From Alphaproteobacteria bacterium (GTDB taxonomy: Bacteria; Pseudomonadota; Alphaproteobacteria; Sphingomonadales; Emcibacteraceae): a stretch of 64,000 bases of DNA. This document shows positions 1 through 64,000 of the stretch, in pieces (position 1 is the stretch's first letter; each line of letters begins with the position of its first letter). Both the position numbers and the translations under genes were made by a program. The stretch spans positions 124,001 to 188,000 of the forward strand of contig JAUIDN010000003.1 in NCBI GenBank assembly GCA_030428615.1, read 5' to 3'. The notes under the pieces were generated by a model, which was not told where the DNA came from, did no database searches, and saw only the letters and a list, made by a program, of their open reading frames with translations.

Positions 1-672
1 ACCACCTACTTGCCTATTATTGGCTTCTATGACTTCCATAATGTCACGGTAACGAAGCTTATACTTAATGAGCTTAAGAGGATCAATTTGGACCTGATAC
101 TGACGCTCCTGGCCACCCCAAGACATTACATCATCGACACCGGGCGCAGTGCGCAATATCAATCTTACGGACCAATCCTGTAATGTCCGCAGGTCCATCT
201 CTGTGGTTGCATTTTCCAGCGTTTCGTCCGCTTTTTCAATAGTATACCAAAGTACCTGTCCTAGTCCGGAAGTGTTTGGGCCCAATTCAGGCGTGCCGTA
301 ACCCTCAGGTATTCGCTCGCCAACTTCCTGTAATCTTTCCATAACCAAGCGCCGAACAAAGTAGATATCCATATTGTCTTCAAAATAAACAGCCACGTAT
401 GACAAACCAAAGAGACTTACGGAACGAATTTCCTGAACGCTTGGTAAACCAGCCATTCCAGATTCAATAGGAAATGTGAGAAGTTGTTCAACATCTTCTG
501 CGGCTAAACCGGGAGATTCAGTGTAGATATTTACCTGAACCGGCGTAACGTCAGGAAAGGCATCAATTGGAACGTCATTAACTGCTCTTAGTCCTAAGGC
601 TGCAATCACAGCGAAACCAATGATGACTAAGAATTTGTATTCCAGCGCTTTTTCAACAAGTGAATTTAACAT
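1..672 (-). CDS. czcA: Heavy-metal efflux RND transporter, CzcA/CusA family (N-terminal part)
   Basis: Inner-membrane proton-driven pump subunit of a tripartite metal exporter. The 224 visible codons give the N terminus; the gene runs off the left edge. The first transmembrane helix lies near residues 10-30 and is followed by the family-typical stretches VPIDAFPDVTP and GLAAEDVEQLLTFPIE, then the porter domain with SLFGLSYV and APGVDDVMSWGG. The start is ATG preceded by an AAAGGA ribosome site. It begins 12 nt after the adaptor gene, as the last visible gene of the operon. Substrate metal (Zn, Cd, Co or Cu/Ag) cannot be told because the selective transmembrane residues are outside the window. 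Confidence 0.93.
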   Translation of the reverse strand, partial: MLNSLVEKALEYKFLVIIGFAVIAALGLRAVNDVPIDAFPDVTPVQVNIYTESPGLAAEDVEQLLTFPIESGMAGLPSVQEIRSVSLFGLSYVAVYFEDNMDIYFVRRLVMERLQEVGERIPEGYGTPELGPNTSGLGQVLWYTIEKADETLENATTEMDLRTLQDWSVRLILRTAPGVDDVMSWGGQERQYQVQIDPLKLIKYKLRYRDIMEVIEANNRQVGG

Positions 673-684
673 TTTTATATCCTT

Positions 685-1839
685 TTAATCATCATCGCCA
701 ATCTTGGATTTCAAGATAAGAGACTTTAAGAGAAAGATTTGGCTAGAAACGATTTGGTCGCCTAGTCGGAGGCCAGATAGAATTTCGGTCCATCCCCCTA
801 AACTTCTTCCAGTTTGAACCGCTACGGGATGTAATTCTTCACCTTCTAATTTGAATACTACTTCTTCTCCATAAAGGATCGTCAACGACTCTTGGGGAAC
901 CGCGAGTGCTTGCGAACTTTCTCCTGTTTGAATAGCAATGTTTACAAATTCACCTGGATGCAAACTATCCAATTTGTTATCAAACACAGCTCGAATACCA
1001 ATTGTTCGACTTTCTTCATTAACAATATGATGAACCTGAATTACATTTCCTTGGATGTGATCTTCCGTCTCCTCGAGTACAGCAATTGAGCCAACTTCAA
1101 TATCGGTTGCTTTATTCGGCGGTAACTGGGCCTCAACCCAAATGCTTTCCTCGTTTGCAATTTTCATCAAAAGTTCACCGGCCTCAACGAATTGGCCAAC
1201 AACAAAGTCGTCCTGAATAACCGTGCCGGATTTCATTGCGTACAATTCATATAAACCTGAGGTTAGAGAGGCGTCTTCACTATTAATGATTTCCTCCGCT
1301 TGCGCTTCTGTCATTCCGAAAGCCAGCACGCGAGCCATGGCTTGCTGAGCCTGAATTTGTGCCTCAATATAGCGTTGGCCTGAAACGACATCACTTCCGA
1401 GGTTCTGCACGCGCTGCCACTCTCTTTGAGCTAATCTTAGATTACCCTGAGCTTCCGCCATTTCGACACTGGATATGGTTACTAGTTTTTGACCTTGAGA
1501 AACAATGTCACCCATAATTACGTGACGTTCTATTATTTGCCCAGATATTCTTGACACAATTTGTGACGAAGTGTAGGAGTTTTCTCTCACTTCACCTGGC
1601 GCATTTATGGTTTCAGTAAGAACTTGTTCAGATACGAGAGTTAGGTCGACACCATTCTCCTGCCTTTCTTGTTCGGACATAGTTACGAAAGTAATTTCTT
1701 CTTCTTCACCTTCTTCATGATCTTCCTCTTGTGCGAGGGCAACACCGAAATTAGTGAAAGGTATAATATTTAATGATATAACGGCAGAAAGGCCGAAGAA
1801 TATCATCAAAGCTTTGTAGTTTAAGTTATTCATTTTCAT
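685..1839 (-). CDS. czcB: Efflux RND transporter periplasmic adaptor, CzcB/CusB type
   Basis: Membrane-fusion protein linking the CzcA pump to the outer-membrane channel. I chose the ATG that overlaps the czcC stop by 4 nt (ATGA) because a GGAG site lies 8 nt upstream; an in-frame ATG 18 nt earlier lies inside czcC. The 384-residue product has a signal peptide (about 1-36, ending GVALAQ), then an acidic, His-containing patch (38-48, EEDHEEGEEEE) that could bind metal, a lipoyl-like domain (ISGQIIERHVIMGDIVSQGQ), a helical hairpin and the C-terminal barrel domains. Length is normal for the family. The metal-binding role of the acidic patch is inference. Confidence 0.93.
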   Translation of the reverse strand: MKMNNLNYKALMIFFGLSAVISLNIIPFTNFGVALAQEEDHEEGEEEEITFVTMSEQERQENGVDLTLVSEQVLTETINAPGEVRENSYTSSQIVSRISGQIIERHVIMGDIVSQGQKLVTISSVEMAEAQGNLRLAQREWQRVQNLGSDVVSGQRYIEAQIQAQQAMARVLAFGMTEAQAEEIINSEDASLTSGLYELYAMKSGTVIQDDFVVGQFVEAGELLMKIANEESIWVEAQLPPNKATDIEVGSIAVLEETEDHIQGNVIQVHHIVNEESRTIGIRAVFDNKLDSLHPGEFVNIAIQTGESSQALAVPQESLTILYGEEVVFKLEGEELHPVAVQTGRSLGGWTEILSGLRLGDQIVSSQIFLLKSLILKSKIGDDD

Positions 1840-3098
1840 TGTATTTTCTCCAGCCATTTATCAAAGGTGTTGCTAGCATTTTGCCAAGCAAACCAAGCAT
1901 TCCATAATCTGGCATTTAACTCGATTGATGTGTTTTCTACTTCAAATGTTTGGTTAAGTTGTACGAGATAGTCCACCGCACTAATTTCTCGGGCCTCAAG
2001 GAGCCTTTTAAGTAAGTCACGCTGCTCACTTAAAGGTTCTGCTCCATGCTTACTCCACTCATCCCATGCAGTAGCTGCTGATTGATAACGATTCATGGTT
2101 GCCTCAAGTCGGGCGGCTACTCGATTTTCAACAACAAAATATTCTTGTTCAGCTTTGTTTAGGTCTGCTCCGGCAGCAAGAACCTCTGCTTTATAGCTAT
2201 TCCAAATTGGTAACGGCAGCGATAGCTTTAATCCGACTGTGGTGTGGCGCGGCTCAGAATCAACTCGAGAACCTCCGCCTTCTTGGCCAACTGTTATACC
2301 TACTGTTGGATCAGGTTTTCGCTCTAATTTAGCCACACCAATTTGTTGTCTATATATGTCAACTTGATTTCTTGCGAATATTATCTCTGGCAGTGTTCCA
2401 ATGTCAGATACAAATGTGAGTTCATCATCTGTGACGGGTACGCCATATAAGTTTGGCCATACCTCACGTTTCTCGCCCACTAAGGCAACTAAGTTTTCCT
2501 CACTCTGTAATAATTCGTTTTCTGCTTCATTCTTCGCTGATTGAGCCTCAGAAAGTGTCAGCATCGCTGTTAGCAATTCAGAACGAGGAAGTTCTCCAGC
2601 CTGATTTCTTCTTTGAGCGAGATTTAAGAAATCCTCACTTAATTGGGTGCGGTCTTCTGTTATTTTGTAAATATTCAGTGCCGATTGATATTCAATCAAA
2701 CTTTGTAAGACTTCGGTGAGCAGGTCTTTTTTCGCCAGAATGAAAGCAGTTTTGGATGCATCAACTTCTGCATCACCAACTCTGGTTCGCGCCCGGCGTT
2801 TTCCAGACCAATCTATGGTCTGCGAGATGCCTATCTCTCTTTCTCTTTCTCTATTATCCACGTAACCAAGCTCTATTTCGGGATTATATGTTGGCTTAGA
2901 TTTAGCCTGAGCGCGTGCTTCTATTGCCCTTTGGTTTGCCTGATTAGATAGTAAAGAAGGATGTTTTTCCAAAATCTGGGTTATAAAATCATGTAAAACA
3001 GGTCTCTTTGTCGCCTCTTGTGCAATAGATTCCTGCGTGATTGATATGAAAATGCTAATCATTGCCATACCAAGCACAGTATTGCGTACGGTTCTCAT
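1836..3098 (-). CDS. czcC: TolC-family outer-membrane channel, CzcC type
   Basis: Outer-membrane component of the Czc/Cus-type exporter. The 420-residue product starts with a signal peptide (MRTVRNTVLGMAMISIFISI, cleaved near SIAQ), followed by two TolC repeats of long heptad-like helices. The motif PTVGITVGQEGGG and the strand LSLPLPIWNSYKAEV are typical of this family. It overlaps the adaptor gene by 4 nt and follows the small Cys/His gene by 55 nt, giving the order CDF, small protein, CzcC, CzcB, CzcA. Confidence 0.92.
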   Translation of the reverse strand: MRTVRNTVLGMAMISIFISITQESIAQEATKRPVLHDFITQILEKHPSLLSNQANQRAIEARAQAKSKPTYNPEIELGYVDNREREREIGISQTIDWSGKRRARTRVGDAEVDASKTAFILAKKDLLTEVLQSLIEYQSALNIYKITEDRTQLSEDFLNLAQRRNQAGELPRSELLTAMLTLSEAQSAKNEAENELLQSEENLVALVGEKREVWPNLYGVPVTDDELTFVSDIGTLPEIIFARNQVDIYRQQIGVAKLERKPDPTVGITVGQEGGGSRVDSEPRHTTVGLKLSLPLPIWNSYKAEVLAAGADLNKAEQEYFVVENRVAARLEATMNRYQSAATAWDEWSKHGAEPLSEQRDLLKRLLEAREISAVDYLVQLNQTFEVENTSIELNARLWNAWFAWQNASNTFDKWLEKIQ

Positions 3099-3153
3099 AC
3101 GGATTACTCTCTTTTGTAGTTCAATTTCTCATTAATAGTATTGGTGTAATTAC

Positions 3154-3531
3154 CTATGAGAGCTGAAAGAGAGGGGGAGGAGTGGATGGTTTTAAGAACT
3201 GGGAAACTAGAGTTTGTATTCCGAAAGGAATATCTCTGTTAGTCATATTGGATGTACCTGCTAAATCCAAAATTGCAAAAGTAGCTAAGTGATGTAAACA
3301 ATGGTCAGCACAATGTTGATCGTTATCGACATCAGTTACATTATCAAACTGCATTGATAATTTTTGGGGTGAGTCGACCTTCCATTCACTTTTAAATTCA
3401 GCGGGATCAAGGACAGCAATATCAACGGTCGCCCCCACGACAAAAACAATAAGCATTAATATATTTAGATATTTGACCATATTAAAATTTGTCTTCGTTG
3501 TTTGATTTGCTGCTCGTGAAATTCCACTCAT
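3154..3531 (-). CDS. Small exported Cys/His-containing protein of the metal-efflux operon
   Basis: No named family recognised. The 125-residue product has a hydrophobic N-terminal segment (about 18-40), which may be a signal or anchor, then a DNDQHCADHCLHH cluster with two Cys and three His suited to metal binding. The start codon overlaps the stop of the CDF gene (ATGA), so translation is probably coupled; an internal Met at residue 18 just before the hydrophobic stretch is an alternative start. Its place inside a metal-efflux operon suggests a periplasmic metal sensor or chaperone, comparable in position to the small proteins of cnr and czc operons. That role is inference. Confidence 0.75.
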   Translation of the reverse strand: MSGISRAANQTTKTNFNMVKYLNILMLIVFVVGATVDIAVLDPAEFKSEWKVDSPQKLSMQFDNVTDVDNDQHCADHCLHHLATFAILDLAGTSNMTNRDIPFGIQTLVSQFLKPSTPPPLFQLS

Positions 3532-4154
3532 GCCATTGCACTTTGTTTAAGTTCCGCTCTTGATTGCTTAATTATTTGAACAGCAGAATTTATAAATAAA
3601 CCGGCTAAAACAAAAGCTACTATCAAATCGGGCCACGCTGTATTGCTAGCGGCGATGCCAGAGGCCGCAATAATTACTGCTAGATTTCCGATGGCATCAT
3701 TGCGGCTGCATAGCCAAACTGACCTGACGTTTGAATCTCCATCTTTATAACGAACGAGCAATAACGCGCTTATAACGTTCGCGCTAAATGCCACCAGACC
3801 AATCGCACCCATTGTTATTGGTTCCGGCACTTCTATAAAGATCACTCTATATCCCGTAGTGCCAAGTACCCAAGCAGCGATAACCAAGAGCGATATGCCC
3901 TTAAACAAGCCAGCTTTTGCCCTCGTCGCTAATGGCATTCCAATAACAACGAGCGAAATTGTGTATGTTGCAGTATCTCCCAGGAAATCGAGTGAGTCAG
4001 CGAGGAGAGCCGTAGACTTAGAAATTACCCCACCAGACAGTTCGACAAAGAACATTATCAAATTGATGGCGATGATTACTATAAGCACACGTTTATATGA
4101 CTTTGATGACCCATCAAAGTTCTGATCTATTCCACATCCACAATTATTTGACAT
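3528..4154 (-). CDS. Cation diffusion facilitator (CDF) metal transporter
   Basis: Inner-membrane metal/proton antiporter. The 208-residue product has a Cys-rich N terminus (NNCGCG), six predicted membrane segments and no long cytoplasmic C-terminal domain, so it is shorter than typical 300-residue CDF proteins. Metal-site motifs are LADSLDFLGD in helix 2 and WLCSRNDAIGN in helix 5, where Cys stands four residues before the Asp, in the place of the usual His; I believe this is normal for this short subfamily. GTG one codon upstream is an alternative start. It is the first gene behind the MerR-type promoter. Confidence 0.88.
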   Translation of the reverse strand: MSNNCGCGIDQNFDGSSKSYKRVLIVIIAINLIMFFVELSGGVISKSTALLADSLDFLGDTATYTISLVVIGMPLATRAKAGLFKGISLLVIAAWVLGTTGYRVIFIEVPEPITMGAIGLVAFSANVISALLLVRYKDGDSNVRSVWLCSRNDAIGNLAVIIAASGIAASNTAWPDLIVAFVLAGLFINSAVQIIKQSRAELKQSAMA

Positions 4155-4189
4155 CACATTAACCGAATCACTTGTTTGTTGTTGTGCTA

Positions 4190-4220
4190 ATCATACATGC
4201 TATAGTAACTGTAGGAGCAA
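4190..4220 (-). promoter_or_regulatory. MerR-type promoter/operator of the efflux operon
   Basis: Read on the minus strand the elements are TTGCTC, a 19-nt spacer and TATGAT. The overlong spacer contains a dyad (CTACAGT and ACTATAG around one central base, one mismatch). This is the arrangement known for MerR-family activators, which unwind a promoter with a 19-20 bp spacer when metal binds. The predicted start point lies about 30 nt before the CDF gene, with the merR-like gene on the other side. Confidence 0.8.
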
Positions 4221-4234
4221 GAGGAGATTTAACA

Positions 4235-4669
4235 ATGACCGAAGAATTTATGATCGGCGAACTTGCCAAGCGCACTGATTGTAAAGTTCAAACGATCCGA
4301 TATTACGAGCAAATTGGTGTGATGCCGCCCGCCGTCAGGGCCGAAAATAATCGTCGAATGTATCAATATTCTCATATAGAACGGCTAATGTTTATCCGAC
4401 ATAGCAGAGCGCTTGGATTCACACTGGAAGACATTCGTGAGCTGTTAACATTATCAGATCAACCTGATCATACTTGCGCGGAAGTAGATAGAATAGCCAA
4501 GAATAATTTAGAAAATATTCAAAAGAAAATTAGAGTATTAAATATAATGGAAAAAGAAATGAAGCGGATGATATCGAAGTGCGAAGGAAATAAAGTTTCT
4601 CAGTGCCTTATAATAAAAGCACTCGCGGACCATGCGATTGCAGAAAAAATCAAAAAGACATCGTCTTAG
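4235..4669 (+). CDS. MerR-family metal-responsive transcriptional activator
   Basis: DNA-binding regulator of the divergent efflux operon. The 144-residue start at this ATG is supported by a GAGGAG site 6 nt upstream; an earlier in-frame start would add 21 residues and put the operator inside the gene. The N-terminal winged helix shows KVQTIRYYEQIGVMPP, followed by the coiled-coil dimer helix. Cysteines at about 81, 116 and 124 match the three-Cys metal site of MerR/PbrR/CadR-like proteins, so Pb, Cd, Zn or Hg are possible inducers. The efflux context favours Zn/Cd/Pb/Co over mercury. Confidence 0.9.
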   Translation: MTEEFMIGELAKRTDCKVQTIRYYEQIGVMPPAVRAENNRRMYQYSHIERLMFIRHSRALGFTLEDIRELLTLSDQPDHTCAEVDRIAKNNLENIQKKIRVLNIMEKEMKRMISKCEGNKVSQCLIIKALADHAIAEKIKKTSS

Positions 4670-5220
4670 ATTAGCGACACACTAACTTTGATTTTCGCTG
4701 GACCTATGAAGATATATTCACTTCAATAGTGCAATGCTTGGTTTGACAATTTTCAAAAAGTGTTTCCCTCATTTTCTTCTTATAGACGCTTCATCAATTT
4801 CAATTATTCTCAATTGAGGGGATTTTGAATAGCGCTTTAAGTACGATTACTCTACTTAAGAAACCAGCGAATACTGGTTGAACATGTAAGTCACTTTTAC
4901 CTTACCCTAATCCCAAACCCAATCTAGAGTTTGATGCACATCACAAAAACTATGAATGTTCCCTTTGGGTTGAATTCAAAGGCTCAATTTATCGAATATT
5001 TGCGGACACACTAATTTTATTAAATTAGCGAATTCTAATGTATATTTCACACTTCCTGTTTATAAGAACTTGTTTCCATATATCGTGAGTTTCACTTGAA
5101 TGCAATCTGGCACAATTCTGGCACAGTAAGGGGCGATATTCAGCGATTGACAGCGACGCCAAGCGACGCTAAACTATTGATATCGTTGAAAACATCAATT
5201 AAATCAACGTGCTATGAACC

Positions 5221-5266
5221 CCTCCGAAGGCAGAGGTCGTGAGTTCGAATCTCGCCGGGTGCGCCA
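5221..5266 (+). repeat. tRNA-Arg 3' fragment, left copy of a 46-bp direct repeat (att-like)
   Basis: The sequence equals the 3' part of a tRNA gene from the anticodon loop (CTCCGAA, anticodon CCG, Arg) through variable loop, T arm (GTGAG, TTCGAAT, CTCGC), 3' acceptor strand (CGGGTGC), discriminator G and encoded CCA. The 5' half is absent, so it is not a working tRNA gene. An identical copy lies at 20784. Such a fragment starting at the anticodon loop is the usual scar of tyrosine-recombinase integration into a tRNA gene. Confidence 0.8.
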
Positions 5267-5397
5267 GTAACTTATTGATATTAATATATTATTACAAATT
5301 GACCCGATCTCTAATAACTTATCCTTCTTCCTAGCAATCATATAGCAATCACAAAATCCAATAACTTATTTTAACAAATTAGAACGAAACAAATTTA

Positions 5398-5419
5398 GTC
5401 AACCTTTCGTCAAGTTGAC
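5398..5419. promoter_or_regulatory. Inverted repeat upstream of the response-regulator gene
   Basis: GTCAAC and GTTGAC are separated by 10 nt, about 65 nt before the start codon. The position suits an operator, but nothing identifies the binding protein. Confidence 0.3.
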
Positions 5420-5485
5420 ATTCAATAACAACCTATCTAGGGTTATATTGTGTAAACAAAGTAAACTGTTAGCAAAAGATTTAGT

Positions 5486-6127
5486 ATGCCTCCAAAAATA
5501 ATCATAGCTGATGATCACCCAATTTTTAGAAACGCAATGATCCAGACATTAATGTCGAACTTACCCGCAATGGTATCGTATGAAGCAGCAAATCTAAAAG
5601 ATCTCGATCAGATATTAAGCGCCAATATTGATGCAGATTTATTGATACTTGATCTCCATATGCCGGGTATAAACGGATTTGAAGGACTGGCATATATAGC
5701 ACAGAAACACAAAGATTTACCCATCATTATGATTTCTGCCGACGAAGAACCTTCAATTGCCTCAATGTCTATGCGCCATGGCGCCATGGGCTTCATACCA
5801 AAATCATCCAAAGTTCAGCAGATAACTGATGCCGTAAATGACGTATTGGCAGGTAACAAATACTTTCCAAACATTGATGGCACGATAGATTCCAGTGAAA
5901 CAGACCGGTTAATCGATAAAGTCTCTAAATTAACAGGACGACAATTAGAAGTATTTAACCTTTTGTCGGAAGGATTATTAAACAAGCAAATTGCTTATAA
6001 AATGAATGTAACAGAGGCTACGGTCAAAGCACACCTAACTACAATAATGCGAAAACTTGAAGTTAACAATAGGACAGAGGTTGTGCTTATTGCGAATAAA
6101 ATTAGCATAAACCAATATGTAAGTTAA
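5486..6127 (+). CDS. LuxR/NarL-type response regulator, CrbR/ErdR-like
   Basis: Transcription factor of a two-component system. The receiver domain (1-120) has the acidic pair D9/D10, phospho-acceptor D56 (LLILDLHMP), S84 and K106. The LuxR helix-turn-helix spans about 149-205 (LTGRQLEVFNLLSEGLLNKQ and TEATVKAHLTTIMRKL). It is convergent with, and overlaps by 4 nt, the gene of a kinase bearing a sodium:solute symporter domain. Known CrbR/CrbS (Vibrio) and ErdR/MxtR (Pseudomonas) pairs switch on acs. With acs and actP nearby, control of acetate use is the likely job; the pairing is inferred from context. Confidence 0.88.
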   Translation: MPPKIIIADDHPIFRNAMIQTLMSNLPAMVSYEAANLKDLDQILSANIDADLLILDLHMPGINGFEGLAYIAQKHKDLPIIMISADEEPSIASMSMRHGAMGFIPKSSKVQQITDAVNDVLAGNKYFPNIDGTIDSSETDRLIDKVSKLTGRQLEVFNLLSEGLLNKQIAYKMNVTEATVKAHLTTIMRKLEVNNRTEVVLIANKISINQYVS

Positions 6128-9100
6128 TTGGTATAGGCCCTGTTACTCTCGATAATTTTTCCAATTGTCACCCTCAATTCTGCTGGTTTTACTGGTTTAT
6201 ATAAAAGTTCACACCCCAATTCTGTTATGATTGATTTCACTTCATCCGAATAGTTCGCCGTTACGAATAATGTTGGAGTACTTTGGTTATATTTTTTCTC
6301 GTAGGCATCAACAAAATCCGCACCTGTTTGTTCGTCATCCAATTGATAATCAACAATAAGAATGTCTGGTTTAAACCCGTTATTTACTCTCTCATCTAAT
6401 TCGGAAATACTGCTCAACGTTCTCACATTATAATTCCAACTCGTCATTAGTTCAGCCATTGCGTCTAATGTCTGCAAATTATTATCTACGCAAAGCACAT
6501 TCATATTTTTGAGGTTTATGTATTCCTGATTTTGTTCCTTGACGGTCACATTCTCTATGTTTTGAACTTTAGTAGATTTATCCACAAGCACGTTAAAAAC
6601 ACTGCCTCTTCCTATCTCTGAACGAAGGGAAATTGAATGCCCTAACTTTTCCGCTGTTCGCTGGCTGATTGACAATCCCAATCCAAGGCCAGTGTCTTCA
6701 GCATTAATTTCGGAATTCTGAAATCGTTTAAATTCTTCAAAAATATATTCTTCCAATCCATCTTCAATGCCTACACCAGTATCCCAAACTGAAATAAGCA
6801 CTTTATCCCCCCTAGTTCTACTGGTAACCAAAATCCCCCCAGTGTGTGTGTAGCGTAAAGCATTACTCAATAGATTTTGAAGAATTCTATATAAAAGCTT
6901 CGGGTCGCTGTAGATCACATGTTTGCTTGGAAGGACTTTGAATTTAAGGTGTTTTTTCTGCACAAAATCAGAAAACTGATCTTCCAGAGAATTAAATAAT
7001 TCCTGCACCGGAAACGATTTTTTACTAGGCTTCACATTCCCGCTGTCGAGCTTGATAAATTCGACTAGAGATTGGATAATGTTGCCCGCCACTTTTAAGC
7101 TCTGATCTGTCTTATGGACCAATTCTAATTGATTATCCGTCATTGATTTCGTGTCTGAATTTAGTATTTGGCAAAATAGTCTCGCTGCATTAAATGGTTG
7201 CATTAGATCGTGACTGGCTGCTGCCATAAATCGTGATTTGCTTTGGTCGGCTTTTTCCGCCAACGCCTTAGCCTGCTCAAGTGCCAAAACAGTATTATTT
7301 AATTCTTCTGTTCTGGACAATACCCTATTCTCAAGCGTTACATTTATTTCCTTAAGCGCAAGTTCGGCATTCCTAAGGTGAGAGATATCATGCGACACAA
7401 AATATACGCCTCTGATTTCTCCATCGGCCGATAAATCAGGGATAAAAGAATTATTATAATATTCAATTTGGTCCTTAAATATGGAAGATTCAAACTGCTG
7501 CTTTTCACCGGAAAAGGCCCGGCGAAGATATTTTTTATTTTGATCTATAGTGCTTTTCGGCATGACCTGTTCAATATGTCTACCGATTATTTGTTCCGTT
7601 GTCTTATTATACGCTTCTGCAAAAAATTTATTACAAAATCTGATTATCTGGTTTATGTCGATATACGCTAATGCCGCAGGAACGTTATCCGTATACAGCG
7701 CTATCTGTTGTTCTTTATACCTCAATTCCGCTTCGATTTTTTTATAACTTGAAATATCGGTATATGTTGTAACGCACCCGCCATCGGGCAAAGGGTGGCC
7801 CTTTATTTCAATAACGCGCCCATCTTTGCCAATCCTCTCAAATCGAAAACTCAAACCACTATCAAGATGCTTTAAATGCTCCTTCACATAAGTTTCGGTA
7901 TCCGTACCGACAAAATAGCCTCTTCCCAGATTAAACCTCACTATTTCCTCTATTGGCATCCCAATCTTTAATAATTTTTCCGGGTAATCCATCAGCCGTA
8001 CATAACTTTTATTCCATCCAACCAGCTTATTGTCATTATCAATCACATTAATGCCCTGTGTGATATTATCCATTGTCACATCTAGTAGGTTTCTATTAAA
8101 TTTAAGGGCCAGAGAAGTTGTGCTCAATAAACTGAAAATACTATCAAATTCCAGACCTTTATCCTTTAATACGGATCTGAGAAGCTCCCTGGCAGATGGC
8201 GCACCTATAACTCCGGATAAAGCGTTCTCCGTGAATTCTATAAGTTTCTGATCAGCAATCTGATTTTCATCATCAATAGGTGGTGAGTAATTTTCAAATA
8301 ACGCGTTAGCCCGCTTCTTACCGATTACAACACCCGCTGTAGATTTTAAATCACGCACACGAATTTCATGTTTTGGGATTGAGTTGCTGGTTTCATTACT
8401 CGAATGCGGTTTTTGTTCAACGTAAATGAACGATTGTATTTTTTCTGTAAGTGTTTGCGATGTATTAATCGAAACGATAATGATCGCCAAGATATTAACC
8501 AACATTGAAAACAGTACCGCTTCTGTAAGTAGCGATTGTTCTACCAGAATACGGCCCGGCGATAATGGCGATTCTCCATTTAATGCCGGCCAAATAAAAT
8601 ATAACCAACAACTGGTCCCCAGAATCAGGCCCGCCAACGCCCCCTTTTTGTTTGATCTTATCCAGAACATACCTAACACTATTGCCGGTGCAAATTGAAT
8701 AACTGCAGAAAACGACACCAGACCGAAAGAAGCTAAAGTCTGCGTCGTGTCAATTATCCTAAAAAAAACATATGCTCCCAGAAGCAGTAACGTAATCGAT
8801 AACCTACGGATAATTAAAATCCACTTATTTAGATCATTACCGACTTTTATATTTTTTCGCGAAAACCTGATCAGATTAGGTAAAATCAAATCATTACTTA
8901 CCATAGTACTTAAAGTAACCGTCGCAACGATTACCATCGCTGTCGCCGCCGATAACCCTCCAATAAACGAAACAACACTTAACCAACCCTGATTTTGTGA
9001 AATAGGTAAAAAGAGAACATAAAAATCTGTGTTAACATCGGAACTATTTAGAATCTGCGATCCGGCAACTACGATAGGTATAATAAATAGTGAAAATAAA

Positions 9101-9960
9101 ATTAGATAAACGGGGAAAATTACCCGAGCATATTTCAAATCTTTTTGTTGATGATATTCAACAACAGAAACGTGAAATTGTCTCGGCAGGCAGAAAATAG
9201 CGCCGGCCGCGAGAAAAGTTTGCGTTATAAAATTCTCATAATCCAATTGAGAAAGAAACAAGTTTTCATAGCGGGGAGTTGTTGTAATTGTATTGTACAA
9301 GTCGGCAGGACCATCAAAAATTTGATAAAGTGCGAAAAAACCGACTGCTGAAAAGGCAATCAATTTTATAATCGATTCAAAGGCAATTGCGTTCATCATT
9401 CCATATTGATGTTCTGTTACCTCAATATTGCGTGTTCCAAATAAAATAGAATAAATAATAAGGATTATTGTGATGTAAAATGCATTATTGTATTGATCAA
9501 CTAGAAAAGATTGCCCGCTGTCAAATGCAAGTATCCCCAAAGTAATGGCCTTTAATTGCAGAGCGATGTAGGGAATCGTAGCAACGACCGCTATAATCGT
9601 AACAATAGCTGCAATAGTTTGCGATTTATCATATCTGGAAGCTATAAAATCAGATACAGACGTCGCATTCTGTTGGTGGGCGACTTCCACAAACCTTTTG
9701 ATAAATGACCACCCTAAGGTATACATTAGAATGGGCCCCAAATAAATGGGCAGATACCCCCACCCGGTCTCAGATGCACTCCCTACTGCGCCGTAAAATG
9801 TCCATGACGTACAGTAAACCGCTAGAGAAAAGCTGTAAACAAGCGCCTTCCTTCTGCTTGATGTGTATTTTGGTTTATGCTTATCGCTGTAATAAGCAAT
9901 AAAAAACAATAGACAAACATAAAAGAAGGCTATGATAAGTATCTGAAACGTTGAAATCAT
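6124..9960 (-). CDS. Hybrid histidine kinase with sodium:solute symporter domain, CrbS/MxtR-like
   Basis: Inner-membrane sensor of 1278 residues. Order of domains: SLC5/SSS transporter-like region with about 12-13 helices (1-500), linker, two PAS domains (about 625-740 and 745-865), coiled coil, HisKA with H917 in AAASHDLMQPF, HATPase with N1033 (NLLSNALRYT), WDTGVGI and GLGLGLSI, and a C-terminal receiver with D1204 and K1255. CrbS/MxtR kinases share this layout and control acetyl-CoA synthetase through a LuxR-type partner. The gene ends tail-to-tail over the regulator stop codon. Whether the transporter part moves a solute or only senses is unknown. Confidence 0.9.
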   Translation of the reverse strand: MISTFQILIIAFFYVCLLFFIAYYSDKHKPKYTSSRRKALVYSFSLAVYCTSWTFYGAVGSASETGWGYLPIYLGPILMYTLGWSFIKRFVEVAHQQNATSVSDFIASRYDKSQTIAAIVTIIAVVATIPYIALQLKAITLGILAFDSGQSFLVDQYNNAFYITIILIIYSILFGTRNIEVTEHQYGMMNAIAFESIIKLIAFSAVGFFALYQIFDGPADLYNTITTTPRYENLFLSQLDYENFITQTFLAAGAIFCLPRQFHVSVVEYHQQKDLKYARVIFPVYLILFSLFIIPIVVAGSQILNSSDVNTDFYVLFLPISQNQGWLSVVSFIGGLSAATAMVIVATVTLSTMVSNDLILPNLIRFSRKNIKVGNDLNKWILIIRRLSITLLLLGAYVFFRIIDTTQTLASFGLVSFSAVIQFAPAIVLGMFWIRSNKKGALAGLILGTSCWLYFIWPALNGESPLSPGRILVEQSLLTEAVLFSMLVNILAIIIVSINTSQTLTEKIQSFIYVEQKPHSSNETSNSIPKHEIRVRDLKSTAGVVIGKKRANALFENYSPPIDDENQIADQKLIEFTENALSGVIGAPSARELLRSVLKDKGLEFDSIFSLLSTTSLALKFNRNLLDVTMDNITQGINVIDNDNKLVGWNKSYVRLMDYPEKLLKIGMPIEEIVRFNLGRGYFVGTDTETYVKEHLKHLDSGLSFRFERIGKDGRVIEIKGHPLPDGGCVTTYTDISSYKKIEAELRYKEQQIALYTDNVPAALAYIDINQIIRFCNKFFAEAYNKTTEQIIGRHIEQVMPKSTIDQNKKYLRRAFSGEKQQFESSIFKDQIEYYNNSFIPDLSADGEIRGVYFVSHDISHLRNAELALKEINVTLENRVLSRTEELNNTVLALEQAKALAEKADQSKSRFMAAASHDLMQPFNAARLFCQILNSDTKSMTDNQLELVHKTDQSLKVAGNIIQSLVEFIKLDSGNVKPSKKSFPVQELFNSLEDQFSDFVQKKHLKFKVLPSKHVIYSDPKLLYRILQNLLSNALRYTHTGGILVTSRTRGDKVLISVWDTGVGIEDGLEEYIFEEFKRFQNSEINAEDTGLGLGLSISQRTAEKLGHSISLRSEIGRGSVFNVLVDKSTKVQNIENVTVKEQNQEYINLKNMNVLCVDNNLQTLDAMAELMTSWNYNVRTLSSISELDERVNNGFKPDILIVDYQLDDEQTGADFVDAYEKKYNQSTPTLFVTANYSDEVKSIITELGCELLYKPVKPAELRVTIGKIIESNRAYTN

Positions 9961-10039
9961 AATTGCTGTCTTTGCGTCGTAGCTGATAAAATACTATAAC
10001 GTCATAAATCATGTATCGGCAATGCTTCAAACTACATTA

Positions 10040-10053
10040 TAGACTAATGTCTA
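10040..10053. promoter_or_regulatory. Palindrome TAGACTAATGTCTA in the kinase/amidohydrolase divergent promoter
   Basis: A perfect inverted repeat (TAGAC, 4-nt centre, GTCTA) between the divergent kinase and amidohydrolase-acs genes. The identical 14-mer, centre included, recurs on the other strand at 20689-20702 before the TonB receptor gene. The recurrence in two promoter regions of one segment suggests a shared operator; the binding protein is not known. Confidence 0.5.
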
Positions 10054-10187
10054 AATGAAATTTTCAAGCGCGTCAGTTAGTATTTATAATAAAACTTCTT
10101 AATTTCCGGAACTTAACCACCTTCTTTTTATGTCAAGGAACGCTATCTATTCGTTCAAATTACACTGACTGTAAGATAACAAAATAT

Positions 10188-13100
10188 ATGAGGGACAATA
10201 ACTTGAAAATTTTATTCACAGCAATAGCATCACTTATCTGCTTAACGATAAATGTCAACGCAACAGAAATAACATTCAATGAAGGAACGAATTTTGGAAT
10301 TTCGCTTGCGCCCGATGGTCAAACCATCGCAATGGATATTCAAGGTGTTATGTGGACATTACCAATTAAGGGGGGTAAGGCAACCGCACTAACGTCAGGA
10401 CAACAACCTGAGGTGAGAGAACCTAGCTGGTCCCCTGACGGCAAAAAAATAGCTTTTCAGGGGTTTTATCAGGGTTATTTTCATATTTGGACCGTTAACG
10501 CGGATGGTAAAAATCTGAAACAGCTTACCAAGGGTAAATTCGATGACCGAGAACCGTCCTGGAATGCAGATGGGAATTCGATTGTTTTCGCATCTGATCG
10601 CAGCGGGAATTACGATATTTGGGAGATTGATCTTTCTACTGGGAAAGAAACACAACTAACAACCAATAGAGATGATGATGCCCATCCTCATAAATCATTC
10701 GATGGCAAAAGACTACTGCACACACGTGAAATAAAAGGACGGTACTCTGAAATTATCCTGAGGGAAAATGACAAGGAAGCGACACTTTTCAGATCAGAGC
10801 AAACAAGTTTTTTCAGGCCATCCTGGAGCACTGATAACAGAGGTTTTTCCTATATTTCCAATAACGACAATGAAATAAAATTAAATTTCATTGAAGACGT
10901 CAATAGTCGTGAAGCGGAAATGAACGCCGTAACATTGGACGAAGGTGATATATTCCCGTTCCGTGCTGTTTGGACTAAAAATAACGGTGTCTATTATACC
11001 GCGGATGGTGCCATAAAACACATAAATAAAAATGGTCGAAAAGAAGATAATGTTGATTTCAATGCAACGATTACATCCAACATAAAACCCTATCAACGCA
11101 AAATTGTTGATTTTCAGAACAGTGCTTCACAACCCGTTATGGGCGTCGGAAGCCTTGATATATCACCCGCTGATGACGTAATGATTTACACTGCACTTGG
11201 CGATATGTGGCTGCAAAAAGGCAATGATAAGCCACAAAATATAGATCCCGACAAGATTGGTCATGTAATTGACCCTACATGGTCCGGTGATGGCTCAAAA
11301 CTAGCTTTTGTTGCCGAACGCGACGGTCAGATGGATATATGGATCCGTGATATGATTACGGGTGAAGAAAGAAAAATAACCAATGATAAAGGCCGTGAAT
11401 ATCGCTTAACCTGGTCACCGGACAATAATTTCATTGTTTACTTATCTGCAAGAAGCTCGACTTCCAATTCATGGGGCCGCGTAAATCTAAAGGTAATTGA
11501 TATCAAGTATGGTTCTATCAATACAATTGACGAAAATATCTTCACACCAGGTAGACCGGCATGGTCACCTGATGGTAAAAATATACTGATTGCATTCGTA
11601 AAACCGGCAACATCGCGTTTTCGTGAAGGAATGCATAGCATTAAAAAATATGCAGTCGATACTCATAACGCAAAATTCTTAAACTTACCGGGCAATATCG
11701 GATTAAGTACCCGCGATGGAAGTGGCCCGGTCATTTCCCCCGACCGCAAGAAAATGGTTTATATATCTGAAGGAGAGATCAGGACAGTAACAATTAACAG
11801 TGCGGGTGATATTACCGGCCAGATCGAAAATAGATGTTTGGAAACGGCACATATGCCGCGCTGGGCCAGTGATTCCGAGACAGTATATTACTTTGCCGGG
11901 AAGCGACTGCAATCCTGTAACATTAATACCGGAACCAAAACAGCACACAAAATCAATCTCGAATGGAAAAAGAAATTTGCCGAAGACAAAACAATCCACG
12001 TTGGCAAATTCTTTGATGGTGTCTCTAATGAATATAAAGAGAACGTAGATGTCTTTATTTCAAATAATGTTATTACTAAGATAGCTCCTCATGGGGAAGA
12101 AGAGACAGTTGGAACATTCCATGATTATTCAGATAAAACGATCATCCCCGGGATTATAGCTGGCCACAGTCATCAATCGGAATTACTTGGTGAAAGATTA
12201 GGTCGAAACTGGCTGGCTTATGGTATTACCGGTGTGCGCGACCCGGGCACCAATCCCTATAAATCTTTGATGCGGAAGGAAACATGGGAATCTGGTAATT
12301 CAATGGGGCCGCATATGTATTACGCCGGATGGCTTACTGGTGGCGCTCGCGTTTATTACGGACAGTCTTATAATGCGCTGCATGAAAAAGCACTTCGCCA
12401 TGAACTGGTGCGGGCTAAAGAACTTAATTATGATCTTCTAAAATCTTACGTTCGTTTGCCAGATGAGTTTCAGCAAATATTAGTTGAAGAAGGTCATAAA
12501 CTCGGCATTCCAATAACAGGCCACGAGATTTCTGCAGCGGTGCAGAATGGAGTAGATTCCGTCGAACATATGGGTGCAACCAGTCGACGTGGATATTCTC
12601 CCAAATTCTCAAGTCTTTCCAAAAGTTATAATGATGTCATGGAAATTATAAGCAAATCTGGCCAGTTCATCACACCGACAGCCACTTTGATGAGTGGATT
12701 TAACGTTTATATGGAACGTTATCCCGAGTATGTAAATCAACCAAGGGCTAAAACGTTTCTTGATGAGTTACAAAGAAATGCATTAAGTGCTGCAATGAAC
12801 AGCCCCTTTATGAAAGTACGGGCAGAACGAAATCCATCTGTCCTAAAAAGCATTAAGACATTGCATGATAGTGGAGCAAATATGGCTGCCGGCACTGATT
12901 CACCATTTATCCCATATGGTATTGCCCAACTATTTGAAGTTGTCATGTTTGTTGATGCTGGCCTCACTCCTTACGAAGCCATACGTGCCGCGACCATTAA
13001 TGTTGCAAAATTAATAGGTGTGGAGGATTCTGTAGGAACGCTGGAAATTGGAAAAGCTGCTGACATGGTCGTGATTGATGGTGACCCGTTAAATACTATC

Positions 13101-13190
13101 ACTGACATTTTTAATGTGGATGCAACCATCAAAGACGGTCAGGTTTTTACAAAAGAAGAAATGATACTTGATAGAACCGCATCCAGGTAG
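10188..13190 (+). CDS. Exported amidohydrolase with N-terminal TolB/PD40 beta-propeller
   Basis: Probably a periplasmic metal-dependent hydrolase of 1000 residues. After a signal peptide come repeated PD40/TolB motifs (EPSWSPDGKKIAF, then similar copies to about residue 600), then an amidohydrolase domain (about 635-985) with H660/H662 (GHSH), K752 as likely carboxylated lysine, H779, H794 and D904 (AAGTDSPF). All metal ligands are present, so it should be active; imidazolonepropionase-like and peptidase-like members are known but the substrate is not predictable. A TTG at 10203 with AGGGA upstream would give a cleaner signal peptide and may be the real start. acs follows by 13 nt. Confidence 0.85.
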   Translation: MRDNNLKILFTAIASLICLTINVNATEITFNEGTNFGISLAPDGQTIAMDIQGVMWTLPIKGGKATALTSGQQPEVREPSWSPDGKKIAFQGFYQGYFHIWTVNADGKNLKQLTKGKFDDREPSWNADGNSIVFASDRSGNYDIWEIDLSTGKETQLTTNRDDDAHPHKSFDGKRLLHTREIKGRYSEIILRENDKEATLFRSEQTSFFRPSWSTDNRGFSYISNNDNEIKLNFIEDVNSREAEMNAVTLDEGDIFPFRAVWTKNNGVYYTADGAIKHINKNGRKEDNVDFNATITSNIKPYQRKIVDFQNSASQPVMGVGSLDISPADDVMIYTALGDMWLQKGNDKPQNIDPDKIGHVIDPTWSGDGSKLAFVAERDGQMDIWIRDMITGEERKITNDKGREYRLTWSPDNNFIVYLSARSSTSNSWGRVNLKVIDIKYGSINTIDENIFTPGRPAWSPDGKNILIAFVKPATSRFREGMHSIKKYAVDTHNAKFLNLPGNIGLSTRDGSGPVISPDRKKMVYISEGEIRTVTINSAGDITGQIENRCLETAHMPRWASDSETVYYFAGKRLQSCNINTGTKTAHKINLEWKKKFAEDKTIHVGKFFDGVSNEYKENVDVFISNNVITKIAPHGEEETVGTFHDYSDKTIIPGIIAGHSHQSELLGERLGRNWLAYGITGVRDPGTNPYKSLMRKETWESGNSMGPHMYYAGWLTGGARVYYGQSYNALHEKALRHELVRAKELNYDLLKSYVRLPDEFQQILVEEGHKLGIPITGHEISAAVQNGVDSVEHMGATSRRGYSPKFSSLSKSYNDVMEIISKSGQFITPTATLMSGFNVYMERYPEYVNQPRAKTFLDELQRNALSAAMNSPFMKVRAERNPSVLKSIKTLHDSGANMAAGTDSPFIPYGIAQLFEVVMFVDAGLTPYEAIRAATINVAKLIGVEDSVGTLEIGKAADMVVIDGDPLNTITDIFNVDATIKDGQVFTKEEMILDRTASR

Positions 13191-13203
13191 ATAGAGTAAA
13201 AAC

Positions 13204-15144
13204 ATGTCTGAGAGTAGAGTATATCGGGTAGGTCGTTCAGCGGCTGAACATGCGCTTATTAACAATGAACAGTATCTTGATCTTTATGATCGGTCGATAT
13301 CGGATCCGGAAGTTTTCTGGTCGGATATGGGCAAGAGGATAGACTGGATCAAGCCCTATACCAAGGTGAAGGATGTTTCCTTTGCGCAGGATGACCTTCA
13401 TATCAGATGGTATTATGACGGCACGTTAAATGCCTGCGTGAACTGTGTTGACCGGCATCTTGAGAGCCGCGGTGATCAGACAGCGATTATTTTTGAGGGG
13501 GATGATCCGAATATCTCCCGACATATCACCTACCGGGAACTTTATGAAGAAGTCTGCCGGTTTGCCAATGTGTTAAAGGCCAGAGGTGCCAAAAAGGGGG
13601 ACCGTATCACCCTTTACATGCCGATGATCCCGGAAGCGGTCTATGCCATGCTGGCCTGTGCCAGAATAGGCGCTGTACATTCCATTGTGTTTGGCGGCTT
13701 TTCCCCCGATGCCCTTGCCGGGCGGCTGATCGACTGCGACAGCCATATGGTCATCACCGCTGATGAAGGGGTTCGCGGCTCTAAAGTCATACCGCTTAAA
13801 AATAATGTTGATCAGGCCCTTGAAAATCACGATACCGTTGTCTCTACGGTGATTGTTGTAAAAGCAACTGGCGGGGATGTGGGCTTTCAGGAAGGCCGTG
13901 ATGTCTGGTACCGGGAAGCGGCAAAGGATGTATCAGGCGATTGTCCGCCGGAAGAAATGAGCGCGGAAGACCCGCTCTTTATCCTTTATACATCCGGCTC
14001 TACCGGAACACCGAAAGGGGTTCTACACACAACGGGCGGCTATATGGTCTATGCCAGCCTTACACACGAATATGTTTTTGATTATCATGATGGTGATATT
14101 TACTGGTGCACGGCGGATGTCGGCTGGGTGACCGGGCACAGTTATATTGTTTATGGTCCTCTGGCAAACGGGGCGACGACGCTGGTCTTTGAAGGGGTGC
14201 CCAATTATCCGGATGCCTCGCGTTTCTGGCAGGTTTGCGAGAAACACAGGGTGAATATTTTCTATACCGCCCCGACGGCCATCCGGGCGCTGATGGGGGC
14301 GGGGGACGAATTTGTAAAGAAGTGCGACCGCAGCTCTCTTCGTATCCTTGGCAGCGTTGGCGAGCCTATTAATCCGGAAGCCTGGAACTGGTATTATGAA
14401 GTGGTGGGGGACAGCCGATGCCCCATCGTTGATACTTGGTGGCAGACGGAAACGGGGGGGATCATGATCACGCCCCTGCCCGGCGCGACGGATTTAAAGC
14501 CGGGCTCTGCGACACGGCCCTTTTTCGGGGTTAAGCCGGAACTGGTTGATGGCGACGGCAATGTTCTTGAGGGGGCTGCAGAAGGAAACCTGTGCATCAC
14601 GGACAGCTGGCCGGGACAGATGAGAACGGTATATGGGGATCATGACCGGTTTATCCAGACGTATTTTTCCACCTATAAAGGCAAGTATTTTACCGGTGAT
14701 GGCTGTCGCCGGGATCAGGACGGGTATTACTGGATCACGGGCCGTGTTGATGATGTGATCAATGTCTCCGGCCACCGCATGGGCACGGCGGAGGTTGAAA
14801 GTGCACTGGTGGCTCATGAGGATGTGGCGGAAGCGGCCGTTGTCGGCTTCCCCCATGATATCAAGGGACAGGGTATCTATGCCTATGTCACCCTGATGGT
14901 CGGCCATAAATCTGGAGACGAGCTCAGGAAGAAACTGGTACAATGGGTCCGCAAGGAAATCGGCCCCATCGCAACACCGGACCATATTCAGTTCGCACCG
15001 GGACTGCCGAAAACACGGTCGGGTAAAATCATGAGACGCATCCTGAGAAAAATAGCCGAAGATGACTATTCAAACCTCGGCGATACTTCAACGCTCGCTG
15101 ACCCAACCGTCGTCAAAGACCTCATCAATAACAGAATGAAATAA
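13204..15144 (+). CDS. acs: Acetyl-CoA synthetase (AMP-forming)
   Basis: Makes acetyl-CoA from acetate, ATP and CoA through acetyl-AMP in the cytoplasm. The 646-residue length is standard. Motifs: [11 protein letters not shown] (about 262-272), [28 protein letters not shown], and [17 protein letters not shown] with K608, the lysine that acetylation inactivates and Sir2 deacylases restore. A Sir2 gene lies at 39.3 kb. It directly follows the amidohydrolase gene, so it may share that promoter. Its central and 3' parts are clearly more GC-rich than the genes on both sides. Confidence 0.97.
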
Positions 15145-15179
15145 AGGGAAAAAACAAATTATTTTTCCCTTTATTTCAT
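15136..15179. terminator. Bidirectional terminator between acs and actP
   Basis: A perfect 18-bp inverted repeat with an 8-nt loop, overlapping the acs stop codon. The stem holds GGG/CCC flanked by A and T runs, so it can end transcription from both convergent genes. Confidence 0.85.
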
Positions 15180-15193
15180 AGAGGTAGATGCTA

Positions 15194-16855
15194 CTAGTGC
15201 TTTGAAGCGTCATCCGCTCCAATGCCCGTCATTGAACGTACAAACTGAGCTTCGAAGTTTGATCTTTCTTCATTAGCTGAGTTACTGTTCTTATCCGTTA
15301 CCGAGAAAAACCAAGTTGTTAAAAATGCCAGGCTGATGGAATATACCGCCGGGTAAATAGAAGGGAAAATTGGTTCCGCGTTTCCAAGAATATCAACCCA
15401 AACAATCGGACCAAGTATTACCAAAATTATCGCAGTTAATAATCCCGCAAATCCACCAATTAACGCACCGCGTGTTGTCAAGCCTTTCCAAAACATCGAA
15501 AGGAATAGAATTGGGAAGTTTGCACTGGCTGCAATTGCGAAGGCTAAACCCACCATATAGGCAATATTCTGGTTTTCGAATAATATCCCTAAGGCAATCG
15601 CTATGCCGCCCAATATCACAGTTGTGATCTTTGAAACTCTTATTTCATTTCGCTCGTCTGTCTCACCTTTTTTTAACGCATTTGCGTACAAATCATGTGA
15701 AACAGCGGAAGCGCCTGCCAGCGTTAACCCGGAGACAACCGCCAGGATCGTCGCAAATGCAACCGCAGAAATGAACCCCAGAAAAACATCCCCACCAACC
15801 GCTTTTGCCAAATGCACTGCGGACATATTATTGCCCCCCAAGATGCCGCCGTTTGGATCAAGAAATTCGGGATTAGTTGACACCAAAACGATAGCGCCGA
15901 AGCCAATAACAAATGTTAAAATATAAAAATAACCAATAAAACCGGTTGCGTAAAAAACAGATTTTCGCGCTTCCTTCGCATTGGAGACGGTAAAAAATCT
16001 CATTAAGATATGTGGCAGACCCGCAGTCCCGAGCATCAATGCCAACCCCAAGGAAATAGCATCAATGGGATTGGAAATGAATCCTCCCGGAGCCATAATA
16101 TTAATACCATCAGCATGCACTTCCACGGCTTTGGCAAAAAGAGCTTCAAAACTGAAATCGAACATCAACAATACCATAAACGCCATAAACGAAGCCCCAG
16201 ACAATAATAAAATTGCTTTGATTATTTGCACCCAGGTTGTAGCCAGCATGCCCCCAAATGACACATACAAAATCATCATCACACCAACAAATACAACTGC
16301 ATAGGAATAATCAAGGCCAAACAACAATTGAATTAGTTTTCCTGCCCCGACCATTTGGGCAATCAGATAGATGATTACTACTGCTAAGCTCCCTGTGGCT
16401 GCTAATGTTCTAATTGGTCTTTGCTGGAGGCGATAGGAAGCAACATCAGCAAATGTATATTTACCTAAGTTTCTTAACCTTTCAGCAATCAGAAATAATA
16501 TAATAGGCCACCCTACCAGAAAACCGATCGAGTATATCAATCCATCAAATCCAGATGCAAAAACCAATGCCGAAATTCCCAGAAATGACGCTGCAGACAT
16601 ATAATCACCCGCTATCGCCAATCCATTTTGAAATCCGGTAATATTGCCCCCAGCCGCATAAAAATCACGTGCTGATTTCGTCCTTCGGGCAGCCCAATAT
16701 GTAATTATAAGCGTACTTACAACAAATAATAAAAACATCGCGATAGCCGTGTAATTAACGGGTTGTTCCTGAACGGCTCCATCAATTGTTTCAGCCGCAA
16801 AAGTTACGTGAAAATTTAATATAAAAATACCGATAAAAAAATATACCGCTTTCAT
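15194..16855 (-). CDS. actP: Cation/acetate symporter (SSS family), ActP
   Basis: Inner-membrane uptake of acetate and other short carboxylates. The 553-residue product has a cleavable-looking N terminus followed by about 13 helices; [33 protein letters not shown] and the later [16 protein letters not shown] are typical of ActP. It overlaps the DUF485 gene by 4 nt (ATGA), the yjcH-actP order known from enterobacteria, and lies tail-to-tail with acs. Acetate as substrate is inferred from family and neighbours. Confidence 0.93.
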
Positions 16856-17166
16856 TGGACGCTTTCTTCTATAATTTTTTTTGTTAACTCGTCAAATTCC
16901 CGATTAGTGCGCGCGACATATATGCCCGTTAATACAAAGGATAGAATAATAATGAACATGCCAATGGGGATACCGTAAGTCGTAACGGAACCCTCCGATA
17001 CAGGTGTCCCAAAAATTTCAGGATAAAACGCGATGATAAGGATAAAAGTATAATAAGCGAGAAGCATAATTGCGGTAAGCAGATAGGCAAAATTATTACG
17101 CCTTTTTACCAATTCTTTGAAATTCTGGTTCTCTTGAATTTTTTTATATCTTTGATTTAGTGACAC
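16852..17166 (-). CDS. DUF485 membrane protein (YjcH family)
   Basis: A 104-residue protein with two membrane segments (about 28-50 and 65-88) and the family pattern [20 protein letters not shown]. It is translated from GTG with a GAGG site upstream and overlaps actP by 4 nt. The family is regularly paired with SSS symporters such as ActP; its function is not established, perhaps an assembly or regulatory subunit. Confidence 0.9.
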
Positions 17167-17269
17167 AGAACCTCACTCCCGATTGAATTTAAAAACAATT
17201 ATTGTGGTGGATTTACTGAAATCAGATGATCCGGCATACCCATTCAAAAGCGTTTTAGGGTTTTGTGAA

Positions 17270-17294
17270 GGCGGGTATCATTGCAACACCCGCC
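17270..17294 (-). terminator. Hairpin downstream of the TonB receptor gene
   Basis: GGCGGGT pairs with ACCCGCC across an 11-nt loop about 30 nt after the receptor stop codon. There is no long T run, so termination by this hairpin alone is uncertain. Confidence 0.45.
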
Positions 17295-17324
17295 TCAACC
17301 TTCTTTGAGTTTGTTCGCTACAGT

Positions 17325-20300
17325 TTAGAAAGTGTAGCGAAGATCTGCGTAGCCGTAGCGACCCATTGCATTATGTAATCCGGTAAAGAATCCAAGGTTT
17401 TCGTCTGCGAGAGGTGGCTCCTTATCAAATATGTTATTCATTCCAAATTTGATCTGTAGACCCTCCAGCGATCCATCATCGAACGTGTAGGCAATGCTCG
17501 CATTTGTCGTAAACCAACTGTCTACTCTCCAGAAATCACCGTCACTATTTATCGCTGATGTATCATTAACGGAGCCGATATAATTTCCGAACAGGGACGC
17601 GGCCCAATTGTTGTTAAACCAGCTAATACTTCCGCTTGCTTTCCATTTCGGACGACGTCCATTCTGTTCCAGCAGGTCACCACCGGCAGCTACCGGTACA
17701 AACGGGTTATTAAGTGATTGAATAATCATCGCTTCTGCTGAAGGCGTTTGTTCAGCCTTAAGCAACCTCGTCGCACCAGCATTGAACACAAAATCACCAA
17801 TGGATGTGTCATTAAGCTGATAAATAACCGCCAAATCAATACCTTTAGTAACTCGTCCTTCCAGATTCAGATATGGGTTAAAGGTCTGGATAGCTTCGCC
17901 TACTGGCTCAAGACCTGAACCTGCAAAGAAATCAATAACATCCTGTGTCGGTGCTAACCTGTTAATTGCATCATTACTACCTTGACCGGTTATACGAAGT
18001 GCATAATCCAGTGCCAAATGGTTAGGTGTACCAAATACACCGATAATACCTTTTTGGCTAATTCTCCAGAAGTCAGCTGTGACAGTCAAACCATCAACAA
18101 TTTCCGGTGTCCAGGTGAAGCCGATTGAGAAACTTTTATTTGTTTCTGGCTCAAGTTCATCACTACCGAATGTGAACCGTTCAACACCACCTTCACTGTA
18201 TAGGTATCCTGGATCAGCATCAAGGATAGCATTGGAACAGGATCCAAGATCAGCGGCAAGACCTTTGTTTACAGCTGCCTGACAGAAATAGTAGTCGGCG
18301 CGCGCCACTGTTCTAGAGTTACGACCCTCACTAACCTGTGGCAAGTTTGGCGCTCTAAATCCAAGCGAGTAAGACGAACGAATTTGAAAATCCGGAACTA
18401 CATACCATGATGCCGCGATACGAGGTTTAATAACACTACCGACATCGGAGAAGTCCTCAAAGCGCGCCGCCATTTGGAAATCCAATGAATTTACAAATGG
18501 TATATCCATATCTTCACTGATCGCCGGAACAGCCAACTCACCGAAAACAGAAATCACATTGCGATCACCGTATGTATCCGCAGTTGGGCTTGAGCCCATA
18601 ACATCACCGAATAAGGTTGTTCCAAACGGATTAGGCAGTGTATATGCGATCGTACCGTCCAAGCGATCATCACGATCATCCAGATAAGTCGTCCGTCTGA
18701 ATTCAGCACCCATGGCAAACCCAACATCCCCTCCCGGTAGTTCCATGATGGCGGGGTTTGACACTTTAAAATCACCCAACATCAGTGTTGACTTGGAATA
18801 ACGATCAACATCAATTGTAAATGGGTTGTACTGTGCGGGGCTATTTGGCGTACCGTCAACCCCACTTGTAAGATAATCGCCTCCACCATTGAACGGGTTA
18901 TATGCAAGCGGGCTGTTGAGAGCCAACGTATTAATAAACGCAGTGGCGCTTACACGACCGGCTGTTCTATCCAATGTTTCCGATTCCGAATAAACAAAAC
19001 CGGTATCGATATCCCATCCTTTAAATTCGCCGCGGAAACCCTGAACAATACGGAAACTTTCGTCCTGCACCGTTGTTCTGCGTTCGGTTTCAAAAAACCT
19101 ATAAGCGGTCCCTAAAGTACCGGACCATGGTATATCAATCCCTTCGTCCGGAACACCGACAAGATTAGGCAAACGATATGGATTTGGCGTTACACCATCT
19201 TCCAGAAATGCCGCCCCAAACGGGTTATAATAATTGCTGGCCGGTATATAAAGCGGGCTATGGCTTAATGGGCCTGCATTGGCATAACCGTTATTAAACC
19301 TGCTCTCCGCAGTATAATAACCAAGTTCCGTATACATTTCCCAACCATTCTCGAATTCAGTCACTATCGTACTGAAAAGATTTATTCTTTTTGAATCTGA
19401 AATGAGCGATCTGGTTGAGTTTTGATTAAAGCGGTACTCAGATGGCAGAGCCGTAAGGTTGGTTATACAAATATCATTGGGTTGTCCCGGTAAAGGCGTA
19501 CAACTAACACCAGGATTAGCATCGGTATAGGAAGTCGGCAAAATGATAAAACGACCCGTGTCAGCGGTAACTTGCTGTCCATTCGATGTAATTGTCGTAC
19601 CATCTTGAGCCAGTTGAAATTGACCCCACGGCGTTGCAGTACTGTTATTCCGAAAATCCGTATCACCTTCCCAACCTGCTATTCCCTCAAGCAAAGGACG
19701 TAAATCCGTATTTTCGGAATAAGGCCGTTCATTGGCAAGCATACCATCGCGCTCATAGCGGTTTACGCTAAATGTAATACGGGTACGGTCATTATTAACC
19801 CGGAACCCGCCAATCGCATTCATTGTATGTTCGTCAAGTCCTGTACCGAAAGAGCTTCCGTATCTTGACGATACCTCCAAACCTTCATAATCGTCTTTCA
19901 GGATTGTATTAACAACACCTGCTACCGCATCTGTTCCATAAATCGCGGTGGCTCCGTCACGTAGTACCTCTATACGGCTTATTCCCATAACCGGAATTTG
20001 GTTAATATTAATTGTTTGTTCCGGCACGGTCTGCTCGTTGGTTTGTGTACCGGAATGATCCACTAAACGGCGACCATTTAACAACACCAAAGTATTACCC
20101 GCACCCAAATTGCGCAAATTGATACTTGCAACGTCACCCCGGGCACCATTGATACCGAAAGAGACCGAATTCTGCCCGCTGGCACCGAAGCTCATGTTAC
20201 CGGATCCAGGCAGTGTACGCACGATTTCATCCATTGATGCTGCGCCTACAGCCGCTATTTGATCTTCTCCGAGTACAGAAACCGGTAAGGCAGCAGTCAC

Positions 20301-20486
20301 AGACGCCCCTTTAATCTGCGAACCCACAACAACAATCGTGTCGGTCTTGTCATCCTGTTCAGCTTGTGCCGCGTCTTGCGCCAATAAACTGTTTGGATGA
20401 AGGCAAGCTACGAACATCGCCGCCGATACCAATAATTTTGATTTCAGGTGAGATTTACCTGAATATCTCTCTAATTCTTTTGTCAT
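17325..20486 (-). CDS. Large TonB-dependent receptor
   Basis: Outer-membrane active transporter of 1053 residues. Signal peptide about 1-36 (ending SLLAQ), TonB box region DTIVVVG, plug with RNLGAGNTLVLLNGRRL and RIEVLRDGATAIYGTDAVAG, then a beta-barrel ending in the aromatic ADLRYTF. It has a GGAGG ribosome site. The plug motif and length resemble receptors for peptides or sugars in alphaproteobacteria and Xanthomonadales, but the ligand cannot be read. It is the last gene of the repeat-bracketed acetate segment and its promoter carries the 14-bp palindrome also found before the amidohydrolase. Confidence 0.92.
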   Translation of the reverse strand: MTKELERYSGKSHLKSKLLVSAAMFVACLHPNSLLAQDAAQAEQDDKTDTIVVVGSQIKGASVTAALPVSVLGEDQIAAVGAASMDEIVRTLPGSGNMSFGASGQNSVSFGINGARGDVASINLRNLGAGNTLVLLNGRRLVDHSGTQTNEQTVPEQTININQIPVMGISRIEVLRDGATAIYGTDAVAGVVNTILKDDYEGLEVSSRYGSSFGTGLDEHTMNAIGGFRVNNDRTRITFSVNRYERDGMLANERPYSENTDLRPLLEGIAGWEGDTDFRNNSTATPWGQFQLAQDGTTITSNGQQVTADTGRFIILPTSYTDANPGVSCTPLPGQPNDICITNLTALPSEYRFNQNSTRSLISDSKRINLFSTIVTEFENGWEMYTELGYYTAESRFNNGYANAGPLSHSPLYIPASNYYNPFGAAFLEDGVTPNPYRLPNLVGVPDEGIDIPWSGTLGTAYRFFETERRTTVQDESFRIVQGFRGEFKGWDIDTGFVYSESETLDRTAGRVSATAFINTLALNSPLAYNPFNGGGDYLTSGVDGTPNSPAQYNPFTIDVDRYSKSTLMLGDFKVSNPAIMELPGGDVGFAMGAEFRRTTYLDDRDDRLDGTIAYTLPNPFGTTLFGDVMGSSPTADTYGDRNVISVFGELAVPAISEDMDIPFVNSLDFQMAARFEDFSDVGSVIKPRIAASWYVVPDFQIRSSYSLGFRAPNLPQVSEGRNSRTVARADYYFCQAAVNKGLAADLGSCSNAILDADPGYLYSEGGVERFTFGSDELEPETNKSFSIGFTWTPEIVDGLTVTADFWRISQKGIIGVFGTPNHLALDYALRITGQGSNDAINRLAPTQDVIDFFAGSGLEPVGEAIQTFNPYLNLEGRVTKGIDLAVIYQLNDTSIGDFVFNAGATRLLKAEQTPSAEAMIIQSLNNPFVPVAAGGDLLEQNGRRPKWKASGSISWFNNNWAASLFGNYIGSVNDTSAINSDGDFWRVDSWFTTNASIAYTFDDGSLEGLQIKFGMNNIFDKEPPLADENLGFFTGLHNAMGRYGYADLRYTF

Positions 20487-20686
20487 TTTGTTCCTCCCGT
20501 TAGGATATTAATGAGTTTATGTGTGTATTCACTAAATTCGTATTTCAAAAATTTCGAAGTATTGGACGATTTATTGTTTTTATCAGCGCTTTGTAAAACC
20601 AACTTCAAATGTATTTGAATAATCTGCGCAGCATTTTCTCAACACCTCTCACTTTGCAAGAATAGAGATATCGTTACATAAAATCC

Positions 20687-20704
20687 CTTAGACATTAGTC
20701 TAAG
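20687..20704. promoter_or_regulatory. Palindrome CTTAGAC-ATTA-GTCTAAG before the TonB receptor
   Basis: A perfect 7-bp inverted repeat around a 4-nt centre, about 185 nt upstream of the receptor start. Its inner 14 nt, read on the minus strand, are identical to the site at 10040. A TAGAC half site follows 7 nt to the right. This is a candidate operator for a regulator acting on both genes. Confidence 0.5.
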
Positions 20705-20783
20705 ACGATTTAGACTTTGATGACGAAATCAAGTAATCAGCGCGAAGGATTAAATAAAAAATAGAGAATAGAAGAAACCTCCG

Positions 20784-20829
20784 CCTCCGAAGGCAGAGGT
20801 CGTGAGTTCGAATCTCGCCGGGTGCGCCA
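20784..20829 (+). repeat. tRNA-Arg 3' fragment, right copy of the 46-bp direct repeat
   Basis: Identical over 46 bp to 5221-5266 and in the same orientation. It again runs from the anticodon loop to the encoded CCA, with unrelated sequence on both sides. Together the copies bracket 15.5 kb, as att scars of an integrated element would. Confidence 0.8.
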
Positions 20830-20858
20830 AATTTGCATACCAATCAATCTAATAACTT

Positions 20859-21371
20859 TTAAGTATCCAGATTGCATCCAAGAAGGCCGGAAACCGCAAT
20901 GATGTTTTCGCTTTTGTCTTCATTTTTCGTTGTAAGGATGCCGGAAGGTATTTTTATGCCTTCATAAAGATTGCGCGCGGGGCCCGGTTTTAACCTGACA
21001 TTCAAACTCATTTCACGAGAAGAAAAGCTTTGCCGCGCAAAGAAACCCGGAATAACGATTTCACTCGCCTGATCCCGTTTCACACCAATCGATTGCCCAT
21101 TAATCAGAACCGTGGCCTGATCCGTTGCGATATTTTGCGTGAAGACAAGCGGGCGGGCGCTTTCCTCTGCCCATAAAAAGATTGCGCATTCGCCCTGCTT
21201 CATTTCCAGTGGCGGCAGGGTCGAGATAACATTGTTCGGGCGCGCGTTTTCGGGAACGGCTTGCGTAACTCCCGGCGGCCTTCCGAGTCCTACATCAGCA
21301 CCACATGCCGTAAGGAACAGAGCTGCGATGAGGAACAACATTATTTTCCCAATTTCACTTGTAATATTCAT
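20859..21371 (-). CDS. Lipoprotein encoded at the end of the T2SS operon
   Basis: Not recognised. The 170-residue product has a lipoprotein signal (MNITSEIGKIMLFLIAALFL then TAC, lipidated C23) and a small beta-rich domain. I chose the ATG overlapping the gspN stop (ATGA) with GGAG just upstream. Being the last gene of the gsp operon, it may act as a pilotin-like helper for secretin placement or as another T2SS accessory. It has no visible similarity to GspS, so that role is only positional inference. Confidence 0.75.
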   Translation of the reverse strand: MNITSEIGKIMLFLIAALFLTACGADVGLGRPPGVTQAVPENARPNNVISTLPPLEMKQGECAIFLWAEESARPLVFTQNIATDQATVLINGQSIGVKRDQASEIVIPGFFARQSFSSREMSLNVRLKPGPARNLYEGIKIPSGILTTKNEDKSENIIAVSGLLGCNLDT

Positions 21372-22135
21372 ACGCCAATCTCCATCGTTGCTTCCCAAAT
21401 TGTACCGTTCTTTTTAAACCCGCTTGCATTAAGCTCACCAATAACAGTCTGATTTTGTTCCAATTTTTCAGGAAGCATCAAAGTAATGATGCCGTCCTGA
21501 CGATTATCTGAGACCTCACCGGCGAACATAATTTCAATGCCGTTCTTTTCGGTCTGCATTGAAATTGTTATTCTGCCGTCCATACAATCTGCGCTCCCGC
21601 TTAAAACCGGGATATCGTCCGCGAGCTTTGAAAGAAAAAGGTTCAGAAAGTCCGTCCTTATATTAAAATCACCTGACCGACAAATACCATTCTGATCAAC
21701 CACAACCTGATCAGCATCTATTGAAATTCTACTTGGGTAAATCTGCCCGTTTTGCATAATATTTAATGACGTCGCACCGATTAAGGGCCCGAGGGCCACA
21801 TAGCCATTTTCATATTCACTGATAACAGTCGAAAGTTCGCTCTGATCGTTTCTTATATCTAATGCTGCTTCCAGATTACCTAAAAGTATCGATAGTCCGG
21901 AAAGGGATAATTTCATCTCCGGCCAATGCTGGTTTGCAAATGTTACACTCGAAAATTGTGCATCCCAAACGCTGCCACTGATGCCCCGACAATGAACGCC
22001 ATAATCCTTTAGATATCCGCCCAGTATTTTAGCCGGCAGGCTATAAAGACAAAGCGCGAGAAAACACAAAACAAACAGACCCATTAGCCACTTTACGGGC
22101 AATGTCGGCAGGGCGTTATCCAAAGTGGCTATCAT
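21368..22135 (-). CDS. gspN: Type II secretion system protein N
   Basis: Bitopic inner-membrane protein of 255 residues with one N-terminal membrane helix (about 14-34) and a periplasmic domain containing LSGLSILLGNLEAALDIR, typical of GspN. It overlaps gspM and the following lipoprotein gene by 4 nt each. GspN is present in only some T2SS and its exact role is unsettled. Confidence 0.82.
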   Translation of the reverse strand: MIATLDNALPTLPVKWLMGLFVLCFLALCLYSLPAKILGGYLKDYGVHCRGISGSVWDAQFSSVTFANQHWPEMKLSLSGLSILLGNLEAALDIRNDQSELSTVISEYENGYVALGPLIGATSLNIMQNGQIYPSRISIDADQVVVDQNGICRSGDFNIRTDFLNLFLSKLADDIPVLSGSADCMDGRITISMQTEKNGIEIMFAGEVSDNRQDGIITLMLPEKLEQNQTVIGELNASGFKKNGTIWEATMEIGV

Positions 22136-22614
22136 TTAATACCTTCCTTAAATTCAAACTGCCCGCGTAAGGTCGGCTGTCCCGAATTTTTTTGTAGTGA
22201 CACTTTTTGTGCGGTACGGCCATATTTCTCATCCAATATTATAAGCCAATTGAAAATCTGATCCGTTTTTGCTTCCTCAATCCAGAAGGATATTTTGTCG
22301 TCCGTACCCGGCTGAATGCGTGATATGGCAATACCAACATCCCGGGATGCGATGGTTGCCGCCTCCCTTATGGGCGTCCGGCTATCGCCGGGCGCTTCTT
22401 TCTCTACCATTCGGTCAATCATGACATCGGCAGACATGCTTAACACATTGTAATATCTTGATTTTTCTTCCTTCAATGCATTTACAGATGCCTGCTTTTG
22501 TGCCATCAGCGGACTGATTACGAACATAATAAAAGCAATCAACACTATCGCTACGCCGCAAATATAAATCGCCAATTGTTCACGGGCCGTCAGGTTTGAC
22601 CAGAAATTCATCAA
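22132..22614 (-). CDS. gspM: Type II secretion system protein M
   Basis: Inner-membrane platform protein of 160 residues. One membrane helix (about 13-35) follows a short cytoplasmic N terminus (MMNFWSNLTAREQLAIY), then a coiled-coil and a ferredoxin-like periplasmic domain. It partners GspL. It overlaps gspL and gspN by 4 nt. Confidence 0.85.
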   Translation of the reverse strand: MMNFWSNLTAREQLAIYICGVAIVLIAFIMFVISPLMAQKQASVNALKEEKSRYYNVLSMSADVMIDRMVEKEAPGDSRTPIREAATIASRDVGIAISRIQPGTDDKISFWIEEAKTDQIFNWLIILDEKYGRTAQKVSLQKNSGQPTLRGQFEFKEGIK

Positions 22615-23618
22615 TTGATGCCCTCCCGGATTATGTAACTGCTAAAAACATTTTCACCGTCCTGGCTGCTGTCGCCCTGAACAACGTCGAAACCTGCGGC
22701 AGATAAATTATTCTCAAATGATGTCGTCTGAGAAAAATTGACTGACGATATTACTAAGTTAAGCAACGGTACTTCGCTGGAATTTTCATAGCCAAGGCTA
22801 TAAAGCGCAACACCGGAAGTGTCATTCACCGCTTTAAAGAGCGCATTGGAGAACAATAAAAATTCTGGACCGCTACCACCACCCTGGCCATTGGACAAGG
22901 CTCTCATCTGCGCCTCAACATTTACAATGCGAGTTACTTGCGGATAGGATTTTTTGAATAATTCAACTGATGCATCAGCATACCTGTCTCGTTCGGTATT
23001 ATTTTCATTGATCATTATTCCCATATAGGCGAGCCACAATAAGAAAGACGCCCCCATCATCAGTACCAAACGTTTTGCCGCCTTCATGTAAAGTACGATA
23101 GGGGCACGCGGGCTATATTTACCTGTCGCGAGGCCTGCCCCTTCCGGCGGCTGTTCCAATTCATGACCCTGATCCACCGCTTGTTCAGAGATGATATGCT
23201 GCAAAATATTGTCAGGAACTGTGAATCCCGTACCGTTATCCCGGCGCACCATAATCCGCCCGCAATGGCGAACCTGCAACACGCCCGTTTCCGGCACATC
23301 CAGTAAAGCATAGTCAGGCCAGATGGCCTTTAGTATTTTTTCGTCCTGTGCCGCCAGATTAACGGCTTCAATCATCCATTTGCGGTCACACACTGCAATA
23401 AGCGCTTCGCCAGTTTTCTTTTTTTCCATGATTGAAATATGCGCATCTTGGCTACCACCGGCCAGATAATCGGACAATATGCCGGGTAAAATCTTTTCAA
23501 GCTTGGAAGCCGGCAAATCCGGAAGCGGGATACTAAAAGTGCTGACAACTTCGCCGGGTAGAATGGCTATTGCCTCACCGGTTATTTGACCATCAATGAT
23601 TCTAATCGGTACCGACAT
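22611..23618 (-). CDS. gspL: Type II secretion system protein L
   Basis: Links the GspE ATPase to the inner-membrane platform. The 335-residue product has a cytoplasmic actin-like domain (1-185; LPGEVVSTFSIPLPDLPASK, KILPGILSDYLAG), one membrane helix (about 200-220) and a periplasmic ferredoxin-like domain. The cytoplasmic part is somewhat short compared with 380-400-residue homologues. Three nt separate it from gspK; it overlaps gspM. Confidence 0.85.
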   Translation of the reverse strand: MSVPIRIIDGQITGEAIAILPGEVVSTFSIPLPDLPASKLEKILPGILSDYLAGGSQDAHISIMEKKKTGEALIAVCDRKWMIEAVNLAAQDEKILKAIWPDYALLDVPETGVLQVRHCGRIMVRRDNGTGFTVPDNILQHIISEQAVDQGHELEQPPEGAGLATGKYSPRAPIVLYMKAAKRLVLMMGASFLLWLAYMGIMINENNTERDRYADASVELFKKSYPQVTRIVNVEAQMRALSNGQGGGSGPEFLLFSNALFKAVNDTSGVALYSLGYENSSEVPLLNLVISSVNFSQTTSFENNLSAAGFDVVQGDSSQDGENVFSSYIIREGIN

Positions 23619-23621
23619 CAG

Positions 23622-24602
23622 CTACACCCCCAACTTTCTGTCAACAAGCGCATATGTGCCATCACCATTCAGTAATATCAGGCTTTCCAAATGGATTTTG
23701 GCATCGGCAAACGCCACATCGACGAAAATTTTGTAACGCTTGGGACTGGTGACGAATTGTTTTCGAATATTTTGGCTTATATTCTGGTCCTTGAGATAAG
23801 CGTGATTCCAAAATCTGGACACATGGTCAAAACCATCGCTTGGCCGGTCCTCAATCATCGTCATTATGTTTTCTATTGAAACCGGCCTCCCTAATAGCGA
23901 ATGAATTAATATCGCCTGATCGGGACGCACACTATTCAGGTTAACCACCGTTTCCATAGAAACAGGGTCAACGCAAGCGACTGACTTTAATGTTTCAATA
24001 AGATCGGGGGTGTAACCGGACACAAGACGCAGTTCATCAATATCGGATAATGGAAAATTAGCCGCGCGGTAAGGTACTTCAAGCTGAGAGTAACTGAAGC
24101 TTTCTGCACCGGCGGGCATGGGTCGATCATCCGTATCCTGCCAGTCAACGAGTGTTCCCGACAACGCTATCGCCGCCCGATTACCAATTCCCAGTCCTTC
24201 AAGAAGCCGTGTATATTGATCGTAACCGATCTGGTTAAGTTCGTACCCGCTGGCATTGTTGCGCGTCACCACCGAATTAAGGTTAAAACAATTCGAATAT
24301 TCAGCGATCCTGCCGCTTACCAGACCGCTTTCTATCGGAAAAGTTACTTTTCGCTCATCGATATCTTCATAGATGAGCGAAGCAAGTTCCATATTTTGTG
24401 ACAATTTCACTGCCTGATCAGCGCCGATTATCTCACCAGCGAGTGCATATTGCACCGCTTGATGCTGCTGTAGCTTCATCGTCGTGCTTTTCGTATAAAA
24501 CCCAAGCAGATCAAAAGCCGCCACCATAGCCGCGCTCATCACGGAAACAAGCAGCAATACCGATAGCAGAGCGGCACCTTCATCTTTTCTAATGAAATTC
24601 AT
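23622..24602 (-). CDS. gspK: Type II secretion minor pseudopilin K
   Basis: Tip pseudopilin. The start was set at the ATG with GGGGAGGG upstream, overlapping gspJ by 14 nt; a longer reading frame lacks a proper leader. The prepilin site is KDEG/AALLSVLLLVSV after residue 9, without the Glu at position 5, as is normal for GspK. The large domain (326 residues overall) has the usual helix-hairpin region (SGYTPDLIETLKSVACV). Confidence 0.88.
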   Translation of the reverse strand: MNFIRKDEGAALLSVLLLVSVMSAAMVAAFDLLGFYTKSTTMKLQQHQAVQYALAGEIIGADQAVKLSQNMELASLIYEDIDERKVTFPIESGLVSGRIAEYSNCFNLNSVVTRNNASGYELNQIGYDQYTRLLEGLGIGNRAAIALSGTLVDWQDTDDRPMPAGAESFSYSQLEVPYRAANFPLSDIDELRLVSGYTPDLIETLKSVACVDPVSMETVVNLNSVRPDQAILIHSLLGRPVSIENIMTMIEDRPSDGFDHVSRFWNHAYLKDQNISQNIRKQFVTSPKRYKIFVDVAFADAKIHLESLILLNGDGTYALVDRKLGV

Positions 24603-25218
24603 TTGCCCTCCCCACCTGAAACAGGCTTCGATAGCGATAATCGTGTCTAAATTCACCATCCTTAACGATCCAGGAAATTTCAATCGCCCGCGGCAAATTC
24701 ATTTCCTGCTGATTTACAGAACCATTTATCCAGTTCTCCCGCCAGATATAACCATCATAAAATTTAAGCGAGACATCCTGTAGATTCCACAAAATGATAT
24801 AATCACGATAGGGGGTATCTTCGGTGATATCCGGGCGATCAAACGCCCGCCTGATCAATTTATTGTTATCAAACCGGTATTCAACGGTCTCAACCGGGGA
24901 CCTTGTCTCGTCAATATTTGACAGGTCACTGTTATTTCTTGTGAATCTGAGTAAAGTGCCCTCCCGATTTTCAGTATTTAGACCGGTCACAAAAGGTCGA
25001 TCAATCACCTGCTGCAAATCGCTACGCAAATATGACCTGGCATCATCAATCATATCAAGGTGGTTTATTTTGCCGCTCATCATTTGATTGGCATCGGCGA
25101 AATTACTCATGATGCTAAGGGACGCAGCAGAAACCACAGATAAAATAAAAACTGCGACTAGGGTTTCAATCAAACTAAACCCGTCATCCCGTTTCAATAT
25201 TTCGGCTGCCTTATTCAT
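24589..25218 (-). CDS. gspJ: Type II secretion minor pseudopilin J
   Basis: Tip-complex pseudopilin of 209 residues. Prepilin cleavage site DDG/FSLIETLVAVFILS after residue 13 with Glu at +5, then a beta-rich globular domain. It overlaps gspI by 4 nt and gspK by 14 nt. Confidence 0.9.
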   Translation of the reverse strand: MNKAAEILKRDDGFSLIETLVAVFILSVVSAASLSIMSNFADANQMMSGKINHLDMIDDARSYLRSDLQQVIDRPFVTGLNTENREGTLLRFTRNNSDLSNIDETRSPVETVEYRFDNNKLIRRAFDRPDITEDTPYRDYIILWNLQDVSLKFYDGYIWRENWINGSVNQQEMNLPRAIEISWIVKDGEFRHDYRYRSLFQVGRANEFH

Positions 25219-25589
25219 GATGTCTTTCTAAATCCGGTGATTTCATAAAGTGGGTTTCGGTTTCCCTGTTTTGTTACACTGATTGAAATACTGGCAATTG
25301 GCTGCTGATTTAAATAGCCGACGGTCGCCTGCCAATTAAAATCCATACCGGCCTGCTGCTCATTTCCCGATGTAATGCCTGGATTTGGTGCTTTTTCAGA
25401 AATGGTAAGTTCGGTTAGCACATTTTCTGCGACGATCTGTGCCAGTGCCCGTTCGTTCAATCTGACTGTTGATGTCAATGCCGTGGTTTGCGTGGCAATC
25501 ATCGGAATAATCGCCAGCGATAATATTGCCATTGCAACCAGCAGTTCGAGCAACGAGAAACCATCTTCTGAAAGGACGGGCCGGATCAT
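25215..25589 (-). CDS. gspI: Type II secretion minor pseudopilin I
   Basis: Tip-complex pseudopilin of 124 residues. Cleavage site SEDG/FSLLELLVAMAILSLAI after residue 10 with Glu at +5. The genes on either side are gspG and gspJ; no gspH lies between gspG and gspI. Confidence 0.9.
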   Translation of the reverse strand: MIRPVLSEDGFSLLELLVAMAILSLAIIPMIATQTTALTSTVRLNERALAQIVAENVLTELTISEKAPNPGITSGNEQQAGMDFNWQATVGYLNQQPIASISISVTKQGNRNPLYEITGFRKTS

Positions 25590-25592
25590 AAA

Positions 25593-26057
25593 CTATCCCT
25601 CGCTCCAATTGCCAATATCAAGCTCAAGTCCTTCACCCCCTAAACGACCGTCAGCACCAAATGAAAAAACATCAAACGCACCATGCTCGCCCGGGATCAA
25701 ATATTGATAATCCTGCCCCCAGGGATCTTTCGGCAGTGATTTGATATACCCTTCCCGCCGAAAATTATTTCCTTCCGGTGCAACAGCAAGAGATTCTATT
25801 CCCTGCTCCATTGTCGGGTATTTCATCTGATCCATCCGGTACATTTCAACGGCCTGTGAAATGACACGTATATCCGCTTTTGCTTTTTCAACCATTGCCC
25901 TGTCCTGATTGGGCAATACATTTATGACGACAACCGTAGTCAGGAGGCCCATAATGACAATCACAACCATCAATTCAATGAGTGAAAAGCCGTCCTCTCC
26001 TTCGAGAAGCTTTTTACCACTGTTCCTATTTTCAAATATCTTTTTCAATATATCCAT
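25593..26057 (-). CDS. gspG: Type II secretion major pseudopilin G
   Basis: Main pseudopilus subunit of 154 residues. A long 23-residue leader precedes EDG/FSLIELMVVIVIMG with Glu at +5. The C-terminal domain shows KYPTMEQGIESL, LPKDPWGQDYQYLIPGEHG and FSFGADGRLGGEG, the calcium-site region typical of GspG. Confidence 0.95.
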   Translation of the reverse strand: MDILKKIFENRNSGKKLLEGEDGFSLIELMVVIVIMGLLTTVVVINVLPNQDRAMVEKAKADIRVISQAVEMYRMDQMKYPTMEQGIESLAVAPEGNNFRREGYIKSLPKDPWGQDYQYLIPGEHGAFDVFSFGADGRLGGEGLELDIGNWSEG

Positions 26058-26074
26058 GACCTACTCCGTTTTTT

Positions 26075-27298
26075 CTACATTAAAACCAGACTGTTTAAGC
26101 GCATAATCGGAAGCATGATCGACATCACAATGATACCAACCATTAACCCCATAATGATGACAATCATCGGCTCTAACAGGCTAAGTGCTTTTTGCGTAAA
26201 TCCGTCAAATTCGCTTTCAAGATAATCGGCAACTTTCAACAGCAAATAAGAAAGTCTGCCACTTTTCTCCCCCATCGAGCACATATAAACAAGCAACGAA
26301 GAAAAAACGCCGGTTTGTTTCATTGCGGTTGAGAGGGCATGACCATCCCTCACGTTCAAATAAACTTTATCAATCGCGTCGCGGATGACTTCGTTTGATA
26401 CTGTTTCTTTCGCCGCATGAATACTTTCAAGCACAGGACCACCACCTTCAATCAATGTCCCCATGGTTCTGGCGAACCTTGCGCTTGAAACCGAAAGAAC
26501 AAGCCTGCCGATAATCGGAATTTTCAAAAATAAACCATGCATCCATAACCGAAATGGCTTTTGTTTACCCGCGACCTTGACAGCGCCAATCAGCAGTACA
26601 ATAAAAATCACCAATGAAAATCCGTAGCTTATCAAAAATTCCGAAGTCCCCATGACAAACCTTGTCAACGCGGGAAGGTCAGCACCAATATCTTCGAATT
26701 GTGCCACAACTTTTGGAACCACAAATGTCATCAGAATAATAAGCACAGCCATCGCCACAATGCTTAGCACAATCGGATACACCATCGCCGTTGTGACTTT
26801 GTTTTTCACGTCTGCGCTTTTTTCGCTGTAATCAGCGATCCTCTCCATGATCCCCCCCAAATCACCGGATGCTTCACCGGCTTTAACCATTGACCGGTAT
26901 AAAGCAGGGAAACTGCGGGCTTCCGATTGCATGGCCGTGGAAAGTCTGGCCCCTTCGGAGACTTGCGATCTGACGCGGGTAAGGACATTTTTTACAATCG
27001 GCTTTTCGTTCTGAGAGGCCAATACGCTAAGCGCTTCTTCAATCGGTGTCCCCGCACTGAACATTGTTGCCATCTGGCGAGTGATTAAAGTCAAATCCTT
27101 TGAGCTGATTGAATTGTGATGAAAAAAAGTAAAATTACCCAACCGGAATCTGGTTTTATCACTGCCGATTTCAATCACAACCGGAAATAATGCGTTTGCC
27201 CGTAACCGGTTCTGCGCATCCCGTTTACTATCCGCTGCGATAACGCCTTTTTTTGTATTTCCCGCTGCATCAAGCGCTTCATAATCATAGGCTGGCAT
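26075..27298 (-). CDS. gspF: Type II secretion inner-membrane platform protein F
   Basis: Polytopic platform protein of 407 residues with two GspF domains (TRQMATMFSAGTPIEEAL and FARTMGTLIEGGGPVLESI) and three membrane helices (about 170-195, 220-245, 375-400). Starts inside the end of gspE (14-nt overlap). Confidence 0.95.
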   Translation of the reverse strand: MPAYDYEALDAAGNTKKGVIAADSKRDAQNRLRANALFPVVIEIGSDKTRFRLGNFTFFHHNSISSKDLTLITRQMATMFSAGTPIEEALSVLASQNEKPIVKNVLTRVRSQVSEGARLSTAMQSEARSFPALYRSMVKAGEASGDLGGIMERIADYSEKSADVKNKVTTAMVYPIVLSIVAMAVLIILMTFVVPKVVAQFEDIGADLPALTRFVMGTSEFLISYGFSLVIFIVLLIGAVKVAGKQKPFRLWMHGLFLKIPIIGRLVLSVSSARFARTMGTLIEGGGPVLESIHAAKETVSNEVIRDAIDKVYLNVRDGHALSTAMKQTGVFSSLLVYMCSMGEKSGRLSYLLLKVADYLESEFDGFTQKALSLLEPMIVIIMGLMVGIIVMSIMLPIMRLNSLVLM

Positions 27299-28814
27299 CG
27301 CTGTAATCCCTTAATTTGGAAACGCGCATAATTTCTTCCACAGTCGTTGTACCGCTCAAAATAAGTTCGCGGCCATTATCCGCGAGGGTTGCGTGATCTT
27401 TAAACGCAACCTCATTTATTTCCTGCTCGCTTGCACCGTTTTGAATCATTTCCCGGATTTCATCGGTTACAGTAACAAGTTCATAAATTGCAGTGCGCCC
27501 GCGATAGCCCGTATTCTGACAATCAACACAACCAACGGGTTTACACGCCATTTTCGCATTTTCCACATCCACATTCATCTGAGTTAAAAATGACGGTGTC
27601 GGTTCAATTTCGATCTTGCAGTTACTACAGAGTTTGCGAACCAGCCGCTGTGCCAAAATTGCTTTTAATGATGATGCCAGCAGGTATCTTTCTATACCCA
27701 TATCCACCAAGCGTGTAACGGCCGAAACCGCACTATTTGTGTGGACCGTCGATAAGACCAGATGACCGGTGAGGCTTGCCTGAACTGCCATTTCTGCGGT
27801 TTCCCTATCGCGGATTTCACCCACCATAACAACATCCGGATCCTGCCTCAAAATTGATCTGAGCCCGTTGGAAAACGTCATTCCCACTTTTGAATTTACC
27901 TGCGTTTGGCTGATGCCCGGCAGCGCATATTCAACCGGGTCTTCGACCGTCATGATGTTGCGGGTCTGATCATTTAAAAGGGATAACCCGGCATATAATG
28001 TGGTTGTTTTACCCGATCCGGTTGGACCCGTGACCAGTATAATGCCATTTGGCTCTGAAAGGGCATTTTGAAACCTTTTTAAGGTGTTCGGTTCAAGACC
28101 GAGATCCGCGAGTTCCAATTTGGCACTTTCGGTATCAAGTAAGCGCATCACCACCCGCTCCCCATAACGGATAGGTAACGTGGACACACGAACGTCATAA
28201 GCCTTGCCGCCCAATGTAAGTGATAGCCTTCCGTCCTGTGGAACCCTTTTTTCCGCAATATCAAGCCGGGCCATTACCTTAATACGGGATACAAGATATG
28301 GAGCAAGCTTCGGTGAAAGGGATGCCAGTTCGGTGAGGATGCCATCAATCCTCAATCGCGCCTTAACGCAATCCTCAAATGGTTCCAAATGAATATCCGA
28401 TGCGCCGGAACGAACAGATTCGCCAAGAAGCGAATTTAATAATCTTATGACTGGCGCATCGTCATCTCCGCCAAGCAGATCCGCAGATTTTTCGACCCCT
28501 TCCAGAATGCTGTCCAGATCTTCATCCTTTTTATCGGCCATCGACATGTCGATATCATCCTGAAGATTTCTGTTGGAATAGATGGTAGATAAAAGGTCAT
28601 TATATTCTTCTTCCGAAAAATTCTTGATGTCTTCGATGGAGCCAAAAACCCTGAGCACTTCGGGTATCATATCGCGATTTGCGTCCGGGCCCATGCAAAG
28701 GGTATACCCATTGTCATCCTCCCCAATCAGGATACTGTTGGTTTTCGCAAAACTGTATGGCAGCAAATGCGGGTCGCGATAATTATATACGCTGTTTTTT
28801 TCCTGTTTCCCCAT
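27285..28814 (-). CDS. gspE: Type II secretion ATPase E
   Basis: Cytoplasmic AAA-type motor for pseudopilus assembly. The 509-residue product has an N-terminal domain binding GspL, Walker A GPTGSGKTTT (about 263-272), an Asp box, Walker B (DPDVVMVGEIRD) and His box (GHLVLSTVHTN). A zinc module CSNC...CVDC is intact. A GTG 9 nt upstream overlapping the gspD stop is an alternative start. Confidence 0.95.
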   Translation of the reverse strand: MGKQEKNSVYNYRDPHLLPYSFAKTNSILIGEDDNGYTLCMGPDANRDMIPEVLRVFGSIEDIKNFSEEEYNDLLSTIYSNRNLQDDIDMSMADKKDEDLDSILEGVEKSADLLGGDDDAPVIRLLNSLLGESVRSGASDIHLEPFEDCVKARLRIDGILTELASLSPKLAPYLVSRIKVMARLDIAEKRVPQDGRLSLTLGGKAYDVRVSTLPIRYGERVVMRLLDTESAKLELADLGLEPNTLKRFQNALSEPNGIILVTGPTGSGKTTTLYAGLSLLNDQTRNIMTVEDPVEYALPGISQTQVNSKVGMTFSNGLRSILRQDPDVVMVGEIRDRETAEMAVQASLTGHLVLSTVHTNSAVSAVTRLVDMGIERYLLASSLKAILAQRLVRKLCSNCKIEIEPTPSFLTQMNVDVENAKMACKPVGCVDCQNTGYRGRTAIYELVTVTDEIREMIQNGASEQEINEVAFKDHATLADNGRELILSGTTTVEEIMRVSKLRDYSDASL

Positions 28815-28819
28815 GATTG

Positions 28820-30754
28820 TCACTCGTTTGTTATTGGTTTTGTCGTAACGACATTGTTCATGATGTCATCCACTGATAATTCTGATCCTGAAAGGATTTG
28901 ACGCTGCCGCATATAATCAAATTTCCGGTTGGTCACCCGCGCCATTTCATTCTTGTTCCTTACTATCGTCGGACGTAAAAAAATCATCAGATTAGTATTT
29001 TCCCGTGTCTTTCCTTCGGAACGAAAAGCGCGCCCCAGAAATGGGATATCGCCAAGCAAGGGCACCTTATCGACACTGATCCGTTCATTCTGTTCGATAA
29101 GCCCCCCAAGGACCACAACTTCGCCATCCCCAACACGCACAGTCGTTTGAATTTCCCGTTTCTTGGTCACCAGTTCTGTCGACAGCGAACTCACTGGCCC
29201 GGATATGGAAGAGACTTCCTGTCGGATATCCAACCTTATTTCATTGCCATCATTTATTTGCGGTTTGATCTCAAGCTGGATACCGACATTTTTGCGTTCA
29301 ATTGTCCTAAATGGGTTGCTGTTGGCACTCCCGAGTACTTCGCCCGTGGTGATGGGGATTTCCTGACCCGATAGGAAAGTAGCGGATTCGTTATCAAGCG
29401 CCATCACCGAAGGTGTCGATAGAATATTGCTGTCTGTATCACTCGCCAGCGCATTAAGGATTACCCCAAACACACCACCATTAGATGTGCGCCCCGCCGC
29501 ACCGACGGAGAAACCATCCAACCCAAGGAAGCTGTCCACCGCCGCCGCTTTTAAAATATCGGAAGCGCTGGTACCTGATGATCCTTCACCATCATCAACG
29601 ACTATTGCACCGGTTGCCGCCAGAATGTTTGGCGCGGAATTAGAATAATTGGCCACCGTGAAAGGGATATTGCTGCTATCGCCACCTGCCAGAATATATT
29701 GAAGGCCCAATTGCTTGGACGCGTTTTCCGACACTTCAACCACGATCGCTTCGACGAGCACCTGATCCTGCGGTACGTCGAGCTGTGTAATAATTTCCGC
29801 CAGCCGCTGTTGTATTTCCGGGCTGGCATTGATCACCAGTGAATTTGTGCCTGCGTGTTCGGCGATCATGATCTCATTATTTCCGTTTCGGGTACCGCCT
29901 TCACCCTGTTCATATTCAATCGCGTCAATCAATTGTTGTAAAACAGGAAGCATTTTGTCTGTTTTTGCATATTTAAGACGCACCATGCGCATATCGCCAC
30001 GGTTGGCGTTGTTCCGGTCAATATCGGCCAATATCGGCATATACTGATCGACAACTTCGGGCATCCCTTTTAAAATAAGAGAATTACTCCCCTTCACAAC
30101 GATGGTTTGCAGCAAACTGGCCGAAGCACCGTCGAAACCGGATTGTACGGTTAACTGATCCGCGACCTCGGCCATTTCAGTTGGCGATGTGTGCAACAGA
30201 TTAAGTGTTCTGATGACTGTTTGGTCCACATCAAGAGACGCTATAATTTGTGAAATACGGATCATGTTATCAGCGTGGTCTGTAACAACGACCATGGGCA
30301 AGCCGCTTCTGGCAAAACTGCTGCCACTTCTTGCCACGTAAGGTTTGATCGCCGCTGAAATTGTCATTGGGTCCGTATATTTTATGGCAAAAACGCGCGT
30401 AACCAGCGCATCGCCGGTGGCATTTTTATTGACCGGGCCACCATCACCCAAGGCAAGGTCGCTTTTGGTTATCTTGTATGCACCGCTTGATGTCGGCACC
30501 ACTGACATACCATTTACTTTAAGAACCGATAGCAATGTTTCAAACAGGAGATCACCGGAAATCGGTTCTGTAGAAATCAAATTTACTTTGCCGGTCACCT
30601 GCGGATCTATGATAAATGTTTTCCGCGTTTCTATGGCGACATCTTCTATGAATGACCTGAGTTCAGCATCACGGTAATTCAGTGTCACTCCGTCCTGCTG
30701 TGCAAATGAAGGCGCGGCGAACAAAAACATAAATATGAGGGTTAAAATTTTCAA
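28820..30754 (-). CDS. gspD: Type II secretion secretin D
   Basis: Outer-membrane channel of 644 residues. Signal peptide (MKILTLIFMFLFAAPSFAQ), N0 domain, three N1-like repeats, then the secretin core with the inserted serine/glycine-rich loop and VPLLGDIPFLGRAF. Translation starts at TTG, only 2 nt after gspC, with AGGA upstream. The C terminus after the secretin core is short, so any S domain for a pilotin is small. Confidence 0.95.
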   Translation of the reverse strand: MKILTLIFMFLFAAPSFAQQDGVTLNYRDAELRSFIEDVAIETRKTFIIDPQVTGKVNLISTEPISGDLLFETLLSVLKVNGMSVVPTSSGAYKITKSDLALGDGGPVNKNATGDALVTRVFAIKYTDPMTISAAIKPYVARSGSSFARSGLPMVVVTDHADNMIRISQIIASLDVDQTVIRTLNLLHTSPTEMAEVADQLTVQSGFDGASASLLQTIVVKGSNSLILKGMPEVVDQYMPILADIDRNNANRGDMRMVRLKYAKTDKMLPVLQQLIDAIEYEQGEGGTRNGNNEIMIAEHAGTNSLVINASPEIQQRLAEIITQLDVPQDQVLVEAIVVEVSENASKQLGLQYILAGGDSSNIPFTVANYSNSAPNILAATGAIVVDDGEGSSGTSASDILKAAAVDSFLGLDGFSVGAAGRTSNGGVFGVILNALASDTDSNILSTPSVMALDNESATFLSGQEIPITTGEVLGSANSNPFRTIERKNVGIQLEIKPQINDGNEIRLDIRQEVSSISGPVSSLSTELVTKKREIQTTVRVGDGEVVVLGGLIEQNERISVDKVPLLGDIPFLGRAFRSEGKTRENTNLMIFLRPTIVRNKNEMARVTNRKFDYMRQRQILSGSELSVDDIMNNVVTTKPITNE

Positions 30755-30756
30755 AA

Positions 30757-31629
30757 TTAAAGTCCTAATGATGATTGAGAAAGCGTGAGTGTCAGTGGCT
30801 CCCCACGTCTTTCAAATTGGATATCCAGGCTGTCTGCGGTCGCTTCTTCGGAAATTTCTTTTACTCTTTCCCACGAATGAAGCCTGTTTCCATTCACGAC
30901 TGAAATGATATCGCCCACTTCTATACCGACGAGCGATAAAAGTGACTCCTCAGCGTTTATTCCAACCGTAAACCCGGTTATTTCCTTACCTTCACGAAAC
31001 GGCGACAAATCCATTGCATTAACAAATTCAGCAATTTTTTTCTGCCTTGTGATGATACTTTTATTGGCCTGGGCTTTAGTGGGGTTTTCCTGCATCTTTT
31101 TAAAAACGGAGCCCGCTTCTTCTTTTTCCAGATAAATCGTTTCAAGTCTGCCATTGCGTCTGAATTCTATTCGATTGGCGAAAATTGCCGTCAGCGTCGC
31201 ACCACTTGCGATCTCATCTCCGACGCGGGCCAGTCGCTGGACGCTTCCCTGCGATTTAAGAATCGCGGTGCCGTTTCCGTTTCCCTTGGCACGAAGACCA
31301 AATATTTTTATATCGAGCGTGCTTTCCGGAACGTTATTCACAACGGTCGAGATATCTGAATTAGCCGCTCCATAAAACGCATCTACCGTCTTTAAATAGG
31401 TGAATTGTTCTTTTTTCCCCTGTGGCATGTTAGAAGTAGAGATAGGCGGAATATCCATCAGTAGGTCATCCCCTTCATCAATGATCATATAATTTAAAAA
31501 TATCTCAGAGCAAAAAACCGCCAACAAAATAACCATGATAACTTCAAAAACCGAAACCGATAGACGGTAGTAAAACGGCAACTGTGCCGTTCTTATATCA
31601 CTTTCATTTTTTTCCGTTTTTGCCATCAT
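30757..31629 (-). CDS. gspC: Type II secretion inner-membrane protein C
   Basis: Connects platform and secretin. The 290-residue product has one N-terminal membrane helix (about 28-50), the HR domain (about 110-180; FGLRAKGNGNGTAILKSQG) and a C-terminal PDZ domain (about 230-285; VGIEVGDIISVVNGNRL). It is the first gene of the gspCDEFGIJKLMN operon; the promoter should lie in 31630-31740. Confidence 0.88.
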   Translation of the reverse strand: MMAKTEKNESDIRTAQLPFYYRLSVSVFEVIMVILLAVFCSEIFLNYMIIDEGDDLLMDIPPISTSNMPQGKKEQFTYLKTVDAFYGAANSDISTVVNNVPESTLDIKIFGLRAKGNGNGTAILKSQGSVQRLARVGDEIASGATLTAIFANRIEFRRNGRLETIYLEKEEAGSVFKKMQENPTKAQANKSIITRQKKIAEFVNAMDLSPFREGKEITGFTVGINAEESLLSLVGIEVGDIISVVNGNRLHSWERVKEISEEATADSLDIQFERRGEPLTLTLSQSSLGL

Positions 31630-31748
31630 GACAGAACCTTGATTGATGTTTGCTGTTCAGCTGATTCTTTATTTTCTCCTACACTTTTAGCGAATTTTTG
31701 TTATGGTAATATTTCAGAAATGCTACAGTAATGTTTCAATGAATAATA

Positions 31749-31777
31749 AAAAAGCCCGGCAGAAAACCGGGCTTTTT
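31749..31777. terminator. Strong hairpin terminator between receptor and gsp operon
   Basis: AAAAAGCCCGG pairs with CCGGGCTTTTT across a 7-nt loop, 20 nt after the receptor stop codon. A and T runs on both sides allow use in either direction. It separates the receptor unit from the gspC promoter. Confidence 0.9.
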
Positions 31778-31797
31778 CAATTAGATATATTGTTTAC

Positions 31798-34368
31798 TTA
31801 AAACGTATAGTTAAATCCGAGAGAGAATGTTCTGCCAATTTCGAATGATTCAGCGATCTCGCTTCCCTGTGTCCTGAGCGCTTTCTCATTAAGCAGATTC
31901 TGTGCCTTGAATGTCATGGTAATCGGGTTATCACCGAACAGCTCAAAATCGCGGCTATATAGGAAATTAACCTGAACAGGAATGTCTTCAATCAGATCCG
32001 GACGATTTGTAGTCCCGAGACGATAAATACGGTCGCCCTGATAGTTGACAATGATATTGAGCTTTTCACCTATATCAAGATTTTCAAATCCGACCTGGAG
32101 ATTAGCCAGATAATCAGACTGTCCCTGAAGACGCCCAACCAGGTTGGTTACCTGATCGAAGTTTTCACGACTACGGATAACTTCTGAATCGATATATGAG
32201 GCGTTTGCCTTAACGAAAAATTCGCGGGCGCCGATTGTTGCGAGAATTTTCTCCACTTCAATCTCACCCCCTTTGAGCTTCGCGGATTCAGCGTTGGCAA
32301 CCGTATCGGCCTCACCGTCACCGCGAGCAAAAATTGATTGCTCTATCGGGTTTTCAATTTCTTTATAGAAAGCACCGATTGTGAGACTTTGTCCGGTGTC
32401 AAAGTACCATTCAAATCTCGCGTCCAAACTGCGAATATCTGCGGGTATCAGATTTTCGTTGCCGCGTTCCGTACGACCATCTTCACGGACGAAGAACACG
32501 GGCGCGAGTTCACGGCTATCGGGTCGGTTTACCGTTTCGGAATAAGCAAGCCTGATTTGCATATTTTCAATAAATTCCCACGTTACCGTCGCGGACGGCA
32601 ACCATTTTTGAAGATCCTGATTGATCCGTATATCTTCAAACGTTGTGCGGTTTGTTGATTGCACGGTTTGTAAGCTATCTTCATAGCGCATGCCGGCCGA
32701 GACACGGACTTGATCCGTTACCTGAGCGTCAACCTGCGCAAAAAACTGCTTGTTTTCAAAGTCAGCGGTAAAAGCGCTTGAAGGATCAAAAAATTCATCA
32801 AGAAAAATACCATTTGGGTCGATATTCACTGACCCAAAAATAACTTCGGGAACAAACGTTCTAAGATCATCATTTGTTACGTTCGAAAGATTAAATCCAT
32901 ATTTCTTATAATCGGAAACACGGTTTTTTTCGTTGTAACTGGCGCCAAACTTAAAATCCAGCGCGGCGCTATCAATATAGAAAGGCTGTTTGACATCAAA
33001 ACCGATATCTTTTGACGTATCCTCAAGATTACCATATTCAATCCTGTTACTGTCATTACGTCTCAGCATTTCAAACTGATCAGCGTTATTGTCATACACA
33101 TAGATATAAGATCTGCGATTAGGCACATCCCTTTTCGCTTTGGTTGTATTGGCATACCAGAAGAGTTCAGTTTCATCATCGTCAAAAAGGTAGAAGGCAT
33201 GTTCACCGTCCAAAGTATGCGACCAAACCTGGCGTTCCACCCAATCAAGCCGTGTGAAGTTCGCTAAGTCCTCAGAGTTCGTGCTTCCCTGTTGTATTTC
33301 CACCTGTTTCTGTGTTGATCGAAGTAACAAAGACGTGTATTTGATTGCATGTTCGGGATTTATCTGCCAACCGACTGACGCAAAAGTGTTTAGATCAATA
33401 TCCCATGTCGTAACATCATAACCACATTCCGAACCGGGAACGCCGTTTGCTTCGCAGGCACGAGGGCTAAAATCTCGGTCAGCTTCCAAGCCGGATTCTG
33501 TTGCACTTGACGCAGAATAGGAACTGCGCTGTCCAAATTTATTTCTGAATTTACTGCCGTAATCAACAGCAAAAATTACACCCAATTCACCTTCATCGCC
33601 GACGTCAAAGTTGGTGCCGCCAGCCGCATTAAAGTCAAAATCGGGCGCATTGCTTTGAAAATCAATTGACCACACATTTGGGAAAGCCTCTCCCGCTTGT
33701 TCAAGCTGCTCAGCAGACAGTCCTTCAAGGGTCGGGTTTTGAGCGATAATATCCGGCATATCACGGGTGCCATCGTCAAACCCGAAAACATCCGTATCAC
33801 TTCCATAATAAGTTAATCCATCTTTGAATGTCGAAGCGGAATTGTATCCTGTCGCAAAACCGATTTCAAAAAAGCTTTCATCCGGAACAACTTTAGTGCG
33901 GATATCAATAACCCCGCCACCAAATGCACCCGGAAACTCGGCAGAATATGTTTTTTGAATAAGAACATTTCCCACAAGCGATGTCGGAAAAATATCAAGC
34001 GGCACAGCCCGTTTCAGCGGGTCCGGAGAAGGAAGCTCAATACCGTTGAGCAAAGTTGAGGTGTAGCGCTCATTCAAACCACGAATGACCACATACTTAC
34101 CCGAAACATCGGGGGAGATTCCGGGAAGCCGGGTCAACGCAACTGCAATATCACTGTCACCTGCCAAACTGAAATCACTTGAGCTTACAACATTTGATAT
34201 TTCTGATGTCGCTCGTTTTTCATCAGGAATGTATCGGCCAACAGTCACGATCGTATCGATCTGGTCTTGATCGGCCTGTTGTGCTTCCTGAGAATAGGAA
34301 ACCATAGGACTGGTCAATATACTGGAAGCGAGTAACGTGCTTTTTAAAGTTCTTTGGAACATTTTCAT
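31798..34368 (-). CDS. TonB-dependent receptor next to the T2SS and surface lipoprotein
   Basis: Outer-membrane receptor of 856 residues. Start chosen at the ATG with GGTGAC 5 nt upstream; two earlier in-frame starts exist. Signal peptide MKMFQRTLKSTLLASS..., TonB box region IDTIVTVG, plug with GKYVVIRGLNERYTSTLLNG and FPGAFGGGVIDIRT, barrel ending FSLGFNYTF. It is the second gene after the duplicated lipoprotein gene, with a hairpin between. A partnership between receptor and lipoprotein (SusC/SusD-like logic) is an inference from position; the lipoprotein is not a SusD fold. Confidence 0.9.
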   Translation of the reverse strand: MKMFQRTLKSTLLASSILTSPMVSYSQEAQQADQDQIDTIVTVGRYIPDEKRATSEISNVVSSSDFSLAGDSDIAVALTRLPGISPDVSGKYVVIRGLNERYTSTLLNGIELPSPDPLKRAVPLDIFPTSLVGNVLIQKTYSAEFPGAFGGGVIDIRTKVVPDESFFEIGFATGYNSASTFKDGLTYYGSDTDVFGFDDGTRDMPDIIAQNPTLEGLSAEQLEQAGEAFPNVWSIDFQSNAPDFDFNAAGGTNFDVGDEGELGVIFAVDYGSKFRNKFGQRSSYSASSATESGLEADRDFSPRACEANGVPGSECGYDVTTWDIDLNTFASVGWQINPEHAIKYTSLLLRSTQKQVEIQQGSTNSEDLANFTRLDWVERQVWSHTLDGEHAFYLFDDDETELFWYANTTKAKRDVPNRRSYIYVYDNNADQFEMLRRNDSNRIEYGNLEDTSKDIGFDVKQPFYIDSAALDFKFGASYNEKNRVSDYKKYGFNLSNVTNDDLRTFVPEVIFGSVNIDPNGIFLDEFFDPSSAFTADFENKQFFAQVDAQVTDQVRVSAGMRYEDSLQTVQSTNRTTFEDIRINQDLQKWLPSATVTWEFIENMQIRLAYSETVNRPDSRELAPVFFVREDGRTERGNENLIPADIRSLDARFEWYFDTGQSLTIGAFYKEIENPIEQSIFARGDGEADTVANAESAKLKGGEIEVEKILATIGAREFFVKANASYIDSEVIRSRENFDQVTNLVGRLQGQSDYLANLQVGFENLDIGEKLNIIVNYQGDRIYRLGTTNRPDLIEDIPVQVNFLYSRDFELFGDNPITMTFKAQNLLNEKALRTQGSEIAESFEIGRTFSLGFNYTF

Positions 34369-34402
34369 AATTGTCACCATTATATTAATAAATAAACAAA
34401 GT

Positions 34403-34432
34403 GCAGTGACGGCGAAGTTTTGCCATCACTGC
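34403..34432 (-). promoter_or_regulatory. Hairpin between the lipoprotein and receptor genes
   Basis: GCAGTGA and TCACTGC form a 7-bp stem extended by a mismatch and three more pairs, in the 80-nt gap between the two genes. There is no T run next to it on the transcribed strand, so it may be a partial terminator or an mRNA-processing element that sets different levels for the two products. Confidence 0.5.
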
Positions 34433-34448
34433 AACAGTTATCGTTTCC

Positions 34449-37178
34449 TTAATCGTTGACCCACACGGTCCAACCTTCGAGCCAGTTATTTGCTTCGGCA
34501 TCAACAGCTCCAATATGAGTTGTTGTGTCAAACCAGGCATCCAATGTTTGTGGGTTTGTAAATGTCACCCCATTCTCGGTTGCACCGTTAATGAAAGCGT
34601 GAGAACCACCTGCCGGCGCCACCAACGTGCTTGCCGCCGTGCTATTATTTGGCTGTCCAAGGAACCATGCGGACAAGTCACCATCTTCCGCATCAGCGGC
34701 AAAGTTGGTTGTGCAGGACAGCAATGCAGAGGTTATTGTAATACCGTCCGCCGTATCACGACGGGCATATGTTGCTGCCTGATCCAAATCAAGACACTGG
34801 TCAAGGAAGTTTGCCGTAACAATATTGACGATCCTGGCACCTGTACCCTCCCGAAGAAGCATGCCAATGTCACCGCGTGTCGCCCCACCAACAAGTGTTA
34901 TGTTGGAAAGGAGCGGTTGAGCGTACGGTGTCGCATCATTATCGTCACCGTTATTATCGGCTTCAATTCCTTGGTCTGTCGCAGACTGATTATCGTTTTG
35001 GACAACAACCGCATGTTGGATTGCGCCGCGCCAGCCCTTGGTCCAGTCGATACTGTCATCATCGGCACCGGTGATCACCAAATGTTTCACGCGAACTGTA
35101 CCACCGAAGAATTCAACACCATCGTCGGCACCATTATGGACCTGAAGATAGTCAACCTCAGTACCGCGTCCGACACCTTCAAACGCAACACCATTCAGTT
35201 CATCATCATCGGTGATCGGGTTACCGGCATATTTTACGACCGTGTAGAACATTTGACCACTATCGTCGTCGTCGTCATTACCGCCGTAGTTACCGCTATC
35301 CCCTTCGCCGGCAGCTTCACAGATACCAACACCACAACCGTTTATCGTCGCACGACCATTGATAACCAATCCACCCCAAAGTGAGGTATCTGTATCAAGA
35401 TTACGTGTTTCATCATTGGTTGCTGTCATTATAACAGGCGCATCTGCTCTACCATTTGAGAAGATTTGTGAACCACGCGAAATCACCAGGAACGAAAGCG
35501 GATCTTCGCCAGCAATTGTTACACCGGCATCTATGATCAGACTGCCCGGCGTCGCACCACCAAGAGGAGCTCCCGCGTCAGGGCCGAGGTCTTCACCGAT
35601 GACCACTTTTCCACGGAGGAAATATTCAAGACCCGCCGCAAGGCGCATTGTACCGGTATAAACACCTTGTAGAATACAGCCGCCTGCACCAGTTGCTGTT
35701 GTTCCCGCGGGACAGACAGGCGCCGGGTTAATGGCATATGACCATCCCAATGTCCAGTTGTCGTTCACATCACCACTTTTAACCGCACCGATATAATCGG
35801 TAGTGTCAAACCAAGTATCAATAGCGTTCACATCCGTTACAGTAACGCCGTTTTCAGCGACACCATTAATGAAACCTGAAAGTGTGTCTGGTGTTGCAAC
35901 ATTATTGGCCTGACCAAGGAACCATGCAGACAAGTCACCGTCGTCAGCATCAGCAACAAACGGCTGATCACATCCCAGCAATGTCGACTGAATGGTGATA
36001 CCATCCGGACCATCACGTCGGGCATATGTTGACGCGTGGTCAATATCAAGACATCCATCAAGGAAGTTTGTCACAACCGCATTATATATTTTAGCGCCGG
36101 TACCCTCACGAAGAAGCATACCAATGTCGCCACGTGTTTCACCGCCAATAAGCGTGATGTTTGAAATACTCGGCTGTGCATATGGTGTGACATCATTATC
36201 ATCACCATTATTATCGGCTTCAATACCCTGGTCTGTTGCAGACTGGTTATCATTCTGTAAAATCAAAACATGCTGAGCACGGCCACGCCAACCTTTCGTC
36301 CAGTCAAGACTGTCATCATCCGCACCAGAAACAATCAAATGTTTGATATCGGCCGTACCACCAAAAAATTCAACGCCGTCGTCAGCGCCGTTATGAACAT
36401 GAATATAGTCAAGTGTTGTACCGCGCCCAACACCTTCAAACGCGATGCCGTTAAGTTCATCGTCATCCGTAATCGGGTTACCGGCATAGCGAACCTGAAC
36501 ATAACGCATTACACCGGAATTATCATTGTCATCCAGTCCGCCGTAATTACCACTATCACCTTCGCCGACGGCTTCGCAGATGCCGGAAGCACAGCCGTTA
36601 ATAGTAGCAAGGCCGTTTATGACAATGCCGCCCCATTCTGATGTGAAACTTTCTGAAAGGGCTTGCGCGGAAGCATTAAAGCCACGTTCAATGTCAGCCG
36701 CGGAGGTAAAGACAATTGGTTGGCCGACATTTCCGTCGGCGTTTATTTTTGAGCCGCGGGCGATAACCAAAAATGAATTCTCATTCAATCCCGCAATTGT
36801 TGTCCCAGCAGGAACATTGAGCTGCACACGCGTTCCGCCGGTTCCGTCAGCAGCTGTTTCCTGACCGATCGTCACCTTACCGTTCAACAAATAAGTGTTT
36901 GCAGCACTTAATGTCATGTCCTGGGTGACAACACCGGAAATTTCACAGGCCTGCCCTGTTCCAAGCGTCACGAGCGTGCTGCCAGCTGTACATTGTACAA
37001 CGGTACCGCCACCGCCACCACCTGCGCCGCCGCCAGCACCGCCAGTGCCGGGGTTATCACCCGTTTCACCCTTTGAAGCGAGCTCGGTATTTTTATCTGA
37101 GCAGCTCGTGAAAGCTGATAGTGAAATTGCTGCCATAAGAATTAAGAACAACTTCTTGATTTGATTGAGATTTGTCAT
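34449..37178 (-). CDS. Large surface lipoprotein of two homologous halves (beta-helix-like)
   Basis: A 909-residue lipoprotein: signal with lipobox FTSC (C26), a Gly-rich linker (about 40-58), then two similar units (about 60-485 and 488-905). Each contains WGGIVINGLATINGC or a close copy, ITDDDELNG followed by AFEGVGRGT, VHNGADDGVEFFGGT, ADDDSLDWTKGWRG and GIEADNNGDDND. The pattern of short hydrophobic strands with Gly, Asp and Asn turns suggests a right-handed parallel beta-helix and possibly calcium binding. Related proteins occur in many marine bacteria without a defined function. The T2SS operon and prepilin peptidase on either side make it a good candidate T2SS cargo. Confidence 0.8.
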   Translation of the reverse strand: MTNLNQIKKLFLILMAAISLSAFTSCSDKNTELASKGETGDNPGTGGAGGGAGGGGGGTVVQCTAGSTLVTLGTGQACEISGVVTQDMTLSAANTYLLNGKVTIGQETAADGTGGTRVQLNVPAGTTIAGLNENSFLVIARGSKINADGNVGQPIVFTSAADIERGFNASAQALSESFTSEWGGIVINGLATINGCASGICEAVGEGDSGNYGGLDDNDNSGVMRYVQVRYAGNPITDDDELNGIAFEGVGRGTTLDYIHVHNGADDGVEFFGGTADIKHLIVSGADDDSLDWTKGWRGRAQHVLILQNDNQSATDQGIEADNNGDDNDVTPYAQPSISNITLIGGETRGDIGMLLREGTGAKIYNAVVTNFLDGCLDIDHASTYARRDGPDGITIQSTLLGCDQPFVADADDGDLSAWFLGQANNVATPDTLSGFINGVAENGVTVTDVNAIDTWFDTTDYIGAVKSGDVNDNWTLGWSYAINPAPVCPAGTTATGAGGCILQGVYTGTMRLAAGLEYFLRGKVVIGEDLGPDAGAPLGGATPGSLIIDAGVTIAGEDPLSFLVISRGSQIFSNGRADAPVIMTATNDETRNLDTDTSLWGGLVINGRATINGCGVGICEAAGEGDSGNYGGNDDDDDSGQMFYTVVKYAGNPITDDDELNGVAFEGVGRGTEVDYLQVHNGADDGVEFFGGTVRVKHLVITGADDDSIDWTKGWRGAIQHAVVVQNDNQSATDQGIEADNNGDDNDATPYAQPLLSNITLVGGATRGDIGMLLREGTGARIVNIVTANFLDQCLDLDQAATYARRDTADGITITSALLSCTTNFAADAEDGDLSAWFLGQPNNSTAASTLVAPAGGSHAFINGATENGVTFTNPQTLDAWFDTTTHIGAVDAEANNWLEGWTVWVND

Positions 37179-37503
37179 TTCGACCCCATTTTTTCCAATT
37201 AATCTGAACCATAATGTTCAGGTACAAGTTTCATTTGGACCGCAGTAAGTCCGTTAAGCGACTCTTTCATAGGGAGGGTTTGTGATGTTTTTGTTTCAGA
37301 GGTGTGATAAAAATATGAAAAACAAAATCATAAATTCTCTACATTTATTTTTGCTTTATATTCAGGTGATTAAGCATCTTTTTAGAAAAAATATGATTCA
37401 GGGTCGCAGGAAAATTACAGAAATATGGATGTTAATTTTTGATTATTTAGACCACCTCATTCAAAAAGTTAACAAATTGTAAAGATGGTTGGAGTGGGTG
37501 ATT
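37179..37503. other. Promoter region of the surface lipoprotein gene
   Basis: A 325-nt AT-rich gap. CTGAAC and GTTCAG form an inverted repeat at 37204-37221, just upstream of the lipoprotein gene. A short frame at 37282-37482 has no supporting features and is not called. Confidence 0.45.
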
Positions 37504-38037
37504 CTATATCAGCAGGTCGACGATCTGATCACTAAAAAGCCAGACAATCCAGATCGACAAAGCCAGGTGAGGACCAAAGGGTAATTTCGTGTTTTTTTCT
37601 GGAAATGAATGCAAGCCATTCATCATCATTGTCCACATGAGGGCGAGAAAAGATGAGATAAATAATATGACAGGCAGAAGGTGAGGAAGTACCCAGACGG
37701 CCCCTGCCGCGAACAATTTAATATCGCCAAACCCCATACCGTGCTTGCCGCGATATCGATGATAAAGAAACGAAATAAGACTTAAAACGGATAATGCAAT
37801 CAAGACTGATATAATGGGAAGCCAAAATTCTTGTCCAATCTGGATATTGTACCCTATCCCGACAAGTAAAATTGCAACGTTAAGGATATTGGGGAGGCGG
37901 TATGACCGTATATCGAAATAACTGATCGCAGAAAGAAGCGCCCATAAAACCACCGCATATGATAATGGCCTGTCCGACAGAAACATCAGCGAAAATGATG
38001 TAACTGCCAAAAAGACCATTATTGATTTATGTATCAC
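37504..38037 (-). CDS. Prepilin peptidase (A24 family), GspO-like
   Basis: Cleaves the leader of the T2SS pseudopilins in the inner membrane. The 177-residue product has about six helices and both catalytic aspartates, D42 (SYFDIRSYRLPN) and D105 in GMGFGDIKLF. It lacks the N-terminal methyltransferase domain of PilD, as in the short CpaA/TadV-type enzymes. GTG start; an ATG lies six codons in. Its position near gsp genes suggests it serves GspG-K. Confidence 0.9.
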   Translation of the reverse strand: MIHKSIMVFLAVTSFSLMFLSDRPLSYAVVLWALLSAISYFDIRSYRLPNILNVAILLVGIGYNIQIGQEFWLPIISVLIALSVLSLISFLYHRYRGKHGMGFGDIKLFAAGAVWVLPHLLPVILFISSFLALMWTMMMNGLHSFPEKNTKLPFGPHLALSIWIVWLFSDQIVDLLI

Positions 38038-38123
38038 CGACCTGATCCCATCTTCATCTGTCCGTTGGCAAGCGCTTTAAAACGCTTATATCAGACCGGC
38101 ATACTGTATGATTTTATCGTCTC

Positions 38124-38492
38124 TTACAAGGATTCAAGACGTTTTAATCCTTCCTTAGCGATATATTTAACTTTTCTTGCTTTACCGGACAATGTCATTG
38201 CAAAACTATTATCGCGCCCGTCCAGAATTTCCTGATAGAGGGCCACTGCTTTTTCGGTCCGTCCTGTGGCACTATAAAGGAACGCCAAATTCACTTTTGC
38301 AAAAATTTGGTCTTCAGGACTGAATTCGGTGTTGACCAATTCGGCTTCGGCGGCTGACCAGTCACGCGCAGCTATCTTCCCAGATGCAACAGAGCTTTCC
38401 TGCAGAAGAACAAGCGAACTCAGATCTTCGGCATTTGCTGCACTTGCATATAGTCCAACAGACATGATTAAACCTAGTGCTATTTTCTTCAT
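38124..38492 (-). CDS. Small exported TPR-like protein
   Basis: A 122-residue protein with signal peptide (MKKIALGLIMSVGLYASAANA) and helix pairs including FAKVNLAFLYSATGRTEKAV, a tetratricopeptide-like unit. A strong AAGGAG ribosome site precedes the ATG. It lies 86 nt before the prepilin peptidase gene in the same direction, so it may belong to the secretion locus. Function unknown. Confidence 0.75.
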   Translation of the reverse strand: MKKIALGLIMSVGLYASAANAEDLSSLVLLQESSVASGKIAARDWSAAEAELVNTEFSPEDQIFAKVNLAFLYSATGRTEKAVALYQEILDGRDNSFAMTLSGKARKVKYIAKEGLKRLESL

Positions 38493-38763
38493 TATATACT
38501 CCTTATAATCCGGTTATTTATATTTTTTTATCAATTGTCATATTATTGTAACATTTGAATGCTAGAATAATTTCAATTAAGTAAAGCTACCATCCGAATC
38601 GGTCAAAAGTCAATGATTTGAGCCGTAAGCCCTTGATATTTAACAAAACTGTCATAAAACTTTAATATTAATGTAACAATGGCTTAATGCCATTGTCATG
38701 TTCATCTGTTTTTATCGCCAAATGGAAAAATTTGTTAACTTCTTGGTAAGGTTTTAAATACGG

Positions 38764-39315
38764 ATGGACAAAAGATTCGTTTTCATGTTGGTGGTTTTTG
38801 CCGCATTAATTTTTAAGACATCAGCAACATATGCGGCCAACGGTAGCATTAATGTCGCTAGCCCTGTCAGCTATAATTATGCCCATCTTGACCCATCCGG
38901 GTCCCTCGGTGATGATTCATTTGACATTGCCGTTCAGTTTGTGAAATCTGCGCAATTATATAAGAGCCTGTCCCTTCTTCTGCTGGATTCTGTAAAGACA
39001 GACCAGGTCGTTGAAAAAGCCATCTCAGAATTCGGGTTTCCAACCGTAAAAAACTCCGTTGTTTCCAACATCAAATATACGACGGACCAATACAGGACCA
39101 AGTGGGTGTCATTACTGGCTGGTATATATAGCGAACAATTTGACCACAACATGTTAAAATCCATTCTGGATGACGGCGAGAACTCGCCTTACTATACACA
39201 GTTCATTGTCCGGCAGAGCCAAATGAATACGAATACTCTATTATCAAACAGTGTTGTGTTCAGAGAAGCGCATGATGAATTAATTGCGTCACTAAGAAAG
39301 AATTTTTCTTCTTAA
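38764..39315 (+). CDS. Hypothetical exported protein
   Basis: Not recognised. The 183-residue product has a signal peptide (about 1-25, ending TYAA) and a helical mature part rich in Leu and Lys (QLYKSLSLLLLDSVKT, IRQSQMNTN-like C terminus). It is divergent from the TPR-like gene across a 271-nt AT-rich promoter gap. Nothing ties it firmly to the T2SS except position. Confidence 0.65.
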   Translation: MDKRFVFMLVVFAALIFKTSATYAANGSINVASPVSYNYAHLDPSGSLGDDSFDIAVQFVKSAQLYKSLSLLLLDSVKTDQVVEKAISEFGFPTVKNSVVSNIKYTTDQYRTKWVSLLAGIYSEQFDHNMLKSILDDGENSPYYTQFIVRQSQMNTNTLLSNSVVFREAHDELIASLRKNFSS

Positions 39316-39327
39316 CAAAATCAGCAA

Positions 39328-40053
39328 TCATCGCCGTTGCGCGAGTACCTTATCAATAAATTCCGGAACCACCTCAGTCGCTGGCCCATAATAGCCACCA
39401 GTAAATTGGGCAGCATTTAATGAAGGTTCAAGATTTAATTCAACACTCTGTGCCCCGTTTCTTGCCGAGACAACCTGCACAAAACCGGCAGCGGGATAAA
39501 CATTTCCTGACGTGCCAACGGAAATGAACAAATCACAGTTTTCGAGTGCCGTATAAATTTTGTCCATTCCCATTGGCATCTCCCCAAACCAGACCACATT
39601 CACCCTCATTGTTCCCACGGCATTACAGTTCGGGCATTGGCTTTGCGCGTTCATATCGCCTGTCCACGACATAACAGCTTGGCAAGCCGTACATCTGCCC
39701 TTTAAAATTTCCCCGTGCATATGGACGAGCTTTTCTGATCCCGCGCGCTCGTGCAGATCATCAACATTTTGAGTGACCAGTAAAAACCCATCACCCCATT
39801 CCTGCTCAAGCCGCCTGAGCGCCTGATGAGCTGCATTTGGTTTAACGGCATCGTTCAGAAGTTTTTCCTTGCGGATGTTATAAAACGAATGGACAAGTTC
39901 GGGGTTTGAATTAAATGCCTGTGGGCTTGCAACTTCTTCCACCCGCACACCTTGCCAGAGCCCGCCTTCACCGCGAAAGGTATCAAGACCGGATTCCTTT
40001 GAGATACCGGCACCGGTTAAAACAACGATCGATTTGATATCAGAAAAATCCAC
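39328..40053 (-). CDS. cobB: Sir2-family NAD-dependent protein deacylase
   Basis: Removes acyl groups from lysines using NAD. The 241-residue product has GAGISKESGLDTFRG, TQNVDDLHERAG, catalytic H113 (VHMHGE) and the zinc cysteines C121, C124, C140, C143. Y58 and R61 form the Y-x-x-R pair that gives class III sirtuins desuccinylase as well as deacetylase activity. Starts at GTG. Acs is a classic target, and an acs with the acceptor lysine lies in this window. Confidence 0.93.
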   Translation of the reverse strand: MDFSDIKSIVVLTGAGISKESGLDTFRGEGGLWQGVRVEEVASPQAFNSNPELVHSFYNIRKEKLLNDAVKPNAAHQALRRLEQEWGDGFLLVTQNVDDLHERAGSEKLVHMHGEILKGRCTACQAVMSWTGDMNAQSQCPNCNAVGTMRVNVVWFGEMPMGMDKIYTALENCDLFISVGTSGNVYPAAGFVQVVSARNGAQSVELNLEPSLNAAQFTGGYYGPATEVVPEFIDKVLAQRR

Positions 40054-40161
40054 AAGCAGGCCCCTATTGTTAAAAAGCCAATCTTAATTGATATGCACGG
40101 CGCAGCCAATTGTTTCTTAATGACTAATCTGCTACTTAATTAAAAAACAAAAGAGCTTTCA

Positions 40162-41397
40162 ATGGAACAACCCAAAGACACCTGGATTGATACCGACATC
40201 CACAACAACAAATGGACAAAGCATCCGCTCACTGCCATCGGCCTGATCGGCATCTGTTATCTGGCCTGGAAAATTGTTGCATTGCAGGGTGAAGACCTGA
40301 CCTTTAAATATATCTGGTTTTCGGGAAGCCTGTGGCTGGATGGGCAAAGCCCGTATGGCCCGGAATATATGGAAATGGGCCATAAGCTGTTTACCGGTTT
40401 TAACGGCCAACCTTTCTATTATCCGCCCAACTGGTGGGCAATATCGACCTTTTTTGCCTCATTCGATTATATAACCGCTATGGAAATATGGCGGGTATTA
40501 AACGGGATATTCATTTTATCCGGCACAGTTATTCTTAATAACGCGCTTCGCCACTTAGGGATAAAATTAAACATCGGTCATCTGATATTTTATACCGGGC
40601 TTATTTCGATAATGCAGATAACGCCCGTGATCCTTACCACCGGTCAAACCAGTTTACTGATATATTTGGGTCTGTGTCTGCTGATTAATGGAATTCTCGC
40701 TGATCGAAAATGGGTATTGACACTGGCGCTATGCATAATTGTTTTAAAGCCGCAAATTGGCGTACCGCTTATGGCGGCGTTATTGGCATTCCGCCAACAT
40801 CATTTTGCCTTGCTCCGGGCGAGTGTCATAACCATCATCCTGACAATCCCCGCCCTTATCAGCGGCGGGCCGGTTGCAACGATCACATTGTTTTTAAAAG
40901 GCTTATCAAAACATTCTGGTTTTATAACCAATAGCCCGGAAAATTCGACGGGATTGAAAAATATACTGATCAACATTTTTAATATTGAGGCCTCAAGTAC
41001 ATTATTAACAACACTTTCCATTTTTATGCTTTTCATAATCGCTATGTACGTAAAGCGGCGTACCGGATGGGGAAATGAAACGTTAAATTCCAGAAAACGG
41101 ATCATTCTGATGATCGTGTCTTTGGTTGCCGTGGGCTTCATAGCGCCGCTCCATGAATATGATATGATTATGATTGCGCCGGTGCTGCTGCTTACCTGCA
41201 AGTTTGATTTCAGGTTTCAGAATATTATTACATTGATATTTATGTTAATGATGCGACCGGGAAATATCGCAAATATATTAAATATTCATGATGTGGATCA
41301 GGAACGTGCATTCATTGCTATCATCATGACAACCGCCCTGACCTTCATGCTCGTGTTCGTTTTTATTCAATCAATGAGAATTAAAGATTATCGATAA
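40162..41397 (+). CDS. Polytopic GT87-like (DUF2029) glycosyltransferase
   Basis: Inner-membrane polyprenyl-phosphate-sugar-dependent transferase type, 411 residues and about 10-11 helices. The first periplasmic loop carries WLDGQSPYGPEYM and FYYPPNWW, and ALCIIVLKPQIGVPLMAALLA is the typical DUF2029 motif. Acceptor and sugar are unknown. Ends overlapping the convergent DUF1611 gene by 17 nt. Confidence 0.8.
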   Translation: MEQPKDTWIDTDIHNNKWTKHPLTAIGLIGICYLAWKIVALQGEDLTFKYIWFSGSLWLDGQSPYGPEYMEMGHKLFTGFNGQPFYYPPNWWAISTFFASFDYITAMEIWRVLNGIFILSGTVILNNALRHLGIKLNIGHLIFYTGLISIMQITPVILTTGQTSLLIYLGLCLLINGILADRKWVLTLALCIIVLKPQIGVPLMAALLAFRQHHFALLRASVITIILTIPALISGGPVATITLFLKGLSKHSGFITNSPENSTGLKNILINIFNIEASSTLLTTLSIFMLFIIAMYVKRRTGWGNETLNSRKRIILMIVSLVAVGFIAPLHEYDMIMIAPVLLLTCKFDFRFQNIITLIFMLMMRPGNIANILNIHDVDQERAFIAIIMTTALTFMLVFVFIQSMRIKDYR

Positions 41398-42385
41398 TGG
41401 CGTCGGTTCCGTCTTTCATCGGATCAACACATGGCAGGTTGAGGCGTTTTGACAATGTGCTAAGATATTCGTTACGCTCATCATCGCTCAATTTCGACGT
41501 ATTCACCGAAACACCAACGCATTTTATATCCGGGTTGACCTGTGCGCCGATGGATATGGTTCGCTCAATGACCTGCTCAATGCTGGGAAGCTTGAAATCA
41601 TCCCAGCCTTCAATCACGTCTCGCCCAGCTTCATGACACACGACGAAAGCATCGGGCTGCGACCCCACAAGAAGTCCCATACTCACTGAACTGTAGCCGG
41701 GGTGGTAAATACCGCCCTGCCCTTCGATCACATCCCAATGGTCCGGGTCATTATCTGGGGAGAGAAGCTCCGCCGCGCCGGACAGAAAATCCGCCACCAC
41801 AGCATCAATAGGGATGCCGCGCCCGGCGATCATGATCCCGGTCTGGCCGCTGGCACGGAAATTAGAATTCATTCCCCGTTTTTTCATATCCCGCTCCATG
41901 GCGAGCGCCGTATATTTCTTACCCACCGCGCAATCCGTCCCGACCATCAGAACCCGTTTTCCGGTTCTTTTTCGGCCCGTCCCGACGGGAAGGTCCGCTG
42001 GCGGCACCCGCACATCAACCAGTCTTGCACCCGATTTTTTCGCCGCGTCAACCAGCCTTGGAACACTGTTCAGTTTTTTGTGAACCCCGCCGACGATATC
42101 AAGCCCGGCGGCAAGCGCCTCTTCAAATATATCAAGCCACGCGTCCGGTATGCCGCCACCAACTGACGCGGTGCCGATCACGAATGATTTAACACCTGCC
42201 TCTGCGGCTTCCCGGATCGTCATATTAGGAAGGCCCAGATCAATACCATCCTTTACAAGGCTGATTTGCCCCTTGCAAAGCTCTGGCCGCCAATCCGCCA
42301 TCCCCGACCCGGTTTTGGCATAGGTAATATCCTTTTCGCCACCGACAAATATCAGGTACGGCGCTTTAATTTCAATGGTGATCAT
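41381..42385 (-). CDS. DUF1611-family protein, DgcN-like
   Basis: A 334-residue protein with an N-terminal Rossmann-like domain and a C-terminal P-loop-type domain (MVGTDCAVGKKYTALAMERD, VIEGQGGIYHPGYSSVS). DgcN, a member of this family, works in a marine bacterial D-glutamate use pathway with the DgcA racemase; no dgcA-like gene is next to it here, so D-amino acid use is possible but not proven. The end overlaps the glycosyltransferase gene. Confidence 0.8.
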   Translation of the reverse strand: MITIEIKAPYLIFVGGEKDITYAKTGSGMADWRPELCKGQISLVKDGIDLGLPNMTIREAAEAGVKSFVIGTASVGGGIPDAWLDIFEEALAAGLDIVGGVHKKLNSVPRLVDAAKKSGARLVDVRVPPADLPVGTGRKRTGKRVLMVGTDCAVGKKYTALAMERDMKKRGMNSNFRASGQTGIMIAGRGIPIDAVVADFLSGAAELLSPDNDPDHWDVIEGQGGIYHPGYSSVSMGLLVGSQPDAFVVCHEAGRDVIEGWDDFKLPSIEQVIERTISIGAQVNPDIKCVGVSVNTSKLSDDERNEYLSTLSKRLNLPCVDPMKDGTDAIIDNL

Positions 42386-42416
42386 CAGTCCCGCTCACAA
42401 AATTGTTTTTATAAAT

Positions 42417-42448
42417 TATTGTCCTGATTCCAGATTACCGGGACAATA
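42417..42448. terminator. Inverted repeat upstream of the DUF1611 gene
   Basis: TATTGTCC pairs with GGACAATA across a 16-nt loop and is followed on the plus strand by an A run. It lies at the boundary to the AT-rich accessory region and could stop transcription arriving from it on the minus strand, though the T run would be on the far side. Confidence 0.35.
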
Positions 42449-42493
42449 AAAAAACGCAATATCTTATGTGAGAATTATATGTTCATTAGTAAC

Positions 42494-42520
42494 GGCTGCT
42501 TTCGACCCAAAGCAGACATT
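42494..42520 (-). repeat. Palindromic repeat, copy A (left border of accessory region)
   Basis: Minus-strand reading AATGTCTGCTTTGGGTCG continuing AAAGCAGCC. The core GCTTTGGGTCGAAAGC is an imperfect palindrome shared with copies at 44011, 46679 and 47504 and half a copy at 43360. Confidence 0.75.
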
Positions 42521-42654
42521 AGATTTTCCTACTATTTACGGAATATATATCTTACATAGGTTGTTTTACACGTTGTGCTTATACGTCAGGTACGCATCAA
42601 AATATGTCTATTGCACAATATGCTTTTGTCTAATACGTCATTGAGCACGAACGG

Positions 42655-42848
42655 TTATTGTCGATCGTAAATTTCTATTTCTCCGACTTGTCCCGGTTCG
42701 AAATAGCATTTAGCTGTATAAGGTAGCTCTACACCCAAGGCGTTCTTTGCATCGAAGTCCATTGTTATAACCACGTTGAAGGTGACAGGTGCTGTGTACA
42801 TAGAGGTGCCTAATAAAGTATGCATATCAACTTCACTTGGCAATATGG
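42655..42848 (-). pseudogene. 3' fragment of an unknown gene cut by an IS30 remnant
   Basis: About 60 coding-looking codons (MYTAPVTFNVVITMDFDAK ... VGEIEIYDRQ) end at a stop at 42655. The 5' part is lost at the junction with the transposase remnant near 42848. The family is not recognised. Confidence 0.5.
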
Positions 42849-43354
42849 CTTCGATCCGGGAACGCCCTGCTTCAGTGGAAGACCGTGCGGTACCCGGCCA
42901 CTGGGAAGGGGATCTGATTGCGGGCAGCAATAATACCTTCATAGCCACACTGGTGGAGCGACACACCCGTTATGTGATGCTGGCCAAGGTAAAAGGCAAA
43001 GACACAGAGACAGTGGTCACAGCACTCATTAAGCAATCGAAGAAACTACCCGCGGAACTCTACAAATCTCTGACCTGGGATAGAGGCAAGGAACTGGCTG
43101 ACCATAAACGCTTTAGTCTGGCGACAGATATTGATGTTTATTTTTGTGATCCTCACAGCCCCTGGCAGCGTGGCTCCAACGAAAACACCAATGGCCTGCT
43201 AAGACAATATTTTCCCAAGGGAACCGATTTATCAAAACATTCGCAGGCAAAGCTTAATGCAGTAGCGCGACAACTAAATGAACGACCAAGACAGACGCTG
43301 GACTTTGAAAGCCCGGCAGAGAGATTTGAAGCATGTGTTGCATCGACCAGTTGA
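42845..43354 (+). mobile_element. IS30-family transposase remnant, 5' truncated
   Basis: About 165 residues of the C-terminal catalytic part: SIRERPASVEDRAVPGHWEG, then the DDE residues in HWEGDLI, LTWDRGKEL and SPWQRGSNENTNG. The helix-turn-helix half and the left inverted repeat are missing; the reading frame continues upstream only into unrelated sequence. The element should be inactive. Confidence 0.88.
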
Positions 43355-43359
43355 GACCA

Positions 43360-43379
43360 CCACCCAAAGCGGACAGTCG
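43360..43379 (-). repeat. Palindromic repeat, half copy B
   Basis: The stretch CACCCAAAGCGGACAG matches one half of the repeat seen at 42494 and elsewhere, directly after the IS30 remnant stop codon. Confidence 0.5.
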
Positions 43380-43442
43380 TTCTAATTAATTTTGATTTTT
43401 GGAATCACTTAAAATAAGCTCTCAAAAACTCGAGGGAATAAA

Positions 43443-43982
43443 ATGATGCAATTTTCAACATATGACCCAAGCAATATTAAAGAAATTAAACAATTATTTT
43501 TTGAGACATTTTCAGATTCAGAAGGTCAATCGGAAGGTATGTTAATAGGGGACTTAGCCTATGATTTACTGTCTACTACACACACCCAAATGCTTTATTG
43601 TTTTGTTGCCTCTGAAAACAAGAAAATTGTCGGTTGTATAATTTTAACAAAATTGGAATTTGAAAATGCGGTTAATGCTTTTCTTTTATCGCCCGTAGCA
43701 ATTCAAACAAACTATCAGGGAAGAGGAATTGGTCAGGAATTGATTAATTTTGGACTTAACATTTTAAAAAAGGATGGAGTTGAATTTGTATTTACTTATG
43801 GCGATCCGGAATTTTATTCTAAGGTTGGGTTTAGCTTCATCGATCAAACAATAGTGCAAGCTCCATATAAATTAACATACCCAAATGGATGGTTAGGTCA
43901 ATCTTTGAGAAAAGGTAAGGTTGAACCAATTATTGGTAAGTCGCATTGCGTAAAAGCATTTAATAAACCTGAATTGTGGTAA
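43443..43982 (+). CDS. GNAT-family N-acetyltransferase
   Basis: Cytoplasmic acyl-CoA-dependent acetyltransferase of 179 residues. Acetyl-CoA motif LSPVAIQTNYQGRGIGQELI, then GDPEFYSKVGFS, as in the YhbS-like group. Substrate unknown. It is AT-rich like the other genes of this accessory block and is followed by repeat copy C, suggesting lateral acquisition. Confidence 0.88.
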   Translation: MMQFSTYDPSNIKEIKQLFFETFSDSEGQSEGMLIGDLAYDLLSTTHTQMLYCFVASENKKIVGCIILTKLEFENAVNAFLLSPVAIQTNYQGRGIGQELINFGLNILKKDGVEFVFTYGDPEFYSKVGFSFIDQTIVQAPYKLTYPNGWLGQSLRKGKVEPIIGKSHCVKAFNKPELW

Positions 43983-44010
43983 ATGGGGATTTAATTTAGC
44001 AATGAGAGCG

Positions 44011-44034
44011 TGTCAGCTTTGGGTCGAAAGCTGC
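44011..44034 (+). repeat. Palindromic repeat, copy C
   Basis: Contains GTCAGCTTTGGGTCGAAAGC. About 70-95 nt downstream is AATTGCACAAAATC (44103), a 14-mer that recurs just before copy D at 46660, so the homology reaches beyond the palindrome. Confidence 0.7.
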
Positions 44035-44262
44035 TACTCAGAGAATGCTAAAAATGAACAAATGTGCCCATTTTTCAATTTAACACACACCAATCTGTGC
44101 AAAATTGCACAAAATCATATTTTGCTGTCATCATACATAAAAACTCATTTCAGTATCTGGTAAGCTCTTGGAGCGATGGCAGGCAGCTATTGTGATACAA
44201 GCTTAGCTTGACGATACTTTGAAGGTTATCTATCCTGATCTATCTCATCAAAGGGGGTGAAG

Positions 44263-44670
44263 ATGAATATAATCAAAGAGATAATCAATAATATTCTGAC
44301 TGCTGGAAAAATTGGAATTATGAAATCTTTTGACTGGGTTACAAGGTCCAGTCGATCAGAGTATTGGTACTGGATACCATTTTCTTTTATAAGCTATATT
44401 TTGCTTGGATTTATTTGCCATTTATTGGGCTTAGGCATGCTCATTCAGGCTATTTATGTATTGATAATAATATTGGCTTCGATTGGAATGAATATCAGAC
44501 GTCTTCATGATATTAATCGTAGCGGGATGTGGATATTAATAGGTTTTATCCCTATCTTTGGTGAATTAGTTCTTCTTTATTGGTCCATATTAAAAGGAAC
44601 TGAAGGTCCAAATCAATATGGTGTTAGACCACCTGAAATCCATGAAATTGATGTTAAGATTATCAAGTAA
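44263..44670 (+). CDS. DUF805 membrane protein
   Basis: A 135-residue inner-membrane protein with three to four helices and the family signature RSEYWYW, NIRRLHDINRSGMW and GPNQYG. Start at ATG with GGGGGT upstream; GTG two codons earlier is possible. Function of the family is unknown; members are common in mobile gene blocks. Confidence 0.88.
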   Translation: MNIIKEIINNILTAGKIGIMKSFDWVTRSSRSEYWYWIPFSFISYILLGFICHLLGLGMLIQAIYVLIIILASIGMNIRRLHDINRSGMWILIGFIPIFGELVLLYWSILKGTEGPNQYGVRPPEIHEIDVKIIK

Positions 44671-44739
44671 TTGTGTCTGTCCTCAAATCCTCCTAAGTGT
44701 AAAAGCTAATGGTGTCTCAAATGTTTTGAAGACGGACAT

Positions 44740-44823
44740 ATGTTAGATACTTATAGTATTTCTGATAAAATAGATGACATATTTCTATCAGGCAAAGACT
44801 GGATTATAAATAGAATACAGTAA
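44740..44823 (+). CDS. Very short frame, possible gene remnant
   Basis: 27 codons (MLDTYSISDKIDDIFLSGKD...) lie between two accessory genes. There is no clear ribosome site. It may be the tail or head of a decayed immunity-type gene; support is weak. Confidence 0.25.
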   Translation: MLDTYSISDKIDDIFLSGKDWIINRIQ

Positions 44824-44840
44824 TTTTTTGGAAAATCTCG

Positions 44841-45299
44841 ATGAACATAATATTTGTTATATTTGCTTTGTTAAATTTGGGTCAAGTAGACGTTTTCTCA
44901 AATCTGAGCTTACTTAATTTTTCAAAAAATATAAGTAATTGTGATAAAATTGAGTTTTCTAGAATTATGGAGTCTCCAGTCCGATATAAAGGAAGAAAAA
45001 TCTGCGGATTTGGTAAACTAACTCAAATCAAATATGGTGAGGAAGTATTTAGATATGGAATCGTTTCTCCAGAAAAAGATAGTAAAGTACAAAGTGAAGT
45101 CATTTTGTTGGAAACAACATATGAAGAGGAAGATTTTTTGGAAAAGATACAAGTAGGAAGTGATGTTTTTTTCCAAGGCAATATATATTTGGATGAAGAA
45201 TGCTGGAAGTATGCTAAAAATGTAGAAACCAAATGTCATCCGTTTTCTCATCCGATAGAACTAGATAATCCTGTTATTTTTATTATACATACGAAATAA
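44841..45299 (+). CDS. Hypothetical secreted four-cysteine protein, first of a tandem pair
   Basis: A 152-residue product with a hydrophobic N-terminal segment (about 1-22). Four cysteines occur in NCDK, ICGFG, EECW and KCHP. The next gene has the same four positions and a similar strand order, so the two are diverged tandem duplicates. The fold may be a small beta-barrel with two disulphides. Function unknown. Confidence 0.65.
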   Translation: MNIIFVIFALLNLGQVDVFSNLSLLNFSKNISNCDKIEFSRIMESPVRYKGRKICGFGKLTQIKYGEEVFRYGIVSPEKDSKVQSEVILLETTYEEEDFLEKIQVGSDVFFQGNIYLDEECWKYAKNVETKCHPFSHPIELDNPVIFIIHTK

Positions 45300-45323
45300 G
45301 TGACTTGTAACTTAGGAATAGTA

Positions 45324-45797
45324 ATGAAATATATGCACTTTAGAAACTTGTTATTGAGATTTGTTAAGTTGATATCATGGATTGTACTCATTTGTGCTAT
45401 ACCATTTTTTTCTTTTGCTTCTGATAATGTTGCTAATGACTATTATACTTACAATTTCAAAGAATGTTTGCTTGTAGAATTAAAGGAAGTGGTTGTAGAC
45501 CCTAGCCGCTTCTTGAATGAAGAGTTATGTGGTATAGGCATGTTAGGCCATATAAATGGTATGCCTGCAATTGCAAGTGTTGAACAGGGTCATCTCAAGA
45601 TTTCGAATAGTATATACTTTGCCGGATTATCAGAGGATATTGATTCTTTAAGTTTTATAGAGGGAAAAGTTAAAGTATTTTTTTACGGTGAATTAGAAAT
45701 TAGAGAAGGTTGTTGGTTCAAAGAAAATGAAGAGGGATCAACTTGTCGATCTCTAATTTATTTGCAGTTTCCTAAACTAGTTTTGATTAATGACTAA
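45324..45797 (+). CDS. Hypothetical secreted four-cysteine protein, second of a tandem pair
   Basis: A 157-residue product starting at ATG with AGGA 6 nt upstream. It has a signal peptide (about 1-32, ending FSFAS). Its cysteines in ECLL, LCGIG, EGCW and TCRS align with those of the preceding gene. The start lies 24 nt after that gene, so the two are likely one operon. Function unknown. Confidence 0.65.
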   Translation: MKYMHFRNLLLRFVKLISWIVLICAIPFFSFASDNVANDYYTYNFKECLLVELKEVVVDPSRFLNEELCGIGMLGHINGMPAIASVEQGHLKISNSIYFAGLSEDIDSLSFIEGKVKVFFYGELEIREGCWFKENEEGSTCRSLIYLQFPKLVLIND

Positions 45798-45830
45798 AAA
45801 TAGATACCACAGAGGGTAATACTTAACAAC

Positions 45831-45941
45831 ATGCATTTGAGTGATTTTGCTACGGTAAAACGTGACCATATTATCGAAGAAATCTCTCTACTGCTTTTAA
45901 AACAAGAACTAGCCATTAATTTATCAAGGTTAAGGATGTAA
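45831..45941 (+). CDS. Short hypothetical frame
   Basis: 36 codons (MHLSDFATVKRDHIIEEISL...) with a helical composition. The spacing to the preceding gene is short but no strong ribosome site is seen. Possibly a remnant. Confidence 0.25.
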   Translation: MHLSDFATVKRDHIIEEISLLLLKQELAINLSRLRM

Positions 45942-46025
45942 GTTTCATAGTATTGAAGTAGGGGTTTTTATTCTTGGGCGTAATTATGTTATAATGTTAT
46001 TTCCTAATTTTGAATTGGGGCGCAG

Positions 46026-46475
46026 ATGAAATACTTACTTTTATTGCCGACAATGCTAACCATTTCTGCTTGCGTGTCCAACACGTATGAGGACAATTTT
46101 ATTTCGAGTTCACCTTATTATAAAGAGCAGCTATCTTCGATAGATAACGGGAAAACGGCTGTATTATTAGAAAGTAATGACATTGATACAGATTTGGCTG
46201 GAAAACTTAACAATGATTACAAAGTTCTGGGTTATAATGAGTTTGAAGACGAAATAAAATCTCGGCAATTAGCAATCAAGTTTGGCACTAAAATAGGAGC
46301 ATCAGAAGTTTTGTTTTCTCGGACCTACGTTGGTACAAGATACAAAAATCCGGAATATGCTGCAAAAACCAAATTTAAAACGGGATCAATTAATCAACAT
46401 TTAGAAAATGAAGATTATAGAAAATACGAGAGGGTTAAAATTTATAAATACAGGGTAGTATTTTTAACTAATTAG
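46026..46475 (+). CDS. Hypothetical lipoprotein
   Basis: A 149-residue product with lipobox ISAC (C16) after a short hydrophobic leader (MKYLLLLPTMLT). The mature part has an alpha/beta pattern (KTAVLLESNDIDTDLAGKL, IKFGTKIGASEVLFSRTYVG). No family recognised. It is directly followed by an Rhs fragment, which places it in a toxin/immunity-like neighbourhood; an immunity role is speculation. Confidence 0.65.
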   Translation: MKYLLLLPTMLTISACVSNTYEDNFISSSPYYKEQLSSIDNGKTAVLLESNDIDTDLAGKLNNDYKVLGYNEFEDEIKSRQLAIKFGTKIGASEVLFSRTYVGTRYKNPEYAAKTKFKTGSINQHLENEDYRKYERVKIYKYRVVFLTN

Positions 46476-46479
46476 AAGC

Positions 46480-46629
46480 GATACCTATGATGCCGCTGGG
46501 CGGGTGACGAATGTAAGCCGTTATAAAACAGGCAGCTTATATCAGGACAGTTTTACAGAATATGATATAGAATGTTCCCCGTCAAAGCTTATGAGACCAT
46601 TCAAAGTATTTGCAAAGGAGAGGTTTTGA
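46480..46629 (+). pseudogene. Rhs/YD-repeat gene fragment
   Basis: The frame starting at 46480 reads DTYDAAGRVTNVSRYKTGSL, then YQDSFTEYD, which is a YD/RHS repeat of the kind that forms the shell of Rhs polymorphic toxins. About 32 codons match before the sequence changes character; the frame stops at 46629. No full rhs gene is in the window. Confidence 0.7.
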
Positions 46630-46678
46630 TTTTATCTAAAATCAAATATTTCGTCTTGAAATTGCACAAAATCTTACT

Positions 46679-46705
46679 GTCTGCTGTCGACCCAAAGCGG
46701 TCATT
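46679..46705 (-). repeat. Palindromic repeat, copy D
   Basis: Minus-strand reading AATGACCGCTTTGGGTCG then ACAGCAGAC. It follows the Rhs fragment and is preceded by the 14-mer AATTGCACAAAATC shared with the region of copy C. Confidence 0.7.
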
Positions 46706-46809
46706 GACTATCACTGCGATCTAAGCAGGCGAAAGCAATGATTTTATTGCGGATATTCTAAAATTTTAATACAGTGTCAATTCCAGAAACAATTCGGAGA
46801 ACGATAACG

Positions 46810-47490
46810 ATGGGTGTATGGGGGACTAAAATTGAAGATAACGACACCTTCGCCGATGTCTATGGCTATTTTTATGAACTGTATAATTCTGGTTCTGACC
46901 CTTTCTATGCTTCAACCATTGTTGAAAAAGAATATTCACACGAATTTAAAGATCAGGATAATTATACGAACGCTTGGTTTGCACTGGCTTTTGCGCAATG
47001 GGAAACTAAAAGCCTTGATGCGGCAGTTTTTGATAAAGTCTCTACGATAATCTCAAATGGCGATGACCTTAGGCGCTGGAAACAAGACGGCTGTGCCGAT
47101 AGTGTTTTGTTGGAGCGTGAACAGTGTCTTACAGGCTTTTTAGAATTAATTTCCAAACCAAGAAGGACCAAGAAGCGTCGTAAAAAAATTAAGAACGATT
47201 TCAAACTCAATACACTTTTAGAATTAGAGGCACCTGATAACAAAAAGGTGTTTACCGTAACAGAAGAGTTTGATGGAGATCGTTATATTCATACGAGTGC
47301 GATGATGATGTGGGGAAGTGGTGGAGGATCAGTATTCTATTATACGAAACAATCAGCCACGGTAAATGCAAGATGGCTTGATGATGATAAGCTTGAAGTC
47401 ATATTGGAAAAAAACATTGAGTTTACAAAACAAGATCACACGGCATTTTTTTGCGGAGATCAAATTAGTATTACCTATATCTACGAATAA
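46810..47490 (+). CDS. DUF4259-like protein
   Basis: A 226-residue cytoplasmic protein. The N terminus MGVWGTKIEDNDTFADVY matches the DUF4259 opening (MGxWG...DNDxAxD), followed by a helical half, a Lys/Arg-rich linker (PRRTKKRRKKIK) and a beta-rich C-terminal half not typical of the family. Start at the ATG before GVWGT with GGAG upstream. Such genes are frequent in Rhs/CDI and other mobile blocks, sometimes as immunity-like genes. Confidence 0.7.
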   Translation: MGVWGTKIEDNDTFADVYGYFYELYNSGSDPFYASTIVEKEYSHEFKDQDNYTNAWFALAFAQWETKSLDAAVFDKVSTIISNGDDLRRWKQDGCADSVLLEREQCLTGFLELISKPRRTKKRRKKIKNDFKLNTLLELEAPDNKKVFTVTEEFDGDRYIHTSAMMMWGSGGGSVFYYTKQSATVNARWLDDDKLEVILEKNIEFTKQDHTAFFCGDQISITYIYE

Positions 47491-47503
47491 GACCCGTAAA
47501 TCG

Positions 47504-47533
47504 AATGTCTGCTTTGGGTCGGAAGCGGTCATT
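47504..47533 (+). repeat. Palindromic repeat, copy E (right border of accessory region)
   Basis: The most complete copy: AATGTCTGCTTTGGGTCG then GAAGCGGTCATT, a 30-nt imperfect palindrome. Orientation is opposite to copy A, so the outer two copies frame the AT-rich block as inverted repeats. Confidence 0.75.
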
Positions 47534-47609
47534 AATAACATGGTCATCATCCTACATACAATTTACGTCGGTTCTGGTAATGCCATAGCTATAGTACCGC
47601 TAACCTGAC

Positions 47610-49598
47610 CTACATTTCACCCATAACATATTGATCGGCGAGGACCTCCCGTACCGCGCGGTGTGCCTGATCAATGGCCGCATCGGTAAAGGGGCTTGCA
47701 TCCGCATCGGAATTGGCGATTGAAATGCGGCCAAGCTGCTTGCGCGCAACCGCGCATGGCCGGTCATCAGTCGGATACATTGACCAATGGTAGGGTTCGG
47801 TTATTGTATCATAAGCATAGGCGTTGCCGTGCGGCCAGCGATTGACCGTGATCGCAACAATGTCGCGGGCCGCATTGAACCCACCTGCGCCCAGCATGCG
47901 CTGAAGCTGTTCACGGATATTGCGTTCAAACGTTTCAAACGGTGTATTAAGCAAATCATACCGGCCAAGGCGAAGCTGTTCGCGCCGCGGCTCACCCGGC
48001 GCATTTGGTGCCCGGTGCATTTTAACAATCACCGGTTCATCCATAGTCTTCGGCCCGACATAGTCCCCCACTTCAAACGGGAAATGAAGGCTTGCTGTTG
48101 TGTGATAAAGACCGGGTGATGAAATCCTGCTGGCGCCGATTTTTTCAAACGCCTTACCGTTACGCAACAAAACATTTGTATAAACACGCGGTGCTTTAAT
48201 GCCATACAATTGGGCTTCCTTTTGTTCTTCGGAAAAATCATCGCAGATATAGGGAATAACATTATGCCAGCAGGCAAGGATCACATTTTTCGTTTTGACC
48301 GTCTGCGCGTTTCCGCCCTGCATATAGGATATATCAACATCCTTTGCCGTTTTCGGGTCCCCGTTATGTTTGACGTTTAACACGGTACTATTAAGCCGAA
48401 GCCGGGTGGGGCTACCCGCAACATCCAGTTTCGAATAATCAACCCTCGCAGTAAAGATATCATCAAGGGTGCTGCCCGGTATGGCATCCGGAATAAGATC
48501 ACGTACCGTCAGGCGCGTGATGGTCGCGTTACCATCCGGAAAATAAATCGAACTTTCCCGATATTCATGTTCGCGGCCATGTTGCGACCCTGCAATATGA
48601 TGCATCGGGCCGATTTTTTCAGTCGGCTTTAATTCAAGATGCTCAAAACCCGGCATTCCGCCAAGTTCCCAGCAGAAAAGCGCCGGAACCTGTTCCGCCC
48701 CGACATAAAAGCGGAAATGAAGGCCGGGGCTAAAAATGGGCAGGACACGTTCATCAACTCCCAAATGTTCGGTCACATATTCCGCGTAAGTCATCCCCGC
48801 CAGTTTTCGTTTTTTTTCTTCGTCACTTAATCCGACAAAGTCCTTTGCGATAATTTCTTCGCTGTAAAGACGCTTATATTCCTTCTTCAAATCATCACCA
48901 ATCGGGGATTGATCAAAAAATTCATCCCAGCCGCCCTCTGCCCTGCGGTCACGTTTAACAAATCCTTCACCGCCAAAGGTTTCTTGGTCAAAAAATGTTG
49001 CGCCGCCAAGGCCGATATCCTGATGATACCGGATCATGTCCTTAGTTTTTTCGTGGTAAGCATCGGTATCAATACCAATTTCACGCAGATACCCCATGGC
49101 CACGGGACTGTAATTGGTTGGTTGTTCAATATTAAGGGTGCCGCCGTTGACGATAATATTCCGACCTTCAAAATTATATTCGTTTCGTTTGGCGTGCCCG
49201 CCGAAATCATCATGATTATCAAGGATCAGTATTTTGGCATCCGGCCCCGCGCTTTGGCGGTAAAACCATGCGGCGGAAAGCCCGCTGATCCCCCCGCCCA
49301 CAACCACAAGGTCATATTCTTCACCGGTGTCAGATGCCGTAAATGTTTCCCCGTCCCGCACCAGATGCGCCGTTTCAAATGACCCGTCATGGCTGCCGCG
49401 CATATTGGCCTTATCCGGTGGATAATAACCCGCTACCGATTGCATCGGCTTGTTGGTATCCAATGCCTGCATTGCCTTCACAAGCGACGGGCATAATATC
49501 GCCCCGGTCACCGCAATACTTGCACCACTTAAAAAATCCCGGCGCAGGATTTTTCGGTCCATTCCCAATTCTTTATCCGAAAAATGTTTTTTTGACAT
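47610..49598 (-). CDS. Tat-exported FAD-dependent oxidoreductase, spermidine dehydrogenase-like
   Basis: A 662-residue flavoprotein. The N terminus carries a twin-arginine signal (RRDFLSGASIAVTGA, about 25-40), then an FAD-binding Rossmann motif (DLVVVGGGISGLSAAWFYRQ). Sequence features such as NGGTLNIEQPTNYSP and KMHRAPNAPGEPRREQ resemble the SpdH spermidine dehydrogenase group, so a periplasmic amine oxidation role is likely but substrate is uncertain. Start chosen at the second ATG with GGGGA upstream. Confidence 0.8.
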   Translation of the reverse strand: MSKKHFSDKELGMDRKILRRDFLSGASIAVTGAILCPSLVKAMQALDTNKPMQSVAGYYPPDKANMRGSHDGSFETAHLVRDGETFTASDTGEEYDLVVVGGGISGLSAAWFYRQSAGPDAKILILDNHDDFGGHAKRNEYNFEGRNIIVNGGTLNIEQPTNYSPVAMGYLREIGIDTDAYHEKTKDMIRYHQDIGLGGATFFDQETFGGEGFVKRDRRAEGGWDEFFDQSPIGDDLKKEYKRLYSEEIIAKDFVGLSDEEKKRKLAGMTYAEYVTEHLGVDERVLPIFSPGLHFRFYVGAEQVPALFCWELGGMPGFEHLELKPTEKIGPMHHIAGSQHGREHEYRESSIYFPDGNATITRLTVRDLIPDAIPGSTLDDIFTARVDYSKLDVAGSPTRLRLNSTVLNVKHNGDPKTAKDVDISYMQGGNAQTVKTKNVILACWHNVIPYICDDFSEEQKEAQLYGIKAPRVYTNVLLRNGKAFEKIGASRISSPGLYHTTASLHFPFEVGDYVGPKTMDEPVIVKMHRAPNAPGEPRREQLRLGRYDLLNTPFETFERNIREQLQRMLGAGGFNAARDIVAITVNRWPHGNAYAYDTITEPYHWSMYPTDDRPCAVARKQLGRISIANSDADASPFTDAAIDQAHRAVREVLADQYVMGEM

Positions 49599-49791
49599 CT
49601 CTGTCCCCATAATTTTTTAGTGTTTTATCGTCCCTTAAAGCGTTGTTTTTTGTTTTTATGACGCTTTGAAATGTCATGATTGCATAAAAGAATTAAAATG
49701 AAAAGTGCCATATTGAGGTATGAAAAAACATCCCCAATTCCAGCTACGGATAATTGGTGAAACCATTTACAAATTATGATTTTTATAGATA

Positions 49792-50754
49792 TTAATCCAG
49801 TCCCAGAAGCCGGCTGGCATTGCCGGAAATCATTTTTTTAATATCTTCATGAGAATAATTCAGATCAAGACACGTGGCGATAACATTTTTAAAGCCTTCT
49901 ACGGGCGTTGGATTGCCAACCTGCCCAAGGTCTGAGCCCAATATTGTCCGATCAACGGTTCCCGCCTTTATCAGTGCATCAAGATTTTCCGGTGTATAAA
50001 AATGAAATTTCGATCCCGGAACAAACATACACATGCTATGTTCAAGATACGCGCCCATTTTCACCAATTCACCCATTTCCTCGTATGTCGCATCAATCAG
50101 GTATGACGGATGATTAACGAGAAGTTTCTTGACCCCACGCTTAACTGCTTCATCAAGTAACGGGAAAATCTCGGTGATATGGAGATGCCCGCTGGAAAGG
50201 ACAATGTCTGCTTCCGCGATCATATCCAGTATGAATTTCACTTCATCCAAAAGAACACCTTTATCGTCAAGAACGCTAAGTTCAATGGGCGTCAGCATTT
50301 TTTCTTTGGTCGTCGGGAATTTTTTTTCAAAATCTTTATCTGATTTATGGTGGGCAATATGATTACGCGATGAAAAGGTTGGCATCCACACGAGCTGCGC
50401 TCCAAGTTTGATACCATGATCAACCGCAAAACGGTTGATGCCGCCTGTTGCATTATTAAGGGGCACGCCGGACAACATTTTAACGTTTAAATCCTGAAAA
50501 TGATTCATCAGAAGCTCAGTGACCGGGGTTGCCGAGTAATAATGATCCTTGATCAGGATCGCTTTCATTTTCGCCTCCGCCCCTTCTTTCATCACTTCGA
50601 TATGGTCAATGCAGCGTGGCATAACGCTTGGGCCGCTATGACAATGAAGGTCAATTGCGCCCTCCAAAATCGAACTGAGCAACGCATCATCATATTTGGC
50701 CGCAGGCGATTGGTCTGTAGTCGAATTAATACGGTCTGGAATATTTTTAATCAT
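49792..50754 (-). CDS. DUF6282-type metal-dependent amidohydrolase
   Basis: TIM-barrel hydrolase of 320 residues with H37/H39 (AIDLHCHSGPS), KDHYYSATPV, SSGHLHITE, LVNHPSYL and GSDLGQVGNP, which together supply the metal ligands. The DUF6282 family has no assigned substrate. Next gene downstream of the HpcH/HpaI aldolase on the same strand (29-nt gap), so both likely act in one degradation route. Confidence 0.82.
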   Translation of the reverse strand: MIKNIPDRINSTTDQSPAAKYDDALLSSILEGAIDLHCHSGPSVMPRCIDHIEVMKEGAEAKMKAILIKDHYYSATPVTELLMNHFQDLNVKMLSGVPLNNATGGINRFAVDHGIKLGAQLVWMPTFSSRNHIAHHKSDKDFEKKFPTTKEKMLTPIELSVLDDKGVLLDEVKFILDMIAEADIVLSSGHLHITEIFPLLDEAVKRGVKKLLVNHPSYLIDATYEEMGELVKMGAYLEHSMCMFVPGSKFHFYTPENLDALIKAGTVDRTILGSDLGQVGNPTPVEGFKNVIATCLDLNYSHEDIKKMISGNASRLLGLD

Positions 50755-50783
50755 TCTTCTAGTTTCCTGTAACTTTATGAATT

Positions 50784-51539
50784 TTACGAAAAGCTGGCAA
50801 TAATGTCTTTAACGCCGGATTGCAGTAATGAATGTTCCGATCCAACGGTAAACATGGTCACGCCAAGCTCCCGAAGCATGTCAATTTCCTGGGTTTTCGC
50901 ATATGCCGCAATGGGCAGGTCCGCGTCGCGTGCAACCGCGCAAACATGCCGGACCGCATCCACGACCACCGTATCACTTGGTGACGTTGCCCCGAAACCA
51001 ACGGTCAGATCAGCACGCCCGAGGAAAATACCATCAATATTTTCAACACTCACAATTTCCTGAATATTCTCAACCGCTTCCACATCTTCTATCTGAGCTA
51101 TAATAGTCGTCTGGCTATCCGCCTCGGCGATATATTCGCCCATTGATTTAGTCCCGTAGCCGCCGGCACGATTTGTACCGGCAAACCCGCGTTTGCCACC
51201 GGCATAACGCCCCCCTGCGCCGATCTCCTCCGCTTTTGCACGCGTGGCGATATGCGGTACAATGACCCCCGTAGCCCCACAATCAAGCGGATATAGCATT
51301 CCCGTCGCCGTATTTTGCTGAATACGAACAAACGTCGGCATATCGGCCGCATTTGCCGCCATCAGACAGCTATCAATTGCGTTCAAATCAAACGGGCTGT
51401 GCTCCTGGTCAAGAACCAGAAAATCAAGATCCGTGGCCCCAAGCACCTCCACCCCGTTGTGCGCGGGTGTTTTTACAAAAATTCCAATAAGTTCGTCACC
51501 TTTTCGAAACCGCTCTCTGAATGTGGATTTTCTATTCAT
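50784..51539 (-). CDS. HpcH/HpaI-family class II aldolase
   Basis: Divalent-metal-dependent aldolase of 251 residues that cleaves 4-hydroxy-2-oxo acids to pyruvate and an aldehyde. Motifs DLDFLVLDQEHSPFD, GVIVPHIATRAKAE and IDGIFLGRADLTVGFG include the metal-binding Glu/Asp and substrate Arg. An aldehyde product would fit the aldehyde dehydrogenase in the divergent operon, which is inference. Confidence 0.88.
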   Translation of the reverse strand: MNRKSTFRERFRKGDELIGIFVKTPAHNGVEVLGATDLDFLVLDQEHSPFDLNAIDSCLMAANAADMPTFVRIQQNTATGMLYPLDCGATGVIVPHIATRAKAEEIGAGGRYAGGKRGFAGTNRAGGYGTKSMGEYIAEADSQTTIIAQIEDVEAVENIQEIVSVENIDGIFLGRADLTVGFGATSPSDTVVVDAVRHVCAVARDADLPIAAYAKTQEIDMLRELGVTMFTVGSEHSLLQSGVKDIIASFS

Positions 51540-51628
51540 ATCAATATTTCAAATTTCATTTGTCTTGTAATACGGAACAGAGTATCATTAATCGATAAAT
51601 TGTCAAACACTGCTCATACAAAAATACC

Positions 51629-52672
51629 ATGAAAAAACTCGCAGTTAAAATTGGAAAAGTCACTTTAAAAAACCCTCTCATCTGCGGTTCGGGTGAGCAC
51701 TTCATTGACCCGTCTGGTGTTAAAAAAGCCCTTAACGCCGGTACTGGCGCAGTAATCATTAAATCGGTCAACGAATCTGAAGCGGCAAAAGAACAACTGG
51801 CAAAAACAGATTACGCCCTGCTAGACAGCAATTTCAATCGATTGGATTGGGATTTTAATCCGCCGCGCGACGCCAGCCTTTTTAACAGATCCGGTTTATA
51901 CCCGGGATCTTTTGATGACTGGTTGGAATTTGCCGCAAAAATGGACCGTTTGGCAGCAGAAAAAGATGCTTATTGTATCGCGAGCCTTATCCCCGCCAGT
52001 ATCGAAAAACTTGTTGAATACGCAAAAAAAGTTGAAGAAGCTGGCATTCGAATACTGGAGGTGAATGTTGGCGCCCCCCACGGTGATGAGGCGGCAAAAG
52101 GCGCCATCCTACTGGAAAAGGAAGCATCACACATAAAAACCATTGTTTCAAAGGTTCGCGGCGCTGTAAATATCCCACTGTGGATAAAACTGACGGGACA
52201 AAGCCAGAATATCCCCGCAATGGTCAAATCCGCGAGGGATGGTGGCGCTGACGCTGTGACATTAATGGGCCGCTATATGGCTTTTATTCCTGATCTGGAA
52301 ACCGGAAAGCCAATGCTTGGTACCCATGCGGCATTTGGCGGCCCCTGGGCTTTACCACTTACCTGTCACTGGCTTGTGAAATCACGCGAGAAAATTGGTA
52401 CCAATTATCCAATGATGGCGACCAATGGCGCAAGGGACGGTCATGATATTATCCGCTTCATGTTATCCGGTGCATCGGCCGTACAGATGACAACCGCCGT
52501 TTTTACCGCCGGGTATGATGTCATTGATAAATCACTCCGGCAACTTGAAGAATATCTGGATAAAAAGAATATGACCGCGACAGATCTGATCGGCCTTGCA
52601 GCGGATCAGGTGAAAACCTATGCTGAACAGGAAAATAATGAAAACTATTGGCGCGGCTTCGTGCCGGACTAA
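51629..52672 (+). CDS. DHODH/dihydropyrimidine dehydrogenase-like flavoprotein without the usual Cys
   Basis: FMN-binding TIM barrel of 347 residues (KNPLICGSGEHF, TGAVIIKSVNE, IPLWIKLTGQ, ADAVTLMGRY, MATNGARDGHD). In DHODH and DPD the loop N-L-S-C-P carries the catalytic acid/base cysteine; here it reads VNVGAPHG, with Ala149 at that place. There are no iron-sulphur cysteines. It therefore is a divergent family member with probably a different reaction. First gene of a plus-strand operon with cupin, aminotransferase and aldehyde dehydrogenase. Confidence 0.82.
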   Translation: MKKLAVKIGKVTLKNPLICGSGEHFIDPSGVKKALNAGTGAVIIKSVNESEAAKEQLAKTDYALLDSNFNRLDWDFNPPRDASLFNRSGLYPGSFDDWLEFAAKMDRLAAEKDAYCIASLIPASIEKLVEYAKKVEEAGIRILEVNVGAPHGDEAAKGAILLEKEASHIKTIVSKVRGAVNIPLWIKLTGQSQNIPAMVKSARDGGADAVTLMGRYMAFIPDLETGKPMLGTHAAFGGPWALPLTCHWLVKSREKIGTNYPMMATNGARDGHDIIRFMLSGASAVQMTTAVFTAGYDVIDKSLRQLEEYLDKKNMTATDLIGLAADQVKTYAEQENNENYWRGFVPD

Positions 52673-52699
52673 CAAGAATTAAGAGTGTAAGGAGGAGAA

Positions 52700-53035
52700 A
52701 TGCAAATTCCAAAAGTTGACTGGTCCAAAATGGAATGGAAGAAAATCCGCGATGGCGTTTATCAAAAGGCTTTTACCGGAGATGGCGCAACACTGGCCAT
52801 GCACAAGCTTGAGCCACAACATGAGCCAAGACCGCATAAGCATGTTTATGAACAAATCGTCTATATCATGTCCGGGGAAGTGGATTTCCATGTGGGTGAC
52901 GATGTCCACCGGCTTACGGCAGGCGGGCTTCTTGTGGTACCACCAAACGTGATGCACCATGCCGAAGTTGTCGGCGATGAAGACGTCTTAAACCTTGATG
53001 TCTTTACCCCTGCCCGCGCCGATTTTTTTGAGTAA
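52700..53035 (+). CDS. Small single-domain cupin
   Basis: A 111-residue beta-barrel protein. First cupin motif EPRPHKHVYEQIVYIMSGEV with His ligands and Glu, second motif VPPNVMHHAEV. It has an excellent AAGGAGGAG ribosome site. It may be a metal-dependent isomerase or dioxygenase of the surrounding pathway, or a ligand-binding helper. Confidence 0.88.
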   Translation: MQIPKVDWSKMEWKKIRDGVYQKAFTGDGATLAMHKLEPQHEPRPHKHVYEQIVYIMSGEVDFHVGDDVHRLTAGGLLVVPPNVMHHAEVVGDEDVLNLDVFTPARADFFE

Positions 53036-53042
53036 ACATTGA

Positions 53043-54131
53043 ATGAGCAATATTAAAGCCAATAAATATATAACTTCGTCACCCGCGCAGCCCCAACCAC
53101 CTGCAGATTTGGTAAAACCGAAATTCAAAATTGATCTGTCATTAAATGAAAGCCCGTTTGCACCAAGCGAGAAAGCCATTAAAGCTTATAATGAAGCCGG
53201 AAAAGTGCTTAATCGTTATCCAGATTACACCTCGGCGGGCCTTAGAGGTGTACTGGCTGAAAAATATAACCTTGATGACAAACGCATCATGTGCACGGCA
53301 GGGTCGGAACAAATGCTCGCCTTCCTCGCGCGCGCCTATATATCAGAAGGCGATGAAGTCATTTACCCAAAATACGGGTTTATGGTTTACCGCTTTAACA
53401 TCATGATGGCGGGCGCGACACCGGTCGCCGTCGATCATGACGACTTTAAAATCAATGTTGATTACATACTGGATGCCGTAACCGACAAAACCCGGCTGGT
53501 GTTTCTTGATAACCCGGGAAACCCGACCGGAACCTATGTTCCTTACGACGAAATAAAACGGCTTCGGGCGTCACTTCCGGGGCATATTCTGCTTGTTCTT
53601 GACGCCGCATACGCTGAATTCGCCGTTGAAGGCAATTATGACAGCGGTCTAAAGCTTGTTGACGAATACGATAATGTCGTCGTCACCCGAACACTTTCAA
53701 AACTGTACGGCCTGAGCGGTCTGCGGGTCGGATGGACATACGGCCCGGATGAAATCATAAACACCCTTCTTCATTTAAAGGGTGGCTTTAATGTCAGCAT
53801 TGCTGCGCAAGCAGCCGGCGCCGCTGCGGTTCTGGACGATAAATATGCTGTGATGGTGCGCGACCATAGCCGTAAATGGATAGACTGGCTGACAAGTGAA
53901 CTTCGTGCGTTAGGTATAAAAGTAACGCCAAGCGTTTGTAATTTCATCCTTATTCATTTTACAGATGGACGTGAAAAGATGAAAGCCTGTTACACTTACT
54001 TACAAGAAAATGATATTAATGTCGGACAGGTCGGTATGTATAAGCTGGACGCAAGCCTGCGAATTACTGTTGGAACAGAGGAAGAAAATAAAGCCCTCGT
54101 CGCCACTATGAAAGACTTTTTTGGAAAATAA
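53043..54131 (+). CDS. Class I/II PLP aminotransferase, histidinol-phosphate aminotransferase-like
   Basis: A 362-residue PLP enzyme with LSLNESPFAPS, DNPGNPTGTY, D188 and Y190 (LDAAYAEF), PLP lysine K220 (TRTLSKLYGLSG) and R228. It resembles HisC in length and motifs, but it lies 7 nt after a cupin gene and just before an aldehyde dehydrogenase rather than with his genes, so a catabolic transamination is more likely. Confidence 0.88.
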   Translation: MSNIKANKYITSSPAQPQPPADLVKPKFKIDLSLNESPFAPSEKAIKAYNEAGKVLNRYPDYTSAGLRGVLAEKYNLDDKRIMCTAGSEQMLAFLARAYISEGDEVIYPKYGFMVYRFNIMMAGATPVAVDHDDFKINVDYILDAVTDKTRLVFLDNPGNPTGTYVPYDEIKRLRASLPGHILLVLDAAYAEFAVEGNYDSGLKLVDEYDNVVVTRTLSKLYGLSGLRVGWTYGPDEIINTLLHLKGGFNVSIAAQAAGAAAVLDDKYAVMVRDHSRKWIDWLTSELRALGIKVTPSVCNFILIHFTDGREKMKACYTYLQENDINVGQVGMYKLDASLRITVGTEEENKALVATMKDFFGK

Positions 54132-54132
54132 A

Positions 54133-55629
54133 ATGAATTTGCCCGACCATGCTGGCTGGAAAAAAATGGCCAATGAATTTACCCATCAAACGAAAGCATT
54201 TATTGGTGGTGACTATGTCGATGCCCAAAGCGGCAAAACATATGAAACCATAAATCCGGCAACGGAAAAAATGACTGCACATGTGGCTGCTTGCGACGCT
54301 CATGATGTGGACATTGCTGTAAAATCGGCACGGACCGCTTTCAATGATGGGCGTTGGTCGCGCCTCGCCCCACGGGAGCGCGGTAAAGTCCTGCAAAAAC
54401 TGGCTGCCCTTGTGCTTGATCACGCGGACATATTAGCGCTAATGGAATGCCTGAATGTAGGAAAACCGATCATGGAAGCACGAATGGCGGATATTAATCT
54501 GGCCAGCGAAGCGTTAAAATGGTACGGCGAAGCAATTGACAAGCTGACCGATGAAATAATCGCAACGCCGGATAATGTGCGGGCAACCATCACAAGGGAA
54601 CCAATGGGCGTTGTCGGTGTTGTCGTTCCGTGGAACTTTCCACTTCTTATGGCCTGCTGGAAAATCGCCCCTGCCCTTGCGGCGGGAAACAGTGTGATTA
54701 TCAAACCATCGGAACAAACACCACAATCAATCTTGAAACTTGCGGAACTTGCGATTGCCGCCGGTATTCCGGAAGGTGTTTTTAACGTAATCACCGGTCA
54801 CGGAACGGAAGCAGGTGCCGCAATCGGCCTTCATAATGACATTGATTGTCTGACTTTCACGGGGTCAACCGCTGTTGGTAAAAAGTTTCTTGAATATTCG
54901 GGACGCTCAAATATGAAAACCGTATGGCTTGAATGCGGTGGGAAGAACCCGAATATTGTTATGGCCGACTGCCCGGATATGGATAAAGCCGTGATGAATG
55001 CAGCTATGAATGCCTTCTTTAATCAGGGTGAGGTGTGCGCCGCCGCGTCACGATTGTTGGTTGAAGAAACCATTAAAGACGAATTTATTGAACGTGTCGC
55101 AATGATCGGAAAAACGAGGGTGCCGGGTGATCCGCTAAACCCGAAAACCAATCTGGGAGCCATTGTCGATAAAAATCAGTATGATCGCGTCAACCGTTAT
55201 ATAAACAAGGGACAGGAAGAAGGTGCCGATCTGGTGCTGGGCGGTGATACGGTGACGATCGACGGTACGGGCCTTTATATAAATCCAACCATTTTCAAGA
55301 ATGTCCAAAGCACAATGACCATCGCACGGGAAGAAATTTTCGGCCCGGTTCTGGCGGCGATAAGTTTTAAAGATATCAATGAAGCGATCAACATTGCAAA
55401 CGACAGCCCATACGGCCTTGCAGCTGGGATCTGGACCCGTGATATCAACGTCGCTCATAAGGCGGCACGCGATTTACAGGTGGGTTCGGTGTCTATAAAC
55501 AGTTATAGCTCCATTGATATCGCGCTTCCTTTTGGCGGGTACAAGCAATCCGGCATCGGTGTTGATAAATCGCTACACGCCATTGAAAAATATACGAATA
55601 TGAAATCAACCTGGTTAGAGCTGGATTAG
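54133..55629 (+). CDS. NAD(P)-dependent aldehyde dehydrogenase
   Basis: Oxidises an aldehyde to the acid; 498 residues. VVVPWNFPLLMACWKIAPAL, general-base E267 (LECGGKNPNIV) and nucleophile C302 (NQGEVCAAASRL) are intact, as is the C-terminal PFGGYKQSGIG. It resembles betaine/gamma-aminobutyraldehyde dehydrogenases. Begins 1 nt after the aminotransferase stop codon; a TTG 12 nt upstream is less likely. Last gene of the catabolic operon. Confidence 0.93.
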   Translation: MNLPDHAGWKKMANEFTHQTKAFIGGDYVDAQSGKTYETINPATEKMTAHVAACDAHDVDIAVKSARTAFNDGRWSRLAPRERGKVLQKLAALVLDHADILALMECLNVGKPIMEARMADINLASEALKWYGEAIDKLTDEIIATPDNVRATITREPMGVVGVVVPWNFPLLMACWKIAPALAAGNSVIIKPSEQTPQSILKLAELAIAAGIPEGVFNVITGHGTEAGAAIGLHNDIDCLTFTGSTAVGKKFLEYSGRSNMKTVWLECGGKNPNIVMADCPDMDKAVMNAAMNAFFNQGEVCAAASRLLVEETIKDEFIERVAMIGKTRVPGDPLNPKTNLGAIVDKNQYDRVNRYINKGQEEGADLVLGGDTVTIDGTGLYINPTIFKNVQSTMTIAREEIFGPVLAAISFKDINEAINIANDSPYGLAAGIWTRDINVAHKAARDLQVGSVSINSYSSIDIALPFGGYKQSGIGVDKSLHAIEKYTNMKSTWLELD

Positions 55630-55702
55630 CTAATCAGAATTATTGGGTGAATGAAGCAGTTTTTTACAACACAGTCCACCTTCAATGGCTTGGTTGATTG
55701 AC

Positions 55703-55731
55703 TTGACAGAGCCGCGTTTCAGTGTCTACCT
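55703..55731 (+). promoter_or_regulatory. Candidate sigma-70 promoter of the ECF sigma gene
   Basis: TTGACA, 17 nt, then CTACCT, about 40 nt before the favoured start of the sigma-factor gene. The -35 is perfect; the -10 is weak. Confidence 0.4.
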
Positions 55732-55771
55732 TGTGATGAACAAACAGGATAAAAATTCATCCGGGGAAAAC

Positions 55772-56359
55772 ATGACTGACGAGGTTGAGAAAAAAGACAA
55801 TATACTAAAGGCATTTGGTGAATGTCGTGTATCTTTAACGCGATATATAAAAAAATATATTGGCAAAAAAGATGACCCTGAGGATATCCTGCAAGAAGCT
55901 TTTTTAAGAACTTACACGGCTGATAAAAAAAACAATATTCAATTCCCAAAAACGTATATGTTTAGAACCGCTAAAAATTTAGCTGTTCGAAAAAAAACAA
56001 AAATGGCCGCCAGATTGACGGAATATATAGAGGATTATAGCGGCCCAGCGTTCTCTAGTAGTGAGCCCACTGCACTAGAGGTGCTGGAGCGGAAACAAAA
56101 ACGGCAGCTTTTGAGCGCTGCGATTGAAGCTCTACCCACCCAATGCAGGAAGGTAACAGTGTTGCGTCTTATACATGGAATGCCATTGAAAGATATAGCT
56201 CATGAGCTGGGAATTACATTGAGTACTACAGAAAAGCATATAGCAAAAGGTCTTGAACGCTGTGAAACTTACGTTCGCCTACACAGTGAGGCAGCTGAGG
56301 TTGATGGTAGCGACCTGCCCTGCGGAAATAGCTCTCTCGGAGTTTCGAGTAATGACTGA
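55772..56359 (+). CDS. ECF sigma factor, FecI-like
   Basis: A 195-residue RNA polymerase sigma factor with region 2 (DDPEDILQEAFLRTYTA, FPKTYMFRTAKNLAVR) and region 4 (ALPTQCRKVTVLRLIHGMPL, DIAHELGITLSTTEKHI). I chose the ATG with GGGGA upstream; a longer frame begins at 55685 but would place the promoter inside the gene. The fecR-like gene overlaps by 8 nt and a receptor with STN domain follows, so it should be released by surface signalling. Confidence 0.9.
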   Translation: MTDEVEKKDNILKAFGECRVSLTRYIKKYIGKKDDPEDILQEAFLRTYTADKKNNIQFPKTYMFRTAKNLAVRKKTKMAARLTEYIEDYSGPAFSSSEPTALEVLERKQKRQLLSAAIEALPTQCRKVTVLRLIHGMPLKDIAHELGITLSTTEKHIAKGLERCETYVRLHSEAAEVDGSDLPCGNSSLGVSSND

Positions 56360-57440
56360 GATTGTAAACTTTCCAAACGAGAAAGTGAAAATCATACGAG
56401 AAGCCTGTGAATGGCTTGCGCGTATGGATGGGGGTGAATTATCAGAACTTGAAAAAAGCGAACTGAATAAATGGGTTCGTAAAAGCGATAATAATAAAAA
56501 AGAGTTGGAAAGACTTGCCATTATCTGGGACAGCATTGAAGATGCCAATTTGGAGAATGTGAAATTTGACGTCAGTAATAGTGAATTGGATCAACTACAT
56601 ATCAATACTATTGAGCAATCGAGAAAAAGCAAATTCAAGATATTCATGTCAATAGCAGCAAGCCTGATGTTGTGTATTTCCCTCGGGTTAATTATGCACT
56701 TTCACAATCTGGCGCAATTTAAATCCACGAATGGTAAATATGAAACTGGCATTGGTGATCAGCAAACAGTCGAGTTGGCTGATGGTTCAGAAATTCGATT
56801 AAACACCAATACCCTCGTCGAAGTAAACTATTATGACGGCAAAAGAAATATTCACCTTTATAAAGGAGAAGCGCATTTCAACGTCGCACATGATCCGGAC
56901 AAACCATTTACTGTAAAGGCCCGAAAAGGTGATGTAAGAGCACTGGGTACGATTTTCTCCGTCCGAGTAAAAAATGATCGCGTGAATGTAATTGTAGAAG
57001 AAGGTAAGGTTCGCATCAGAGCGAATGAGAGATCAAATCAGTTGGAAGATGCCACATTAACAACCATAGATGAAAATTTGGATAAGGAAGAAAAAAGTTT
57101 AATGGTTGTGGCTAATGCCGGAAATAGTGTCGTCTTTGACGAACAAGAGATCGAGTCTATAATTGAAGAAGAAAAGGAAGTTATAGAAAGAAAATTTTCC
57201 TGGCGTCAGGGAATGTTGGCTTTCGATGATGAGCCCCTGTCCGATGTTATAGAAGAGGTATCAAGATATACCTCAAACAAAATAATTATTGCTGATCCTA
57301 ATATACGCTCCCTTAGAGTGGGCGGATATTATCCGATTGGTAAAATACAAGCTATATTTGATGCTTTAGAGCTCAACTTAGGACTTCACGTCAATCAGGT
57401 AGATGAACAGACATACTATATTACACATAATGGCACCTGA
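56352..57440 (+). CDS. FecR-family anti-sigma regulator
   Basis: Inner-membrane sigma regulator of 362 residues. Cytoplasmic N-terminal DUF4880-like domain (ACEWLARMDGGELSELE), one membrane helix (about 96-115), FecR domain with IGDQQTVELADGSEIRLN and GEAHFNVAHDPDKPFTV, and a C-terminal secretin/TonB short N-terminal-like domain (about 300-360; DDEPLSDVIEEVSRYT). Start at ATG overlapping the sigma gene with GGAG upstream. It should receive the signal from the receptor's STN domain. Confidence 0.92.
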   Translation: MTEIVNFPNEKVKIIREACEWLARMDGGELSELEKSELNKWVRKSDNNKKELERLAIIWDSIEDANLENVKFDVSNSELDQLHINTIEQSRKSKFKIFMSIAASLMLCISLGLIMHFHNLAQFKSTNGKYETGIGDQQTVELADGSEIRLNTNTLVEVNYYDGKRNIHLYKGEAHFNVAHDPDKPFTVKARKGDVRALGTIFSVRVKNDRVNVIVEEGKVRIRANERSNQLEDATLTTIDENLDKEEKSLMVVANAGNSVVFDEQEIESIIEEEKEVIERKFSWRQGMLAFDDEPLSDVIEEVSRYTSNKIIIADPNIRSLRVGGYYPIGKIQAIFDALELNLGLHVNQVDEQTYYITHNGT

Positions 57441-57693
57441 AACTAAGTCCTAGAATCCAATAATGTTTAGTTTTTACATATTAGTGTTTCATTTGCGATA
57501 TCGCTCCTAATAGATATTTGAGGTAATATTACATGCTTGGCCAAAAACGTTTAGGAAATATTTACTTTTCGGATAGCGGATTTTTCCGGACTGGCGTTCT
57601 TTATATACAAGGCCGTTTTTTGTCCTGTGTAAATAAAGAAGTGAACTACAAAAAAAAATTACTAAAAACGGCTGAACTGGCGGAGGATAAAGT

Positions 57694-60447
57694 TTGATCA
57701 AGAGGATCGTCATCTGTATTTTCTGCGTCTTGTCAGCCGTATGGCAAGGAATGGCATGGGGTGATACCGCAAATGATTCATCCAGATTGATAAATTTTGA
57801 TGTACCATGCCAATCTGCAGACGATGGATTACGAGAATTTGCACGGCAGGCCGGATTAGCTGTTATTTTTCGCCAACAAAGTGTGACACCTTTTACAACA
57901 AACATTGTTAAAGGCAGTTACGAAATTGATGTAGGTCTTGCCCGTTTGCTTGATAGCACGGGCCTTGAGGGACGAGTTTCGGAAAATGGTACGCTTGTAA
58001 TCGAAACTTCACCTTCAAACGGACTATCAGCAAATCAGTCTAGCGAAGGAAAACAAATGAATAAGACACAATTGAAAAAAGGAACGTCGAGTTTCCTAAT
58101 GTCATTTTTGATTGCCACCGGACTAGCCGGTCAGGATTCAAATATGCAAGAGGCTAATGCCCAGCAATCTGCAGAAAACCAGGAAGAAGATATTGTGGTC
58201 GTAACGGGCCGACGTGTTTCAACAGCGGAAGATGCCGTTGGCATAGGCGAAGCCGGAAACACAGTTTCAGTAACACGTGAAGCATTATTATCAGCTCCTG
58301 CAGGTATTTCAGGACTAAAAGCCCTCGAAGGATTACCAGGGTTTAACGTCCAAACCGATGGCGCGCTTGGCCTATACGAATTTGGTAACTCTGTGACAGT
58401 TCGTGCCTTTAATTTTCAACAAGTTGGATTTGTATTGGATGGTATTCCCATGGGTCGGCCCGATGCATTTGGGGGGAGTCCGATATTCCGCTACGTCGAT
58501 AACGAAAATCTGCAGCAGGTTAGGGCCTCCCCCGGGTCCGGTGATGTTTCCCTTCCTTCGGCTACATCTCTGGGGCCGGTGGTTGAGTATATAACAACAC
58601 CGCCTTCTGAAGAATTTGGCGCGTCAATGCAAATCGCATTTGGCGATGACAAATTACGCCGTAGTTTCATCAAACTTCAAACAGGTGATCTTGATGGTTT
58701 TTCAGGATATGTAAGCCGCTCTAAAACAGACAGTAATCTTTGGCGTGGACCGGGAACAATTGACCGTGAGCATTTTGAAGGAAAAATCAGATATGATTTT
58801 GACGACAATTCATATATTAGCGCCCAGATGGTTTATAATGACTTCTTCGATTATGACTCTCCTTCAATAAGCAGAGCGCAATATGAAGCTTCAACTGACA
58901 CCAGCGCATCCCGGGACGGTGTTGGCAGAAATATAGCCTATTTGGGAACGGTCCCGGATCTTGGTGTTGGTGCTGATGTACAATTCCAAGACGGCAACTA
59001 TACCGGTTATTATATTGACCGCGTCAATGTTCGCGAAGATCTTCTTTTTGGAGTGACATTTGCCAGCGATGTAACGGATGATCTTGATTTTATAGCAACT
59101 GGTTATTATGAAGATAAAGATGGATTTGGTGTTTCTCCGGATAGCTATTCAAATACTTTAGGCCACTATAATGAACAGATTGGTGCCGGCGTACCAACTG
59201 AATTTGGCTTGCCACTTGTTATGCCACGTGGTGTACAATATGGTCTTTCATCTGTTGGTGGTGATCGCAAGGGCGTAACCACACGGTTCACGTACCATAT
59301 CGAAAATCATAGCATCGAAATCGGGGCGTGGTATGAGGGCGAAACCTATAACCGTACCCAACTGCGCCTTAACAAAGAAGGTGGAAACCCCGCAGGTGAG
59401 CTTATAGTACCAGATGAAGTAGCTTATTACCGTAGAAACTATACAACGGACCGTGACTTCATTCAATATAACCTTAAAGACACCTTCAAAGTTATGGATG
59501 ATCGATTAACCTTTGAGGTAGGGTTTAAAGGTCTGTACCTCGATTACCAGTTATCCGGATTCAGGGATTTTGATGATTATTCACGTGTTGTTGGTGGCAA
59601 TCCCGTTATTGGTTATGGTCCTCAAACCGTAGGCAGCGATTTCAATGACGGTTTCTTGCCAATGGCCGGCGCGGTCTACGAATTAAACGATACTGACCAA
59701 GTATTTGCATCTTATTCGCAGAACTTTTCATTACCGCGCGGTGCCGATGATCTTTATGATAACATCGTAACCCCGGATATTGGGGGTGAGAAGTCAACCA
59801 ATTATGAACTTGGTATAAGGACAAACCGTCCAACATTTAACGGTGCATTGGCATTCTACTATATTGATTTTGATGACCGTATTGAAACCGCTGGCCGTGA
59901 AGTGGCCGGTCAACCCGGTCTGATTGAAACAATAGCGCAAAACGTCGGCAGCGTGGAGGCATACGGTATCGAATTTACCGGTAACTGGAAACCGGAAGCA
60001 TTCGATGATTATGCGTATTTCTCCATGAACCTGACCCACAACATCGCAACATTCAAAGACGATATAAATGATAGTGGCGGTACACCACTTGGTCTCGTTG
60101 GAAATCAATTACCGGACAGTCCAAAATGGCTTGCAACACTTGGTTTAACCGTTGAACCAACAGACTGGATCGTTGCGAATGTCAGTGGTCGTTACACTGG
60201 CATGCGGTATGCTGATTTCATTAACACGCAGGAAATGGAATCTTACATTGTTGTTGACGCGTATATTGAATTTGGAAGTGGCGTCGAAGAGATCGGTCCA
60301 CTGAAAAACCTTAAAGTCAGAGCAAATGTAACCAATCTGTTTGACACAGACACACTGTCATTTACTTTTGGAACAATTAACGGAACGGCGTTTTATCGAC
60401 CGTTATCGCCACGTACATTCCAACTATCTATTGGAGCAGAGTTCTAA
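57694..60447 (+). CDS. TonB-dependent transducer with STN domain and an internal second signal-like segment
   Basis: FecA-type outer-membrane receptor of 917 residues, TTG start with GGAGGA upstream. Signal peptide 1-23, STN domain (about 33-105; SADDGLREFARQAGLAVIF), linker, TonB box region EEDIVVVTGRR (about 165-175), plug and barrel ending FQLSIGAEF. Between STN and TonB box, residues 122-157 (MNKTQLKKGTSSFLMSFLIA...) look like a second signal peptide, and its Met codon at 58057 has its own AAGGA site. The gene may be a fusion of an STN protein and a receptor, or have two starts. Ligand unknown; the catabolic cluster upstream may supply a hint. Confidence 0.9.
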   Translation: MIKRIVICIFCVLSAVWQGMAWGDTANDSSRLINFDVPCQSADDGLREFARQAGLAVIFRQQSVTPFTTNIVKGSYEIDVGLARLLDSTGLEGRVSENGTLVIETSPSNGLSANQSSEGKQMNKTQLKKGTSSFLMSFLIATGLAGQDSNMQEANAQQSAENQEEDIVVVTGRRVSTAEDAVGIGEAGNTVSVTREALLSAPAGISGLKALEGLPGFNVQTDGALGLYEFGNSVTVRAFNFQQVGFVLDGIPMGRPDAFGGSPIFRYVDNENLQQVRASPGSGDVSLPSATSLGPVVEYITTPPSEEFGASMQIAFGDDKLRRSFIKLQTGDLDGFSGYVSRSKTDSNLWRGPGTIDREHFEGKIRYDFDDNSYISAQMVYNDFFDYDSPSISRAQYEASTDTSASRDGVGRNIAYLGTVPDLGVGADVQFQDGNYTGYYIDRVNVREDLLFGVTFASDVTDDLDFIATGYYEDKDGFGVSPDSYSNTLGHYNEQIGAGVPTEFGLPLVMPRGVQYGLSSVGGDRKGVTTRFTYHIENHSIEIGAWYEGETYNRTQLRLNKEGGNPAGELIVPDEVAYYRRNYTTDRDFIQYNLKDTFKVMDDRLTFEVGFKGLYLDYQLSGFRDFDDYSRVVGGNPVIGYGPQTVGSDFNDGFLPMAGAVYELNDTDQVFASYSQNFSLPRGADDLYDNIVTPDIGGEKSTNYELGIRTNRPTFNGALAFYYIDFDDRIETAGREVAGQPGLIETIAQNVGSVEAYGIEFTGNWKPEAFDDYAYFSMNLTHNIATFKDDINDSGGTPLGLVGNQLPDSPKWLATLGLTVEPTDWIVANVSGRYTGMRYADFINTQEMESYIVVDAYIEFGSGVEEIGPLKNLKVRANVTNLFDTDTLSFTFGTINGTAFYRPLSPRTFQLSIGAEF

Positions 60448-60463
60448 AAAACCGAAAACTATA

Positions 60464-60496
60464 AAAAAAGGCCGGGATTTAGTCCCGGCCTTTTTT
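60464..60496. terminator. Strong bidirectional terminator after the STN receptor
   Basis: AAAAAAGGCCGGGA pairs with TCCCGGCCTTTTTT around a 5-nt loop. It lies between the convergent receptor and AAA+ ATPase genes and can serve both. Confidence 0.93.
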
Positions 60497-60522
60497 GTTT
60501 AAGAATTTAGCTTTTACCTTCC

Positions 60523-61854
60523 TTAGGCAACGTTTTCCTTTGGTGTCATGCCCACCTGTCCTTTAAAGCTGCTGTCCTGCACATAAAGATTTGCAAGTCC
60601 TTCTGCCACATATTCCTTGGTAAATGTCAGTTCTTCGCCTTTGTATTTACAATTGGCAACAACCTGATCGATAATGAATTTTGGCTGATATGCCGCCAGC
60701 GCCTTTCCTGAAACTTTTATGATCTGATGAACGGTAAACTGGAATATTTCTTCCGTAAGTTCCAACCCCTCTTTGTTGGCCACCGCCGTATAAATTGCCT
60801 TAAACGCTTCCAATGACGGATCTTTTGTTTCCAGTTTGTAAGGTATACGGCGCAGGAATGCCGGATCCATCAAATCATCCGGCGCAAGATTGGTTGAAAA
60901 TATCACTAGTTCATCAAATGGTAATTCAAACGACTTACCGGAATGGAGTTTAAGAAAGTCAATCCGGCTTTGAAGCGGCACAATCCATCTGTTCAGAAGC
61001 TGCTCCGGGCTTACCTGCTGACGGCCAAAATCATCAATGATAAAGGTTCCATTAAGCGCTTTGATGTGCAGCGGCGCTTCATAATATTTGCTGATTTCAT
61101 TAAATTTAAGATCAAGCATTTCCATATTAAGCTCACCGCCTGTGATCACCACTGGTCGTTTACAAGGAACAAACCGTTTATCGACCATTTCCCGGAAAAG
61201 TTTACGCCGCTCTTCCGGTGGGTTTTCAACTTCAACACTGTCATGCACCGAAGCGTCAAAAACCTTTATAATTGTTCCATTTACCTCAATCGCATATGGA
61301 ATATAAATCACACTATCAAATATATGGGCAACCTTCTCAGCAACCGTGGTTTTACCGTTGCCTGCCGGACCATATATCAGGATGCTCATGCCCGAATTTA
61401 CCGCCGGGCCCAGACGGTCTGTAAATTCATCCGGCACAACGATATCCGAAAAGGCTTTTTCGATATCTTCCGGTGACACGCGCTCGTTCCCGATTGCCTG
61501 AGCGCGAACCTGATCACAATACGCATCTAGCGGCACTGGCGCCGGACCAAAATATTGATTTTGGTTCAGGGCATCCTGTACAAACTTTCTCCCAGCATTG
61601 GTTAAATTATAACGGAGTGACCCCATCCCGCCTGTTGTGCTTTGAAGCGTACCCACAGATTCAACCAGTTTTCGTTCGGTCATCATTTGCAGTGCATGTT
61701 CAACCACATTAGTCGGAAGCTTTATTTCGTTGGAAAACTGAATAGCCGTTTCCAGATTTTCCTGATACATCCCCTTGCCGATAAGTTGTAGAACCAGATT
61801 AGGATCATAACCGACTTCGTTTAGTTTCTTTGGCGCTTTCGGCTCATAATACAT
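60523..61854 (-). CDS. AAA+ family ATPase with N-terminal winged-helix-like region
   Basis: A 443-residue cytoplasmic ATPase. The N-terminal 100 residues look like a winged-helix domain (LPTNVVEHALQMMTERKLVE, GSLRYNLTNAGRKFVQDAL). Walker A GPAGNGKTT is at 162-170 and Walker B FIIDDFGRQ at 271-279, followed by sensor-1 (LVIFSTNL) and an arginine region (PAFLRRIPYK). The family is conserved in several proteobacteria without a defined function; a remodelling or transcription-linked role is possible. Monocistronic between two promoters/terminators. Confidence 0.82.
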   Translation of the reverse strand: MYYEPKAPKKLNEVGYDPNLVLQLIGKGMYQENLETAIQFSNEIKLPTNVVEHALQMMTERKLVESVGTLQSTTGGMGSLRYNLTNAGRKFVQDALNQNQYFGPAPVPLDAYCDQVRAQAIGNERVSPEDIEKAFSDIVVPDEFTDRLGPAVNSGMSILIYGPAGNGKTTVAEKVAHIFDSVIYIPYAIEVNGTIIKVFDASVHDSVEVENPPEERRKLFREMVDKRFVPCKRPVVITGGELNMEMLDLKFNEISKYYEAPLHIKALNGTFIIDDFGRQQVSPEQLLNRWIVPLQSRIDFLKLHSGKSFELPFDELVIFSTNLAPDDLMDPAFLRRIPYKLETKDPSLEAFKAIYTAVANKEGLELTEEIFQFTVHQIIKVSGKALAAYQPKFIIDQVVANCKYKGEELTFTKEYVAEGLANLYVQDSSFKGQVGMTPKENVA

Positions 61855-62067
61855 TGTGACACTCCCTCCTCTGCAGAATCAATGAATTCAATGTCTCAAA
61901 GAATCATTACATAAGGGTTACCAATAGAGTTAAATTTATTTATTTGCTAACCGCCACACGCACGCACCCTTATAACAATTCTTTTGAAATTGGATGCAAG
62001 TCAGTGCATAGTCTATACCGATAATGGATGAAGATAACGACATTAGGAATTTGCGGGAGGGGCCGAA

Positions 62068-63501
62068 ATGAAATCAAACACGACAAGGCGGTCATTTATC
62101 AAAAAAACTGCTGGTGCCGCGCTCGGCCTAACAATTGTGCCACGCCATGTTTTGGGTCAGGGAATGACCGCGCCAAGCGACCAGCTTAATATCGCCATCA
62201 TCGGTGGTGGCGGCAAAGGATATTCCGATGCGATAAATGCCTGGAACAACGGCGCTTCAAATATAGCCGCTATTTGTGATGTTGACTTTAACATGGCGGC
62301 GGACGCATTCGCCAAATTTCCCAAGGCAAGAAAATATAAAGATTTTCGAAAACTTCTTGACGAAATGAGCGATATTGATGCCATTACCGTATCAACACCG
62401 GATCATACCCACGCCGTCATCGCCATGAACGCTATGAAACGTGGCATTCATACTTATGTACAAAAACCGCTCACCCACAGTATATATGAAGCGCGAATGC
62501 TGACGGAGACAGCGGAGCAAAATAAAATTGTCACCCAAATGGGCAATCAGGGCGCCTCTGGCTCCGGCGTTAAGCAAATGATCAAATGGTTCGATCAAGG
62601 ATTGATTGGCTTGGTGGATGAAGTCCACGTCTGGACCAATCGACCGGTATGGCCGCAGGGGATAAAAACACCCCGTGATAAACCCACCATACTTGATAAC
62701 CTGGATTGGGACCTTTTCGTTGGCCCTGCGAGATGGGTGGATTATCATCCGCTTTATCACCCATTTAAATGGCGTGGCTGGTGGAATTTTGGAACCGGAG
62801 CACTTGGCGACATGGCGTGCCATCTGATTGATCCGCCATTTCGGGTTTTGGGTCTTGGCTACCCGACGGAGGTCGAAAGCAGTGTCGGCGCCATCTATTC
62901 ACAGGACTGGATCCCGGATTATCTGCCCGACAGCTGCCCGCCATCGTCAAGAACGCAACTTACCTTCCCCGCCAGTGACAAAAACCCGGTGGGCATCAAA
63001 ATGACGTGGACCGATGGCGGATTAAGGCCGTTTCATCCGGACCTGATCCCCGCTGATCATCCCATTGGGGATGATGATAGCACTAATGGGGTTATCATGA
63101 TGGGGGAAAAAGGCATCATGACATGTGGCACATATGCCGAAAATCCGAAAATTTATCTTAATTCCGGGGAACTGATAACACAGGAACCAGAGGAAAACCC
63201 AACCACCTTGTCCGAAAACGGTCATGCTGCAGCATGGGTTGATGCCTGCAAAGCAGGGTACGGAAGTGATGCACAAAAGGCATTGACGTCGTCATTCGAT
63301 TTCGCCGGCCCGCTGACAGAAAGCATCCTCATGGGGAACCTCGCAATCCGCAGTTACGGCCTTCGTGAACAGGTTGGTGATAAATTTAAATATCCGGGGC
63401 GAAAAAAGCTGCTCTGGAATGGGGCAACCATGAATATCACAAACTTCGAACCTGCCAATCAGTTCGTAAAACGACGGTATCGTCCAGGTTGGACACTTTA
63501 A
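62068..63501 (+). CDS. Tat-exported Gfo/Idh/MocA-family oxidoreductase
   Basis: A 477-residue NAD(P)-dependent sugar-type dehydrogenase. Twin-arginine signal TRRSFIKKTAGAALGLTI, Rossmann motif NIAIIGGGGKG, VSTPDHTHAVIAMNAMKRG and QKPLTHSIYEAR (Gln in place of the more usual Glu of EKP). C-terminal GWWNFGTGALGDMACHLID is typical of exported members. Substrate unknown, perhaps a carbohydrate. GGGAGG ribosome site. Confidence 0.88.
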   Translation: MKSNTTRRSFIKKTAGAALGLTIVPRHVLGQGMTAPSDQLNIAIIGGGGKGYSDAINAWNNGASNIAAICDVDFNMAADAFAKFPKARKYKDFRKLLDEMSDIDAITVSTPDHTHAVIAMNAMKRGIHTYVQKPLTHSIYEARMLTETAEQNKIVTQMGNQGASGSGVKQMIKWFDQGLIGLVDEVHVWTNRPVWPQGIKTPRDKPTILDNLDWDLFVGPARWVDYHPLYHPFKWRGWWNFGTGALGDMACHLIDPPFRVLGLGYPTEVESSVGAIYSQDWIPDYLPDSCPPSSRTQLTFPASDKNPVGIKMTWTDGGLRPFHPDLIPADHPIGDDDSTNGVIMMGEKGIMTCGTYAENPKIYLNSGELITQEPEENPTTLSENGHAAAWVDACKAGYGSDAQKALTSSFDFAGPLTESILMGNLAIRSYGLREQVGDKFKYPGRKKLLWNGATMNITNFEPANQFVKRRYRPGWTL

Positions 63502-63592
63502 TAGATTAACGCGGTATTCAGTCTATATTCATATTAACGTGTCTAAAATAAAATCATACGAGCCCATTGAACAACAGAACGTAGGAAAGAGC

Positions 63593-63886
63593 TTGAAAAA
63601 AATAATATCCAATTTCCGATATATTCCATTGCTGTTATTGTGTGCCTGCGGTGGTGGCTTTTCTGGTGAATATAGAGCAATGCAAGGGGCTGTCATGCTT
63701 GATTTCAACCCAAATGGAAGGGTAAGGCAATCAATGATCGGGCGTCAAATCGCTGAATTTGATTTTGAAAAGAATGGCGACGAAATAAAAATATATGTCG
63801 CCCCCGGCCTTGCACAGATATACAGAATTCAAAGCGACGATGTATTGGTCGGCCCCGGTGGCGTTACGCTGGTCAAAAGACGATAA
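63593..63886 (+). CDS. Small hypothetical lipoprotein
   Basis: A 97-residue product. I chose a TTG start with AGGAAAG upstream, which places a positively charged lipoprotein leader (MKKIISNFRYIPLLLLCAC, lipid at C17 or C19) at the N terminus; a GTG at 63539 would add 18 residues. The mature part is a short beta-rich domain (FDFEKNGDEIKIYVAPG). Function unknown. Confidence 0.6.
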   Translation: MKKIISNFRYIPLLLLCACGGGFSGEYRAMQGAVMLDFNPNGRVRQSMIGRQIAEFDFEKNGDEIKIYVAPGLAQIYRIQSDDVLVGPGGVTLVKRR

Positions 63887-63901
63887 TTCATTTCCCCGAA
63901 A

Positions 63902-64000
63902 TCAGTTCTTTTCCTGATTTTCCCTGTTTTCCTGATCTTCTGAGTGCTTAACGCGCCGCATCAAAAAACCACCGATCAAAAGTATCGCCCCAATACATAG
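63902..64000 (-). CDS. C-terminal end of a membrane protein (partial)
   Basis: The last 32 codons of a minus-strand gene running off the right edge: a hydrophobic stretch (CIGAILLIGGFLM), then a charged tail (RRVKHSEDQENRENQEKN). Too short to name. Confidence 0.5.
   Translation of the reverse strand, partial: LCIGAILLIGGFLMRRVKHSEDQENRENQEKN

Follow-up and report, generated by a model that had tools for sequence, protein, structure and literature searches.

The window analysed here (the whole 64,000-nucleotide stretch of DNA) carries an ordinary, domain-duplicated member of the described ElpS/CC0171 kind of locus. Its core is a lipoprotein paired with a TonB-dependent receptor (TBDR), a pair which is conserved as a unit in Proteobacteria and which is also found in T2SS-less genomes. 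The apparently new point is that the secretion machines next to this pair differ among bacteria. The first-pass annotation knew of no described system of this composition; this was wrong, as ElpS and CC0171 of Caulobacter precede gspC in the same order.

Layout of the Locus

The claimed composition is real: the ORFs for a 909-aa lipoprotein, a TBDR, a short prepilin peptidase and a TPR-like protein were found where stated. According to the ORF list, all four genes are on the minus strand and adjoin the gspC–N operon (21.4-31.6 kb). In this operon, C, D, E, F, G, I, J, K, L, M and N were identified by Pfam or NCBIfam models, while no gspH was found between gspG and gspI. The features are:

21368..22135, minus strand: GspN (PF01203, E 1.2e-9, 39 bits against a cut-off of 29.6)
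22132..26057, minus strand: GspG, I, J, K, L and M (Pfam)
26075..27298, minus strand: GspF (TIGR02120, E 5e-139)
27285..28823, minus strand: GspE ATPase (TIGR02533, E 1e-192)
28820..30754, minus strand: GspD secretin (TIGR02517, E 7e-146)
30757..31629, minus strand: GspC (PF11356)
31798..34380, minus strand: TonB-dependent receptor (CC0171-type), 860 aa, partner of the lipoprotein (Plug E 2e-9, barrel E 9e-26)
34449..37178, minus strand: ElpS-type lipoprotein, 909 aa, two beta-helix domains (lipobox Cys26, Gly-rich tether, half-versus-half alignment, model)
37403..37431, minus strand: candidate Pho-box-like triple 11-bp repeat, CATCCAT-N4-CTGTAAT-N4-CTGCGAC, upstream of the lipoprotein gene
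37504..38037, minus strand: short prepilin peptidase (A24), 177 aa (PF01478, E 4e-16)
38124..38492, minus strand: small exported TPR-like protein, 122 aa (weak TPR matches below the Pfam cut-offs)

The TBDR gene lies 68 bp behind the lipoprotein gene and is directly followed by gspC–N, after a gap of 168 bp. The window genome has two prepilin peptidases, including the copy at this locus, of which a homologue was found in six of 10 T2SS-adjacent loci versus none of 20 T2SS-less loci. The window prepilin peptidase is most likely the GspO of the neighbouring T2SS and stands outside the capture pair. Close homologues of the TPR-like protein were restricted to L005, L083 and L085. In 19 of the 20 T2SS-less loci, the lipoprotein gene is also preceded by a gene for a small TPR protein, of unproven homology to that of the window (best E 0.035). 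A Pfam scan of 28 window proteins gave no match to a Slam/DUF560 translocator.

The Lipoprotein

The signal of the lipoprotein ends in LSAFTS before Cys26, with an atypical phenylalanine at position -3. The Gly-rich stretch behind it and the Asp/Asn-rich body, both pointed out in the first-pass annotation, are present, and the two homologous halves were borne out by 61% identity over 418 columns (E 4e-173). The domains span residues 78-480 and 501-904, and the protein is single-copy in the window genome. A single origin of the two halves was considered, but in a domain tree the N and C halves cluster together in several lineages, which points to several duplications or to homogenisation.

The AlphaFold2 model of the second half (pLDDT 86.2, pTM 0.90) resembles parallel beta-helix structures, with VIA Z scores of up to 22.8. 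Since a Foldseek search with the model gave no match at E ≤ 0.001 (best E 0.012), the fold is argued from the VIA scores and from the regular strands of the model. Pfam, the SusD fold included, gave no match to the lipoprotein at E ≤ 0.01. As far as the fold is concerned, the model and the structural matches thus support the earlier proposal of a non-SusD capture protein. The matches of a phmmer search against the PDB were weak (best E 0.032); the 60 listed were to antibody fragments, with the best stretches mostly over the Gly-rich part. A profile search added two weak matches to GlmU. As all of these are weak, no solved relative can be named by sequence.

A Conserved Pair

The pairing of lipoprotein and receptor proposed at first pass holds well beyond the window. 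In each of the 38 alphaproteobacterial loci that were counted, a TBDR gene shares the strand of the lipoprotein gene and lies no more than 400 bp from it; the same is true of 17 of 18 gammaproteobacterial loci. In 12 Flavobacteriales loci, the closest TBDR is at a distance of 2.5-5 kb. A search of the window TBDR against the PDB gave no match at E ≤ 0.001. It is plausible that the lipoprotein captures a ligand and transfers it to the TBDR. In this way, a widespread protein family, of which the window member is matched by no Pfam or NCBIfam model, is now tied to a specific TBDR.

Probable Link to Phosphate and Proposed Function

The score of the Pho-box-like repeat upstream of the window lipoprotein gene is a modest signal, being reached by 1.9% of 320-bp tiles of the window. 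The scan looked for three repeats of what we take to be the Pho-box consensus and used same-locus and shuffled controls. Compared with random windows of the same locus, such repeats reached p ≤ 0.05 in 20 of 50 alphaproteobacterial loci, the other 30 missing this threshold, and in 13 of 18 gammaproteobacterial loci. PhoB-like regulators are encoded in seven of 19 gammaproteobacterial loci, and in L081 PhoR and a PstS-like binding protein are encoded as well. No paper on the combination of beta-helix, TBDR and Pho was found in the open-licence PMC literature.

These repeats and the literature on ElpS and its relatives (see the last section) point to phosphate scavenging, and tie the lipoprotein family and its TBDR to it. 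The window locus is probably an ElpS/CC0171-type phosphate-scavenging module with an exchangeable neighbouring secretion machine. The lipoprotein would be made under phosphate limitation, receive its lipid at Cys26 and be exposed on the outer face. With its two acidic beta-helix clefts, it may bind a phosphorus-containing polymer or ester and perhaps process it with a metal ion, and the captured compound would be passed to the TBDR for TonB-driven uptake. Judging by its position, the neighbouring machine may serve the extracellular arm by exporting or releasing the lipoprotein or partner hydrolases. The machine itself would be exchangeable: a T2SS in the window, a VirB-type T4SS in T2SS-less relatives and a T9SS outside Proteobacteria.

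A lesser but real possibility is that the lipoprotein works mainly as an enzyme on a phosphorylated or anionic glycan, as a metal-dependent lyase, epimerase or hydrolase with a beta-helix fold, and that the TBDR imports the product. Seven acidic positions (DDE/DDD/E) are conserved as a complete set in 117 of 127 domain segments, among them the two halves of the window protein, and the other 10 are gapped rather than substituted. The structural neighbours are also mostly carbohydrate-active enzymes (alginate epimerases, polysaccharide lyases and tailspikes), although the non-enzyme NosD is among them. However, a shared fold proves no function, Foldseek gave no match at its threshold, and ElpS, refolded or immunoprecipitated, showed no phosphatase activity (PMC2996285).

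Route to the Surface

The scavenging module leaves the export route of the lipoprotein to be considered, for which the first-pass annotation proposed the T2SS. The lipoprotein was found in 82 of 147 genomes of the window's order. GspD is encoded within 15 kb of it in 45 of the 82, and lipoprotein and GspD co-occur in the order with a Fisher p of 9e-9, uncorrected for relatedness. GspD is likewise within 15 kb in eight of 13 other lipoprotein-bearing genomes of the class; this count, like that for other classes below, used hits down to E 3.5e-76 and set aside G737-G752, and weaker hits, inspected by eye, were never within 15 kb of the lipoprotein. The T2SS route is further favoured by the GspN encoded in the window, as GspN is needed for T2SS lipoproteins in Acinetobacter (PMC12802150).

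Other observations argue against it. Among the 82 genomes, 24 have no GspD, and 23, listed as 99-100% complete, lack both GspD and GspG yet keep the lipoprotein. A lipobox and an adjacent TBDR were present in all 20 GspD-less loci that were read (20 of the 24, leaving out G326, G363, G366 and G382). Outside Alphaproteobacteria, the lipoprotein was near GspD in none of 21 genomes. The residues P1'-P8' of the window protein, CSDKNTEL, fail the Gly/Ser- or Asn/Asp-rich (>4) sorting motif of Acinetobacter, a rule that may not hold in Alphaproteobacteria. Furthermore, protease could reach ElpS in cells deleted for gspC-N, and the protein needed the T2SS only for its release (PMC2996285). In favour of the T2SS route, however, the published test on intact cells names cytoplasmic MreB as its control (PMC2996285), so that periplasmic leakage is possible.

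The two findings that had been named in advance as speaking against T2SS export, surface display without a T2SS and a pair usually far from one, were thus each obtained in part, the former with ElpS and the latter with the T2SS-less genomes, while the linkage in 45 of 82 genomes, the GspN gene and the VirB4 that takes the place of GspD in 22 of 24 genomes (next section) speak for not discarding the idea. It is doubtful that T2SS export is the defining step, and the T2SS as the route of the lipoprotein to the surface is conceivable but on the unlikely side. A secretion machine seems to belong near the lipoprotein in Alphaproteobacteria, though not necessarily a T2SS.

Possibly Exchangeable Secretion Machines

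In the order, 22 of the 24 genomes without GspD encode VirB4 within 15 kb of the lipoprotein, versus one of the 58 with GspD (rows of at least 38% identity, one coordinate per lipoprotein). The VirB operon beside the pair in T2SS-less relatives reads B1-B2-B3-B4-B6-B9-B10-B11. Altericroceibacterium endophyticum, in which GspD was not found, has such an operon next to its pair. In L139 and L142, no gene lies between B6 and B9, and B11 is followed by ppk instead of VirD4. The ppk gene is close to the VirB operon, as is ppx in three loci. Outside Proteobacteria, T9SS sorting domains were found in six of eight relatives tested. Among the papers listed from the open-licence PMC literature, none dealt with a VirB machine next to such a pair; the passages of PMC9241875 report T2SS and T4SS as overrepresented in Qipengyuania and add no more on the point.

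That one capture pair, a beta-helix lipoprotein with its TBDR, is served by an interchangeable T2SS, VirB-type T4SS or T9SS, with VirB as a phosphate-scavenging exporter of the lipoprotein or of partner enzymes, is a tentative and rather unlikely proposal. A functional VirB swap would mean that a T4SS with no VirD4 next to it takes on nutrient acquisition, a task that otherwise falls to the T2SS or T9SS. An old question, whether such pairs have their capture protein delivered by the neighbouring secretion machine, hereby becomes testable.

It is improbable that in T2SS-less genomes the lipoprotein stays in the inner leaflet and works on the periplasmic side of the TBDR, and that the family has no fixed topology: the exporter in these genomes is putative and eight of 18 gammaproteobacterial relatives lack a lipobox (a regular-expression test missed five proteins, L063, L064, L077, L088 and L100, with a lipobox visible by eye), but the T9SS sorting domains imply an extracellular protein, and the N-termini of the proteins from T2SS-less genomes differ little from the one in the ElpS orthologue described below.

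Comparison with Known Systems

The pair may be likened to SusCD and PusCD, in which a surface lipoprotein and a TBDR form a working pair. SusD is helical, and the lipoprotein of SusCD has this SusD fold, whereas that of the window is modelled as a beta-helix.

The T2SS surface lipoproteins PulA and InvL of Acinetobacter require GspN, as reported in passages of Roberts 2025 (PMC12802150). They resemble the window system, by description, in being lipoproteins beside a T2SS that includes GspN; those passages mention no TBDR partner, which the window lipoprotein has. The Flavobacterium lipoproteins FI, FII and FIII belong to Bacteroidota, are made at low Pi, and are reported to be 31-36% identical to a low-Pi-inducible Caulobacter lipoprotein, through which published description they can be likened to the window protein (Lidbury 2020, PMC8115612). 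FI and FII lie in clusters with TBDTs, and the lipoproteins were modelled as polygalacturonase-like (PMC8115612).

The closest known system is that of Caulobacter crescentus, where ElpS (CC0170), CC0171 and gspC-N follow each other in the order lipoprotein, TBDR, gspC (Le Blastier 2010, PMC2996285). The same study reported this arrangement in Xanthomonas campestris, Sphingomonas alaskensis and Hyphomonas neptunium. ElpS is a surface lipoprotein induced by phosphate starvation, whereas cc0171 is reported to be constitutive and to lack such induction; deletion of elpS left supernatant phosphatase unaltered (PMC2996285). The passages of PMC12864828 hold nothing on the ligand of CCNA_00171. In our set, the ElpS orthologue of L133 was chosen by its published features (LAGC at 17-20, Asn38 and 50.05 kDa from Asn38), so that its identity with CC0170 itself is presumed. 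It is followed by a TBDR and gsp genes, with a prepilin peptidase on the opposite strand. Over 433 aa, the first half of the window lipoprotein shares 35% identity with this orthologue (E 6e-63), and the window TBDR is 30% identical to the neighbouring receptor over 872 aa (E 2e-101). The window and the Caulobacter locus have in common the order of lipoprotein, TBDR and gspC, a lipobox and a prepilin peptidase nearby. They differ in that the window lipoprotein has two copies of the domain in 909 aa, as against 518 aa in the ElpS orthologue, and in that the prepilin peptidase gene is upstream of the lipoprotein gene in the window but beyond gspN in the ElpS locus.

Genes of the Window and Fold of the Lipoprotein

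All the genes named in the first-pass annotation were found in the window sequence at the positions it gave:

21.4-31.6 kb, minus strand: T2SS genes gspC-N
31798-34380, minus strand: TonB-dependent receptor (TBDR)
34449-37178, minus strand: lipoprotein; domains at residues 78-480 and 501-904 (domain alignment)
37504-38037: prepilin peptidase, 177 residues
38124-38492: small exported TPR-like protein

The two homologous halves proposed for the lipoprotein were borne out, with 61% identity between them. No family match was obtained in Pfam (E ≤ 0.01) or NCBIfam (E ≤ 0.01; half 2 at E ≤ 0.1). An AlphaFold2 model of half 2, based on an alignment of 15 rows, was confident (pLDDT 86.2, pTM 0.90). 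Foldseek alone returned nothing at E ≤ 0.001 for this model; among its top-ranked structures, VIA-align gave Z values of 22.8 for a phage tailspike, about 22 for mannuronan epimerases and NosD and 20-21 for PL6 and PL9 lyases. Because of these values, the predicted fold of half 2 is a parallel β-helix.

Seven acidic positions (D200, D201, E204, D222, D223, D226 and E254, half 2 numbering) are complete in both halves of the window lipoprotein and in 117 of 127 aligned domain segments, among which no substitution was seen at any of the seven. Six of the ten incomplete segments are short and lack all of the sites, and four are gapped at the seventh position (both domains of L100, L037, L038, which are loci of relatives). 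Judged from their spacing, these residues would sit on successive coils, and on sequence the conserved set looks like a putative active site. Two-domain lipoproteins are present in separate lineages, and N and C halves cluster within several lineages of the domain tree; the two-domain forms may reflect repeated duplication or homogenisation.

The gsp operon contains GspC, D, E, F, G, I, J, K, L, M and N (Pfam/NCBIfam). At 25215-26057, gspI directly follows gspG, and the gap between them holds no gspH. Since the genome has only two A24 peptidases, the 177-residue enzyme and a second that lies close to another secretin on contig C30, the former is likely the GspO of the window T2SS. A second GspD-like secretin, above the TIGR02517 cut-off, lies on contig C25 (52878-54569), from which the genome may carry a second T2SS-like system. 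A small lipoprotein-like ORF without a Pfam match stands immediately behind gspN (20859-21398), and an integrase-core (rve) ORF at 42776-43354 is likely a transposon remnant.

Match to the Caulobacter ElpS/CC0171 Locus

The first-pass annotation knew of no described system of this composition. Such a system had been published: in Caulobacter, cc0170 (the lipoprotein ElpS) and cc0171 (a TBDR) lie directly upstream of gspC-N, and the same arrangement was reported in three further species (Le Blastier et al. 2010, PMC2996285). An ElpS orthologue was sought in 119 genomes of one family, 47 of which had the lipoprotein, and five stretches were fetched. In one of these, L133, the lipoprotein has a GTG start, LAGC at 17-20, Asn at 38 and a mass of 50.05 kDa counted from Asn38; behind it come a TBDR, gspD-G and an opposite-strand prepilin peptidase. 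As lipobox, Asn38, mass and gene order equal the published features of ElpS, it is an ElpS orthologue by these features. Half 1 of the window lipoprotein is 35% identical to it over 433 residues (E 6e-63) and half 2 32.5% over 424 residues, and the window TBDR matches the L133 TBDR at 30% over 872. The second window TBDR (17325-20486) gave no match to the L133 receptor (best E 0.34). The window locus thus belongs to a described kind, that of ElpS/CC0171.

Distribution of the Lipoprotein-TBDR Pair

In an evenly drawn sample of the class, the lipoprotein was found in 6 of 240 genomes and a GspD match in 55. Among 147 genomes of the window's order, 82 have the lipoprotein and 73 GspD; both occur in 58, and GspD without the lipoprotein in 15. 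Conservation of the pair with gsp genes held only in part. GspD lies within 15 kb in 45 of the 82 lipoprotein genomes (far on the same contig in 8, on another contig in 5) and, in a phylum sample, in 8 of 13 genomes of other alphaproteobacterial orders; however, it is absent from 24 of the 82 and was near the lipoprotein in none of 21 genomes of other classes. GspG is also absent from 23 of these 24, the exception being G326, an assembly of 430 contigs. Of the 24 GspD-less loci, 20 were fetched, and all 20 have a lipobox and a same-strand TBDR within 400 bp, and in T2SS-less loci the residues after the Cys (such as GADEIVSPGTGGNITINN) are nearly identical to those of the ElpS orthologue (GSDDIASPGTGGNVTINN).

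Of the 18 gammaproteobacterial relatives, 17 have a TBDR next to the lipoprotein; a lipobox was found in 9 of 18 by automatic test and in L077 by eye, and none in the other 8. The conserved unit in Proteobacteria is the lipoprotein-TBDR pair. Outside this phylum, 9 of 10 loci of one set have an adjacent TBDR (exception L017), the nearest TBDR is 2.5-5 kb off in another 12 Flavobacteriales loci (L019, L021-L023, L028, L031-L034, L036, L038, L039), and L013, L026, L035 and L037 have none in the stretch examined. The T9SS sorting domain Por_Secre_tail was above cut-off in 6 of 8 relatives tested outside Proteobacteria; the other two, L014 and L020, have a lipobox and an adjoining TBDR. Behind the TBDR, two of the 19 gamma loci (L070, L081) have DUF3450 and ExbB-type genes, which may form a TonB motor dedicated to the pair.

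VirB Genes beside the Pair

The most unexpected observation is a VirB-type T4SS operon by the pair in GspD-less genomes (L043-L062 except L060; L097/L141; L098; L015). Several neighbouring genes are conserved among the T2SS-less loci, including an OmpR-type regulator, a lytic transglycosylase and genes resembling VirB3 and VirB4. Searched by tblastn, VirB4, VirB3 and the transglycosylase were each found in 19 of the 20 T2SS-less loci, as well as in L015 (the isolate Altericroceibacterium endophyticum, in whose genome GspD was not found), and in 0/7 T2SS-far loci, 0/5 and 0/7 of two T2SS-adjacent sets, 0/19 gamma loci and 1/9 loci descriptively labelled Caulobacteraceae-like. The one positive, L097, comes, like L098, from a GspD-less genome (G617 and G640, of two other families).

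Of the lipoprotein genomes among the 147, 22 of the 24 without GspD (all but G326 and G351) have VirB4 no more than 15 kb from the lipoprotein, as against 1 of the 58 with GspD (G267); the Fisher p of 1e-16 ignores kinship. The 22 are all members of a single family, f2, so that, with G617 and G640 counted as well, there may have been only three independent events. The close VirB4 type also occurs in two genomes that lack the lipoprotein, G370 and G328. For the VirB components covered by the homology search (B1 to B4, B6 and B9 to B11), the gene order TPR-B1-B2-B3-B4-B6-B9-B10-B11 was found in L138, L139, L142, L144 and L015. L141 shows B1 to B11 but no TPR match, and L098 has B1-B4 alone within its stretch, on the far side of the TBDR. 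A polyphosphate kinase gene stands after or near the operon in L139, L142, L144 and L015, with ppx also in the first three.

Possible Link to Phosphate

Pho-box-like triple repeats precede the lipoprotein gene at p ≤ 0.05 against same-locus random windows in 20 of the 50 alpha loci and 13 of the 18 gamma loci (28/50 and 17/18 against shuffles), and the best match is oriented towards the gene in 47/50 and 13/18; related loci among these are non-independent. As for the window's own repeat, 1.9% of window tiles reach its score. An exported 183-residue protein (38764-39315; no Pfam match over cut-off) is encoded divergently to the TPR gene, and a Pho-box-like repeat in the interval between the two genes is oriented towards it. 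A PhoB-like regulator is encoded in 7 of the 19 gamma loci (four of the seven are closely related), and in L081 the pair adjoins PhoR, a regulator of the PhoB type and a binding protein resembling PstS. Flavobacterium was reported to have low-phosphate lipoproteins, one being the most abundant exoprotein, that are 31-36% identical to a low-Pi-inducible Caulobacter lipoprotein (Lidbury et al. 2020, PMC8115612), and the Caulobacter PhoB regulon takes in the T2SS and various TBDRs (2024 paper, PMC11208175). However, Le Blastier et al. (PMC2996285) reported that ElpS was without phosphatase activity, that elpS deletion left supernatant phosphatase unchanged and that cc0171 was constitutive.

Surface Display and the T2SS

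Export of the lipoprotein by the T2SS, as first proposed, is doubtful. Cellular ElpS was degraded by proteinase K in the wild type and a gspC-N deletion alike, from which Le Blastier et al. (PMC2996285) concluded that its display is T2SS-independent and its release, by cleavage before Asn38, T2SS-dependent. The independence of display is not watertight, because the intact-cell control named there is MreB. T2SS lipoproteins of Acinetobacter require GspN (Roberts et al. 2025, PMC12802150). The window lipoprotein lacks their sorting motif after the cysteine, but the window shares GspN with them.
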